This document shows positions 1-64,000 of a stretch of 64,000 nt of DNA, piece after piece. This DNA comes from Isoetes taiwanensis (lineage: Eukaryota > Streptophyta > Lycopodiopsida > Isoetales > Isoetaceae): assembly GCA_021234155.1 (NCBI GenBank), contig JAJEKV010000108.1, forward strand, positions 1 through 64,000. The letters run 5' to 3'. Under the pieces are notes generated by a model, which saw only the letters and a program-made list of their open reading frames with translations, was not told where the DNA came from and did not search any database. Position numbers and translations under genes: made by a program. Numbering within the stretch: position 1 is the stretch's first letter; every line of letters begins with the position of its first letter.

Positions 1-2616
1 GGAGGATAAGAAGGGACCCGCGAATGAAAGTGCAACACCATTATCTAGTATTCTTGTCCAAACAGAATTTAAAGAATGTACACATGCCGAAATAACCCTT
101 TCATCCTGCGGATGAGAAGCGACAAGGGGCCGGGAGATTTATTAGATGATGCAAGCCGCAGTTAGGATGATGATGAAAATGAAAACCTTACATGGGAGAA
201 TGTCTTGCAAAGCGTACAAGCACAAATGCAATCGAGAAAAAGGCTAACCAAGTGTGAGATTAGAGAAAGTTCATTGAAAAAGGGTTATTCTTTGGATTCT
301 TTGCCCTTTCTCATTCCCCTATTCTTGTCTGATACATTTGGTATTCATCCCACCTTGCTCAAACTATCTATACTTAAAAACAATTACATCGGTTGCATTA
401 TGAGCTTAAACTGCGTACCAAAAGAAATGACTTAATGTGGAATGAATTTCCGTCAACATGCTATCAAAATTTTTATGTCAAAAGCGCTATGTAATGGAGG
501 GCTATTAACTCTCTTATGTTCCTACTACAAATCATAGCAAAGCGATAAGAGAGATGAAGGCCATATCTAGTATCTGGGTTAGGGAATTGCATCCAAGTCG
601 AGAGCATCTTAAATAATGTTGTTGCAAAGGCGGGACAAACTAATGTTTATCACAAGTTAGATTTAAGCTAAGGCTTGTGGCACCATGAGCTTCCACATAA
701 GGCAAGGCGGGATGGGGTACTATGGATTGCATGATGAAGTTGCTCAACTTCACTCATGCTTGATTATTTTTCTAGGGAAACCTTCGAACTCAAAAGGGTA
801 TTAAACAATCAAAACTCCACCTAATGTCAATTTGCCCTTTAAGACCATTGATATTGTCCTCTTGAAGCAATTGATTATGGCCATGTTTGCAAAACAATGG
901 AGTCCATACTAACTATCATAACCCAATAAGAGGTGTATGCGTATTTTGGCTCTGTTCTTTTCCCTCGCCCTCTTCCTTATAAGGATGGCTTGAGGGATTG
1001 GTCATGAGTCGATTATGAAGAAGAATTCTTGGCTGAAGGTGGTAGCTTGAATTGCACAAAGGGAAGTTACTATTTACTTTTTTCTTGCCTTGGATGTCTT
1101 GTTAAATGGAAAAATGCTTTGCCCAATGGAAATTAGAAGGCTCAATTTTGCTAGTTTGAAAAGCTTGCGGAAAATCATGCCTAAAGGAAAGCACTCCAAG
1201 CTTCTAGGAATTCCATAGGCACTTGATGTCTACATGACAAGGATAAACTATTTATTCTAGACACCAAAAATAATGGCAGCTCAAGGACAAGGTGGTAATG
1301 GACAAAGTGTTCCCTTACGTCCTTAATAGAAATTTATAGTTTTCTGAGAATAGTTGAAATGTAATATTTTTGTGCTAAAGCATATGCCATAAAATATGTC
1401 AATTGGACAAGTAGGGCGTGCTCTAAGGCTAGCGAACTCATCCAACGATGAAGTTTATGTTGAATTAGTCAAATCGTTTTGCATTTTCAAATCAACCCTA
1501 ATGGTCTCTAACATTCTCATGCTAATGGTGTCAAAACTTCAATGGTACCTAAGTTTATTCTATAATAGAAAGTATATATTACTTTTTAGGGTTTGCATTC
1601 TTGGCGAATCATTTGGAGCCAAGTTACGTTTTGAATCTTCTTGCGACAACATTACCACGGTTATCAGCTCGATTGCAAAATTGTTGGAGTTGTGTGGTAT
1701 AAATAAGACATATTTATGTAAATCGATTATCGAGGTGGGATAGATTCTGCAAATGAGAAAAACCAGATAGCATCAAAGTTGCTACAATAGTTTAGTCATT
1801 TCCAATATTACAGTGTTTTTGCTATAGTGAAATTCATAGTGTTAAAGGGTGAACTTTTAAGTATTGCATTTTAAGCTTAATCTTCTAGATAAAAATTACT
1901 TGTTGATATTGCCTAGATATTTGCATTAAGCTCAAAAATTGAAATTGTATATAATATACAACAACGGTATCGAGCAAGATATTTAAAATGGCTAGCAAAC
2001 TTGGAGCATCTACGCTTAGTGCTATTGATGTGTTTAAAGGTGATCACGAGGTTTTCAAGTTTGGAAATAGAAGGTTCAAGATGTGTTAGCAATTGAAAGA
2101 TTGTGGGATATGGTTATAGGAGAAGGGCAATCAACTCTTAAATAGGAGATGTCCTAATAAAGGCAAAACATATACTATTGCAGTTAATGGAGGCAGTTCA
2201 ATTGGGGAGGCAGTTGGAGGATTTGAACGTACTAGCTACTGAAACTATCATTACACTTTATAGCTAAGGGAATGACTCCAAAGCAAAGTCTACAACTTCA
2301 TGGTTGCCTCATAGAAGCCGTACTTATGCACGGGAAAGCAGGGCACCCATTACTAAGCGTGTAGATAAGATATTGAATACATGGAAAGTAAAATGGGAAT
2401 GATGTTATCCCATAGCTAGATTATGATTTATAGGTTCGAAAGCTATGCCCAGTGTTGCTGGGCATCATACTTGTATCCTTTTGATGTCATCCCAATTATG
2501 AAGCTGTGAAAGCCATCCTAAAGATAGAGCATTGCAGATTTGCAAGTCATCTGCCAACAATCAAATGGTACCTCAGTATGTAGTGCCATGTGAAGCTGTG
2601 AAAGCGATCCTGACCA
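1..2616. other. No gene recognised
   Basis: AT-rich sequence with only short open frames on both strands, none resembling a known protein. A short stretch containing gaagctgtgaaagc is repeated at about 2,500 and 2,591. Nothing else could be supported here. Confidence 0.5.
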
Positions 2617-2724
2617 TGGAGCAATCACTGTTAGATGTAGTTACAAGGTCACCAAACCAATAAAATATCCAACAAATTCTATCGAAAATTGCTCATGTGA
2701 TTCACGAGAGGGATCTTATGGTTC
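2617..2724 (-). mobile_element. Truncated second LTR (start fragment)
   Basis: Read on the minus strand, this starts CCATAAGATCC and follows the first ~107 bases of the LTR at 60,739 and of the one ending at 4,143. It is preceded on the minus strand by a purine-rich run (about 2,725-2,750), as expected of a polypurine tract before a 3' LTR. After 2,617 the similarity stops, so the LTR is truncated. Confidence 0.55.
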
Positions 2725-2994
2725 TACTATTCTTCTACTTCCACTGCAAAAGCGCCTTTTGCCTTGGGATCACCTTCTTTGGAGATGGTCTATCATGGCT
2801 CAGTGCCTTCTATGACTTCCCAAAGCAATTTTGCTTTGGGATATAGAGTGAAATACCACACATGTCCATCCATCGTATCTTTTGCCCTCAAAAACGTGAG
2901 GCTCGAGATGAATGAGTGAAGAATTAGGGTTTTTCATTCCCTAAGCGCAGGATCTCTTTTGATTTTGGAGTTTTGAAAGCCTGCTCTAATACCA
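2725..2994 (-). mobile_element. Short internal region of Copia-type LTR element with PBS
   Basis: The minus strand reads TGGTATTAGAGCAGGC at 2,979-2,994, immediately after the LTR end. This is the usual Copia primer-binding site for initiator tRNA-Met. The following ~100 bases match the equivalent region at 61,856-61,975, including the stretch with aaccctaattcttcac. Only about 270 bases lie between the two LTR pieces and they hold no coding domain. The element is therefore non-autonomous (TRIM-like) or internally deleted. Confidence 0.65.
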
Positions 2995-4143
2995 CGTAGA
3001 GTCTAAACCAAAATGCAAACCAAGAAACTAGAAAACAAAAGTACATAAAATGAATGAATGAAATATAGTGGGCCTTTGGCTAATATACCCTAATGGGGTT
3101 CACCTGAGACTTAAAATCAGCGATGAGTGGGAGGTGGGCATGACTAGCTACATCAATATCCTCCGGTTGCAATAGTTTCATTGAGAGTTTCCTACCAGAT
3201 TAGCAGTTCTGCGATGGAACTTGCAGCGCTGCTCAGAATGTCATATGCCTTGCAACTTGCATTTTTTTTTATTATATCCATGTGAATCCAGCATAAAGGT
3301 CATAAATGTAAGAAACTAGGTGTCTGATGTAACTGTATATGGTTACAACGGACACACTGCTTATCTATCTATCGTGTGGCGTATCGTGTGGCGTGTCCTT
3401 GTTGGGCAAGTTCGAGTAAGAAGCTTTGTTTAGGTTGATATTAGAAATTTTTGGTTGAGCATCGTAGAAAATTTCAGGTAGATTTTATACATGTTTGTAT
3501 AAGGGCAATGCAAATTTCCCATTGGGACTGAAAATATCCGGCTATTTTTGAGGAAACATTAGGAAATTTATTTTTTGATTCTTAGGGTTGCAATGGCACA
3601 TATATCAAAACATATAGGATGGATCATTGTCTAAATTTGGGTTAACAACTATCTAAACAAGAAGATGGACCCATAGTCTATGTCTAAATAGAATAGAATA
3701 GAATAGATTTTTTTAGCGTCCACGAGACCAATAGGTCATGGGACCCATACAATGGGCTAGTACAATCATACTACTAGGATTAAAAAACCCCTGCCTCGAA
3801 AGATTTTCAAGGGAAAAACCTTTGCAGTAATGATGATACTAGACAAGCAGAGATAATGACTACTGAGGGCTCAGCAAGTATGTAGAATGTCAAGTCATGC
3901 ACAGATGGTGCTCACGAGAAGTTATTAGGCGTGGAATGGAATGCTAAGGTCAAAAATGATTAGGACTATCTCAAAAGCGAGGGCAACTTTCGGAAGAGTA
4001 TGGACAAACTTGTGAGATTGTCTAAAAGCGAGGATGGAGCAATTCTTTGTTAGATATAGCTCTACGGGCTTCCCAAACCAATATAATACTCGAGCGAAAT
4101 TCAAAAATTGCTCGTGTTATTCACGAGGGGGATCGTATGGTAC
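2995..4143 (-). mobile_element. LTR of Copia-type element (minus strand), interrupted
   Basis: On the minus strand this is the counterpart of 60,739-61,839. Shared blocks are 2,995-3,580, about 3,600-3,690 and about 4,000-4,143. Relative to the right-hand copy it lacks roughly 270 bases near 3,590 and has about 300 extra bases at 3,690-3,995. The inner end reads ...TCTACG, where the other copy has TCTACA. The divergence indicates an old insertion. Confidence 0.65.
3690..3995. mobile_element. ~300-bp insertion inside the LTR
   Basis: This segment is absent from the LTR at 60.7-61.8 kb. It begins with repeats of GAATA followed by a T-run, which could be the tail of a short non-LTR insertion in minus orientation. 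No coding sequence or pol III boxes were recognised, so the class is unknown. Confidence 0.4.
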
Positions 4144-7100
4144 CTCTTCTCTCGCAGGAGATTGAGGGATGTTATAACCATGCCTAGCAATATACTCAGT
4201 GTTTGAATAAAATGAAATAACAACAGCACTTTATAAAACGTACAAAATTAACTCACCAAGAAGACACGCAAAATTTGGAGGATCAGCAGGGGACACCAAG
4301 GCCTTCTCGACTTGTGGCGAGAACATTACCGACTCATCGATTATAGGGTCAATCACATATTGTATAAAGGATACTAATGGATTACTAGTAAAGGTGCGGC
4401 GTTGAAAACTTGGAAATAACACTATCTTGAGATCAAGGAAGATATTGTACTTTTTGGATGCAATAGAACTTGGGTGTTATGCCCGATTATAATAATCCGA
4501 GGGGTTTGCAGCTTAATTGTTATAAATAGGGCATAACACACTCATTGCAAAGTGCTATCCCTCCCATGAAATATGCATAAATTAGACATTTTTCTTGCTT
4601 TGTAACAATTGTTTTTCATGTGGTTGATTTCAAAAATATTTACAATTTTGTATCTACTTTCTTTTATTGCTAAATGTAATATGGTGATCCAAAGGTGGGT
4701 TTAAGGGGCATGCTTAGGTATTGTTTGTTCCAACATGTAGGGGCAAGGAGGCGCCTATTTTATGGGCATCTCATTTTATATTACGTAAAGGGTGGTTGCA
4801 AACTATTGCTTCTTTATTAGATTTTGGATTATTTAGGCTATAGCTATGGGCTATAGTTTACATTCTAGAGCCTATACCCCATGGGTTTGAAGGTAAAAGA
4901 AAAGTCTCAGTAAGGCCCTGCTAAACTTCAGAGATTATCATATGCATGCAACTATACAACAATCATTCACGTTTGGTTTCTACATCCTTCAGATTGGCTT
5001 ATCTTAGTGTATTTTTCAAAAATTGGCTGCCTCCTTTCATATTTAAAGTTTTCAAATGTAGGGTATCTTAATGTAGGGTATCTTTGATCAAGATGCACGC
5101 CATCCTTCCCTATAATGGGGTACAACTCCACCAAATGCATTGTAGTTAAACATTTAGTATGGTCAAATATATCCTAGCCGATCACATCATGAACATCGTA
5201 CACAAATGAATGGAATAATTTTATAAAGGAGACTGCAAATTCAATAGAAGGTATCGCGTAAACGGTTAGTCTTTTAATAGCAAAGTTCAATTTGAAACGG
5301 CTCACTAATTTTTTTTTTAAGCTGTATTTGAGATTCCAAGCAATGCCCCATTTCTGAAAAATCCAAGCCGGACTTGGAAGTCGATCTCAAAATTTAAGGT
5401 CGGTTATCGGTGAGGGGAAGTTGCCAAACTTAACCTCGGAAATTACAGGAAACATACCCTAATTCATCCTTTCAAATAGCGTGAAAAATAGTGGAGCTTG
5501 TTGTTATTGATTGGCATGGAATCAATGATTGCATTGCAAAATCTTGGAAATCGATAGATCGAGAGAAAGTTATACTTGTGAGCCAAGACTTATTTATTCA
5601 TATTTATTCATTCCTTATGGCAATGAATTGGTTGCAAAAGCTTTCCACAAATGGGCTGCTAGTATTCCATAAAAACTGTGCTCATATTCGGAAGAAAAAA
5701 CAAATCATTACGAGATGTACTATATAGATATGCTCTTACACATATGGGACTTATGATAATGTCCCTAAAAGCTCTAACAATGCTTACGGAAATTTACCTT
5801 TCGAAAGCGTGAGGCAAATGCTCCATATTTTAAAAGCTGGCCATAGCAACCTCAAAAAGACACGGGGGGGGCACGGATGACTTGCTTCTTTGTTTCTAAA
5901 CCTAAGCCTCGAACACTTGGCTGGATATCCAAGATGAAAAAATCATCCCAACGACGACCATAGGCGGTTCATTTTGCTTCTAAACTTGGGCCTGATCTCC
6001 AAGCTGCGACTGCATATGAAGATGTGCATTTCTAACAAAACAATTGCATAGGTTGCAGATCTGCATACGATATTCCAAAGATTAGGCCTAGCTCCAATCT
6101 CAACCGGATCAATACCTCCATTGGTTCAACATGCTCCGGCATACCCTTTTTACTTTACCTACCTATGTTAAATATAGACAACCTCAAATAAACAACCCAC
6201 ATGGCTCTATATGCATGTTAATGAATTGGCGAGAGGAATCAAATACAATCCCAAAATGTCAAGAAGGCTCCAAAGATGCTCTATAACTTAAAGCATGTAT
6301 ACCCCATCGCATAAAATGAATGCGCAATGTAATATTAAGCCATATTGTCCCCATGAGTCGAACATATACATTCTTGTATGCGAGATCCATCTATTCATGA
6401 AGCATTCTCCAAATAGTTACTTGGTCTACAAAAGGCAAATGAAATTTTGAATTAATACATGTGGAGAGGGTCCAACATATACACTCTTGTGTGCGATTCC
6501 TATCATAGAACTCTTGCCTCAATAAACTTTTATTAATGCAAAAAAGTATCTTTGTTGCAGCGCAAAGATCTTGGGACAATATGAAGTCCAACAACCAAAC
6601 TGCATTGCAATTCACACTCGGCAAAAGCCCATTGCAAGATGAATGAAGAAAAACATGAAATCAATACAATATTAAGAAGCGGCTATGCTCAAAACAATAT
6701 CTGCTGACTATAATGCTCAAAAGCGACATTTTAAAAGTTTTATGTTCAGCTATCTTTGTACGGTTACCTAACTTACATGCAATCTATGTCTTTGTGAATT
6801 ATAGATACGTTACAAACTGAAGAGTACACAATAAACTTGGGGACAATAGAAAACTCCAACAACCAAACCTACAATACTTGATAATTGAAAGAACAATGTG
6901 CTTTGTTGGAAACTACATTGTGCTTTTCATAAGAAATAGTGATCAAATATGGGTAACAAAAAGCTCCTTCCATAGCAAGCATGAGTTCGGATGAGGAATT
7001 GAACATGGCATGTAGAAAAAGCTGGAAATCTCGAGAAGGAACAATAATTATGTTTGTTTATGAAATGTGTCCCCGATTACTCAAGTACTCAAGCCCACTG

Positions 7101-9436
7101 TGACTTGGTGCTATGAGGTTGCCAAAGTCAAGCATCAAGACAAATCTGAACACTAATATACATAATAGAAGGTAGGTCTCAAGAATAATTTGGACTTGAA
7201 AATTCTGAGGAGATAGATCACGGTCGCAAGAGCCCCATTTGAAGACTTACACTTTTAGAAGTCCTAGTGAGCAGAAGGAGGACAATCTTCATCTTTTCTT
7301 ACATATAGGATGTCGAGTGAGCTGTGGATAACTTTCGAGGCCGTAGCTTAAGATGAATTTATTGTGAATAATATTGGAGATGAGGGTAGGCGAAATAATC
7401 AAACCTTAATGAAGCTGAAGACAAATTTGTTGTGATCTTTGAAGCTATGGCGACCCTCAAGGAATTTAGAAGATTATCGGAAGCCGAAATGAAGCCAGAA
7501 CACTATCTTGCGACCAAAATTACCCCTGGGCCCATATTAATCTAGCCTCAATTTGGACATGCAACCTCAGTATAGCAGTCTCGGATGTCCTCCATGCCGT
7601 CCACGATGTCCTCCATGCCGTTCAGATAAGCATGTCGGATATGAAGGTCGAAATAAAAAAGGGCAAAATCGAAACCAAAATCAAGGCTAAGGAATTTTTC
7701 CCCATTTTTGGCAAATCGGAATTGTTTTCGTGCGGGCAAAACCCACGAAACCTTAGGAAATCAAGTTAAGAGAAAATTCTAAAAAGTTTTGAACCCGGAA
7801 AAACCAAATTTAAACAATAGGATTATAAAAAATTGTGCTCTTATGTACGCAAATAAGTGATCGAGAATTACAAAAGGATATGAAATTGGGCATTCGAGGA
7901 AGATTCAACAAGTGTTTAAGTACTCACAAATATCAAAAAGTGCCTTACTTTTGGGTAGGGGACTCAAAGTTGTTCACTACCTTTAGGCAGCCACCAAATG
8001 TGCCGAGAGAGTTAATTTCAAATCGAAGATCTATCTACGCCTTTGGTTGTACAAGATACACACGGAAAAGGCAGCAATCTCTATGTCTTAGGCTTTACCA
8101 TAACATACATAATGTTGCACCTAAAGTTTCTGAGGAGACTACAAGTTCCATGATCGATGCATTGGAAAGCGTTTGACATGTCCTAATCATAAGATCAATA
8201 ATAAGATCTTTGGAAAAAATGTTTCTATTGATTTTCATAAAAGCTGACATTTAATCCTACTTAACGGTTAGAAATTTATTTGCGTGCACAGCTTAGTGAT
8301 ATTATCAACATTTTGCTCCATGAACCATAAGACTACATCCTGACGAGCAACCTCTGAAAGCTTCCTTTCTAATTTTGGTTTCACTTCTTCTATTGATCTC
8401 CACAATTTTCCAATGAATATGTCACCATCCCCAAATTGACGTACATCCGTTGCATGAAAAGAATCAAAGCCAAAATAGCTTCCATTTGGGAACCACCGAG
8501 AATGAAAGTTAAGTATACAAAAATAAGCATAAAAAGTAAGAGGTCAATCCCTACTAGCCCGTAATATCAAGTCCTTGAATGCTTTTTCAGCCTTGCAAGA
8601 TAGAAGAACGAGCAACACAAGGATGATGCCGCCTCCCTGTCTGCGAACAAGCAGAGCCTAAGCATAGACACTCAGGCCGATCAAAAACCATGTAGAAAAT
8701 AAGGCTTAGTTCACAGAAACAAGCAAAGAACAGGCCTGTTGCTCGGGCTTTGGCATGCAGCTCAAGCTCCGAGGGATTAATGGGTATCTGGAATGTAATC
8801 GTTGCAAATGAATGCATTAGAGGAGGAGGTCGACATCTGTTAGGCTATCGGTTACATGGTAAGAAGAGTCTCACCCATTACTTGAGGGTGACCCTTGATT
8901 TAATTAATAAATATTTGAAAGATGCTATTGGGCTTCATACATTCTTTTGCATGTGTCCAGAAGTTAATGGGGCATTTACAACTTCTTCTGCTTAAGCTAT
9001 TAGGTTGTGAATTAGATTATTAGATATGGCTCAAGGCACTAAAGCATAATTTCATTATATATGAACTTTTCCTAAGTCCATATGACTCCCAAATGGACCC
9101 GATTTTTTAGAATATAGGGGTTTTATTTGTTAGAATGATGCAAAATTTCGGGAATCGTGCAGGTAGGTGAGATGGCAGGCCTTGTATCTATTAAGCCAAA
9201 GAAGCGCCATCCAGGAGTTTTGTCCGTCAAAGCGCCTTCACTAGAGGTGGTCGCCCGCGGTAGCCGCATTCGCAAATGCATAGTGTAGATTCATAGTCGG
9301 GGACGGTCGAGAATGGTCCAGAACCGAGGCCGCGACAATGGATTCACAATGGCGAAATCTGAGTCCCATATCTGCGAGCCAATATTAGCTCATGCGAATC
9401 AACCCGAGGGTTGAGGTGCGAGCGAGATAAACCAAA
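4144..9436. other. No gene recognised (5.3 kb)
   Basis: AT-rich intergenic sequence. The open frames are short (under about 115 codons), have no recognisable motifs and lack convincing splice context. GC content rises after about 9.15 kb, approaching the exon at 9,437. Confidence 0.4.
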
Positions 9437-9682
9437 ATGGCCGCGAGAAGAAATGAGACACCAACTCATGAAGCTCCTCGTCGTGGAGAGTTGATGAAGG
9501 ATGGCAATGAGCGGATCACCTCGGCGGGGGTAAGCTGGAAGCTGCTTGATTTCATTGAAGCGCCATATTCTGAGGCGAAGCTCGAAGAGGCTGCTGAAAA
9601 TGGAGGATGTTTGGCTGCACTTGAGGTTCGGTCGTTATTTAAGCTTTACAAGAAGGAAAAAAGGGGCGTGTGGGTTTGGTAA
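9437..9682 (+). CDS. Possible first exon, unknown protein
   Basis: An ATG in good context (accaaaATGGCC) opens an 81-codon frame, MAARRNETPTHE..., rich in charged residues and in a locally GC-rich island. I do not recognise the protein. It lies 1.5 kb upstream of a ParB-like fragment on the same strand (10,975-11,480). The sequence between holds a cluster of AAATTGGGC...GCCCAATTT palindromes, the type found in introns of the gene at 24.5-32.4 kb. It may therefore be the first exon of a related gene. The join is not shown by the sequence. Confidence 0.35.
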   Translation: MAARRNETPTHEAPRRGELMKDGNERITSAGVSWKLLDFIEAPYSEAKLEEAAENGGCLAALEVRSLFKLYKKEKRGVWVW

Positions 9683-9959
9683 CCAAGCTCATCCTCGGCC
9701 TCCCATTCGATCACGAGGTGGATGGCCCGGCGATCTGTATAGCCGACAAGCCATTCTGAGTTCGATCTGGGGGATCTAATTGCGGTGGGCTGGGCATTGG
9801 TTGAAACCTCCATGTATAATATTATCTACTATTATCTATTATGTTTCTGTTCAACTATCTCTTTCGAGGCATGATGTTTAGTTGTTTTTATTATCTATGT
9901 ACTCCAGCCATGTACTCCATTCCTATATGAATAGAATGGTTCTTGTCTACATTGCTGTG

Positions 9960-10405
9960 TACAAACTGGGCGCCCGCCCACTTTGCATTTGGGAACTGGG
10001 CCACCCCCGAGAAATTGGGTTTCTGAACAAAGCTTTCTCGAGGCTACCCCTGAGAAATTGGGCGGCCGCCCACTTTGTCTTGGAGATGGTCTGATGAAAG
10101 TTACCTCCAGTCCTCCAGAGCAAATTGAAGCCCGCCCACTTTGCTCTTGGAATTGTCTGAACAAAGCTTTCTCGAAGCCACCCCCGACAAATTGGGCGCC
10201 CGCCCACTTTGTCCAGGAGATGATCTGATGAAAGTTACCTCCAGTCCTCCAGAGCAAATTGGGCGCTCGCCCACTTTGCTCTTGGAATTGTCTAAACAAA
10301 GCTCCTTGGAGGCTTCCCAGCTTAATTGGACGGGGGCCCACTTTGCCTTGGGAATTCCATCGAGACCTCCAGAAAAAAATGGGCGGGCGCCCAATTTCCT
10401 TGGGT
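9960..10405. repeat. Cluster of AAATTGGGC/GCCCAATTT palindromes
   Basis: About seven hairpin units start near 9,967, 10,052, 10,123, 10,190, 10,255, 10,323 and 10,376. Arms are variants of AAATTGGGC and GCCCA(C/A)TTT around a variable GC-rich centre. Most units are followed by a shared spacer that includes CTTGGAATTGTCT or TCCTCCAGAGCAAATTG, giving a degenerate tandem array of about 65-70 bp. Open frames across the array are by-products of the repeat. Confidence 0.8.
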
Positions 10406-10974
10406 TACAGCCCGAATGGAAAATGACAAAAACTAGATCGAAAGCGAAGATAAGAAGGCGAATGATAACAAGCTGAGAGATCACGAGAACACAGTTATAT
10501 CATATAAAGTTACGAAATACATGGCTCAGAGATTATAATTATTGGTGATTTTGTCAATCTCATAAGCCTCGCGCTCCGGAACCCAAACAATATGGATAGT
10601 AATATGGTATTTTCGTAGGGAGTCTTTCTTTTCGACCCATTAGCTATACCATGCATTGAAGATGCATGCATGAAGATCGTCGAAAGTCATAAAGGCAAGT
10701 GAGGGTGTCAAGATTTGACCTCTGAAGAAGTCTAGCGGGGACGTGAGACATAGCAAAGGAATGTGTTGTGCACTTTCGAATGCGGCTATATTTATAGGCA
10801 TGGAATTATTGATGACAAGCTGTAGCAACATTATTGGGTGTATATACGGTAGTATGTATATCAATAATCTTTCAATACAATACCATCAATAATTATGGTG
10901 GGTATAAATATATATCAAACCAATTTAGATCCATCAAATTTGGCTGCGTCTAGCCATGTGGTCTCATTACGGTC

Positions 10975-11480
10975 ACGAGCGTGATTCCATTACGCAAGAT
11001 GAATCCGCGAAAACTTCAAGCGATCTTGTGGCGAGATACCGATGGAAGGCTGGATGACCATTGTGGCTCTCAATCCTCGCCATTATCACGGTCCCGCCGA
11101 TGTTATCATCCATCGATATGGAATAGAGAGCACCAAATGTACATGATAGAAAAAGATCAGCTTTGGGGTGTGCGGTGGCAATGACTCGGAAAGAGTCCCC
11201 TAAATCAATGCTTGTCATGTTGTTGTAATCAGTTTGTGTGAGTATCCAGCGCCAATCACACTTCTTTGTGTAATACAAAGTTCTCACGAGATAAACTATT
11301 ACACTTGTCTTGTATATGACTCTGTGAAACAATATTAATCCCCATTCACGAAATTGAAATTGGAAAGCAGCCCATTTCGTTGGAATGATTGATGGCGATG
11401 TACATGGCGTACATTACATGATACTTGTACATGCTACAATCTACACCAATAATTCACATCAATAATTTTACCTCACTATA
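10975..11480 (+). pseudogene. ParB-like domain fragment, frame broken
   Basis: Around 11,049-11,145 one frame reads GWMTIVALNPRHYHGPADVI, followed after stops by FGVCGGNDSERV (about 11,160-11,200). The order (V-x-LNP, then GGN-[HD]-S-x-x-V) is that of ParB/sulfiredoxin-fold nuclease domains. It parallels NPQTYAAI ... VNGNHNT at 27.2-27.3 kb and VLGGTHSYKA at 18.3 kb. Stops and shifts interrupt it, and no methyltransferase motif was found downstream. It could be a degenerate relative of the two minus-strand genes. The family assignment is by eye only. Confidence 0.4.
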
Positions 11481-12344
11481 AAGGGCTCCACTTTCGGTGA
11501 GGTCATTCATCTCCCATGGCATCCTTGCCTCCTCGTCGAACGCGTCGCGAACCATCAAGTGCTCCATGATCTAGGGATCTTTGTGAATGCGTGATGAACG
11601 GTGTCAAATTTGATCTCTATCTGCAATCCCTAGCGGATGGTCCTGAGATTCGTTGCCTCGGGCAAACTCGTGTAGTGATCCACATAATCGGCTACGATCG
11701 GGGAGATCTATGGTGAATGCCATCAGCGGCGGTGTTGATGATGAGTGAATCGTGATATAAGGATGTAAACAAGGTTTAAAACAAGGTTGCATATTAAGCG
11801 AGAGCAAATCATCTAAGCGGGGAGGCGGAAGGAATATTCCCCAAAGATTCCCCTTTTTTCCTCCAAAAAGGGGCTAAATTGAGGTAAAATACAAAAAGGA
11901 CATAAAATTGTATTTTGCCCCCCCCAAACATAGCCTATTTCTTTGTGCGAAGAGGGAATTGGTATGTCAAAGTGACACTTTTCAATCACTAGAATTTTTT
12001 CCCAAGTATGTTTTAAAAAGAGAACTCATGTTTTAAGAGCACATAACTTTTATTCAAAAGTAGAAGTGAAATAATGTAGAAATTGTAGTATATTCAAAAT
12101 TGATGATAGAATCTTGATATTTACATGCAAAATTCTGATTATTTTTTTAAGTACTCGGTTTTGTGCAAAGGTGTGAGGAGCAATAGCCGGAAGGATCGAG
12201 CACAAAAATAGCGATTAAAGTTCTTTGATTTAAAAGACCAATAAATATCGATTTTCCATGTGCCTTAGAAATTATCAAATTTCTCTTGTTTAAATAGTGG
12301 AGATAATAGCGAAAAAAGGATATTGTGTTGAACACGTGAAACCC
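11481..12344. other. No gene recognised
   Basis: A TATAAAG motif at about 11,477 is followed by ATGGCATCC at 11,516, but that frame stops after 17 codons. The rest is AT-rich and without recognisable coding sequence. Confidence 0.35.
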
Positions 12345-12665
12345 TTAATGTGATACGGAATACACTTGCTATTACGGAATAGCGAAATAGAAAAAAAAAA
12401 AAAAAAAACTTTTTGTATACGGAATACACTTCTTATTCTAGAATAGAAAGAAAAAAAGCAGTAAGATCAACTAGATTTTTCGCATTTTTAGTTTATTTCA
12501 ATGACCATGCAATTTATTTATTTTTTGTTTCCGCGGGGATCTGAGGTTGTGGTTGAAACAATAAAGGGTTTGTTGATTGTTTTGTATAAAGGGGGGATAC
12601 GGTTTAGGCTCTAAATAATAGTGGGAAATGTATTACGGAATACACTTTGTATTCGAATACGTTTT
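12345..12665. repeat. TATTCCGGAATA-type palindromic words, first cluster
   Basis: Repeated words of the form TACGGAATACACTT..TATTC occur near 12,355, 12,373, 12,418 and 12,632, around a run of 18 A. Their arms are variants of GTATTC/GAATAC. The same word recurs at 14.5-14.66 kb, with one perfect palindrome there. Confidence 0.55.
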
Positions 12666-12832
12666 TAATTTGAAACGGGGAGAGGCGAATTTTTGCTCGC
12701 CTCCTTTGGGAAATTTGAATCGGCGATCTTCTTGGCTCTACCTCGGCTCACGGCATCTTTGGGCTGCCAGTGCGGCATGGTGATCCAAACGGTTTTAGTA
12801 TGCACAAGTTATTAGATTTAGGGATTCATGTT

Positions 12833-13048
12833 ATTCGGGTTATTTAGGGTCTTCGGCACCATCGGGTTTGTTATTTAGGGTCTTGGGTTGACTATCAGGT
12901 CTTCAGTGACTATCAGGTCATCAAGTTTGTCATTTAGGGTCTTCAACTATCGATCTTTAGCAACTTCGGCGGCTATCAGGCATGGTTCGGCAACTATTTA
13001 GGGTCTTGACAACTATCAGGCATGGTTCGACAACTATTTAGGGCATGT
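12833..13048. repeat. Degenerate short repeats (TTTAGGGTCTT / AACTATCAGG)
   Basis: ATTTAGGGTCTT and (G)ACTATCAGG(C/T) recur several times each with short spacers, forming an irregular minisatellite. No coding content is visible. Confidence 0.6.
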
Positions 13049-13539
13049 CTTTGCATCTCAGGCGGGGGCTTTTACCTTTGCCCAATTTAAAGCTGGCTTT
13101 TCTTTGCTTCATGCAATGAGGAATGCTTCTATGGGAATCTTTCTATACGGGGTTTTGGATGCAAGGTTTTATCGGACTTTGTGCCGCGGGGTTTTGGATG
13201 CGAAAACAAACATGCCGGTGCAATTCTTGTTTGACATTTGCTCCTAATACTTATCGTCCTTGGAGTTATATCTCAGTTGTGAAGGTAAATTAATCCATAA
13301 CAATTGGTTACTAAATGATAAGAGTTACTAACTTGATTACGATTGGAAGCTACCCAGATCCCTCTTGGTGACATAAATTTAAAAATGAGACCGAGCTTGC
13401 GAGAAATGGTCAACATCCTTTGAGATTGTAAGTTTTTGAATTATTTTATTAAGTTATCTATGTCGATCAGCTCTTGGCCTAACTATCTTCAATAATCTGA
13501 GGAAATTTAGTTACTTCTTCATTTTGTCGGTTTGAGAAG

Positions 13540-13705
13540 GTGCTAGTCGAAGGTGGATAAATGCAAATAAATGCGATGGATTTGCTAGTCGAAGATGGAT
13601 AAATGCAGCGACTTGCTAGTCTCAAAGGCGGATAATGTTGTGGATTTGCTAGTCTGAAGGTGGATAAATGCGAATACGCTAGTCTTAGGTGGATAAATGC
13701 AGGAA
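13540..13705. repeat. ~40-bp minisatellite (GCTAGTC..GGTGGATAAATGC)
   Basis: Five units carry GCTAGTC(G/T) followed by AAGGTGGATAAATGC with variable spacers. No gene overlaps. Confidence 0.65.
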
Positions 13706-13962
13706 GGAAGGAAGGCGAGAAGGAATGTTAGAAGATGCATTTGTTGGTCTTTGTAACCATGTTGAAGTTAACATCCGATACCAACATCATTTTAAAGTTT
13801 TGTGAAAGTGCAAAACTTCCACTCATTTTGCTTAATATCATCGACTTGAAAATGAAAATATTATATTGGAGTTGCTTACACGGAAAATGTGGTTGGCAAG
13901 GATGGCTGTATATCACGAGGAGATAAAATTCTAAACAATAACATACAAGACAACAATACAAG

Positions 13963-14245
13963 TCCATCAAATTGAAGTACAATATTAGCCATAAATTGAA
14001 GCATTGTTGTTGCTAGTTGTTTTGCTAGTTGAAGAAACAGAAAAAGAGGACATGAAGCAAGCTTTAGCACACATAGATAAACGTGTCTTTAATTGTTTCT
14101 ACAAGAAAAACATAGATACACCAAAGGTTATGTAGGTGTCTTTAATTGTTTCTACAAGAAAAAAAACATAGATCGTAAAGGTTATGATCTCTGAGAATGT
14201 GACTAAGCTTGAAAGCAGGTTATTATTGTACTTCAATTTGATGGA
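13963..14245. repeat. 22-bp inverted repeat enclosing a tandem duplication
   Basis: Perfect 22-base inverted arms lie at 13,963-13,984 (TCCATCAAATTGAAG...) and 14,224-14,245. Inside, a ~52-bp unit beginning TGTCTTTAATTGTTTC is duplicated at about 14,083 and 14,135. Flanks outside the arms share GGCAAGGATGGC. It could be a small inverted-repeat (MITE-like) element. No target duplication was identified. Confidence 0.5.
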
Positions 14246-14487
14246 TTGAAGGCAAGGATGGCCTAGTGCCACGGCAAGTAGCATTAGACAGGGCCATTTA
14301 TATAGGACACATTATGAGCATTACGGTGATCTGCTAGACCAGGGAGGCTATATGGAGTATGTTTCCCTAGGATTTGAGGTGGTTTATTGCCTACACAAGG
14401 GTTTGCTCATAAGGAAATCAATCCAAAGTGGCCAGTGAGGCTTTCAGAACCAAAATATGGCATTGGTGATCCAAAATATGGCTTCTT

Positions 14488-14665
14488 GTTTGTGATACGG
14501 AATAGCATAAAGAGTGCGTTTGTATTCGGAATACAATAAGAGGTCACGTCTGTATACGGAATAGCATAGGAGTGCATGCTTGTATTCCGGAATACAATAA
14601 GAGTGCAAGGTTCTATTTCCGAATAACATAGGAGTGCGCAATATTCTATTCTGGAATAATATAAG
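14488..14665. repeat. TATTCCGGAATA palindromic words, second cluster
   Basis: Six words in 180 bases are variants of GTATTCCGGAATAC, one of them perfect (near 14,581). Spacers are recurring: ATAAGAG(T)G and CATAGGAGTGC. Spacing is roughly 30 bases. No gene overlaps with support. Confidence 0.7.
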
Positions 14666-15831
14666 TATTCACGGGCAACCTCTCTAGACAGATTTGGCAT
14701 GTTCTAGTGATTTAATTCTTCATTACACCACAAAACTTCATGATTACTTCTTTTTCACACTTTACACTTTCGGGTTAATGTTAGCAATTTAACTTTTGTG
14801 ATCACACTGCTGCACTTTACGTTTTTAATATTAGTAATTTCACCTATGGTCTATTATAAATTAAACCTTTTTTGTGTATGTTCACAATAACTTCGGTGGA
14901 AAAAAATAAAAATGTAGTTGAAATAGCATATACTAAATCATAATCACCATAATGTTTTGAACTTAAGCCCTAAAATTGACTTTTTTAAATGGTTGATATC
15001 TTGACGCTATCGTAAAGAAAAAAAATTGGGGCCAAAATAGCACACATTAAATTGTAATCACCATGTGTTTTTGGACTTAACCCACAAAATGGCCATTTCA
15101 AATAATTAATCTGTTTTTTAGAAGGGAACCTTCAAACGGGAATCTTTGCAACACTCCAGTTTAGTATCTAATCTTGTTTTTTAAAATGAAAGCACTTATT
15201 TAAAGAAGCGTTTGAAAATTCCTTTATAAAAATTGGAAACTTGAAAAAATGGACAAAATAGGGAGCAAAATAGATTGTTGAGCAAATAGCATTCAAAATA
15301 CCCCAAAAAAAGCAACCCTTTTCATTTTTATAAAAGGGCAAAAAAAAAAAAGCTTGTTTTGAGGAGAGAGACATTAAATTTAAAAACTCATTAAGTATTT
15401 GTCGTTGAAAATAGAAGGAAATATAGTTTGTCTTTTTGCAAGCTTAATATAAGTACTAAGAAAATCAAACATAGAAAAGAAAAAAGTGTGAAATCATAAA
15501 TCAAAAAAAAAAATTGTTCTAATTAAGCATTGTTAAAGAGACAAAGTTTTTCGGTTGAAAAATCTTCATCAAAATATATTGAAATTCTTAGCACATAGAT
15601 TACAATGAAAGTTAATTTAAAATCATGCGTATAAATTTATACGGGAGGTGGATCTTCCGATCCACGGGACTCTCGTTCCCCTTAGGATCTGTCTCTTGCG
15701 AGGTTTTAATAGCGAGGCGCCCCCCGATTCCAATGGTACAAATCTGGTGATTCTGCGGCTCGGGCACCACGGGCTCGGATCGACAAACTCCACCTCCTCA
15801 TCTCTTCTTCTAAAGTAAGTGGAATTTGGAT
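14666..15831. other. No gene recognised
   Basis: Very AT-rich spacer downstream of the methyltransferase gene. Two degenerate copies of a block with AATCACCAT..GTTTT..GACTTAA lie near 14,935 and 15,050. A lone GTATAAATTTATAC palindrome at 15,629-15,642 belongs to the family that fills the next gene's introns. Confidence 0.4.
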
Positions 15832-16302
15832 TTACGTATATGTGCCTTTCACATCGCCCGACACCGTTTTTGCTCCCGGTTCCTCGTTTTCATCGGGAAA
15901 GGATTCACAAGAGCTTATCACGGTCGATGAAACTATTTTTTGTCTGGTCTATGTCAGCGGAGACAACATTGCGCCCTTGCTTAAGAGCATAAAGCTATTT
16001 AATGGTGCTGAGCACGAAAATGCATCTAGAATCCGGTCTCTGGCGAGAAAACCCGAATTAAATTATTAATTAGCATTTGTGGCCCGATAATGAGATACGA
16101 GCTCCTTGTCGTTGTGGGTCTCTCAATTTTTGTAGAACGGTAGGAAGGCGAAAAGCGTTGCGAGGGGTGGAGTCTTTTCATTCCAGCGTGTTGAAATGAA
16201 CCATGGTTTTTGGTGTCCGTATTTGTAAAACCAATATGGAAATGTTCAAAGCGACTTACTAAGCGTGGACCACCACCATGTCCTTTGACATTTGTTTTAG
16301 CA
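15832..16302 (-). CDS. Gene 1 last exon: methyltransferase motif X and SAM-binding motif I
   Basis: The acceptor is TTTGTTTGGCAG ending at 16,303. The exon reads ...FEHFHIGFTNTDTKNHGS..., then LINNLIRVFSPETG, then ILDAFSCSAPLNSFML (about 16,032-15,985). After one missing G in a GGG run (15,974-15,976) it continues NVVSADIDQ. This pattern of helix, (V/I)LDxFxxS and an acidic residue at the end of the next strand is motif X-I-II of amino-methyltransferases. The last glycines of FxGxG are replaced (FSCSAP). A further frame change follows in an A-run. The tail SFPDENEEPG... ends at a TAA (15,832-15,834). Confidence 0.6.
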
Positions 16303-16370
16303 CTGCCAAACAAAAAGCAATTAAACATTGGCGAGAAAGAAAGCGAACAAAATTAGTTAAGTGGTGTGGC

Positions 16371-16441
16371 GGTATAAATTTATACCACCATTGCCTTCTT
16401 TGTATAAATTTATACCGCGAGGCGTGGTATAAATTTATACC
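16371..16441. repeat. Three GGTATAAATTTATACC palindromes in an intron of gene 1
   Basis: Copies at 16,371-16,386 (perfect), 16,402-16,416 and 16,426-16,441 (perfect) lie in the 181-base intron between the motif IV exon and the motif X/I exon. Confidence 0.9.
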
Positions 16442-16483
16442 GTGGTGTTAAAGTAAAAGAAAAGCAAGAAATTCAAAGCTTAC

Positions 16484-16800
16484 CATCAGCGGTTTTGAAG
16501 CCAGCGTTCTGAGGCGACTCCCAATGGCTTTTAGCCAGGCATCGTCTGCGGTCGGAATGAAAAATGATGACCCTCGGTTTTCGGATGTCGTGACTTCTTT
16601 TAGGCCATCCAAGAAAGAGCGGACTTACCGCGTGAGTAAAAGCCTCCTCGTCAAAAGTGCTATCCTTGATTTTGAAGCCATAAGGAATATCGCAATGCAT
16701 AATGTAAAGTTTTGTTTGTCTAAAAGAGTCCCGGCCTCGTGCGATCACCATGAACAACCACATTTGGGCGTCGACCAAATGTAGTAAATCTCTCGTAAGT
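16484..16800 (-). CDS. Gene 1 exon: methyltransferase catalytic motif IV (DIPYG)
   Basis: An open exon reads VDAQMWLFMVIARGRDSF..., then YIMHCDIPYGF (DIPYG codons at about 16,677-16,694), then VIIFHSDRRRCL..W and NAGFKTADG. A hydrophobic strand, then DxPYG, then a strand ending in S/D, then a helix and xGF is the motif IV-V layout of N6A/N4C methyltransferases. The usual sequence is (D/N/S)PP(Y/W); here the first proline is isoleucine. The exon ends CTGATG|GTAAGC at 16,484, a good donor. The following intron (16,303-16,483) carries three copies of the palindrome. Confidence 0.65.
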
Positions 16801-17149
16801 AGTGTCAAAGCTGCTAGTCTTTGACTTGCTTTCCTTGCTCAATTGCTTTCGGTCTACGCCTCTCCTCCTTGGCCCTCTGAACCAGGTTTAAAAATCTGTT
16901 GGTAGGCCTTTCTTCTTCAATCTGCAAGAAAAGCGTGAGACAAAGGCACGAAAACAAAAAGTATTTTACGTACAACTTACCCGATACTTGAAGTTAACGG
17001 CGTGCTCTCGATAATAGTATCGTAGTAGAGGTTGGATATAAAGCCTGCACTTTCGTCCGGTCCTCGGGTTAAGTTGCTCCATTAATTACGCATGGCGGTG
17101 ACAATGTCTTTCATTTGCGAGAGGGAAAAATGTGATCGGACAAAATTCC

Positions 17150-17455
17150 TTAAAAAAAGAACCACGACATAAAAGTGTGGCTCGTCTTAGCTTCTTTGGC
17201 CATTTTAAAGTGAGAGTAAATTCTTTGGCCACAACTTTTTTCTAGAAGTCTTACAAAATTTCTTTGCTTTTCAAACCACAGCAGGCTGCGTCCGGTACAA
17301 TGCTCATTTTTTTTGTTTTGCCTCACCACCTTTTTTGGTTTTTTCGTCGAGCTAGATTGTTCTTTCAGCTCACCATCTTGAACATACAAAATATTCTTTC
17401 TTGAAGATCCCACACTGTTGTGATCGAACACAAGTATTTTAGTGTTGAATGGCGA
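17150..17455 (-). CDS. Gene 1 linker exon (basic)
   Basis: The minus strand reads ILVFDHNSVGSSRKN, then LYVQDGELKEQ and a lysine-rich stretch KKPKKVVRQNKKNE. I do not recognise a domain. It lies between the ParB-like exon and the methyltransferase exon in the same orientation, so it is placed as linker. Its exact ends are uncertain, and 16.80-17.15 kb between it and the next exon is not resolved. Confidence 0.35.
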   Translation of the reverse strand, partial: SPFNTKILVFDHNSVGSSRKNILYVQDGELKEQSSSTKKPKKVVRQNKKNEHCTGRSLLWFEKQRNFVRLLEKSCGQRIYSHFKMAKEAKTSHTFMSWFFF

Positions 17456-17510
17456 ACAAAGCGTTTGTTACTCTGTCTCTTGTATTATTGCTGCGGAATA
17501 CCGACCCTTT

Positions 17511-17845
17511 GTATAAATTTATCGTGACCGGGCGCGGTATAAATTTATCACAGATTTTAACAATGGTATAACTTTATACCGTGCCTGGCAACGGTATAAA
17601 TTTATACCGATCACCGGCTGCCGGTATAAATTTATACCCACTACTCATGGTATAAATTTATCACGATCACCGGTACGCGGTATAAATTTATCTGAGTGCA
17701 CTGCTCCGCGATATAAATTTATCACGAGATCACCGGGTACCGGTATAAATTTATCACAGGTGCACGGTATTGATATAAATTATACCATCTGTCACGGTCG
17801 CGGTATAAATTTATCTTGTGACCCGCCGCGGTATAAATTATCCGT
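17511..17845. repeat. Array of ~13 GGTATAAATTTATACC-type words in an intron of gene 1
   Basis: About 13 copies with spacers of 10-25 bases lie between the ParB-like exon and the linker exon. Some are full palindromes (near 17,593 and 17,620). Many end in TTTATC instead of TTTATACC. Recurrent spacer pieces such as ATCACCGG and CGCGGTATAAATTTAT suggest growth by local duplication. Confidence 0.9.
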
Positions 17846-17946
17846 GCACGGTCTTCCTTGGTACGCATTTACAAAGTTTGATGTTAATATAAAAACTCAG
17901 CTATGCTAAGCATACTATAGACAACTAAATTAAAGCTTTTACTTAC

Positions 17947-18590
17947 TTGACCATCTCTGAAAGCAAGCTGGAAGTAATTGTCGTACTGCTTCACAGCCAT
18001 TATGGGCTTCTTATCTGAATCGTAGTTGAAGGCTGACTTTCTACGTGACACAAGCTTCTCGAAGTTCTTGGAGCTTGTTCTTTTGTTTTTTGAAGTCCTC
18101 CCCATGCATTTGCTTGAACTCTACGTATTCCCGGTGCATGAAGCGGATCTTGTCTATAAGACTCATTTTTAGTCTGAAGTCATTGTCGAGATTATGACTC
18201 ACGCGGCAATGACCTTTGCTTCCTCGTCTGTGATTCCAACGTAGATATGTGCTTCTACACTCTTCCAAACTTCGTTACGGGATTCTTCTTTTGAAAGTTC
18301 CTTCCTTGCTTTGTAACTATGTGTGCCTCCAAGTACAAAATATGTGTAATCCTCAAAGTTAGCCTTTTTATAGTCTTTTAGTTGGTTGCACTGACTCCTG
18401 TCAACCATTACAACAAGTGGCGACACATGGGCATGAGGATTCCTTCTCATTCTTTGCTTGAGTATAGCCACATGTAATAAAGCGTCACGACTTTTCGTAC
18501 ACGAAGAACTCGACCCCATCTTCATTTTTAGGCGGCCTCTTGATAGTGCTCAATGTCAAGGAAATTGTTTGCTTAAGCGGTTTAGTTTCA
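17947..18590 (-). CDS. Gene 1 ParB-like domain exon(s), frame-broken
   Basis: The order read is LVVMVDRSQC, YTYFVLGGTHSYKARKEL (about 18,346-18,296), VEAHIYVGITDEEAKVIAA, HNLDNDFRLKMS (about 18,200-18,165), YDNYFQLAFRDGQ and the donor GTAAGT (exon end 17,947). G-G-x-H-S/R in place of the ParB GxxR box, followed by a strand, 'T-x-E-E-A' and an N-rich helix, is the ParB/Srx-type layout. Frames change near 18,210 and near 18,065, so at least two small length changes interrupt it. Its role in the fusion would be DNA or nucleotide binding; catalytic residues cannot be judged. Confidence 0.55.
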
Positions 18591-18639
18591 TTAACTTTGT
18601 TTTAGAATAGCACTTGACTTGTCCACGGGCTTCACAACA

Positions 18640-18907
18640 ATATCGCACGGAGCATAGCCGAACGAAGAGCCTGGCGACTCCTCTATAGTCAATGCCTTTG
18701 TGGTTCTCTTTTTTTTTTTGGTGGGGTACGTGTATCTACTACCGGGGAATGCTTCCTACCCTTTCCCTTTGGTATTACTATTTCCTCCTCTTCCTCTTCT
18801 TCTTCTACTTCCTCAACATTTTCTTCCTCTTCGATAGTAGTGGGGTACCACGGACCTTTGACCAACACCTTTTCCTCGCATAAAGCACCCGACATCAAAA
18901 TGTCCAC
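18640..18907 (-). CDS. Gene 1 acidic/basic linker exon
   Basis: The minus strand reads KGPWYPTTIEEEENVEEVE followed by glutamates, then PKGKGRKHSPVV and PPKKKR. In another frame it continues TKALTIEESPGSSFGYAP and IVVKPVDKSSAIL. The frame change falls in a long A-run (plus-strand T-run at about 18,710-18,720). It resembles a nuclear-protein linker with a basic cluster that could serve as a nuclear localisation signal. Confidence 0.4.
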
Positions 18908-18980
18908 TATATCTGTAATCGAGGGGTTTAGTTAGGAGGATGGCGGTATAAATTTATCGTAAAGCCACTAAGAATAACTT

Positions 18981-19200
18981 ACATAGCCGCCCTTGTAATT
19001 TTTCGGATATGTACTCATTCCGTCTTTGGACTTGCACATGTTTAATCTAAGCATTTTACTCGAGAACATAGAAGACTTCCCCATTGTCATGCATGCACTT
19101 CATTAAAAGTTCATTTTCGTTTTTACGTAGCAACCGGGTTTATCATCTCGCCCGGCGGGATAATAATCATCGACCTTGTACTTTCCCTTCCACGGTGATG
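18981..19200 (-). CDS. Gene 1 upstream exon
   Basis: The minus strand reads FVPSPWKGKYKVDDYYPAGR then KPGCYVKTKMN and, in an adjacent frame, LLMKCMHDNGEVFYVLE, ending near KNYKGGY with a GTAAGT-like donor at about 18,982. No named domain was recognised. A lone GGTATAAATTTATC word at 18,944 lies in the intron between this exon and the next. The start codon of the gene was not found. Confidence 0.35.
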
Positions 19201-19570
19201 GCACAAAATGCAGTGCGCCTCGATTGGTTTGCTCTCTCTTAGCCCTTTGTGGGCGTACCACGTCCCGGTCTTTTAGTTAAATGCGTCGTGGCGCGGGGAG
19301 GTGCGGCTGTGAAGATTGGCCTTTGTGCACAAATTTTATCCTTGGGACGGTAATGCGTTAAAAACCATTTTTTAAGTAAGAAAGCGAGAATATTTTTGAC
19401 TTTTGACACACAAAAAGCGGTAAAAGCGAGAGGCTAAAAGGGCATAAAATCCACACTTAATTAACACTTTTTTTGTCTTATTTAAGCTTAAAACACAACA
19501 ATATTACTAAAATATTAAGGTTCGGGTCCATTCTTTAAGCACTAGACACCAAGATCCGAAACAATTTTGA

Positions 19571-19895
19571 AACGGTATAAATTTATCGCCCCAGAGCTCG
19601 GCGGTATAAATTTATCCGAGATAACTTCTGGATCGGTTATAAATTTATGCGCTCAGGTGCTTGCTCGGCGGTATAAATTTATCTGGTTCAGCTACATTCG
19701 ATATAAATTTATACCATGAAGTGTTCTTGAGCGGTATAAATTTTATCGCTTCGTGCTCAGCGGTATAAATTTATACCGCTCTAGAACACTGCGGTATAAA
19801 TTTATACGATTTTGTTACGGAGCGGTATAAATTTATAAATTTCGACGGGCGTATAAATTTATACCGACCGAGCCATCTCGGTATAAATTTATCGC
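19571..19895. repeat. Array of ~11 GGTATAAATTTATACC-type words, 5' part of gene 1
   Basis: Eleven words occur with a typical preceding GCG or CGG (GCGGTATAAATTTAT...), a mixture of full palindromes and copies ending TTTATC. This lies upstream of the first recognised exon of gene 1, probably in a 5' intron. Confidence 0.9.
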
Positions 19896-20163
19896 TCGAG
19901 CTACCACTCTAATGATTAAAACAAAAGAAAGTAAAAGCGATGCGGAAAGTAGACTTACGTGGCCATGGCCCGTATGGACTAAGCGTATAGGCGTTAGGAG
20001 AGCAAATAAGAAGGGGGTATATAAAGGCGGACCTGGCGCCGACTCGATGTCGCGTATATATAGAAAATAGAATTGGCCCGGTAGGGCAAAGTACCCCGCT
20101 AGCTGGCGTTTAGGTATGGCGTTTCTCCATAAAGTTTCCAATACAAATTAATGCGTGAGTTTT

Positions 20164-20336
20164 AGGTATAAATTTATACCGTTTTTGTTCTATGTTACCC
20201 TCCTCGTATAAATTTATACCATCTTAGTATAAATTTATCTTTGTCTCTGCGCCAAGAGTTTCCCTTTCATGTATAAATTTATACCATCTCGTATAAATTT
20301 ATACCGTCTGTTCTTACGTAGGTATAAATTTATCTG
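20164..20336. repeat. Six TATAAATTTATA palindromes between divergent genes
   Basis: Six copies lie in the gap between the minus-strand gene 1 and the plus-strand DUF7869-type gene, which begins at about 20.4 kb. Because the core contains TATAAAT on both strands they could act as TATA-like elements in either direction. That role is speculation. Confidence 0.85.
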
Positions 20337-20415
20337 ATTGTGGCGCTAACTTTACGGTATGGCTCGAGAGAAAAGCTGCTGAGCCTCCAACTCTGTTCGC
20401 GGGCTCCCCACTGCA

Positions 20416-23400
20416 ATGAGTTTCACACCTCCTCAGCGGACACCCGGGGAAGTAGTCATGAATATTCTAGCTCGACATTCCAACACCCGGCTCGTTGAGC
20501 TTACTCGACCACGACCACCTCGGCTTCCACCACCAGTTCAATTTACTCCACCACACCCTGCTCACGAGCGTCGTTTGCCCCCCACCAATGCGTTTTACTC
20601 CACCCGCAGGCTAGAGAAGCGGACTACCTCCTCGGTTAATTTTAGTAATTAAGCCCATAGTCCGCAGTAGGCTCCCTCCCCGGAGGCAAATTCACGCCAA
20701 CTCCATCCATTTTAGCTAAATGGTACTACAACAAGTGGGGGCGGTCGGCGACGCCCAACTCCTCGTGTTCTCACGACACGCCAGGAGCTGGTCAGCTTCG
20801 TCACCAACCTCGATTACTTTTCCCCGGAGAGGAAAGCACCTCCCTCGGGACTTGCCCACATCAAACCTCTCGGCATCTACAAGTACACCTCATGTTGATC
20901 TCTCGGACGAAGAAACACCTCATGTTGATGTCTCGGGGCGAGGACCTACGAAGCCACAAGACTCCATGTTGAATTCAAAGCCCCGCAAGTAAGAATCTTA
21001 AAGCGTAATTTACACAAGAAAGCATGTACAACCGTTAGAAGAAAGAAACTCATGGGCCGAGGCTCACTTGCGGGCAACACATACAAAGCATTGTTGTTCT
21101 CAAGCGTTGTTTGCTTAAGATTGGACTAAAGGAATTGAGGTTGATTAAGTGATAGTTCTGAGTTCAATGACTCTGCTAGACCAAAGGGCTACTTAGCCTT
21201 CAATATTAGGCCCGATTGTGGTGAGAAGTTTACTTACGGTGGTGGTGGCCTACGCCTCGTCAAGCGGCCTTCAAATTGATTCATGCTTTAAGCGTGAGGC
21301 GACTTGACCGCTGAAGAAAAAGGCTTGACAAGAATCCGGGCATTAATGACTCTGCCATTCGGGGAGGTATATCGAATTCATGCCCTTCAATGTGTTTCTT
21401 GGATGGAAGGTTTCTTTAAGGAGTCTTGCGAGAAACTCCCCTAACAGCCCCATGTACCACTTGGTGACAATTAGTCTCACGATAATTATAAGGAGATGTG
21501 TGTTGAATTTGGAGAAGCGGCTTTAATCTGCTACTCTTACTTTCTTGTGCTTTCGGAAAAAAGAGTTTTTCAGCGTGTCCATTCCTAGAAAGCACGGATG
21601 TACGTTTTGTGCTACATGCTCTGAATTAAAAGCTTCGAGAGACAAAATGCAAGGACACTTCACACTAAAAGTAAGCTTCGGGGCGTGTTCTTGCCTAGTT
21701 CTAACTAAAAGTAGGTTCTTTCCTAAATATATTTTCATTTGGATGTATTGAAGGGCCCGAACAAGCCACGAGAGAACAACAATCTTTGGAAAGGAGAAAA
21801 TTGACAAAACATAGGAAGAAAGCCTTTGGAACAACCACTCAACTACATATCGGTTGTTATTGATGGAATGGACGGAAGAAGACCACCCTACCACATTTTG
21901 TCAATGTGCCTAAGGATCTTCTTTGAAGAAGATTTCATACATGCATGTTGTTGGTGCTATGGTATTTAATGGAAAACTATCTTGCAAGGCATTTTTGAAT
22001 TATCCAAACATTCATGCTGATCCAAATCTCACTATCACAATATTGAATAAGCTTCTTTCCAATCTAGAACATATACCACGGTTACGTATCTTGACTAGAC
22101 AACACGACAAGGGAAAATAAGAATCAAAGCGTTGTTTGCTTCTTGTGCTATGCTAGTAGAGAAACAAATCTTCAAGAAGGTGAAGATTGGTTTCTGCTTG
22201 TTGGTCATACATACGATCAAATTGATCGGATGTTGATGTAGGTTCTCTAAGCGTCTTGCTTTCGAAAAAAAGCTCTCGACCTACCAGCAATGATTGAGGT
22301 TATCCAAGATTCCTACAATCCTTGTCCGGACATCGAGTTATTGGAAGAAACTTATGATTTCAAAGAATGGATTTTTCGGGGAGATCAACTAGGTCAGCGT
22401 GCTATTGAGCCCTTGAGAAACATTACATTTCGACATCGGATCAAAATTTCACTTGTAGATGGCAAGGCCATCTTACAAAGAAAGAAATATGCCACATCCT
22501 TGCGATTGGCGGCCGGCGTGAATATTCAATTCATTAGCACCATCCCCAATACTAGTTCCATGCTCTCTGCTTGAATCAAAATGCCTCTAAAAGCTTGAAA
22601 GAAATCACAAAAGAGTAAAAAGGAGGGAAGAGCATTTGACTCAAACAAATCATTGGATTATATTGAGACAAGTATTTGATCTGCTCTAACCACTTTGGGG
22701 AGGCGGATGCTTTATGGTGGCCTCAATTTTTTTCGACAGCGTGACATGTTGCAAGCTTCATTACAAGGTCGAAGACCGGTTACATTCAAAGCGGCCATCT
22801 AGGCAAACTCTCCACAGTGCAAGTTGAGAATCAAGAGGAACATGTAGAGATATTGGCTAGCTCGGATGAAGATAGCGAGTCATGTACAACCGCCCCCAGA
22901 CGCCTGACACAACAAGTTGCTTTCGAGTATGCGGTTCGATCTCGAGGAGATTGAGAAAGGAATGCTCATAAGCTGTCCCGGTGATAATGATGAATCACGG
23001 GAGGCCATTTTGGCTAGCTAAAGTCTTGGAGGTAACAAAGAGGATGGAAGTCCCACTCAATTAAAAGTGCTTTGGATGAGAACATTTCTTTGCCAATGCT
23101 TTCGAGTGGGAGTTATACTTTGGAGATGGTAAAAGCGAGGAGTGGGAAAGAGAGCTAAGTCCAAAGCAAGCTTGCTGGCATCATAGATCTAAGCTGAAGT
23201 AAAGGTTCTTGCATATGACTTTGTTACATTGCTGCTAATAAATTACGTATGGTCACTCAAACTTTAATAAGGTCGGCATGTGGATTAGACAAACAAGCCA
23301 AAAAGGTGGCAAAAAAAGATGATGATGAAGACTCACTTGTAGACAGTACATCTAGTTTTGAGAGTGAAGCTGAGGATGAAGGCGCAAGTGATCAGGGAAT

Positions 23401-23569
23401 AAATGAGTCAGAGGATGAGATGCATCGATCTTCTTTGCAAAATGTAAGTTTGTCAGATGATTTCGAACATGTAAAAGCACGAGAAAGTGCGGTGATGATT
23501 AATGCTGTCAAAATGTCCTATATTTTTGACAATTTTGTTCATAATTTTGTACAATTTTCACAACCTTGA
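20416..23569 (+). pseudogene. DUF7869-type gene, multiply frame-broken
   Basis: Starts with a proline/arginine-rich segment from ATG at 20,416. Landmarks in order: VSIPRKHGCTFCATCSELK (about 21,576-21,632), IDGMDGRR/LPHFVNVPK in adjacent frames (21,845-21,910), LSNLEHIP (22,055), FLLVGHTYDQIDRM (about 22,190-22,232), LDLPAMIEVIQDSYNPCPD (22,280-22,340), WLAKVLEVTK (23,010-23,045) and an acidic serine-rich tail (23,249-23,569). The Cys box, IDGMD, GHTxxxID and LPxxIEVIQ order is that of the DUF7869 family as I recall it, seen in algae and early plants with unknown function. Frames change every 50-150 bases, often by one base. It is divergent to gene 1. Confidence 0.6.
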
Positions 23570-23754
23570 ATATATCACTTCTTTGTCACTCTACTACCCT
23601 TGCTATTTTTTTTTATTGCCCTTTTTTGCTACACTTTACATAAGTAACTATTTTTTGTTCTAAAATAGGAGGATAAAAATTGCTATTTGAAATTTTTGCA
23701 CGGAAGTTATATTCAATCAACCCCTCAAAAAAGGTACCTAAATTAACTAAATTG

Positions 23755-23880
23755 TCACACCTGTCACAAAAAAATCTTAAAAATGGACTTTTTTAAGGGA
23801 ATTTTAGGGAATCTTTCAAAGATTCCTTTTGAAGTGCGTTTCCAGCAAATAAGTGCGTTTCATTTTAAACTTTGTTTGTA
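23755..23880. repeat. Relic resembling the right end of the 28-32 kb TIR element
   Basis: Contains TTTTAGGGAATCTTTCAAAG.. followed by AAGTGCGTTT, matching the subterminal TTAGGGAATCTTTGAAAG..AGTGCGTTTGC of the element ending at 31,934. It looks like a decayed end of another member of that family. Confidence 0.45.
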
Positions 23881-24009
23881 ATGATATAAGGATGTAATGA
23901 TATAAGGTTTTGATGATATAATGATATAAGGAAGCATCGAACCTGAGTAGTTTGTAACGTTGTGCTCCTCGACCTCCCCTTTTTCTTCACTTCCACTTCA
24001 TCTCACACC

Positions 24010-24360
24010 AGCAAATTGGGCATGAAATAAATTAAATTAAAGGTTTTATTTTCTCACGGCAAATTGGGCATTAGAGGAAATTTTCTCATTTTGCAGATAA
24101 CCCATTAGAGGCAATTTGAGATCTCATTTTGTCCTTAAAGGGATGCTTAAAAGCCAAGCTTTTTAATTTGTCCAATAAGAGAAAGAGCTCCGGTGTATTT
24201 TATTCGGTATTAAGGTCTCAAGTTCAAAAAATTCAAACACTATTTGTGGCAATGGACAACAAGATTGGGCATGAAATAAATTAAATTAAAGGTTTTAGTT
24301 TCTCAAACGCCCGACATTTTCATGGTAGACCAAATTGGGCGTCAGCCCAATTTGGTTAAC
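24010..24360. repeat. Direct repeats with AAATTGGGC words
   Basis: A ~40-bp block, ATTGGGCATGAAATAAATTA.., occurs at about 24,015 and again at about 24,265. A full palindromic unit CAAATTGGGCGTCAGCCCAATTTG lies near 24,332 (arms CAAATTGGGC and GCCCAATTTG). This is downstream of gene 2. Confidence 0.7.
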
Positions 24361-24479
24361 AAAAAATTGAACTGGGGACAAAAGAGAATTTTAAGACAAA
24401 AAGGAAATGAAGGAAAATTATCATTTCTCAAAAAAGTAATTACAAATGTTCATAACATATTTCCCATATTTTGAAATCA

Positions 24480-25078
24480 TAAATCCCTCATTAGATGCGG
24501 AGACACCTCTTACGAATGCTCCTTCTTTGGGTTCTTCATCTTTGGGAGGAGGTTGTTATCTTTGCCTCCTTGATCTTTTCCATTCTTTGCCTAAAATCTT
24601 TGGACCCCAGTTCCTCATTCTCCTCATCTGCAGCCTGACTGTCTTCTGTGTTCGCGACCACTTCCTTTCCATCTTGACTGTCCAATGTGTTGGGGACCAC
24701 TTCCTCTCCATCCTCATTAGAGTTTCCATGACAACGACAGACTCAGGATCCCTAGCAACCTCTCGAACTTTGAGGTCCCCTCAATCATGTCCTGAGTATT
24801 CACCAGTGCGGTCCCTGCCAGTGCGTTGATGTTGTCTTTTCTTCTCCTAAATAGTTGCAAATCCACGAGAGCCAAGGGCATTTGCCTTTTGAGCTCTAGG
24901 CTGAATCGAGCTCTTGTCTGTCTCGGAAGGGATTGCACGCCGTTTATGGTTGTAGAGGAGAAGCGGACAAGTTGTCTCGGGGGCGGGAAGGCGAATTTGA
25001 GGAACATTTTGGAAGTAGAGGCCTTCTTCTTTCCTTCTTTGATCTTTTGTAGTGCAGAGCTCTTGATTTTTTTCTCGT
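24480..25078 (-). CDS. Gene 2 C-terminal region (lysine-rich then acidic)
   Basis: After a short intron (25,079-25,130) the minus strand reads DEKKIKSSALQKIKEGKKK..., then a basic region, and in another frame below 24.75 kb an acidic run EDGEEVVPNTLDSQDGKEVV and ADEENEELGSKDFRQRMEK ending near 24.52 kb. The frames are not continuous, so the exact C-terminus is uncertain. The plus-strand open frame here is antisense to it. Confidence 0.4.
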
Positions 25079-25130
25079 CTAACATGACATCGAGTTGCTC
25101 GAATATCGTACAAGCTTAATTCTGACTTAC

Positions 25131-25342
25131 CGATGCGTCTCAAAAGACAATGTTTTATAGCCCTCGCTGCTGCGCTTTCGGTTAAAAGCACCCTTGGGAA
25201 AAGAAGTTGAGAACAGTGCAACCTTCCAACATCAACTTCTGTATTAGATAGGTGCACGTCCTACTTTCCAACTGATTCTGGATGAGTACTCCTTCCCCAC
25301 CTGCTGCACCCTTGTCGCACCAAGGACGATACAACCAATAAG
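25131..25342 (-). CDS. Gene 2 exon with methyltransferase motif X/I-like segment
   Basis: The acceptor CCCTGCAG (to 25,343) joins in frame to the previous exon. It reads AYWLYRPWCDKGAAGG, CTYLIQKLMLEGCTVLNFF, SQG, and after one T missing from a T-run (plus-strand AAAA at 25,184-25,187) LTESAAARAIKHCLL. This parallels LINNLIRVFSPETG/ILDAFS in gene 1. The SAM-contact pattern is degraded (NFFSQG). It ends CGCATCG|GTAAGT at 25,131. Confidence 0.5.
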
Positions 25343-25386
25343 CTGCAGGGAAAATAAATGTTAGAAACATTCATAGTCAACAACGA

Positions 25387-25410
25387 AATTCGGCGGGCGC
25401 CCAATTTGAA
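25387..25410. repeat. GCCCAATTT half-palindrome in the 76-base intron of gene 2
   Basis: AATTCGGCGGGCGCCCAATTTG sits inside the 76-base intron 25,343-25,418, so even the shortest intron carries the word, with a degenerate left arm. Confidence 0.8.
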
Positions 25411-25418
25411 ATGCATAC

Positions 25419-26484
25419 CTGCTGCACACTCATGATCAGGCAAATTCTTTTCGATGTCCTGTTTTTCTCGCAAATGCTTGGGAAACTTAGCATATTGCTT
25501 AGGATGGTCTGAATTGGCGAAGCAAATATTTAATTCCTGTACAGATGGCGGAGCCGCTGCGTCTCTGGCAACATACATTAGCAGGACAAGACATTGCAAC
25601 TCTCGGACTCTAGAGGTGGAAGCACTTCTAGCCGGGGGGTCCTGGTAGGAACCAACCCAAACACGGCTGCCACCGTCTATTGTCTTCATGGCGGATAGGC
25701 ACTCATTGAGGCGATCCGGCGTAATAAATATAGCTATCCAGTAAAGCTGCTGGTATGTCATCGTGCTAAGCTGGTCAAGGAATTTTTGATAATCCTCCTT
25801 TGCCCATTTCTTTGTATATCTGAAGTCGCAACCAACGAAGCGGGCAGAAGTGTTCACCACGTCTACGCACAAACCTAATGGACTAATGTGGAAACACTTG
25901 AACGGTTTGCCACCCTCCTCAACTGGCCCAAGAAGATATTCGTCTACTTTCCCGTAGAGGGACTCCGGAAAGCTTTCCTTCTCCATCTCTTTGCGTCCTT
26001 CTGCCCATCCACTGATACTACTGGCGAACATAAGCATCAAATTCTCTGTGAATATGGGATGAGCTTGCCTCAAGGCAGCCATGTCTTGTAAAGGAAGTTT
26101 TTTCACTTCCTTCATGTATCTGACAAGGGCCCGCTCCATTGTTCCAATCTTCTTCAGCTCTAGGGCTCTGACTTTCATGGTACGTCTTCCAGTATAATCC
26201 TTGCTTCCCTTCAGGAATGTGGTGCCATCCTTGATCTCCTTCATCAGCCTTTGCAGATCTAGAGGATGCATAGACTTCAATGGGCGACAGGAATTGTTGG
26301 TGAACATTCTGAGCCTATCTTTGACTTCAATTTTTTCTCCCTTCTCATCCTTCAAACGGTCTTCGTAAAATAACTGGGCAATCTCAGTGCACTTTGACCA
26401 CGATTCGTCATCCAGATATACAAAGTAGTCATAGTCACACATAGTTGACTTTTTAATTGTTTGCAGCGCGACATCCACCCAATC
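25419..26484 (-). CDS. Gene 2 long exon: methyltransferase-like domain with degenerate catalytic motif
   Basis: A 355-codon exon with no internal stop, from the acceptor TGTCATGTAG (to 26,485) to the donor CAG|GTATGC (exon end 25,419). It starts DWVDVALQTIKKST and contains CDYDYFVYLDDESWSKC, charged helices, FVGCDFRYTKKWAKEDYQKF, QLYWIAIFITPDRLNECL, RELQCLVLLMYVARD and QYAKFPKHLREKQ. CDFRY followed by a hydrophobic strand (LYWIAIFIT) occupies the place of CDIPYG...VIIFHSD in gene 1. The catalytic prolines are absent. The long uninterrupted frame contrasts with the rest of the locus and argues that the gene is not old debris. No database family could be assigned with certainty. Confidence 0.6.
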
Positions 26485-26534
26485 CTACATGACACAGAAG
26501 GCATTAGATAAGGCCCATACACATAACCCAAATG

Positions 26535-26815
26535 TGCACGAGCGGCGATTGCCAAATTGGAAGCCCAATTTACGAGTGTCCGACACTTGAAATCAAAGCT
26601 GGCGAGCCCAATTTACTGAAGCGGGTGCCAAGTAGGGAGCCCAATTTGGCACTCATTCGGACAAATTGGCGTCATGCCCAATTTGAGCGATGTCGCCCGA
26701 CCTCAAAGCTGGCTGAGGCGCCAATTTACTGTCACGAGTGCCAACCGGTATGCGCCCTATTTGGCACCCGTTCGGGCAAATTGGCGCCCCCAATTTAATC
26801 GATGTCGGACGGTCA
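26535..26815. repeat. AAATTGGGC/GCCCAATTT words in intron of gene 2
   Basis: About eight half or full units such as CCAAATTGGAAGCCCAATTTAC lie inside the 406-base intron 26,485-26,890. Spacers recur: GAGTGCCAA and CGATGTCGG(A/C)CG. Confidence 0.85.
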
Positions 26816-26890
26816 GAAATAGAGGCGGGCCTTAATTTAACCTTCTTTGGGTATACGAACTATCAAGAATAATGGTTGAAGAACACTCAC

Positions 26891-27320
26891 ACAATAAGCT
26901 CCCAGGCGGAGTGCAGCGTTTGCCCTTCTTAGGCTTCGGTAGAATGCCCTGCGGTTTTGAAGGCTGCTGAATTTCTTGAAGAATACTTCTTCGTGTATAG
27001 CCTTCTTTGTTATGTCATTATTCTCTGGTGACCGCGAGCGTACTCAATTCTTTGTGAGATTTCTGCCGGGGACTTCGGCATTTCCTTTTGGCATAGAAAA
27101 AGAATATCGGTTCGCCAAGTGCTTTCTTAGGAGGCCATGCCAAAGCTTGTGTGACAAGCGGTTGAGCAGCCCGTGGTATTATGGTTGCCATTAACAATCA
27201 AAATTACGCATTTTGCGGGTCTTACGCCTTCTTCCATTTAATTGCTGCATACGTCTGCGGATTGAATAGTGCGACATCGGCATAGGGAGGGTGCATCGAT
27301 GGGCTGATAAGCGATTCATC
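26891..27320 (-). CDS. Gene 2 ParB-like domain, frame-broken
   Basis: Reads YADVALFNPQTYAAI (about 27,300-27,250), LIVNGNHNTT (about 27,205-27,173), a strand FFFYAKRKC, TRENNDITKKAIHEEVFFKK (about 27,030) and SLQNRRAFYRSLRRANAALR, ending with the donor GT|GTGAGT (exon end 26,891). L-x-NP, then (V)NGNH, then ENND matches the order of ParB/Srx-type domains and the equivalents at 18.2 and 11.1 kb. Stops and shifts separate the blocks. Confidence 0.45.
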
Positions 27321-27679
27321 TGAGTGTCAAGTGCTCGGACTTATGACCCTACAAGTCATATTTGCGAGGGGCTTTATGCACATCGACTTCAATCTCGAAG
27401 CCCACCCCCGGAGGGTAGATTCTCTCCACATTGCTTGATGCTTGCAATGGCTCTGTGACAACTCATGCACTGCTCTCTGTGTGATGTCGCCACGGATGGA
27501 GTGAATTTCCGCGATCGCGAGTTAGTCTCCGTTTTTCGGTTGAAGAAGCAGATAAAGACTCCCTCTCTGAACTATTTGGGCTCTGTAGTGAGATGTCCCG
27601 CTTGTGCCTCTTAGAGGACGGACCAGCTACATGTTGTCCTCTGCGCTTAACGGGTTCCTTTTAGGGCATTTGTTCCTCT

Positions 27680-28034
27680 TACACACTCACAGGCGACCTT
27701 GTTGTTCTCGACATTCCACCCAATACAAGTTTAGGGGCAGCTTTACGGGGAATAGCCGGAGCCGGTGTCCTTGCCTTCTTTGCTGTTGTCGGTGTCTCCA
27801 TGGGCGCTTGCGCTTGCGCTTGTGCTGTCTCACCCTTCTTGTATCTAGACTTAAGCCACTTAGTATCGTATACTTTGGGTTGGTTTTTGCCTTGATACTC
27901 GTAAGCGATTGCTTTTGACACATTACGTTTTGTGTTCTAATATCCTTGCGCGACAAGCGTAGTAGCCATACAAGATATCAGTTCTTGATTTGATCCCCGA
28001 GCGCTCTAAACTTTCATATGAGTCTAGCACCCAT
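27680..28034 (-). CDS. Gene 2 middle segment and basic/proline linker
   Basis: From 28,030 the minus strand reads VLDSYESLERSGIKS, DILYGYYACRARILEHK, then after one extra A in an A-run (plus TTTT at 27,928-27,931) NVSKAIAYEYQGKNQPKVY, DTKWLKSRYKKGE, AQAQAQAPMETPTT and a basic/proline stretch. The first part joins in frame to the segment ending at 31,935 when the inserted element and one target-site copy are removed. A gap of undetermined coding (27.32-27.68 kb) precedes the ParB-like part. Confidence 0.5.
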
Positions 28035-28068
28035 AACAAGGTGACCTAGCAAACGCACTAATGACCTG
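28035..28068 (+). repeat. Left terminal inverted repeat
   Basis: A 34-base arm, identical in reverse complement to 31,901-31,934, abutting the CCAT target copy at 28,031-28,034. Confidence 0.9.
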
Positions 28069-28264
28069 TGGTGCAATTGCAGATTCCTTTTTTGAAAACA
28101 CGTAAATTCGGTATTTTTGACCTTTTTTAAAAAAAACGGGCACCAAAAAAAAAGTTTCAATCCAAAAAGTACACATTTAACAGAGGACGACATTTTTTGC
28201 TACAAGTCAAACTAAAAAATAGTACTTTTTTAAAACACTAAAATGCAAGGGAAAAGAAATATGT

Positions 28265-28765
28265 CTATGCGCGCATAGATATGACAGCATAATTGAATTA
28301 ATATTTCACAAACGTTTTTTTAATATCAAGGGAACATTTGTTTTGCAGTAACTTCTTCTTCAGTATCAGAATCAATGAGCGCGTATAGTGTTTTGCGTAA
28401 ATAATAAGTCCATATATATGACCATTATGCCCTGTGAACTTCCTCACTTTCTGGAACATTTTTCTCCTCTTCAAGATTTTGAAGGTCTTCGTATAATTTT
28501 CATATAACCAAATGCTCTTGTGTTCAGAGGCTTTCTTTGTCTAAGCTCAAAACAAAGTTCTTTCAAAATATTTTTCTGTTTGTCTGTGTCCATGCGTGCG
28601 TACGCAAAAGTTTTTTTGTTTGTCTGCGTCTATGCACGCATAGGCAAAATCTTCTTCGTTTGTCTGCGTCTATGCGTTCATAGGCAAAAGTTTATAGGCA
28701 AAAGCTTTTTTGTTTGTCTGAGTTTATGCTCGCATAGGCAAAAGTTTTTTTGTTTGTCTATGTAA
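28265..28765. repeat. TATGCGCGCATA palindromes and ~42-bp tandem units
   Basis: A perfect CTATGCGCGCATAG lies at about 28,265. From about 28,572 there are five tandem units of the form TTTGTTTGTCTGCGTCTATG followed by CGCATAGGCAAAAG. Each contains a variant of the palindrome. The peptide repeats encoded across it are by-products. Confidence 0.8.
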
Positions 28766-30593
28766 AAACTGAAAATTTTGCGTGTTTTTGAGTCTCGGTT
28801 GTAAAAAATAAAATAAAAAAACTAATAGCAACGTAAAACAAGCACATCTGTAAAGACAACCATAAATACGAAATGCAAAAAAAAAAAAAACTTACACATT
28901 TGAATGACAATCTAAAAAGCAAGATTGATTATATTTTAAAAAGCAAGACTGATTATATTTTAGAACTTACAAGAATGTAACAAAGCAACTAACATACAAT
29001 TGACATTAAAACATTCAAAAACTCATTGTCGATCTTTGCATAAGTATATAGAAGTAGTTGTATGCTTTAACAAATGCGAAGGTAAATTCCTTGCTTTGCT
29101 TTGTAAGTTTTAACTCGAGTACAACAATTACAAGTTGACTTTGTGGCATCTTTGCAAATAATAACATTTTCCAAGTTTTTACACTAATGAACATAGGAAC
29201 CAAAGCATAAAAGCTCATAGAGTGGACACAGACATGTTATGCGTGCATAGAATGAATGAAATAAACTAGCTACTGTCTATCTTGGCGCATGGCGGGGAGT
29301 TTCTAAATAGTATGCCACATCTATGGCGCATGGGCGAGCACCTACAATTATAAGCGTCTATCCTATTAGTTCACAGGCTAGAGTTTTAGAATATATTGTT
29401 TGTTTATGCATGCATAGACAAACAACAAATTTTAAAAGCTCTCCCTATGCGTGCATAGACCACAGTTAAATTTTTAGCAACAAAGTTTTAAAGCTTTTGC
29501 CTATGCTCCCGTAGACAACAGGTAATTTCTTAATATGATTTTCCATTGAATGGTACAGAATGAAAATAGCTACTACATAAGGAAAAGCTTTTAGAGAGAT
29601 GAAGAAGTTTTTTAAAGCCCAGAGTGGTCCTTCAAAGCTTCAAGAAATAATTGAATCCTAGATCTTTCTGAATTATAACAACAGTATAACAATCTTTCTT
29701 GAGCATGGGTAGAAACTACCAAAATATAAAAAAAGGCGATGAATCCTGATCAGATCTCAGCAAAAGTGGGTTTTATCTGCAAATTTTTATGACCAGAATT
29801 ACAATAATGAATAAAGAACCTGTAAAACGACCTCCAATTAGTTGCAAAACGACTGCAATATTATCATAACTTAGTTGTGGAATTGGACAAAAACATTCAC
29901 TGTTTCCATAAAATCTTGTGTTGTAGCTTAAAAAACAGAGATATGAGAGCAAGCGGATGATAGCGATAAGCGTAAGGGTGCTCCTACATCTGCGAGTACC
30001 AATAAACAGTGTTGCATCCAATCTCATGGTTAAGCAAATAAATAGCACCTTCATTTAAAAATGCGTACCTTTATTTAAAAATGCATACTTTCCCAGTCAA
30101 CATGATACACAGAATTAAGGCACTCCCAAAATGATTTTATGATTGCAATCTACTAAGTGACAATCAATTAGTTGAACATTACTATTTAAGCATTGCCAAA
30201 TAATCTGGAAAAATGTCAAATGCCAACTAGCTGAAATATGGAAAATGTTTCATATGACCCATCCTGCAAAAAAAGAAGCAGCATGTTACATCGTCTATAT
30301 ATGTGAGATCCGACATGGAAAACGTGAGCACTAGGACAATGAAAACAATTTGCACTGTTAAAACAAATGCCTTGCATGCCATTCGGTATGTCACGCCGGC
30401 TTTCATTTTTGTTCTTTACCTTAAGAACAACATGCCAAATTTTAACTGCTTGCTGTTTCTCCTCTGATTTTGTGACACCTGATAGCTTGTAGGATCTGGA
30501 GGATTCAACAAAGAGAGAAGCGATGCTAATAAAAGGGTTGAACAAACAAAACTGTATACATCAAGAATAAAAAGCAAATACATGAATGAAAGA

Positions 30594-30785
30594 TCAAATA
30601 GTACCAGAATGTTTACCTAGATCAGAAGCTCCCATCTTGCAAATGCTCCTAACAGTGGAGGTAGAATTTACAGGTCTAAAATCTGAGAACGAGATTGCAA
30701 TAACCAATCTAGGCGGACCTACAACAGGCTGAAAGTTAGTTAGCGCTATCGTTTTCCCAGCTCTTCCCGCTCCAACGAGAAACAT
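30594..30785 (-). other. Isolated P-loop-like open frame inside the TIR element
   Basis: A 63-codon minus frame begins at an ATG and reads MFLVGAGRAGKTIALTNFQ, which fits the Walker A pattern GxxxxGK(S/T). Nothing downstream resembles Walker B or any NTPase family, and neighbouring frames are short. It may be coincidence or a captured exon. Confidence 0.25.
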
Positions 30786-31900
30786 AAGCTAATGATGGGC
30801 AAACAACAGCTACTACATAAATCATTTTGACAAAGATGTTGAGGGAACTGAAGCTTCAAAATAGAGCCCCTGCCTTCAAGAACACAGGCTAAAGATGCGA
30901 CATTGAAACAGACCGAAACAGGGAAGGCCGAAAACAGGGCAGACATGAAAATAAATTTGGGTTTCCGGTTAAACAAATTTAGCTTCCGGTTCTGACCTGA
31001 TAGAGAAGCTTACCTGATAAGACCTGAAGAAATAGCGTTTGGAAATACAGCTGAAATCTGGCGTTGATGGCCTGCAGTCTGGCGCTGAAGAATTTAAACA
31101 TATGAAAGCATGAGAAGCCGATCTTTGGAACAAAGTCTGGCGATTAAGCCGATTTTTGGGACAAAGGGGGAAGACTCGAAACAAAGAAAATATCTCTTTC
31201 CTATACGTGCATAGCACATCACGAAGATTTGCCCATGCGCGCATGGGCACTACCTACCAGGTCCTTTTCCTACCTACCCATTCTTTTCCACTACCTACTA
31301 CTGGTTTTTCTTTCGACCCTACTAGGTTCTTTTCCTACCCGCCCAATTTTTTCGACAACCTACTAGTTTTAGTTCCGACCCTGTACATGTGCATATATGG
31401 ACCTCTCTTAAACCTGCGATATTTTATGAGCGAAATGATATCTTTTTATTTATCTTTTTACCTCTTCTGCATTAATAAGAAAGTTGCCATGCCATGCGCG
31501 CATAGCTTGACAATTTTTTTTTCTAGATGGCTATGTGCACATAGCATGCTCAGTAACATTTTTAGCGATGGGTATACATGCACAATGTCTTGGTGTGTCT
31601 TGTTTGTCGCTTGTCTTGTTTGTCGCACATTTTAGCCTTTAGTTTTGGTCAAGATTCTAGTGGTTCTTCAATTTCTCCACTTTCCAGGTGCATCCCAAAT
31701 TCACCTAAATGTGATTCTAATTTTACACCTAGTTTGGAGGTGTAAAATTAACAAAACGAAAATTTCCAGTAACTTTGGACCCTAAAATGGGTCACGCAAT
31801 TGTAAATTGAGGGCCATTTTTGTAATTGACCCCCTAAAAGTGGCAAAATTTAAGGTTTTTTTAGGGAATCTTTGAAAGATTCTTTTTTGTGGTGTAAACG

Positions 31901-31934
31901 CAGGTCATTAGTGCGTTTGCTAGGTCACCTTGTT
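31901..31934 (-). repeat. Right terminal inverted repeat
   Basis: A 34-base arm, the reverse complement of 28,035-28,068, abutting the CCAT target copy at 31,935-31,938. Just inside it lies the self-complementary GAATCTTTGAAAGATTC. Confidence 0.9.
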
Positions 31935-32384
31935 CCATCCTCTATGAGCGCAAGATTGTGGGCTTTCCTTTATACTTGCCTGCATCATACATGGCTCGTA
32001 GCTAGAAAGTGGAACCTTATAACGGACGAAAGCCCGATCTATGGTGTCTTCAACATCGATCAGGAAGTCATCATTGTTCTCAGGCGAGACCTCCATGTCG
32101 ACGACGATACCCGCCGAGTTCATTTTTCCTGTCCCTTTCTTGCAAAAAAAAAAAGCAAAAGATCCTTGAGGTGGTTTGTCTGGGACCCAGGGTGAATATT
32201 CCCTATCTCTATGCACCAGTACCATTCCTCAGCAACCGTCAAAACTTCATGGGGCACTACAGTGATGCCAGCAAACAGTTCTTTCTCTTCTTCTGTTCTT
32301 GCTTCCTCTCTTGCTACAGCCTCTGCAAATCTGGGTGCGGGACCAGGAACTCGAGCAGTCTGCTTTGTTCGCGCCATAATTCCT
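31935..32384 (-). CDS. Gene 2 N-terminal exon encoding an H3-tail-like MARTKQTAR
   Basis: Acceptor TTTCCGTTGTGTAG then GAATT and ATG at 32,377. The frame reads MARTKQTARVPGPAPRFAEA, VAREEARTEEEKELFAG, ITVVPHEVLTVAEEWYW. The first nine residues equal the start of histone H3 (R2, K4 and R8 kept); the H3 K9-containing part is absent. A frame change near a 12-base T/A-run (about 32,144-32,155) leads to MNSAGIVVDMEVSPENNDDF, LIDVEDTIDRAFVRYK, SYEPCMM and SCAHRGW at the insertion point. A possible upstream exon (33,000-33,190) could splice in frame to this one, in which case the Met may be internal. Confidence 0.55.
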
Positions 32385-32439
32385 ACACAACGGAAAGTAT
32401 TGTTAGAAGACGGGCCCAGCAAAAGTTCACACGGAATTT

Positions 32440-32775
32440 ATTTGTCGAGCTGAAATTGGGGGTCCGCCCAATTTCCGTTGCTGGGCAATGGTGAAACTAT
32501 TAACACTCATGGTGAGACTTGGGGCTGAAGAGACGGTTGCATCATAGAGGCCAAATTGGGCACCCGCCCAATTTGGACGCATCCATTTACACACCAAATT
32601 GGTAGCCCAATTTATACATAAGTCTTGGTAGAAGGAAGTCGTGGTCTCCTTCAAATAAATTGGGCGTCCGCCCAATTTAAAGCAAGGGAGAAGTTCCTTC
32701 AATGGCCCATGAGTGAAGTTGAAAGTAGTTAAGTTACCCCTCGAATAAATTGGGCGGGCGCCCAATTTAATGGAA
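32440..32775. repeat. Five AAATTGGGC...GCCCAATTT hairpins in 5' intron of gene 2
   Basis: Units lie near 32,453, 32,552, 32,597, 32,659 and 32,747. Arms are AAATTGGG(C)/GCCCAATTT and centres vary (GGTCC, ACCC, GTCC, GGGC). They lie between the donor at 32,999 and the acceptor at 32,385. Confidence 0.9.
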
Positions 32776-32999
32776 AGGTAATACGGAGAATAAGGCCAAT
32801 GTTGTCCAAAAGCAAGTTACGCACCGCGGATATGCATTTTGTGGGGGCGATGAGGCATCTTGAAGAGGTTAATTTGTCGGCCCGGAGGCCAATTTCCTCA
32901 AAGCAAAGGTGGGATACCCAGGGTTTATGATATGGCATACTCAATCGGTGGCTTCGGAGATCTTGCCAAGTTTATATTAAGATAGTAGTCCGACTTACC

Positions 33000-33190
33000 T
33001 TTGCCTCTGTGGTGGGGCGAGATGCCATCAAGCGATAAGATTCCTTGGTGTCTGAGGCATTCAAAGGCGATAGGACACTCAACGAGGAGGAAGGCGCCAA
33101 CAACAAAGGCGACAAGCGGTGAAATACCGAGCCAAAGTGCTTTCGATCCGAAGCCGGCGACCGGGTTTCGGGAAGATAGTCTTGCCAAAG
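33000..33190 (-). CDS. Possible upstream exon of gene 2
   Basis: The minus strand is open in two frames and ends at a good donor, GGCAAAG|GTAAGTC (exon end 33,000). One frame reads VAFVVGAFLLVECPIAFECL...; the other reads LNASDTKESYRLMASRPTTE. Only the first would join in phase to the MARTKQTAR frame. It could instead be 5' UTR or another gene. Confidence 0.3.
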
Positions 33191-34460
33191 CAGGGATAGG
33201 CGAGAATGAGTTTGTTGGGTAAAAAATATGAAGGCGACCAGTATTAAAGCGGGCGAGAAAATGCCAAAAAAGCCTGAGAACTTTCTAAAACTGCAGTCGA
33301 GGAGAATGAAGTGCTTTTAAAAGGGTATGGACCTTTCATGCACGCAAGACAAGTGTCGTGCATGTAAGAAATTGGCCTTTTTCAAATAAAAATGGACCGT
33401 TGATAGGTTCGAGTGTGAGGAATTAATTGTGGACCTCATTATTAAATGCACGGAGAATTTGAATTTCAAATCCATCATTTAAAGCCCGCCCAACTTTAAT
33501 TTTAATCATGCACGTGTCCCACGCATTGTAGGCGGGAAGTTATGTTCAAAAGTTCGGGGCGGGACATATTAGTTCGAAATTAGGGGGGACATTTAAGTTC
33601 GAAAATAGGGGGAATTTACATTCAAATTTTGGGGGGAATTTGTGTTTCAATGTAAATGCGCATCAAACCTTTTGATTTTCTGGCTACTCTCTTTTCTGCT
33701 CTGTTTGGCTACTCTCTTTTCTTCAAGACGCAAACATCTTCAGCGCTTCATACTCATGGCGACAAAATCTCCAAAGGTTTGTCTTTGCTCCACGGTTTTG
33801 TACTTCGCCCTAGCGATGTGTAATTGCCATGAAACTAATCTGAAAGGATGTGTGTGTCCTCTTCATTCACGCCTTTTCATTCACACCTCTTCATTCACGC
33901 CTTTTCGATGGCGCCTGTTGATTCACTCCTCATCATTCACGCCTTTACAAATTTTTGGTAGTAGCGAAGAGGCAGGGGTGGTAGTTTGGTCCTGATTAGG
34001 AAGTTTGTACTTTGACATCTCTTGTCACATTTACATATACTCTAAGTTCGATCACGGTCCTTCCTTTTCACGAAATTGGTGTGCGGGGAATGTGTGCTTG
34101 CTTTGTGTAATCTTGAGTATTGAGTAATCTCCATGCTGTTTTCTCCATGCTCGTTTGTTTGTCCCCAAGAACCTTCCTAATAAGTCCACCCTTGTTTGCA
34201 GTCAGGCCCTTTCCAATGCTCAATTGTATTTGTTCTAGTAGCTCAATGATAATTCCACTTAGGTGTGCAGTCCAACCCTCCCCAATTCAATGGAAGGGGG
34301 TATTTTTTAGTAATACGCCTCGTTGGGTTCATCTACACAAAGGGACAAATTAGGTGACGCCTTGATTTGTCCCTTTATTGTAGATGACCGAATAAATGAA
34401 ATTGGCGGGGTGGAATTGTATCTCAAGTTGTGCCTATTGTGCCTTTTCCTACATTGAAAA
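33191..34460. other. No gene recognised
   Basis: Contains low-complexity blocks with repeated TTCGAAA/GGGGGGAATTT near 33,540-33,640 and TTCATTCACGCCT repeated near 33,860-33,945. No coding sequence is supported. Confidence 0.35.
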
Positions 34461-34790
34461 AGCTCCCAGCGTGGGCAAATTGGCGGGTCCCCAACTTCGT
34501 TTTACCGGTCTACGTCACTTTCGAATGTGTTTTACGTATGGCGGCTAAATTGGGGCCCGTAGTTTCTACCTTCTTTCTGGTTCTTCTACAACCCACGACC
34601 AAATTGGCCCAATTGTCGCGATCATGGCTTTGTTGGGCGAGAACTTTTGTTGTACCCGGTGTGACAGCGGCATCAATACTAACCTTATATAAAGCCTCAT
34701 TCGGTTCTAATTGGGCGCGCCAATTTGCAACAAGGGGAATCTAAGGACCTCATATGTAAAATGGGCACCCGCCCAATTTCATTGTCCGTG
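34461..34790. repeat. AAATTGG / CCAATTT words
   Basis: Scattered units include GCAAATTGGCGGGTCCCC, AATTGGGCGCGCCAATT (near 34,708, a perfect palindrome) and AAAATGGGCACCCGCCCAATTTC (near 34,758; arms AATGGGC/GCCCAATTT). Confidence 0.7.
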
Positions 34791-35456
34791 TAACCATTGA
34801 ATGGCCATCCACCATGTCCTTTGCATTGCTTTTCGTCTTCCTTTTCGATTTTTGCTGCTTTGAAATCCTTGTGCGGGTTGTGTATCTCTACCTCAATGAA
34901 CATCTAGTAGCAAAGGGAGTTGTGGGGCAAATGACACAATGCCACTTCAAGAAAATACGGAATGGAGTAGTGAGCGTAGGTGTGGAGGAAGTGTTCGAAG
35001 GCCACCATACCCTTCCTTGGCCAACTCGGATGCAAACACAATAGCGAGGCGAGGGGCTCATTAGTTCTCGGAGAAGTGAAGATGCTTTCGTGAGTCGATG
35101 CGCTAACGGCGTCCCGACAAAAGGCAGCCGGATAGAGGTGGGAAAAGGAGACCTGGCTGGCGACAAGATATACCCTTCTTGAGAAGGATTGTGAGATATG
35201 GCACTCCTGCGACTCCATTATCACCGGAAAGGGGTTCATTTCATTCATTGGCCCCGATGATGCAGTTTGTGACCAGTTTCTGGGTTTCAAGTTTGTGGGA
35301 GTATCTGTAACTGAGGGTTTCCCTCCCCTTTCTGAAGTGAACATCCGTTGCTAGGGTTGCTTGCAGGCTGCGAAACCAGGGGATGCTCGTCGGATGGAAC
35401 AATGACCTCGTCGTGTTGATGGAATAAAGGTCACCGGAGATATTGACCTTAACCAT
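34697..35456 (-). CDS. Unrecognised minus-strand coding segment
   Basis: An ATG at 35,456 opens MVKVNISGDLYSINTTRS...; overlapping frames continue to about 34,904 (…MVAFEHFLHTYAHYSIPYFL…). A short segment KEDEKQCKGHGGWPFNGYTD (to about 34,780) resembles the KTNVKGHGGGP piece of the gene 1 last exon. It may be a further fragment of the ParB-methyltransferase family. Evidence is limited to this short similarity. Confidence 0.25.
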
Positions 35457-35559
35457 AGCGGGGAAGCGGATATAGTGTCGACCAAAGGGAGCTCGAGCAT
35501 CGAAGCACCCAAATTATGAAAGCGACATTACACTTTTCATTTCCGACAGCCCGGGGAAG

Positions 35560-38500
35560 GTTGTAAGGCCACCAAAGCTTGCTCGTATCACCACTCGAGA
35601 ATGCTATCCTCAGTGGGGGAGGACCTTGTCTGCAAGAATAGGTGTTGCGTCAAGTTCTCTACGAACCAAGTTGTTAACATGCGAAAGGAATTCCTTGCCA
35701 TGAAATCAAGTGATAGGGTTACTTTTGTTTATGACATGTTCGGCAACAACATGAAAGGTCGAAGAGTGGGGCGACTAGTCTTTGCAAAGGGAATCTCGTT
35801 TGCGAAGGCGTGGTATCTTGGTCTCGGGGATCTCAAAGTCGGCATATCACGAAATGGAAGGCCCAATTCCTTGAGGGGTGCGGAAGGGCGAACATGGTAA
35901 TTGTGGCACCTTGAAGCCTCGCTCCTCGACATTGGCATGTGGGCCGTGTTTTCCATGTTTGTGAGAAAAGCGTGAATCCACCCCCCACCGCGGGGGAGAA
36001 GCGAGGAGGGATAAGAGAAACGTCGAGGAAGTTGCTTGGCAATGTTTACCAAGTCCGGCATTCTAGAAGAGGTTAATCTTTGAGGTTGTGGCATTGGCGG
36101 CAAGAAGGTATCAACGGCAGGTTTTCATAGAGCGTGGGCGAGGCTTACGGGATGTCGATATCACAAAGAAAATTGCATTCTCAAATGCGATCGTGTGAGG
36201 TGATCCATCCTATATTATAAAATTATGAAATTATGATGTATGTCGTCTTGAGTCTAAGCCCTAAAATTGGATGGCTTAGATTGAAGCCCTAAATCGAGGC
36301 GGTCTGGAAAGAGGAAAATTGGTTCTCTCAGGTGATGAGGGAGTGGAGAAGGTGGCGAGTGGAGGAGGGCGATTGCTTGGGACCTACTTGCCTTACCATC
36401 AATTGCTTACGCTCTTTGAAATTCTTTTAGCACAAAACAAAGCGGGGGATTGCGGGCAAAAGCGAGGGTCGGTATGAGCCTCGGAACATAGTCATTCAAC
36501 TTAGCCCTAAATCAGGCGGTTCGGATCTTTCTACCCATCGAAGCTAAGAGAATGGGTGGGATGGATGTAGATTAGGACTAGGGCGATCATCTTAGCCGTG
36601 GTTGGAGCGAGGATGGTGCCGGCCTACTTTGAATGCCTTTCTTTGCCGGTTGTGTTCGATAATGCTCCGCTTAAAAGGTAGGCGTCGGAGGAATCACACG
36701 CAACTAAGCTTGCATTTTGGGGTAGACTTCGTGCTTGCAACTATCCATCATTTGAGAGAGGTAAGTTTTGGCATTCGCGGGCGTCATTGGTACATCCTTA
36801 TATTCAAAAAAGTGGTCCAATAATTTGTATTTCATTTTATGCTTTGTGGCGAGAGGCCAAAGTTCTCGCAGTGATGGTGTAAAGAGCAAGATTCAAAAAG
36901 GAGATGCTTAAAATCTAGGAAGGTTACCACAATCTTGAAGCCTCAAAATGGTAGGATATAAATTTTGTAGTAGCATAGATAGAAAAAGCACCATGGAACC
37001 GAAAATGAAGTATGTTTAGTTTGAAGAGGGGAGATATTGCAAAATAATACCATGCCACCCTTTTGATCTGGTCATAGGTATGTAGAAGGCCAAGCTGCGG
37101 TTCCGTGCTTAGAGAACTTGAGGTTTGAACTGTTTTTTTCGCGTGAATTAAATTTGTTTGTTGGCACTATGGAGCTTGATTTCTACTCTGTTTTTTGTAA
37201 TGTAGCACATATGGGACGAGATTAGAGAAAGTAGTACAGAGATTAAATGCTTCTTTGGCTTGAACATGAATGCTTAGAAGTCATCTTGTCCAGAAGGTAG
37301 ATAGTGCTAGCCAAACCGAGCTCTCCGCCGTCAAGCTCTTGCAATCAACGGTAGCCCCAAGCGAGTGCGACCTTCTTTAGATTTCCATTTGCAAGCAAAT
37401 AGGCACATCTAAGAAAAAAAATATCCTTCTTGAGAAAGCTTTTCTGTTTATGCCAGCAATGGGTTTTAAACAAAAGTCATCAAAAGTAGCTGAGGAATGT
37501 TGCAAAGGACTTGGTAATCTCACAGGCATTAGCCCAGAGACATCAGGTCGTTGTTCATGGGATCTTCATTTGTGTTTTCTTTGGTGCAGGCTAACCCAAC
37601 TCATGAAGAACACATAACGCAGATTAAAGGCAAGTTCCATTGATGGAGGGCCATCTCTGTAAGCTGCTTACTACCATTCTAAGTGTTTTAACATTTTGGT
37701 ATCCATGTCTGCTATGGTATTTTTCAAACTTATTTAGCATCAAGCTGGCAAATCTAGTCTAGGTAGACTCATGTTGCTAATTCATGCATTTTAGTTCTTT
37801 GTTTCATTCGTGTATTTAAAATTCATATAACATGATTTAGACTGCAAAGACCTCCTGAAACAGATTGGTCCTTTGGTGTATTAAGGATACTCAAGCTAGA
37901 GCCATCAGGGCATTTGCCAATGCTGGAGGTGTAATTTATGGCAGAGATGGAACTCGGATATCACTCTGCTAACCTTGAAGGAATTGTTATCAGATGTGAT
38001 GAAGTTTCTGCTACAGCATGCCCCTATGATCAGTTTATGCTATTTTTACCTTTTTTTTCAGCCTTTGTTTATGTTTAAAATTCCATCTGCTTATTGTAGC
38101 TCCTTGCTCAGGTGGTAGCCAAGCTGCGAATGCCTTTTTCTTTTTCAAATATGGTTGCTGGCATATAGCCTGGGCTACTGTAAGTCTTAAGCTTGAAGAT
38201 GAACGTTTTAAAGATCCTTCTGCATTCATCTACCATATTTCTGATATTCTTCCATATATGCTTGACCATTTAATTACTTACAGTGGGCATGGAGCAATTC
38301 AAAGTTGATGAGGGTGGTAAAAGAACATCGTCAAGATCTTGGATAGTGTGACCAAGTTGTATTCATAAGATTGGAATTTCAAGGGTCTTTCAACCTTTGT
38401 AGATGTCGGTGGGTAGTGAAACATTCTCATCACTATTGTTTCTGATTGACCGTACATATACGGTGTGCCAATAACATTCCTTTTTTGAAGAGGCCAATAA

Positions 38501-40735
38501 CATTTTTGTAATTCTCGGACTTGACAATATCTTTGAATATGAGAGGCATCATGATGCGGGCCAAGCTTTTGTAGTAGGCGTAAATAAAAGTCAAATTGAA
38601 TTTTCAGCGAGTAGTGGCGGTTTTGAAGTATATTGATGGCGATGATGTGGAGGATTTAAGACATGTTACGCATTGTATTTTATTTGTTAGTAGGCCAATA
38701 ACATTTTTTCGTAATTCGAGGAGACTTGACAATATCTTTGAATATGAAGGGCATTATGATCTGGGTTAAGCTTTCGTCTCAATCATCTCTTAGTTTGTTC
38801 TCTTTTCTTCTTCTAACACAATCTCTTGGCAGATTCTTGGTATGACATTCGATGTTGCTTGCCATAGACAAAAGCTTCAGTGCCTATGCAAAGCATATCT
38901 CTCTACATTGTTAAGCATTCCTTTAGTTGGGATAATTTAGCTCATGTACAATGGAATCCTTAGATTGTTCTAGGTTTCTACAATACTACAAACTTATGAG
39001 TGTCAATATTGCTCATTCATTTACAATGTCTAAATACGAAACAAGTTTGATATACAGTTCTCAAAAACCTTACACATTACTACCAAAAACCTTACCCCAA
39101 CAACACTCATGAACAAATATTCTTTGTGTACAAATATGAAATACATGGAGTGCCCACCGAAGGTGGGCACTTTACTAGTACAAAGTTACTGAAGACCAAA
39201 GATGAAGGAGAGAGGAGGATGCTGCATGATGAAAGAAGAGCGCATAGACTAGAGCAGGCCTCGTGTCGCACACAGTACTGGTCGTGGAGATTATACTCCC
39301 ACAGGTATCCTGGCCAATATCTTTGTATTATTCACGACAAAATGGATCAAGCGAAAACAATGATTCCAAAATTGCAACAATCTGTGAAGTCTCTCTGGAG
39401 ACTTGACAAGCTCAAAACGTCATTGACTGGTGCATTGACTCACGGTCATGGAAATGGAAGCTATGGATACTTTGCCCTGGACTTATAGCCAGACGACTCT
39501 AACTTCCATGTAGGTTCTTTGAATAGCATCTTGAAGAGATTAGAGATGGGAGACGCAGTATGCGGGGAGGCCACTGTCGGTTACTGAATCATCTCTTCAA
39601 AATGGGTGTCCTCCTTGCGAGACACCACGGCCTTAGCGTCAAAGTTGTCACTATCCAATAGCGGCATACACGCTAATTTACCCCTGAGGCGGAGGGACCA
39701 TCATTGAAGCCTCGCCCAAGATACTTTATTTAAAATTTGGACAACGCATGCAGACGAGAACAAGAATAGGTATGTCTTCTCCTATCTTTCTTACCTAGTA
39801 TATCTTGGTGTGTTTGAAGAGATTGAGCTAGGGTTCATGATGCCGGTCATACACATGATGATATCGATGCCTTGTTTGGTAACTTGTCCACATCTTTAAA
39901 GAAGGATGAGGTGCTCACAATGCGAACTACTTTATGAATTCCACAAATGCAACTTGAATACACACTTGCCCTATGTTGTTGACAAAGTTCGGATTGGAAG
40001 GGTTTTATAGAAGGCTACATACCGGATGGGGATGATAGATTGGTGTGGTCATACCACTCCTCTAACTTTCAGATTCGCTATGAATGGTGATTGGCGGTCA
40101 TGTATTACAAAACTTCGACCCACTTACTTGGATTGGTTTTCTTTGGTGGAATAAAGATGTGGAAAGAAAAAGGAGGGCGGGGAAGCCCATGATGCGATTG
40201 GATATCTAAAAGTGCTTCCTCCCAAGAAATCGGTGAAGGACCTTGGCACATTGCGAAAGCAGTATCCACAAGCATATATTGCATTGGGTTGCTTGTTCAA
40301 CTAGTAACAAAGGGTGCTCGAAGCGACCAAGTACTTTCGACGCGAGTTCCGTCCACGATTGAATATTGGATGAAACTCTTGGAAGAAGCTGGGGAACATC
40401 AGCGATGTGAAGGCACTTATAATGACACCGGCCCGCATTACTAGGCAAGCGCAAGCTCCACGATGTAGGCTGTAGTGGTGGAGCCAATTGCTACTATCAC
40501 TCCTCCTTATGTCGGCCCACGGAAGGACAAACTGTCTGGGAATTCAATCCATACAAAGATTTGAAGAAAGGTATGTTTATTATAGCCGCATACGATGATG
40601 TCTTTGTGCCCAACTTGGGTGGGCCTAGCTCTTGAGGAGCCACAAATAGATGATAAGGCAGAGAACTTTGAGACTATTACGGTGACTTGGTGGGAGCCAA
40701 TCAGTGAGGAACCAAGTCTACCCGACTAATTATGC
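35560..40735 (+). pseudogene. Second DUF7869-type gene, broken, with long intervening sequence
   Basis: N-terminal landmarks at 35.6-36.1 kb: CKNRCCVKFSTNQVVNMRKE and AMKSSDRVTFVYDMFGNN, then FAKGISFAK..WYLGLGDLK. C-terminal landmarks at 39.1-40.7 kb: CIIHDKMDQAKTMIPKLQ (about 39,325-39,385), LTGALTHGHGNGSYGYFALD (to 39,486), IEASPKILYL, AGHTHDDIDALFG (39,842-39,880), KSVKDLGTLRKQY and ALEEPQ..TITVTWWEP (about 40,630-40,690). The Cys box, KMDxxKT, GHTHDDID and terminal xWWxP order matches the family, as at 20.4-23.6 kb. The 36.2-39.1 kb stretch holds no recognised exon and may be introns or inserted DNA. Frames change repeatedly. Confidence 0.6.
39126..39488 (+). CDS. Longest intact exon of the second DUF7869-type gene
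   Basis: 121 codons are open: ...HRLEQASCRTQYWSWRLYSH, RYPGQYLCIIHDKMDQAKT and LTGALTHGHGNGSYGYFALD. In the family this block precedes the QLDN and GHTHDDID motifs, which follow here in other frames (39.72-39.88 kb). Function unknown; an RNase H/transposase-like fold has been suspected for such proteins but cannot be judged here. Confidence 0.55.
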   Translation: MYKYEIHGVPTEGGHFTSTKLLKTKDEGERRMLHDERRAHRLEQASCRTQYWSWRLYSHRYPGQYLCIIHDKMDQAKTMIPKLQQSVKSLWRLDKLKTSLTGALTHGHGNGSYGYFALDL

Positions 40736-42057
40736 CAATTCTTTGGAAGAAGAGATGGAGGCCAACATTTGCAAGTGACCGCATAGATTTGGAGACTATC
40801 GACTACGGCAGGAGCCATCAAACAAAGAAGAGGATACCTAATACTATTAAGATACCCGTGCATCTTCTTTGAGGCATATCACGACACTTTCATGAGGATG
40901 TCAACTAGTGTATGAAAAAAGAGTCATTCATGCGTGTACTAAAAAATGGTCCATAAATTCAGGTATTGTCCACAATTAATGAAATTGTGCTTACTACATT
41001 TGCAATTTCAGATGTTGTATTTGTATTTTAATTGTTCTATTAAGAAGATTTTTATTCTAGCTGTTGAAAGTTTAAATTATGTGCTTGGTTTTTGTTTGTT
41101 TGCAGTCTTGCCGCATGCCTCACTCTAGCGCTTACAAATCTTGGTAACATTTATATAGAATGGTGAGTCCTCCAGCCTCGCATCAGTCTTCTGTAACTTC
41201 TTGAGCATTTTTTTATTGTTGTATGATGGCACCATGCAGGAATATGATAAGCGTTGCAGCTAGCTTCTACAGGCGACTTTGAATGTGAATGTGAAAAAAT
41301 CCACCATTTGCATCTAATGCTTACTGGCGTGCACATGTTCCAGAAGTGGTAGAATTCAGGTCATCTAGACCGCAGGTAAATGCACGTCTTGTCATTGTAT
41401 TCACCTCCAACACGAGGTTGGCACTCTGTATATGAGAAAGATATAATCGATCAAAGGGAGCAAACTTATAAAGTGGTAAACTTGAAAATCTATGACTTTA
41501 CCTGGGAATCGCCTTCAAATCTCATACGCGTCACTTAAGACCAGTCTACCTCAAAAAATACACAGTGGGTCAAAGGAAGAAAATCTCTGCGCTGCAAGAC
41601 AATGAAGAAAATAATAAGTTATTTAGACTTATCAAAACTAACTTACTTTCAGAGCTTTCGCTCAAAAGGAGCGTGCATAGCATTCTCTATAAACAGAAAA
41701 GATTGTTGTAATCCAATTAAATCCACCACCACCACCACCACGAAATATTAGAAATTTAAATGATAGAAACACTTGTGACACTTTAGATCTGTCATCACTG
41801 CAACACAAAAGTTGTGAAAACATGAACAACAAATTATCATCAGCTCTGAAATTTACCCTATTCGCAGTTCTGCTAGAGATTGTAACCACCGGCTAGAATA
41901 CATGCTAATAGAATCTTGTGCAGTATAATGTCAGCTATACTTACTGATGGATAGTTTTTCACTTTAAGTGGTGGTTTAGAGGAAATTAAGTTACGCGTTG
42001 TCGAAGTTTCATGGAAGAAGGTCGTTAACAGCATAGCCTGTAGAAGGGTCCCTTAGA
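40736..42057. other. No gene recognised
   Basis: AT-rich spacer. A (CCA)n/(GGT)n microsatellite lies near 41,728-41,742. No supported exon. Confidence 0.35.
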
Positions 42058-42357
42058 ATGAATGACCAGTTCAAAATTCTCCACCTTTCATCTCAGTCTC
42101 TGATCCGGCGGCCGAGGCTGAATGAAGAATTGAATGTTTTTTGGAGTTGCTCTAAAGAAATGAGACTGTCATTACCGCGCAAAACAACTGTGGCATCTTG
42201 GGCTGAAGAAGGGGCCGGATTTAAGGTATTTTTGGTCGGAAATACTCCATCAAATGCCTTATTCAAGCTCCAGAATAACGGAAACACAATCAACATACTT
42301 GAGAAAAATGGAAGGAGTTTATTTGTGCTGGGTTTAGAGCTTGATTTCATCATGTGA
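42058..42357 (+). CDS. Unrecognised open frame, possible exon
   Basis: A 100-codon frame from ATG with plant-like composition: ...GFKVFLVGNTPSNALFKLQN, NGNTINILEKNGRSLFVLGL. No motif recognised. Only about 55 bases separate it from the next long frame on the same strand (42,412-42,770), suggesting one broken gene. The minus strand is also open here. Confidence 0.3.
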   Translation: MNDQFKILHLSSQSLIRRPRLNEELNVFWSCSKEMRLSLPRKTTVASWAEEGAGFKVFLVGNTPSNALFKLQNNGNTINILEKNGRSLFVLGLELDFIM

Positions 42358-42411
42358 TGAGAAGAAAAAAGGGCAGCCGCAGCTGTCTGGAGCTCGGATT
42401 TTTGCCATAGC

Positions 42412-42770
42412 CAGTATTATTAGAATCAGAAGCATTTGTCCGGATCATCTTCCCGCAAGGCAGAGGCCCATTTGCAAGGCTCCGTTTCCCTCTTTCTTTT
42501 CGATTCAAAACAGGACTACAAGGAGATTCAACTTTAGAAGGGATTTTAGATTCAAATTCTTCCCTTTCTGAGCAAATTCTAGAGCACCCACATGAATTTT
42601 TCTTCGGAAGTTGGGAAGAACCCACTAAAGAATCAGCGCAGGGGGATAAAACACTGGAAGAATTTTCCTTTTCCGGCAAAGCCAAGCTAAAATCCCTCCC
42701 CGAAGCTCTAAGAAGGGCCCTTTTTTTGCAGAGGGCATTCATAAAAACTACTTACAGAGAGTTTGGATGA
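42412..42770 (+). CDS. Unrecognised ATG-less open frame, possible exon
   Basis: 119 codons are open without an initiator: ...FVRIIFPQGRGPFARLRFPL, ILDSNSSLSEQILEHPHEFF, WEEPTKESAQGDKTLEEFSF, SLPEALRRALFLQRAF, ending at TGA. Amino-acid use looks protein-like and better than the competing minus-strand frame. No family recognised. Confidence 0.3.
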
Positions 42771-43046
42771 AAAAAAACGATTTGCTCCTTCAATGTACAA
42801 AACAGAAGGATGGGAAATTGATACCTTTGATAGAATGAAACCCTGCAAATCCAAAAATTGAGCAAGTGATGATGCCGCGTTCCTTCTGATCCTGCAAAAA
42901 ATAAGAAATAAAAAGGGCAATGCTTCTATAACTCTGAAAATTGAAGGCAACATTAGCTTTTCTAGCCCTCATACCTGATTACACTAAAACCTAATCGTTC
43001 TCTCAAAATTGCTCTCTCATAACATCACCGAAATCGTCATCTCAGC

Positions 43047-44135
43047 CACTCTCCTAGAAGCGCCAAAGTAGCTCATGTCCAGCACCCTCATAGTCAATTG
43101 GCATGGGAGGTGGACGTTGAATACTGCCATGTAGGGCGCAGGCGTACCTTTCTCATGCAAAACTGACCGTATAACTTGGTCTCTAGGGTAATTTCATCAT
43201 TCCGAACGATGTGGCCAAGTCGAATCTCCATTTCGGGGCCTTCGTAGCGCCCGAACGACAAAACTGCCGGTTTCTACGGTGCGTACAGGGGCGCTTTTGC
43301 GGTTTGATAAGTTTCCCGAGGCCGATCTTGGATTTTTACGGGCCTGCACGGCGGGGCCCATAAGCGGAGGATTCAGCGGTCGAGGATGGGAGGCCGAGCT
43401 CGGGGAGGGGTGGTCATTGCGTCACGTCCCCGGGGCTGCCGGGGAAAAGGCGCCTCGGGAACTTTTGGGTCCCTTCTCACGGAGTCCTTATCCCCTCACG
43501 TGAGGAGGCCTTGCAAATCACGGCCTTGTTTGACTTGGAGAAGGGTCCCAGCTCGGCTGCCCAACAACGGGCTGCACGGACCGCTCTAATGCTAACTCCT
43601 TGATCAAACCTTGTCTCGAAATTTGAAAAATTGGCCTGTATACTAGTGATGCCTTAGCAAGCCAGCTGGCAAAAAATCGGAATTTAATTCCGTGCTATGT
43701 ATTAATTACGAATTTATGGATGCCTTGCTACTGCAAAAGTGGCCCTCAACTTCGGATTGCCACATCAGGAGGAGTGCAGATCCAAACTCCATTCCACCAG
43801 TTCTGCTTGCTTCGTGTTCCTAAATGCAGCCTCTCGGTCAGGTCCCAAGTGCAAAGGACCAAAACTCGGCCCCCAAAACGCAAACCCTCCAAGAACCTAG
43901 AAACTCACAGGGTTTATGTTTCGGAGGCCTTATCCTTGTCAGATTCAGCCAGGACCTTGCGCTGCATCTTGAAGTAGGGGGGTGTCCAGGCCAGAGCACG
44001 GGCCCTAAAAACCCCCCGGAAGCAGCTTGCGCCAAAAGTCCTCTTCCGAAGACCTTGGCGACTGACGGGCAAGCTCCCCTATCTGGAACCATGATTTGGC
44101 TCTTCCATTGGGACCAAAGCGTCGACATTGCCCTG
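43047..44135. repeat. Tandem duplication, unit 1 (~1.09 kb)
   Basis: Closely similar to 44,166-45,225 over its whole length (offset about 1,119 bases). Both begin CACTCTCC(T/C)AGAAGCGCC and end at CGTCGACATTG. GC content is clearly above that of the flanks. Small length differences between the units break any shared frame in this copy. Confidence 0.9.
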
Positions 44136-44807
44136 GCGACCACGTTTCGTGGCTAGAAGACCACCCACTCTCCCAGAAGCGCCAAAGTAGCTCATGTCAA
44201 GCACCCTCGTAGTCAATTGGCATGGGAGGTGGACGTTGAATACTGCCATATAGAGCACACGCATTCCTTTCTCATGCAAAAAAAACCGTATAACTTGGTC
44301 CCTATGGTAATTTCGCCATTCCGGACGATGTGGCCAAGTCGTATCTACGTTCGGGGCCTCTTGAGTGCGAGCGACGAAAACACCGGTTTCTACGGGCCCA
44401 GCGGGATGCTTTGCGGTTTGATAAGTTCCTCGGACCGATCTTGGATTTTTCGAAACTGCGGCGGGGCCCATGAGCGAAGGATTCAGCGGTGGGATAGGGG
44501 AGGCCGAGCTCGAGGAAGGGTGGTCATTGCGCGTCGCCCCCGAGGGAACCTTGCTAGGAAAAGGCTGCCTCGGGAATCTTTTTGGGTCCCGCCTCCTGGG
44601 GTCATTGCTCTCCCCTTCTGTGAGGAGACCTTGCAAGGTCCTGGCTTTGTTTGACTTGGGGAAGGGTCCCAGCTCGGCTACGAACCACTCTAATGCTAAC
44701 TCCTTGGTCGAAACCTTGTCTGGAAATTCGGAAAATTGGCTTGTATGCTGGTGATGACTTAGCAAGCCAGCTGGCAAAAAATTGGAATTTAATTCCGTGC
44801 TATGCAT
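44079..44807 (-). CDS. 242-codon open frame across unit 2 of the duplication
   Basis: ATG at 44,807. Proline- and arginine-rich, with LALEWFVAELGPFPKSNKAR, PRRRDPKRFPRQPFP, FFLHEKGMRVLYMAVFNVHL. The equivalent frame in unit 1 is interrupted. Length and position within a GC-rich repeat could reflect composition rather than selection, or a gag-like part of a retroelement. Function unknown. Confidence 0.3.
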   Translation of the reverse strand: MHSTELNSNFLPAGLLSHHQHTSQFSEFPDKVSTKELALEWFVAELGPFPKSNKARTLQGLLTEGESNDPRRRDPKRFPRQPFPSKVPSGATRNDHPSSSSASPIPPLNPSLMGPAAVSKNPRSVRGTYQTAKHPAGPVETGVFVARTQEAPNVDTTWPHRPEWRNYHRDQVIRFFLHEKGMRVLYMAVFNVHLPCQLTTRVLDMSYFGASGRVGGLLATKRGRQGNVDALVPMEEPNHGSR

Positions 44808-45225
44808 TAATTATGAATTTATGGATGCCTTGCTACTGCAGAAGCGGCCCTCAACTTCGGATTGCCACATCAGGAGGATGGCAGGTCCAAACTCCATTCC
44901 GCCAGTTCCGCTTGCTTCGTGTTCCCAAGTGCAGCCTCTCGGCCAGGTCCCAAGTGCAAGGGACCAAAACTCAGCCCCCAAAATGCAAACCCTCCAAGAA
45001 CACGGCAACTCCACGGGGTTTATGTTTGGAGGCCCTATCCTTGTCGGTCGGGCCGGGGACCTTAGCGCATCTTGAAGTAGAAGGGATATCCAGGCGAGCC
45101 ACGGACCCCTAAAACCCGGAAGCGGCTTGCCCCAAAAGTCCTCTCGAAGGCCAGCAGCCCGGGCGGGCAAGCTCCCAATCCCGAACCATGAGTTGGCTCT
45201 TCCATTGGGACCAGAGCGTCGACAT
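44166..45225. repeat. Tandem duplication, unit 2 (~1.06 kb)
   Basis: Second copy of the GC-rich unit, immediately after the first. A spacer of about 30 bases separates them. The copies differ by many substitutions and short indels. Confidence 0.9.
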
Positions 45226-45289
45226 TGGATGTGTTTTTTCTTGGCATATGCATGTTGGCAACACCCATGCTGGAAAACTGCTTTTCGAA

Positions 45290-46970
45290 CTTCAAACGCA
45301 GACGTCACGCCCATCCTCGATCGTGACTGAATTTTCGCCCTTCATTCGGCCGTCATTCAAATTTCCTGAGCGGGAGGGAGATTCTTTTCTTGGATCGTTT
45401 AGGCGCCGGAGCAATTTTGCAATTCGAAATGGGAAATGGCGGTGTAGTCTCATGTTCTTGAGAAATTTCTTGCAATTCATTGCCTTCCTATCTTCCTTGG
45501 CCAAGAACCGAGTGCAATTTGATCTTGGCCCAATTCTATCAGGCTTACAACAATTTGTGACAACAATCAAAAGATTTATGGAGTCTTTGCCTTAGTTCAA
45601 CAAAATTTTGATGACAAGATGATTCTGGTAGAGGTATGTCGGATGCTTCTTTTGTTCTTGGCTGCTCGACACTTAATTTTTCATTGTTGTGCCTTAATAG
45701 GAGAAGAGCGAACTGCTTCTTTGTCCAAGATGAAACAAAGCGAGAGGATATTCAACATGAAAAGCAGATATGAAGGTATGTCGTTAGTGCTTGTTTAGTG
45801 CTGTAATAAGCAATGAATTTTGTAATGATATTGAATGTACAACTTTCATTTAAGGTGGTGGATGTTTCTGTCAAGAAGCACATGCTCAAGTTGTGCAGAA
45901 TGACACAAATGCGGAAGTAGAGGATCCAGGTAATTCAGGATTTATTTTATTGTTGTTTTCTTTGGTCTAAAGAGAAACTTCATGAATAACCTTAGTTCTT
46001 GATTTATCTTTCGGATATTGGTGGTGAATTTTGTTATGAAGAAACACAAAGCTGATTTTATGACAGAGAAGGCACATGGTGAATTCATTCAAAATGAGAC
46101 ACATGCTCCAATGGATATTGAAGGTACGTCAAGTTTTATCTCCAATTGTTTTTTCTGTATCCTTTATAGAATTAACTTTTGTTAGCTTCTTTAGGTGTTC
46201 TTTTTAGGAAGAAGGGAGCTGAACAAAGAAGAAAAGAAAGACAAAGACAGAGAGAAAGGGAGAGGTGCGGTGATGAAAAGGCCAAATTTGAATGATGATT
46301 TCAAAAAAAAAAAAAAAAAAAAAGATTGTCAAAGAATATTGGCAAACTTGTTAATAATATTTGTAGGAATGCTAGTAAAAAAGATAGGGAAGATATTCTA
46401 AGGGGTGCAGCCAAATGGTTGCCTGGTCTAGGTGTTTAAACCACCAAAGAATTCAAAGCAATGAAAGCTATAGTGGACAATTTGAAGGATTCATTTGCAG
46501 CCCACTTACAGATGCATGGAGAGCAAGAAGTGCTTGCCATGGCTTACTCTGTTAATGCTGACCAAGGGCCTTTGCAAAGCAACTAAATCTGAATAGAAGA
46601 ATTGTCTCTGTTGCTGTTAAGGGAAGACTTCCTGCTGAACATGGGGAAGGACCATGGTCAATGTTTAAGAAAAGCACTCGAAGTGACAAGCTTTCTTATG
46701 ATCAGAGGAAACTTGTGGTTGACTTTTGGAGGAATGACACTAGAGTGTCACCTTGCAAAAAACATGTGATGAAGATCAGACTAGGCAAAGGAGTGAATAT
46801 AATGCATCCCTTGCATTTTCTAGAGGAAACTCAAGTAAGTGTTTCTATATTGATTTTCTGTTGCCTTTTTAAATTCTTTTTATAACCTGTGAACTTGCAC
46901 TTGCAGGTTACTTTCTATAAGCGTTTTACTGCTAGCGGTGGATTTCCTCCACCCAGAAAATTTTAGGTAG
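45290..46970 (+). pseudogene. Multi-exon unrecognised gene with repeated small exons
   Basis: Small exons each end in a similar donor: GAAG|GTATGTC (45,775), CCAG|GTAATTC (45,930), GAAG|GTACGTC (46,122). They encode similar pieces: FFVQDETKREDIQHEKQ, AHAQVVQNDTNAEVEDP and AHGEFIQNETHAPMDIE. Downstream at 46.44-46.98 kb is a longer region with LKDSFAAHLQMHGEQ, KKSTRSDKLSYDQRKLVVDF, RVSPCKKHVMKIRLGKG and TFYKRFTASGGFPPP. The block Y/S-x-x-Q-R-K-x-V-x-x-F-W...R-V-S-P-x-K-K resembles an uncharacterised family I recall from algae and invertebrates, perhaps transposon-related. Stops interrupt it, and a 19-A run lies at about 46,304. Confidence 0.4.
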
Positions 46971-46979
46971 ATTCTAATT

Positions 46980-49900
46980 TTAACGGAAACCCTTCTGGAT
47001 TAAGCATGGGAAACCCTTCCGGTCCGAAAGTGTTTCCATGCTGAAGCTTGGAAGGGTTTCCATTGATGTGTTTAATAACCCAAATCGGGCGGAGATAGTG
47101 TGAGCGCATCCTCTTGATCTAACCAACATGAAATTGCCCGCATATCTATAACGATTAATCATAGTTGCCCAAATTTTAGCACTAAAATCCACATATCCTC
47201 TCAATCTATCTCCACCGGACACACAAAAAGAAAAAAAAAAACAATCAACATCCAGTCTTGTCGATGAAAACTGGAGCAAAAACTGTAAAAATCTGTCCCC
47301 CAGTCTCCGCAGGACAACAAAAAAAATCAACATCTATCGTTATCGATCCAGGCTGGATGAAACTGGAAGAGGTCTCACAGAACGAAACTGGAAGAGGGCT
47401 GCTTATATGATCCCACGGCAAAGAATAACCGATCCAAAACCAATGGCCAAGATAAGTGCCCTCCAGAATATTCTAAAAGAATCGTTCTACAACAATATCA
47501 ATTATATATGTTTAACAATTGGTGCAACAAATTCAACTCATCTACGTGCAAATTTTCTAGCGGGCAACCCACTGCCTTGTTTAAACCAAAGTATTGATCG
47601 ACGGAGATGGAGACTTTTCTTATTCTTGCACTTCCGCCTTCTTCGCCAGGAATATTTATATTGTTTTCACTATCTCTCTCCTAAAACAAGAATGTAGACC
47701 AAATCCTAGTTGATATAATTATTCCAACCAGAGACATTGGCGGGCAGAGAAAGCAAGAAACCCTGAGCAAAAGGGGCGTCTTCCTTGCTCAAGACACCGC
47801 AGATCCTCTAAGATGCCTTAAAGGTCGGATTTATTGGGTAAAAATTTATATCCCTTGCTATTTTGTCTCTGGGTTCCAATTGCTATATGCCACATTTTTT
47901 TTTTCTTTTTGTTTTAAGTTGCCTGTGACCAATTCTGTCAAAGTCATGGCATAAATGCACAATCATTCCAGGCATTGAGCATGATGAGGAAGCTAAAATT
48001 TCATGCTGAGGATATAAGGCGACTGATAGATCTCCTTATTTCTCAAATGAAATACATGGAACTATTCCTAAGCTGCAAAGGAATCGATGAAATTTGAAAT
48101 GGTATTATCTATTGAACAGATGTTTTTAGAGCTTAGAGGCATGATTGATAGGCATGTTAACATCTTTATGTAGCTACCGTCTAGATTGTTTTCTACATAT
48201 GGCTACATTTTTGAATCATGTCCACTACCATAAATTTTGGAAGGGCAGGAGAATGTTATTTCCTATATACTTTGATAAGCTGTTGCTGTTATTAGCTCAC
48301 ATGGTTCCTTCTAGCAGTCTCTACTTGTAGCTTGACATTGATGCCTAGCCGATTCTTCGAAATTGAGCAGCCAATTTTGACATGCACCAACTCCAAGAAC
48401 TGCATCACTTTTGTGAAGGAGGTTGCAAACCTTATGGGTTTATTTGAGACAATTTCAAGAAATGATTATGGCATGTACTGTATGTGATATAAAAATCTTT
48501 GGAAGGTTGCAGATTTTGTGTTCTGTATATACTAAATATGTTCAACTATGGCTTACTGGAGGACTGGTGCTCATTTGGGCATGAAGAAGATGACCAATGA
48601 GGCCATGCAGATGCAGATGAATGATACCACTCTATAATTGTTGCCTTAATAATAGCATATTTCTTCTATTACACATGGTGCTGATTATACAACAGCATAT
48701 TCTGCCAAGGATTTTATATTTATAACTAGGGTTGGTAGGTAATTAGTATGATTATGGCAGAAAGGAAATGCCAGGGATATTTTATTTGCCATGAAGGCAC
48801 TGTTTTGTACTAAATTGGTCTATTCTCCTGAACTGTGCAAAAATAGTCTTCAATGTCATTATATTGTTTACTTTTGTTCATATTCTTAGACGGGGGAGGG
48901 CCTTTGGACGGTTTACACATGGCACTCGAGTGATCTATTTGTTCCTCGAAGTATTGCAAATAACCTGCAGTGATATTAACATGACATGGTTAAGGACCAA
49001 GTTCCGGCCCTCACACCTGGATATTAACATATTTGGGGAAGACCGTATATATCATCCGGGATGTGGTTAACCCGGACACCCGTTATCAGCCATTGTGGTT
49101 AATCAGGACCTGCGCAGTTTGAAGCCCAAAAACCAACTGTTTTTGCCCTTTTTTTGATCGATTCTGCTCTATTTCGCCTTAAATCTCTTCCTCTCTTCAT
49201 CAATCTAACATAAAAGAGGCATACAAAGCGATTAGCATGCTTTTTAAAGCGGATCAAACCGCCATACGAGGGCGACAAAGCGTCGATCAAATTTCTGCCC
49301 GCCGCGGTTCTACGCTTGGTTTTTGTCGGGATTAACCACTTTTTGTCCGGATTAACCATTTAGGCGATATCGGATGGCGGATTAACCACCCTGGCTGATA
49401 TCGGATGTCCGGATTAACCACCCTGGCTGATACCGGATGTCCGGATTAACCACTCTGTTTTGTCCGGATTAACCATATCCCAGATGATATATACGGAGTT
49501 CCCATATTTGGTGGTTTACTCTGTCAGGGACCAAGCTGCTGACAAAAAGGTCAGATGCAAAGGATCACATTGCAATGAATCAGACTGCTGAAAGGGAAAA
49601 TAATTTGTGTGACTCATGCTACTCAAGATAAAGTTGCTGCTATCAGGTATTAGAACAAATATTGATGTGGCTTAAATTGTAAAAGCGAGTTCAAGTTAAA
49701 CACACACTTCATCTAGATAACAATGCTAGTTGGAACATTGTTTTGGCTGTCTTCATCTTTGGTATTGTTTGCGAATGTAACAACAAGGAGCTTGATCACA
49801 TGTCGATTAGGACAAAGTTTTTCATTTGGACATGATTTTCCCATAGGGTTGCTACTGGATGTCAATTTCGGATGCAGGTGAGATCCATGAACCTAATGAG

Positions 49901-50736
49901 CGATTATTCTTTATGTTATGTCTTTCGTCCAGTGTTTGTAGGTGTGCAGTTATGTTGAACACTTTATGTCGCACACTTGATGTCTGAAGGTGGTTTTAAA
50001 ACCTTGCCATATAATGGTTCCATGTTCTTAAATTTCAAAATGATTTTGATGGTTGTTTATATACCCATCTCTTTTTACTTATCCAAAAGCTTACTCAGGC
50101 TAAAAAGAGTTCAGGTAGGGGCTCTGGAGGAGGATACATGGAGATGTCAACTGAAGATGCAAATGTAGGATGGATTTATCAAATAAGGAGAGCAACAACT
50201 ATGTTTATCTTGTAGTTCTGAAATCATGCACAATAACATTAGCTTTAATCTAGAGCTCATTCACAATCATATTGCTAAACGTAAAATGCATTTCAACATT
50301 GTTATCGTGTGTCTTGTTGAATATCAACCCTGGATCGATGCTTAGTTCGTGGGCTATTGTAGTGAGCACCTTTGTAATCTATTTTTTGTCCACGGCAACG
50401 GCATGTCTATGCTTTAAATCTCCTTTTATGAACTATGAGAAGTAAATTCCATTACACAAGGCACCTAATGGCTTATTGCTTATTCTATTGAGATTTTTGC
50501 ATCATGTATTTGCTGCACATGGTAATATTGCAAATTTCTCAGCAAAGTAATCAATCCCGTTTGTTCTACTCTATTGTTCTTTTGGCTTGAACAGTAAATG
50601 CAGCAATCAGAATACAGGGGGTCTTTTTTTTGAGCAACACTGACTTCTAGAAACATTAGATAAGACTGTATATCCTACTCGGACAAACAAAAACATTAGA
50701 TAGACTATATATCTTCTGGGACTAACATAAATGATC
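46980..50736. other. No confident gene; scattered exon-like pieces
   Basis: 47.93-48.1 kb has an acceptor-like AG followed by ALSMMRKLKFHAEDIRRLID, and 48.34-48.48 kb reads FFEIEQPILTCTNSKNCITF; both are too short to assign. A minisatellite lies at 49.03-49.49 kb. The rest is AT-rich. Confidence 0.35.
49030..49490. repeat. GTCCGGATTAACCA minisatellite
   Basis: Units of about 31 bases, GTCCGGATTAACCACCCTGG plus CTGATATCGGAT, are clear at 49,375-49,480. Inverted single words (GTGGTTAA(C/T)CCGGAC) lie at about 49,063 and 49,095, so the cluster has inverted arms around a central ~200-base spacer. Confidence 0.75.
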
Positions 50737-51554
50737 TTAAGGGTTGATAGAATCAACAAACTGAGACACAGGGACCGGGAAAGCAGCTGCAAGGGCATCT
50801 GCATTGGCTACTACTACTGGACTCAAGATCATAAAGCTGTAGCTCCTCAGTTCAACCTTCTGCTTCTGCACGGTTGACTTGCCACTGGTGTGAGTCTCCA
50901 TCTTAACGCTGCTCCAGAATACGGTTCCCACTGGCCATGGATAAGGTCTACCCACAGCATCACCATTGATTCGATACACACTGAACAGAGTCTTGTCCAC
51001 CTTGTCTGCAGATGCAGCTTGGAGCATATTTGTAATTTCTGTGGCCACCTCCTGGGCATTTGATGCACCCATTATGGACTCAACAGATTCAATGAAACCA
51101 GAAATTGCGTTCAGGACAGGCTCGCAGTCGGTGGAGTTGTTCTCGTAGGATTCGCTTAGAGCTTCCACAAGGGGCATAAAGGGGGCATAGATGAAGAGGA
51201 CCTCTGTCAAAAACATGAAGAAGCCGATGGCTTCCTGCTCGGGAGAACTGATAGGCGAGTTGGGCACGTAGCCCACGCTCGCCATAGCTGTGCTGAAAAA
51301 TGTAGAAATAACATTCTCGTGATATCTCTCGTCGGAAAATATTGTGGAATTTGGTGGAGGAGGATAGCCGGACTTGATGGTGCCATTACTAACGGCAAGA
51401 GTACTGGCAGTATTTTGGGTTGAAACAGGCTCAAGGAAAGGCTGGGCGGTAGATGGTTCGTATTCAATGGGCGGTAGCTTGGCAGGCGCACGCTGAAACA
51501 ATTCCTTGTTAAATCGTGCTTGCTCTGGAGTCAACAGCAGGATCTTAGAAGCCA
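50737..51554 (-). CDS. Long last exon of an unrecognised protein
   Basis: A strong acceptor TTTTTTTTCTAG ends at 51,555. The frame then runs 272 codons without a stop to TAA: ASKILLLTPEQARFNKELFQ, ...FFMFLTEVLFIYAPFMPLVE, AISGFIESVESIMGASNAQE, GRPYPWPVGTVFWSSVKMET, SYSFMILSPVVVANADALAA. The apparent upstream part of the frame is intron. One hydrophobic segment lies in the middle. GC content is higher than in the flanks and codon use looks constrained. This is the best-preserved non-transposon coding sequence in the window, but I do not recognise its family. The 5' exon was not found. Confidence 0.6.
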
Positions 51555-51599
51555 CTAGAAAAAAAATACGATTATCCCTCCCTATCTCCACGCATTCTC

Positions 51600-53758
51600 C
51601 ACGTGGAGAACATAGGGTAAAAAGTGGTAAATAAGGGGAGAACGTTAATTTTTAATTAATTATATCTATTGAAACTTCAAAATTCAGGCTATTGCATATA
51701 GCATCGGCGTCGAAAGTAGCTCCTTAGGGTCTGGCATTTACGCGGATCGGTGGATGGATTGGGCTGATTGGCGACTGGGATTGGCGACGGATTGACGGAT
51801 TGGCGACGTTGGCCGCTAAACCAGGTAATTTCGAACCCAGTAGCTTCGTAGGTTTAAATAAGGAAAGCACAATTAGAGCGATCTGCACATTTCCGGTTCT
51901 GGAATAGATCCAATTCTCAATCTTATGACGCCGGATATCCGAATATGCTCTTATGAACATCGATATATACTCTTGTACTCGATGCCAATTGCTCGATGAA
52001 TAGATCCAATTCAATCTTATGACATCAAATATCGAATATGTCTAAAATCACATCGATGCGGCATGTCATAATTGAATGTTGATTCATATGGGAGAAAACT
52101 TAGAAATCGGATCGTGGCCTCCAAACCAACCGCATAGTAATAGACAATCGTGAAAAGGAATGCCTCAACAAGAAATATAAAAGCGAAAGAAAGAATGTAT
52201 AAGCACCTATCGTGACTTGCAATGCGGCCCAGAACAAGAAGAACAAGCTAGACAATGAGTGCCATTCGAGCAAATAACTTGACTTCGTGTGTCTATGCGA
52301 CTTAGAGGAGGAGCAAACCCTTTTATACTACCATAAACTAGTATCAAATTATTGCTCGTTATTTTAATCTTTGCCATAAACAAAGATTTCGTAGTAGATT
52401 CAAAGGCTCTTTTCCTTAATGCATGCTTAGTAGTGTATGCGGTTAGCATGCTCAAATGAGGAGGAATTGTTATAAGATTTGTTTCTTGTTTTTTTTGTTT
52501 TCTTTTCTTTTTGCTATCACATGTTACTTAACAATATCCTTATGCCCGACTCTAGCGGCGCAGGGATTAGTAAATTGCACTCGTTGTCTTTTAAACATAT
52601 AAGCTGTATAAACATATAAGCATATAAGCATGTATGCATTTCAAAATGTATGCATCTTGAAGATATAAACAAATAAGCTCATATTGGTCTGGCAGTCAAA
52701 AGACAAATTCCAGTCATTGCTCGGCCCTAAACATTTTAGAAGAATTAAAGCATTGACTTGGCACCCTTAAAAAAACATACCTACATTGGAAGCATCTTTC
52801 ATCTTCTTTGGCTTTATATTGTCTCATCAACCGATAGGTGGTCTGTTAATATTTAGGATTTATATTTATGAAATCATCCTAGGAAGCAGAAGGGCATGGA
52901 AGCATATAGACTACATAACTGACTATATAATGCTGGAAGTTTGTGCTCAGAATAGAGTAGTAAGCAAGCTTTCCAACATTGGCTTCCAACCATGACCAAC
53001 TAACAAGACTATCTCAATTGCTAAAAGCTGTATAACATCATAATGAGCTGTGCAAATGAAGAACAGTGGCAAGTGCTTTTGTTAGCCAGATTCATGTTTT
53101 GGAAGTGTTGTTTTGAAGGCATGCAAAATAAGTGCATGTGTTGCTATGCCAGGGAAATGCTTTACTGCTGCAACTTGTGTATTTGAGCAAGCTGGTTTGG
53201 CGAATCTACCACTGGTTTAGCGAACCAATAGGCAAAGACAACGGCATGTAAGTCTTAAGTCAGTAATCCAATTTTTTTGTTGGGAAATGTATTGATGAAT
53301 ACAGTGAATAAAGATAAAACTTTTAAAGTAGTGGATGGGACGTTGACAATAAAGCTGAACATAAAAGCCATCATTCTGGAATGAAACGAGTTGATTTAGG
53401 TAAGGCTAGTTCCTCCAAAGTGCCAAACAAATGTCGTAACATTATCTTCTTTCTTATTTTGATTAGATTATTCATTGTTTCTTCCCTTGATTGAAGGTTT
53501 CTGCATACCAGCACAATTATTCTTATGTGCAGAACAGGTCCAAGAATTTTGTTTTGTGATGGACAGGTGAGCTCATTATCACCATAATGTATATCTTTAT
53601 ATTTTACTTTATGAAATTGCATGCTTTTGTTTTATCTTGTAATCATATGCGCATTTGTCACTAAATCCTCTTATAGATTTTTCCAAATCCTTAGTCTTTG
53701 GAGCCATAAATCCCAAGTGCAATCCCGAAGGCAATATATCCCATTGCATGAATGTTAG
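51600..53758. other. No gene recognised; one imperfect direct duplication
   Basis: Near 51,903 and 52,003 a ~58-base block beginning ATAGATCCAATTC with CTTATGAC is duplicated. CATATAAGC repeats lie near 52,597-52,640. The rest is AT-rich without supported exons. Confidence 0.4.
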
Positions 53759-55804
53759 CTCACGAAAAAGGTCCAAGTGTTTGTCGAGGATCTCCCGGAA
53801 GATGAACAACTGAGTGCTTCTTTGGTGAGTTCGAGTCTAGGATTTTATCGATCTTTATGATGCGACTTTGAATCCATTCAATTAAGTAGATGATGAGGAA
53901 ATGGTACTAGAGGCCGAGAGCGATTTTATGGATTACCTAATGAAGAGGATGAAAAAAAAAGAATGGCATGCTTGTATTTGTCTATTTTCTTATCCCATTG
54001 TAAATAAGTTGATCTCGGGAAAGAAAGTAAGAAAGAGTCTATTAACATCTACGAAAAATACATACCCTAGTACATTGAATTAAGACAAACGGTTTGGTGA
54101 CGTCGGGGAAAGATATTAATTTGTTCAAATGGTTTGATCTCCTTGAAATCCAAATGACTTTTATAGCTTCATGTGTCTTTCTTAATTCTTTGTAGCCATT
54201 ATGGTAGTTTAAATCTCTTATTAAGATTGCTTTCAAACTTGAATGACCGGACATTTTGGGGATGTCTTATCTCCAAACTATATATGATTACATTGATTAC
54301 TTTATGTTGTTTCTAAGATTGGTAGTTTTGCTCGCCCTTTTAGGAAGTTGATATCACAATATTGTCTCTTTTCTAATTTTTCATGCAATGGCATTGAAAG
54401 GGATCTACAAAGCAGCTTGGTCAATCTTGGAATCACATGCTATATGAACTCAACCCTTCAATGCTTGCATTCGATTCGGAGTTAAAATGCGCTGTAAGTA
54501 AGTTTTGAAGTGCAAATACATTATATTCTTTTTGTTCTTGAACGAAGGGATAATTAAAATGGAAATTAAAAAAATGTAGTCACATTGATGAAGTTTGCCT
54601 CAAGTACTTGTAAATTTTAATGTAATTAAGCGGCAAAATGGAGTCGAATTAAGGTGCAATTTTAAAGCTAGTAATCGGGAGGCAGGAAATAGAAGAATGA
54701 CAATCTTCTTTTATCATATATGGGTTTCTCATGCAAAATATGCCATGTTTGTTTGCATGCGACTCCATCCCATATGTTTAATTGTAATGTTGGGTCCTTG
54801 GCTTATATGTTTTCTCATTTTTTACGAACCGAGATACTCTAGTGGAAATGAGCGAGATTAGATCCTACAGGAACCCTAACAGATTGCGACTAAAGATCTA
54901 TTCAATTGAGCTTGATCGTAGTTTAGTTTCCCCGTTGCCCCCTACTCGGTTCCGTCGGGGTATGTACATCTTGTAGTTCGTCATCATGTTAAAGATATGT
55001 ATTTGACATTGACAAGAAGGAAAAAACATTTTAGTTGCTACGCGAACATAAACCCTCAATTTGGCCGCCAGACAAATACCGCATGTACATGCAAAGAGGT
55101 TGGTTTTGGCCTTTGGGATTCTTAACTTGGTTTTATCCCTCATATTGGTTATTTAACTATCATTCTAGCGGGATGCGAAGAGTGTTGGACACAACCGATA
55201 TATACGCTATTTCAACGTTTGCGCCCTTCTACTCAAGGCAATGGGTTTGTGCTTCTTGGGCCCTTGCATGCAAGATATGGTATGGTTAGTGAGTTGGTGG
55301 TTTGGTCTATCTAAGTGTGAGGATTAGGATGTCTTCTAGTGGCAAAAAGAATGCAAGTATGAGATAAGTTTGTTGCATTAGAATGGTTATATGTTGTGAA
55401 AGCAAAGGTAGCTTATATGCGTGGTTAACAATTAATATCGATCACAATATAACCGGGACAATATAACTCGGTTTCTTCTTTGTTCTTGAGCACTGGAAAT
55501 ATTGAATGCGATTGTTTTCCTTTCACATTTTTTTTTCTTTTACCTACAACTTTCTCTACTCATCATGTATGTGTATTGGCGACCCTTCAATGGTGGTGAA
55601 GGATTTGTTTGGCATTGAGTTATCTCATAAGTATGTCCAATCTGCCTGTGACTTTTAACATCTGTGGCCACTCATTTACTTTTTGGGTTATGACAGATTG
55701 AAATGTTCAGAAACTGAAGAAGAGACCACTGAGGTGAAAACCGTGTATACGTTAAAATGTCACATCTCTTCAGATGTCAATCATCTCTAGATGGATTAAA
55801 GCAG
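53759..55804 (+). pseudogene. Ubiquitin-specific protease 6/7-like gene (partial, frame-broken exons)
   Basis: Exons with splice signals: 53,759-53,824 (AHEKGP..VFVEDLPEDEQLSASL, donor GTGAGT), 54,401-54,493 (LVNLGITCYMNSTLQCLHSI, then ELKCA, donor GTAAGT; catalytic Cys codon 54,438-54,440), about 55,575-55,630 (DPSMVVKDLFGIELSH, donor GTATGT) and 55,697-55,804 (LKCSETEEETTEVKTVYTLK, CHISSDVNHL, donor GTGTGC). These match, in order, the linker, Cys box and mid-domain of plant UBP6/UBP7 (USP14 family), proteasome-associated deubiquitinases. The ubiquitin-like N-terminus, the exons between 54.5 and 55.5 kb and the His box were not found. Three of the four exons are each off by one base, mostly in a base run. 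Confidence 0.7.
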
Positions 55805-55975
55805 GTGTGCTTTATGCCAATATTGCGATATTTGTAGACATGTTAATATTGATCTTGCAATGAATTACTATAATATGTTTGACCTAATGACAAATCATTG
55901 TCTTGATTTGTCTAACAGAAATTGCAGATTCATAGCATTTTCTGCATCTTGAAATTTTCAGAAATGAAATGATGG

Positions 55976-56240
55976 GGTGAACTTGTCGGAATTGCACGGA
56001 TAATGGATGGATAATAAAGTAGAAATTGGATGGTGAATTGATGGTGAACATATGGAGAATAGTAGGGAAAATTTTGATGGTAAATTACAGGTGAATGAAG
56101 GGTGAATTCAGTCCAAAATTCACCATCAAGTCTCCAAGTTTCACTGCTCATTCTCCATTTTTTAAGGTGAAAATTTCCCTTATGGTAAAGGTGATTCATG
56201 GGTGAACGCAGGGTGAATAAAAGGTAAATTGTCCTTTTAT
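55976..56240. repeat. GGTGAA-rich region with self-complementary parts
   Basis: Repeated ATGGTGAA/GGGTGAA words on the plus strand (56,020-56,110 and 56,165-56,225) flank complementary TTCACC words (56,118-56,150), giving a hairpin-capable block in the intron or 3' side of the UBP-like gene. Confidence 0.5.
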
Positions 56241-57189
56241 TTCCCATTTGGAGAATCAAAAAATTTTTGTAGTGAAGCCATTTGCAAATCGCAATGCTTG
56301 ATCTATGAAACTTCATGTAATGAACGCCTGGGCTGTTTAAATAATTACAGGATTTCAGTTCCTGCAATTTCTGTTGGTTCAGATGGATGGCACCGTTCTG
56401 TATTATTGTGGATGGATTCCAGAGCTCCACATGGGATAATTCGATAAGAACAATCCGAATAAAGTTTAATTTATTGGGATGGTAGAGTTACACCTGCTAT
56501 AGGTCCTGGCAGCATCATAACCGTTGCTTATTCTAGGGAATGGAATCACCAACCATTGGGATTGCGTGACAAAAGTAACTCTATTATATTGTAGATGAAC
56601 CAGCAAAGGTAACTCTACTCCATTGCTACAGTGTCCTCTCTTGATATGCTGCCACACTGCCAGAGCTTCACATAGGCTCCTAGGTGGAATCTTTCTTTTT
56701 TATATTGAAGATGACATGGGCCGTTTGAGAGAGGTACCATCAGCGTTGGGGAAACCTTTTTCCTTCTATCGGAAAATTTCCTGTAGTTTTCTCATTCAAT
56801 CGGAAATTATAATTTTGAATCGGATCGTTCCTGCAAACAAAATGCATAACCGGATCCCATTTTCCTAAGACAAAAAAAGAAAATTAAAGTATACTACAAT
56901 CAATTCATTGCCACTATTCACCAAGTACTCAAATAGCTACAATATCACATCAAAACCATATTAAAATGCTACATTGAGAATTTGCCATATAAATAATAAC
57001 AGAAGTAGACTCTCATTATAACGCTAACGACTTACACAAAATCAGGATATGAAGTTCAAAAAAGTGTGCCTCACATAGCAACATAGATAAAATCCGCATA
57101 TCATATCATAATGTTTTAGAGTTAATAGAATAAGAACTTAAGCAAGATCACAATGTCAAGTTAAAAAACTTTGTCTCATCAAAACAAGT
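56241..57189. other. No gene recognised
   Basis: AT-rich sequence downstream of the hAT transposase gene. No terminal inverted repeat or target duplication for that element could be identified by eye. Confidence 0.4.
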
Positions 57190-59409
57190 TCACGATAAGT
57201 CTTCACCTACCTCTTCAATAAGCATGTTGTCTTCTTGAAATCTCCTCTCGCGCTTCTCAAGTGGGCATCCCGTAAAGATTTGGCGATATTGCGCGCTATT
57301 CCGCCACAAGTTAATACTTTCTCCAAAGTCAAAGTCCCCTAACTTGGGGCCCTCTATTGAAATCCGAAGCAATGCATCAAGGCCATCTCTTTGTAGCCTA
57401 TTTCTAAACTTGTTTTTGATGCATTTCATGCGGCTAAAACCTCTTTCACAAGTAGCCGTACTTGAACATTGAATAAGGCCAATTTCCGCAATTTTTAATA
57501 GCTCGGGAAACTTTTGTTTCCAAGTCTCATTGCAACGGATCATACCCCATATGTCCAAGAAGCCTCTACCAAGCCATTCCGTAGTAGCTTGCCTTTTATA
57601 AATCCCAAACTCAATGATCAAGGAAGCTTTATCAACAATGGGAGCAAATTCTTTTGAATTCACCTTTTTTCCATTCCCATAGAACTCACCAAGTGCCTTT
57701 ATCTCCTCCAACCCTAGACTTTTACGTGGTCCCCCAATGGGCATGTTACATGGAGACAACACCTTCATAGACGATAGAGTTACTTGATCTTGGAGTCTCT
57801 CTCTCAAGCAACCAATCAAGGCATTAGCAAATGCCTTTTGGAATAAAATAGCGGCATCAAGATCTTCTCCATCAATGCTTCTATCCATTTCAATGCTCCT
57901 ATACATATTCCCCTTTACGGACGACCTTAAGGTAGCAAGGTACCCTTTTTCAGTACCATAATCCGGGATGATGGGATAATTCTTACTATCTCTTTGGAAG
58001 CCATTCAAATCTATTCCCGCATGTAAAAAGTCTTCCTCAATCTCCATAACTTTGCCTCTACATAAACTTGCTATCGTGGTAATGTCAACATACTCTTTTT
58101 GAAATTCACAACTCAAGTCACTTGTGATCTTAAGAATATCACCAAGAAAATGAAGAATGTAAACGATTTTAAAACTTTTCAAGCTCAAGTAAATTGTCTT
58201 ACCATCACTTTGAACTCGTAAGGTCTCCATCAATGGTTCATAAATATCGCAAAGCCTTGCAATGGCGCCATGCCTACTCAACCAACGTGTCTTCACAATA
58301 CCTAAGACACGCAAGTAAGAGCAATCCAATGCCTCTTGCATTTTTTCAAAAACACCTTGGCGAATGGTACTCCTATGGAAGAAACCGGCCACTTGATTCA
58401 CAATCTCATCAATAAACTTGCATGTGGTCTTTATTGCGGGCTTCTTACAAACCTCTTGCACACATAAATTTGTTCGATGTGCACAACAATGAAGGGTAGT
58501 CATATATGGATTAAGCGCTTTCAATCGCGTTGCAACTCCCGTATTTGTGCCCACCATGACGGATGCACCATCACTCCCAAATCCCATCATTTTCTTCACA
58601 TCCAAGTCCCATTCCTCCAATATTTCCAATATGCGCTCGGTAATTGACTTTGCATCACTATCTTTCACAACAACAATGCCTAGATAGCAAGTACACACGC
58701 GCCTTCCTTCCATGAAAGTGGCATAAAGAATCATATTCTTTGTCACACTTATGTCGGTCGATTCATCAACCATTATTCCAAACCATGGGCTCTTTTTCAA
58801 GCGTGCATATATCTCAAATTCAATGGCCCTACTCATATGAAACACGAAGCTTGCACATGCCTTATTATCATTATACATGGTAGGAATGTCTTCCACTCCA
58901 CATTCCCTCAAAAGCTCCAAAAGGTTTGCTAGTTTCATGAAAGCCATGTCCTCTTTCGCTATAAAATAAGCGCACTTAAATATCTTCTCAATTGAAGCCT
59001 CCACATTAGCCTTCTTTTTTTGCGTGCATCGTTCGAGCCCATCCTTCTCTTGGTCCATAAGAAGAATAGCTTCTCTATGTGCTTGGCTCTTTGCATGATC
59101 TTCAAGGGCCGAAGTCTTGAAATTCTTGGCACCCGTTGTGCCAAATAGACTCTTGGAATGACGATCTTTCTTACAATAAGTACACCAAAGAAGACCTTGT
59201 TCAAGGTCTTCTTCCAACCAACGAAATTTTTCCAACCAATCTTCTTGGAATTTTCTTTTTGCTTGGTTTACTCTTGACATCTCTCCTGCTAGCTCTTTTG
59301 TATGCTCTTCAAATTCATTGTCAAAAGCTTTACTTGCGCTTGAAGAACTTGCTAATTCCGGTCTTATAAATCCGGGCATCGCAAAGAGGCTTGCTTGTTT
59401 TCTTGCCAT
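57190..59409 (-). CDS. hAT-family transposase (ZNF862/KIAA1586-like), intact
   Basis: A single-exon frame of 739 residues from ATG to stop. It has a Cys/His zinc-binding motif (C76, C79, H105, H111), then the hAT catalytic core: first Asp in GIMVDESTDIS (D215), second Asp in GFGSDGASVMVG (D280), the HCCAHRTNL block (307-315) and the C-terminal CERGFSRMK (654-662, with the Glu), followed by the dimerisation region. All key blocks are present and the frame is unbroken over 2.2 kb, so it was active recently or is under selection as a domesticated gene. Expected role: cut-and-paste transposition in the nucleus. Terminal repeats were not found. Confidence 0.9.
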   Translation of the reverse strand: MARKQASLFAMPGFIRPELASSSSASKAFDNEFEEHTKELAGEMSRVNQAKRKFQEDWLEKFRWLEEDLEQGLLWCTYCKKDRHSKSLFGTTGAKNFKTSALEDHAKSQAHREAILLMDQEKDGLERCTQKKKANVEASIEKIFKCAYFIAKEDMAFMKLANLLELLRECGVEDIPTMYNDNKACASFVFHMSRAIEFEIYARLKKSPWFGIMVDESTDISVTKNMILYATFMEGRRVCTCYLGIVVVKDSDAKSITERILEILEEWDLDVKKMMGFGSDGASVMVGTNTGVATRLKALNPYMTTLHCCAHRTNLCVQEVCKKPAIKTTCKFIDEIVNQVAGFFHRSTIRQGVFEKMQEALDCSYLRVLGIVKTRWLSRHGAIARLCDIYEPLMETLRVQSDGKTIYLSLKSFKIVYILHFLGDILKITSDLSCEFQKEYVDITTIASLCRGKVMEIEEDFLHAGIDLNGFQRDSKNYPIIPDYGTEKGYLATLRSSVKGNMYRSIEMDRSIDGEDLDAAILFQKAFANALIGCLRERLQDQVTLSSMKVLSPCNMPIGGPRKSLGLEEIKALGEFYGNGKKVNSKEFAPIVDKASLIIEFGIYKRQATTEWLGRGFLDIWGMIRCNETWKQKFPELLKIAEIGLIQCSSTATCERGFSRMKCIKNKFRNRLQRDGLDALLRISIEGPKLGDFDFGESINLWRNSAQYRQIFTGCPLEKRERRFQEDNMLIEEVGEDLS

Positions 59410-60738
59410 CTTTAATAATACGTATAACTACCTTGAAAGCAAACTAAACCTATAATATCAAAAAAAATAATTAGAAGCAATCAAGTACATATGATAACCA
59501 TATCAATTTAGATAAGAATAAGTTTGAAATGAAAAAATTATTTGAGGTAAGAATTTAAGAAAGCAAACAATAAGATATAACAAAGAGATAATGTTAGAAA
59601 GGAAGCATTAACATAGAAATGGGAACATATTTAATCATTCTGTATTTTCAATATTCTGTAACAGTGACACAGTGGTTTCATTTAAACATTTGCGAGAGAA
59701 AATACCAAAAAAAAGGGATAAAAAAATACAGAGGAAGGGCCAGATTACCTTGTGAGACAATAATAGGAAGACTGTGGAGTTGCAGTTTAAAGCAAGACTG
59801 TCATAATAGAATTTGCTGGGCGACCTGTGTTGTCATAATAGAATTTAGTATCTCCTCCATCTCCATACTCCATTTCCATAATTCTTTATCCTAGTGAAGT
59901 TCGATTTGGGCGGGCCTAATTTTTGCCCTTTTTCCCCTTGAAACAGTCTCGTGCATGGTTTATATGGGCAGTAGTCTGGTCGGTGTATCCAGTTTTGAAG
60001 ACGATTCTCATGGGTTAATCAGATCGATTTGGACTGCAGTTTGGTGCAGTCTGGTGCATCCAGTTCGATTTAGTGCTTGGATGGTATTATGCGACAGTGG
60101 TAAATCATTCATTTTGTTCATGCTCTGTAAATCATTCAATGCATTCACAACAATACTTGGGTTGATCAGATCGATTTAGCAGTTAGATTAGAACAACAAA
60201 AGAAAACAGACAAATGGAGCAGAAGTAGAAGCCGAACCCTGTTGCTCTGCCCACACAGCCATGCTTTATTATCAAAGTTCTGAGCTGATGAGTCTGATTG
60301 AATGTCGTCAACAAACCATGCCGCAGCGAGCGAGCGAGCCTTCCGCAGATTATAGACTTCGGACTTCGAGGACTTCGGGCTCGAGGCAGCGATTCTACAG
60401 ATGCGAGAGAGCCTTCCGCGATTCTGAGAGTACCTGAGGCGATTCACGTTCGAGAGGAAGAAAGAAAAGCTTTTTGTTTGTTTCCCTCTCTTTTCTTCGT
60501 TTGTTTGCATTAACTTCTGGCAGCGGGGATAATCATCATTGCATGGGATATGGATAGGATAAGGCGATTTTGCTACAGTAGGTAGACTAGTAAGTGCCGG
60601 TTTGCAAAGTAGCTGTCGGCAATATTCCGGATCTGCCTATTTTTTGTGCGGAAGGCATTCCGCCACTCTGCCACGATGGACGGTGAGTTGGCAATTGAAA
60701 ACGGAATGTTTGGCTGTGCCCCGGAGTTTCCCCAACGC
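59410..60738. other. No gene recognised
   Basis: Upstream side of the transposase gene. GGGTT(A/G)ATCAGATCGATTT occurs at about 60,013 and 60,160, and the stretch between has repeated CAGT(T/C)TGGTGCA words. No supported exon. Confidence 0.4.
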
Positions 60739-61839
60739 TGACCATACGATCCCTCTCGTGAATAACAGGAGCAATTTTTGAATTTCATTGGAGTATTATA
60801 TTGGTTTGGGGAGCCCGTAGCTATATCTAACATCGATTGCTCCATCCTTTTTTAGACAATCTCAATTTTAGACAAGTTTGTCCATCCTCTTTTAGACATA
60901 GATGGTGGTCCATCTTCTTGTTTAGACACTTGTTAATCCAAACTTAGACAATGGTCCATCCCATGTGTTTTTGATACATGTGCCATCCCAGTATGGAAGA
61001 AGAAGAAGAAGAGATTTTAACGTCACGCCACAAGGCAGCATCCTATCGGACATGTGACACTTTACAACACACCCAGATGGGTCCTGCCCCCACCACTTTA
61101 CATTGCTGAAGTGGGTCCTTCCCCCACCAACTTTACATTGCATGGCCACTTTCACAACAAGGCGTTGAACCCGTGACCTTGGGTATGGCAGAGATGTACC
61201 ATACCATCATGTGTTGAAGATAACACATCTGACACGTTCAGTGTTAGGCAAGCTTTTAAACTCGAAAAATTAATTTCCTAATGTTTCCTAGTCCCAATGG
61301 GAAATTTTTATTGCCCTTATATAAACATGTGTAAAAATCTACCTGAAATTTTCTCTACGATGCGCTAGCTCAACCGGAAATTTCTAATATCAACTGGAAC
61401 AAACCTTCTCTACCCTGGAACTTGCCCAACAGTGGACACACGTCACACCCATAGATACGTTGCAGATCTGTTGTAACCACATACAGTTACATCAGGCACC
61501 TAGTTTCTTACATTTACGACCTTTATGCCGGGGTCCCATGGATATAATAAAAAAAAAACGAAAGCTGCAAGGCACATGACATTCTGAGCAGCGCTGCAAG
61601 TTCCATTGCAGCACTGCTAATCTGGTAGGAAACCCTCGTATACCCATCAATGAAATTGTTGTAATTGAAGGATTGATGTGCAGTTAGTCATGCCCACCTC
61701 CCTGACTGCTGCTGATTTTTATGTCTCATGTGAACTCCCCATTAGGGTATATTAGCCAAAGGTCACTGTACTTCATTCATTCATTTTATGTACTTTTGTT
61801 TTCTAGTTTCTTGGTTTGCACTTTGCTTTAGACTCTACA
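60739..61839 (+). mobile_element. LTR of Copia-type element (plus strand)
   Basis: About 1.1 kb, TGACCATACGATCC...TCTACA, starting and ending with TG/CA. Left boundary inferred because three copies in the window start at the same point (60,740; 4,143 and 2,724 on the minus strand). The right boundary is fixed by the adjoining primer-binding site. An internal minisatellite of TCCATC..TTTAGACA words lies at 60,842-60,960. A shorter alternative start, TGTTGAAG at 61,212, is possible but leaves the upstream similarity to the left copy unexplained. Confidence 0.65.
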
Positions 61840-61975
61840 TGATATTAGAGCAGGCTTTCAAAACTCCAATCGAAAGCGATCCTGTGCTCAAGAAATGACA
61901 AACCCTAATTCTTCACTTATGCATCTCGATCCTCACCGGATATGACGGATGGACAAGAGTGGTAACATAAGGCTC
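61840..61975 (+). mobile_element. PBS and start of internal region
   Basis: TGATATTAGAGCAGGC at 61,840-61,855 is a slightly mutated Copia primer-binding site (usual TGGTATCAGAGC). About 120 bases after it match the internal region at 2,860-2,978 on the minus strand. Similarity ends near 61,975, so the rest of the element is missing. Confidence 0.65.
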
Positions 61976-62356
61976 TCAAAAGTAAACTATTATATTTAAC
62001 TAGTATTAATTCATCCAAAAATTATGATATATACAATTTTTTATACACAAATTTACTTGACATAGGAAAACCACATGTCATAGTGGTTTGTTGAAAATGA
62101 TACTGGTTCCTTACATATTTGGTTTTTCATCTTTATAATGGCTTGTTTCATGCATATTATAATAATTCGTTAAAACTAGTAATGGTTTGGTAAAATCACT
62201 TTGTAATCATGATATATTTGGGGGTTAGTTCTATGATGCCCATTTTAATTAAAGGATATGGCATGGTTATTTATTGCCACGTGGATATGGTAAAATAATT
62301 GATTTATTATATGGTATAGGTGGAATGAATAATAGGTAGTCCCATCACAACTCAAG
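61976..62356. other. No gene recognised
   Basis: AT-rich spacer between the LTR fragment and the LINE tail. Confidence 0.4.
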
Positions 62357-62720
62357 TTTTTTTTTTTTTTGAAGGACTTGAGCCTTTATTATCCAGAGAA
62401 AGTTACAGAGTACAATGGGGACTAATAACTCAGTGGAGAGAATGTCCACCAGAGCAAGACCACCCCACTCAAATACAACATCTAAACAATATGAAGAGCA
62501 AGCAAAAACTCATAAGTAAGTATGAATCTGAAGATAGTGCTCCCAAATACGGCTCTTCACCTCATTAGCAATTGATGAGCACCTGAATGCTTTGACAATT
62601 CGTTGTTGGGCATCAAGAAGGATCTGTGCATCTGAACAAGCAAGACCTTTGAATATGAGAAGATTCCTTCTTTTCCAAATGGACCAAATGATCCATGCAG
62701 AAGCCTTGCACCTCACAGTG
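62357..62720 (-). mobile_element. 5'-truncated LINE (L1-like) 3' end
   Basis: Minus strand: a frame reading KASAWIIWSIWKRRNLLIFK and IVKAFRCSSIANEVKSRIW, then a short 3' region, then a 14-base A-tail (plus-strand T 62,357-62,370). W-x-I-W-x-x-R-N-x-x-I-F is the typical end of plant LINE reverse-transcriptase proteins. A weak ACTCAA match on both sides could be a short target duplication. Confidence 0.7.
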
Positions 62721-63522
62721 AGTACTCAACTAAAATTATTTTCAACCTCAGCACCTCTATATGCCTCTCTCAACTTAATCATTCTTGTAAAAATTTATTT
62801 TATCTTATCTTATCTAATGTATAGTATTGTATTATATCCTACTCATTCTCATAGATGACACTTCATCAAGAAATTATATATAACATTCACAATGTGCATT
62901 CTCCATTTATAATTTCTAGGTTGCCCGAAGGGCATATTTTAAGAATGGTTGTGAGGGCCCTAGAATATCTGCAGAATATTATGAATAGATGGTGTAGATT
63001 GGGAGACAAGCTGGAATGTGTACAGAATACATTAAATTAACGTACTGAGATAAGAACAAAAAAGAAAAAAAAAGATGTCGTTTCGGCATTACCTTCTATA
63101 TCGAGCTGCATCGAATATCCTTTGAAGTCACATACTGCATAGATTTAACTGAGCGGATTCATTCTAGCTGCTGCATTTCCCCTTTCTATTTGTTTATTTC
63201 AGGCTTCCAGTTCCGAATTTATCCCTCAGCATACTATTGCATCGAAAAGAACATAACAAATTGAAGCTTGCATCGGATTAAAGAACGGATTGTACCAGAT
63301 TGGAGCTTGCATCGGAAAGCACATAACGTAGTCATTTCATCCTTCTATTCCTCACGCTTTCATGAAAATTGAAGCTTGCATGGATTGAATCTTGTTTCGG
63401 TTTGCATCAGATTGAATAATAAATTGTTCATAGCCATGGATTCCTTCTCTTTTCCCATTTCTTCCGTATTTCTTGCGTATTTTCCACGTATTTTCCTTGT
63501 TTTTGAGTAGGTTCATGACACC
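62721..63522. other. No gene recognised
   Basis: AT-rich sequence. Repeated TTGAAGCTTGCAT(C)GGATT words occur at 63,260-63,410. No coding sequence is supported. Confidence 0.4.
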
Positions 63523-64000
63523 ACCTTGGCATGTTGGAGCCTAGGTGGCATGTTGGAGCCCATGTGGCATGTTTGAGCCACCTTGGCATGTTTGAGCCTA
63601 GGTGGCATGTTGGAGCCTAGGTGGCATGTTTGAGCCACCTTGGCATGTCTGAGCCTATAGTGGCATGTTAGAGCCTAGGTGGTATGTTTGAGCCACCTTG
63701 GCATGTTTGAGAATGTTGGAGCCTAGGTGGCATGTTTGAGCCACCTTGTCATGTTGGAGCCTAGGTGGCATGTATGAGCCTAGGTGGCATGTTTGAGCCA
63801 CCTTGGCATGTTTGAGCCTATATGTGGCATGTTGGAACCTAGGTGGCATGTTTGAGCCATCTTGGCATGTTGGAGCCTAGGTGGCATGTTGGAGCCTAGG
63901 CCGCGTGGCATGTTTGAGCCACCTTGGCATGTTTGAGCCACCTTGGCATGTTGGAGCCACCTTGGCATGTTGGAGCCTAGGTGGCATGTTGGAGCCTAGA
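63523..64000. repeat. 19-bp minisatellite running off the window end
   Basis: About 25 units of 19 bases alternate between AGGTGGCATGTTGGAGCCT and CCTTGGCATGTTTGAGCCA types, with two slightly irregular units (near 63,655 and 63,712). Peptides across it are by-products because 19 is not a multiple of three. Confidence 0.95.

Follow-up and report, generated by a model that had tools for sequence, protein, structure and literature searches.

Does a vascular plant carry a gene in which a ParB-like domain is fused to a beta-class DNA amino-methyltransferase and, if so, where did it come from? The question arises from a 64,000-nucleotide stretch of Isoetes taiwanensis DNA (contig JAJEKV010000108.1; hereafter the window), in which a preliminary description had placed such a gene at 15832..19335 and had proposed that it was horizontally acquired or borne by a mobile element. 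Whether the DNA of land plants is amino-methylated is contested, and loss of the AMT1 6mA pathway from plants has been reported (PMC12695648). A bacterial or phage-type amino-methylase family expanded in ferns would be a direct candidate for a 6mA or 4mC enzyme in a vascular plant.

Layout and decay of the locus

The minus strand of the window from 18.55 to 15.77 kb shows homology to a multicopy fern ParB-methylase family, in the form of a broken copy. Its blocks run from a ParB-like domain through a linker to a permuted amino-methyltransferase with motif IV before motifs X and I. All the blocks first quoted were found on this strand: VLGGTHSYKA in the ORF 18549-18199, SHNLDNDFR at 18199-18173, CDIPYGFKIKD at 16694-16662, LINNLIRVFS at 16073-16044, DRILDAFS at 16038-16015, and NVVSADID inside 15988-15926. 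The extent originally given covers this core, but the C-terminal tail, with EEVEFVDPSPW at 15799-15767, passes its low end at 15832. The upper end is uncertain, as blocks above 18.55 kb found no firm homology support in the frame-tolerant profile alignment.

Read in the direction of the gene, the presumed N-terminal blocks ELLMKCMHDNGEVFYVLE and KMLRLNMCKSKDGMSTYPKNYKGGYV (18983..19139) occupy two frames, end at a donor GTAAGT at 18982 and are assigned by position alone, outside the homology alignment. A low-complexity stretch rich in acidic residues at approximately 18594..18911 (DIVDILMSGALCEEKV...EEEEEEE... and RTTKALTIEESPGSS), presumed to belong to the N-terminal region, aligned only weakly and is comparable to the acidic N-terminus of Adiantum proteins. 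The ParB-like domain, with its GGTHS and HN boxes, lies at 18050..18549 (hmmsearch with the ParB sub-profile, E 2.5e-22 and 2.5e-5), followed by a linker exon ending in KPIMAVKQYDNYFQLAFRDGQ (17947..18060; middle sub-profile, E 2.6e-6) that stops at a donor GTAAGT at 17946. An intron at 17416..17946, with its acceptor AG at 17416-17415, is placed by homology, DGQ and VWDLQ on its two sides being adjacent in the relatives; it holds nine TAAATTTA cores. The linker continues with VWDLQERIF...GELKEQ... (17168..17415), placed by frame-tolerant alignment, and, after an acceptor near 16921, with RLKKKGLPTDF and RAKEERRR (16766..16923), also placed by alignment. Alignment of the methyltransferase third located the catalytic motif IV block CDIPYGFKIKDSTFDEEAFTHA and the next segment, with YKKVIEAF-like and RVIIFHSD-like stretches, at 16484..16714. 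Within it, 16628-16545 is a candidate intron with a donor at 16628, yet the frame-tolerant alignment runs through it. The motif X/I part (15908..16344) comprises LINNLIRVFS, DRILDAFS and ALKQGRNVVSADIDQTKNSFI in three frames, its ALKQGRN piece reaching E 0.0063, and the C-terminal acidic tail RRDEEVEFVDPSPW (15700..15808) resembles EMQFVDLEPYEEP or GEIVDLVDFEP of the relatives.

Because hhalign with a 35-row alignment was too insensitive on single window ORFs (the ParB piece with hmmsearch E 2.5e-22 reached only 30% probability), we wrote a frame-tolerant profile alignment. It scored the window gene at 662, against 105 +/- 10 (maximum 120) in 30 dinucleotide shuffles, so the homology is not due to chance. 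The methyltransferase third alone scored 154.7, compared with 53.7 +/- 9.9 (maximum 80.1, n=30) after shuffling. Among 28 control segments of 4.5 kb, taken window-wide on both strands, the two overlapping the gene on its own strand scored 304 and 389 and the other 26 scored 84-132. A tblastn search of the window with 49 family proteins matched 18474-17944 (E 2e-23), 18196-18101 (E 1e-5) and 16021-15920 (E 0.008), and the reversed window gave no match at 0.01. The same search returned a single further window locus, 26436-25987 (E 6e-4). The piece carrying CDIPYGF is not significant singly (hmmsearch E 0.74, worse than an unrelated plus-strand piece at E 0.61), so its support rests on the whole alignment; none of seven window pieces of the gene reached the cut-off of any Pfam family.

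Well-formed GT donors occur at 18982, 17946, 16980, 16628, 16483 and 16259. The GT-AG pair of the homology-placed intron (DGQ to 17947, VWDLQ from 17415), however, joins one nucleotide out of frame. Within the ParB-like domain, EEAKVIA runs to 18205 and SHNLDNDFR begins in another frame at 18199, inside a GTGAGT at 18202. Three frames likewise meet in the 3' part, where LINNLIRVFS runs to 16044, DRILDAFS starts at 16038 and ALKQGRN at 15988. The AdoMet motif FxGxGxT is not readable in the window copy, which breaks frame after DRILDAFS. Given these frame shifts between adjacent conserved blocks and the unreadable GxGxT, this copy, first taken for a gene with working junctions, is by its reading frames a pseudogene encoding no working enzyme, unless the assembly has many indel errors; it is thus a relic rather than a working member of the beta-class amino-methyltransferases.

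The Adiantum relatives and their two domains

Among 5.8 billion proteins, a search that considered only sequences sharing 5-residue words and scored 7997 candidates returned 49 relatives (46 at E<=1e-3), including 40 from Adiantum nelumboides and four from A. capillus-veneris. All relatives with a species name belong to Adiantum, and none was named from another plant within that search. One pair, GOP47_0012334 (the ParB half) and GOP47_0012333 (the methylase half), lies on a single 162-Mb contig, a placement that argues against a bacterial contaminant. With dozens of gene models in two species, the claim of a eukaryotic family is supported.

The methyltransferase assignment is the firmer of the two. 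PF01555 exceeded its cut-off (26.7 bits) in five of the 12 relatives scanned (P0006, P0007, P0010, P0018 and P0045), whereas MT-A70 (PF05063) had no match in these 12 at E<=10. Residues 427-653 of P0006 matched phrog_498, a DNA methyltransferase (profile positions 204-423 of 633; E 1.6e-15), as its best PHROG match, and the sequence relatives of P0018 in the PDB are RsrI, a putative modification methylase and CcrM. By hhalign, the methyltransferase aligned with nine phage ParB-methylases over 189 columns in the shared order IV-X-I (E 1.2e-13, probability 98%), in agreement with the beta class and the phage-type architecture first proposed; with the 4-row alignment A2 the match was weaker (E 1.8e-4, probability 49%).

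The catalytic tetrad reads CDIPYGF in the window and DxPYGF in 27 of the 49 relatives, its second position being occupied by I in the window and by A or T in the relatives inspected, not by P. Because of this D-x-P-Y form, we infer that adenine is a more likely substrate than cytosine-N4. FxGxGxT was strictly matched in eight of the 49, and DxPYGF and FAGxGxT occur together in P0007, P0010, P0031, P0037, P0041, P0044 and P0045. By our patterns, all four motif boxes are present in a single gene model of the 49, P0010, which itself lacks the stretch between motifs IV and X, so the entire family may be decaying.

Homologues, Pfam and phage profiles support the identities and order of the domains, but the ParB-like part is less firmly supported than the methyltransferase. 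The family ParB profile resembles phage ParB profiles, including a G-x-x-R/H-x-x-A box upstream of the methylase. Compared with the phage ParB part it scored 28.2 (P 3e-4; none of 200 column shuffles as high, maximum 20.6), and with whole phage proteins 27.5 (P 0.0033; maximum 23.5 in 200 shuffles). The fern-phage match covers only 47-48 columns, with hhalign probabilities of 39% for the ParB part and 9.7% for the whole phage protein. For ParB_N (PF02195), scanning at E<=10 reported no match in any of the 12 fern proteins; in the three phage ParB-methylases scanned it scored 22.4-24.5, also under its cut-off of 26.3. No ParB match was found for P0025, the ParB-like part alone, in PHROGs, NCBIfam or PADLOC, no ParB chain for the family profile in the PDB, and no tblastn match between the window ParB part and phages. 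AlphaFold models of P0006 and P0025 were poor (mean pLDDT 47 and 44), and one Foldseek search gave no match at E<=0.001.

Origin of the family and the palindromic array

We consider it probable that the window holds a decayed, intron-bearing copy of a multicopy fern family that joins a ParB-like domain to a beta-class methyltransferase in a phage-type architecture, and that was captured and multiplied in ferns. A fern lineage would have acquired a ParB-methylase from a prokaryote or phage; the gene would then have taken up introns and acidic tails, and its copies would have increased through duplication or as the cargo of a mobile element. Intact members would place a methyl group on the exocyclic amino nitrogen of a DNA base, adenine being the likelier one, and their ParB-like domain would contact DNA. 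Horizontal acquisition is plausible because phages have the same architecture.

A possible but rather doubtful alternative is a plant mobile element that carries the ParB-methylase as cargo or as its only protein, the window copy being a dead insertion and a surrounding motif array the element's recognition site. Consistent with this are the 40 gene models in A. nelumboides, many of them truncated, one relative's gene model that carries PF00665 (integrase core), and the hAT and DUF7869 relics and 34-bp perfect inverted repeat in the same window. Within the 64 kb, the TAAATTTA array is moreover confined to the gene locus. However, the suggestion that a mobile element carries the gene was not borne out by inverted terminal repeats, none being found around it (15640 down to 14400 on one side compared with the reverse-complemented 20330-21600 on the other; best score 23, shuffles up to 31), and the 34-bp repeats delimit an adjacent region, 28.04-31.93 kb, rather than the ParB-methylase gene. 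Gene-model fusions may be annotation errors, and tandem or segmental duplication would also yield many copies. A giant element of ~59 kb between inverted repeats at 2.6-4.1 and 60.7-61.9 kb was likewise considered and is unsupported, these repeats being gapped and 81-87% identical in pieces.

It is unlikely that the family is instead a domesticated set of host DNA-methylation genes, with the window copy as one dead paralogue. Seven relatives do retain DxPYGF and FAGxGxT together and the family is present in two Adiantum species, but a conserved host gene would not be expected in so many and so often truncated copies, and the protein search, within its limit to shared 5-residue words, named no relative from other plants.

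The array itself (consensus CGGTATAAATTTATACCG; 15627..20337) is a run of short palindromic motifs with 30 TAAATTTA cores, so that 30 of the window's 32 cores fall in 4.7 kb around the gene. The consensus is perfect in two places, and the median core spacing is 30.5 nt (24 gaps <70 nt). The cores lie in introns and flanks and none of the 30 in exon blocks, which as we bounded them cover 2174 of 4693 bp. An exact copy of the palindrome was found once in an IMG/VR contig (L001). The window contains further arrays away from this locus, built of other motifs (AAATTGGGC, 25 copies; GATTAACCA, 7; CAAAGTGGG, 6), which weakens the idea that the array marks the ParB-methylase family alone. The boldest reading, a long shot, is a plant genomic parasite whose phage-derived ParB-methylase reads the palindromes in its own introns and flanks and amino-methylates that DNA. 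The mark might shield the element from host silencing, an end that VANC reaches by different means, or might serve to protect its copies or to mobilise them; the palindromes would act much as parS does, but in a eukaryote, and every branch of the family would have a site of its own. If the array were indeed the target, an element would here encode the marking of its own DNA in a new way.

Contamination by bacterial or phage DNA, or chance resemblance of motifs, is very improbable: the architecture is phage-like, short motifs are weak on their own and one stretch of a viral collection, given without locus, is reported to encode a relative of the window ParB part, but the shuffled-sequence scores, the homology-placed intron and the homologue pair on one fern contig all speak against it, and scans with short peptide patterns confirmed no relative in the viral collection or in 84,980 prokaryote genomes, a result that says little on distant ones.

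Comparison with phage and eukaryotic systems

The captured fern family that we favour has its closest counterparts in viruses of bacteria and archaea, where the ParB-methylase combination also occurs. In Halobacterium phage phiH (YcdA) and Streptococcus phages Javan320 and Javan630, the methylase part matches phrog_498, and these fusions have in common with the fern family an N-terminal ParB-like domain with a G-x-H box followed by a permuted methyltransferase (IV, X, I). In the fern proteins, by contrast, both ends carry acidic tails, the linker is longer and GGTH replaces GGHQR/GEHRW; homology places at least one intron in the window copy, and the fern family is multicopy and perhaps decaying, with ParB_N undetected. 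In another fusion, likened here by description, a ParB domain reported to be a nonspecific nicking endonuclease is linked to an adenine methylase.

Among land plants, the liverwort Marchantia has a prokaryote-like DNA amino-methyltransferase, the sperm 4mC enzyme DN4MT1, to which the fern family is similar by description only. The N4CMT of bdelloid rotifers is reported as a horizontally acquired, permuted PF01555 amino-methyltransferase with introns in a eukaryote (PMC8885841), and the fern family shares the permuted PF01555 enzyme, the eukaryotic host and introns. N4CMT has a chromodomain, the portion of its report used here mentioning no ParB domain (PMC8885841), whereas the fern family exists in many copies and carries D-x-P-Y. 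A fern candidate would stand beside N4CMT (PMC8885841) and the liverwort enzyme. The eukaryotic MT-A70/METTL adenine methyltransferases are amino-methyltransferases as well (PMC12695648), but the 12 fern proteins scanned had no MT-A70 match. VANC, of the VANDAL anti-silencing system in Arabidopsis, is not itself a ParB-methylase, unlike the fern family protein. A short motif is reported to be densely arrayed in introns and other non-coding stretches of the locus encoding VANC (PMC5735166), and the window array similarly occupies introns and flanks of the ParB-methylase gene.

Gene layout and fern relatives

The gene runs along the minus strand of the window from 18.55 to 15.77 kb, with the ParB-like block, linker, motif IV, motif X, motif I, and acidic tail in that order. 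As read from the sequence, the ParB-like block comprises VLGGTHSYKARKEL, then EEAKVIA and SHNLDNDFR, and the linker comprises DNYFQLAFRDGQ followed by VWDLQERIF. Motif IV reads CDIPYGF, the motif X-like segment LINNLIRVFS, and the start of motif I DRILDAFS, after which come ALKQGRNVVSADID and the acidic tail. All blocks quoted in the preliminary description, which had proposed a ParB-like and amino-methyltransferase gene, were present on this strand. On position, further acidic and N-terminal blocks reaching ~19.1 kb are presumed to belong to the gene.

An initial protein search using the joined read of the window pieces returned three proteins, all from Adiantum nelumboides. A profile search, in which the 7997 candidates with the most shared words were scored, retrieved 49 relatives at E ≤ 10 (46 at E ≤ 1e-3), including 40 from A. 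nelumboides and 4 from A. capillus-veneris. The window DNA was also aligned to a profile of 35 relatives with a script tolerant of frame breaks and long gaps. The gene scored 662 versus 105 ± 10 (maximum, 120) for 30 dinucleotide shuffles, and its methyltransferase third alone (15.5-17.0 kb) scored 154.7 versus 53.7 ± 9.9 (maximum, 80.1) for 30 shuffles. As controls, 28 segment/strand combinations from across the window were scored; values of 304 and 389 came from the two that overlap the gene on the gene's strand, and the remaining 26 ranged from 84 to 132. The resemblance of the gene to its relatives exceeds chance. Taken singly, the ParB pieces matched at E 2.5e-22 and 2.5e-5, the linker piece at 2.6e-6, and the ALKQGRN piece at 0.0063; the CDIPYGF piece gave 0.74, weaker than an unrelated piece at 0.61.

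Domain identity and predicted activity

PF01555 (N6_N4_Mtase) was above cut-off in 5 of 12 relatives scanned (P0006, P0007, P0010, P0018, and P0045) and absent or below cut-off in the other seven, while precomputed Pfam annotation placed it in 13 of the 49. P0006 matched phrog_498, a phage DNA methyltransferase, at E 1.6e-15, and PDB matches of P0018 were RsrI, a putative modification methylase, and CcrM. Searching phages with tblastn led to proteins of 411-419 aa, namely, YcdA of Halobacterium phage phiH and those of Streptococcus phages Javan320 and Javan630, all of which carry PF01555 and match ParB_N at 22.4-24.5 bits, slightly below the 26.3 cut-off. Nine proteins of this size class were aligned for comparison. 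The fern profile A3 matched these nine over 189 methyltransferase columns in the common order IV-X-I (E 1.2e-13), bearing out the proposed placement of motif IV before X-I, and the four-row fern profile A2 matched more weakly (E 1.8e-4).

In a 47-column alignment of the fern ParB-like profile with the phage ParB part, GGTHS falls on the phage GGHQR/GEHRW box; the score was 28.2 (P 3e-4), above the maximum of 20.6 among 200 column shuffles. With whole phage proteins as the target, the score was 27.5 (P 0.0033; shuffles ≤23.5). However, hhalign probabilities were 39% and 9.7%, respectively, and no ParB match to the fern or window part was found in PHROGs, NCBIfam, PADLOC, or PDB, nor in phages by tblastn. 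Predicted structures added nothing to the domain assignment (mean pLDDT 47 and 44; no Foldseek match at E ≤ 0.001 for the model searched). The methyltransferase identity is thus established, and the ParB-like identity is supported, at the sequence level, by its box, its position, and the shuffle results.

Intact members would be predicted to methylate N6 of adenine or N4 of cytosine; the adenine option is suggested by D-x-P-Y, since DPPY is listed for bacterial N6A enzymes (PMC8885841, accessible part). By analogy with a Bacillus cereus ParB-methylase, described as contacting or nicking DNA via its ParB part (PMC5512222, accessible part), the ParB-like domain might contact or nick DNA.

State of the window copy and its motif array

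EEAKVIA extends to 18205 and SHNLDNDFR starts from 18199 in a different frame, and LINNLIRVFS, DRILDAFS, and ALKQGRN occupy three frames inside 150 nt. Relatives carry FAGTGTT between the DRILDAFS and ALKQGRN positions; the window copy has no readable GxGxT. Of the gene with GT-AG junctions initially described, homology places an intron that begins after DGQ (to 17947) with donor GTAAGT and ends before VWDLQ (from 17415); its GT-AG pair, however, joins one nucleotide out of frame, and frame breaks separate the blocks. Either the copy is a pseudogene or the assembly carries many small errors, decay being favored because the GxGxT motif is lost. Relatives are often incomplete as well: by pattern, the GGTH-type box occurred in 16/49, the HN box in 18/49, DxPYGF in 27/49, and strict FAGxGxT in 8/49, and only P0010 had all four. 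A second gene-like stretch (24424-27936, minus strand) holds a 407-aa ORF (26484-25264) that, on mixed evidence, may be a highly diverged relative.

With up to one mismatch allowed, the window contains 34 copies of the palindromic 12-mer TATAAATTTATA versus 0.54 expected, and 31 of them fall within 15630-20334. Of the 32 TAAATTTA cores, 30 lie at the gene locus (median spacing, 30.5 nt over the 24 gaps <70 nt), in introns and flanks, with none in the exon blocks (2174 of 4693 bp, bounds approximate). The repeats are mostly co-oriented, because conservation favors the left arm, CGGTA, in 19 of these 30 cores and the right arm in 8 (equal in 3). A special link between array and gene is weakened by the arraying of other short motifs elsewhere in the window, by the approximate exon bounds, and by the analysis covering a single family locus; short-motif arrays may be a general trait of this genome.

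Other arrays, with motifs CAAAGTGGG, AAATTGGGC (often hairpins), and GATTAACCA, lie at 9976-10400, 24013-26684, 32466-32768, 34709-34779, and 49096-49475. The AAATTGGGC array (~32456-32770) is directly upstream of a minus-strand frame running downward from 32377 and holding MARTKQTARVPGPAPRFAEAVAREEARTEEE; its nine residues MARTKQTAR, identical to the start of histone H3, make it a possible H3-tail mimic. A tandem array of 19-bp period (63521-64000) reaches the window end.

Origin, spread, and known systems

Pairwise identities divide the fern proteins into at least two groups that share about half of their residues; the window copy lies further from them than they do from one another. In A. 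capillus-veneris, the ParB and methylase halves are neighboring locus tags on one 162-Mb contig, one of which already bears the UniRef name DNA methylase N-4/N-6 domain protein; with this placement, the fern homologues do not represent stray bacterial DNA. Scanning a viral collection and 84,980 prokaryote genomes for peptide patterns of the family yielded no confirmed relative, although one stretch of the viral collection was reported, with no locus given. The most parsimonious interpretation is horizontal capture from an ancestor of phage type, in agreement with the acquisition first suggested; for the mobile-element alternative, no inverted terminal repeats were found around the window gene. 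The many fern copies are best explained by selfish spread, with retention by domestication the weaker rival. Elements do carry DNA-modifying enzymes: DNA methyltransferases are reported from retrotransposons of charophytes and dinoflagellates (PMC5890265), and TET/JBP enzymes from transposons of fungi (PMC12730594).

Elsewhere in the window, a perfect 34-bp inverted repeat (28035-28068 and 31901-31934) flanks 3.9 kb and may represent the termini of a non-autonomous DNA transposon. A 745-aa ORF (57190-59427, minus strand) matches the hAT dimerisation and C17orf113-type zinc-finger profiles above their cut-offs and DUF4371 slightly under, and thus represents a long frame for a hAT-like transposase. 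DUF7869 (PF25273) remnants lie at 22099-22574 on the plus strand (23.8 and 21.2 bits; cut-off, 26). Inverted repeats at 2616-4141 and 60741-61936 (81-87% identity in pieces, ~57-59 kb apart) are two copies of one repeat or decayed ends of a large element, and a 1.1-kb tandem duplication (43043-44130/44162-45227) shows 83% identity.

Among the matches listed from titles and abstract starts of the open-licence literature, no ParB-methylase in plants was found. Liverwort sperm has a 4mC enzyme. The window array bears a looser likeness to parS palindromes. It resembles more closely the motif arrays in introns of the genes for VANC, the anti-silencing protein of Arabidopsis VANDAL elements (PMC5735166, accessible part). 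Eukaryotic capture of PF01555 is described for bdelloids (PMC8885841, accessible part), and bacterial gene transfers are reported for the Ceratopteris genome, such an enzyme not being found among them in the accessible part of that report. Phage ParB-methylases are known already, and the fern relatives match them in the order IV-X-I, with a ParB-like part upstream.
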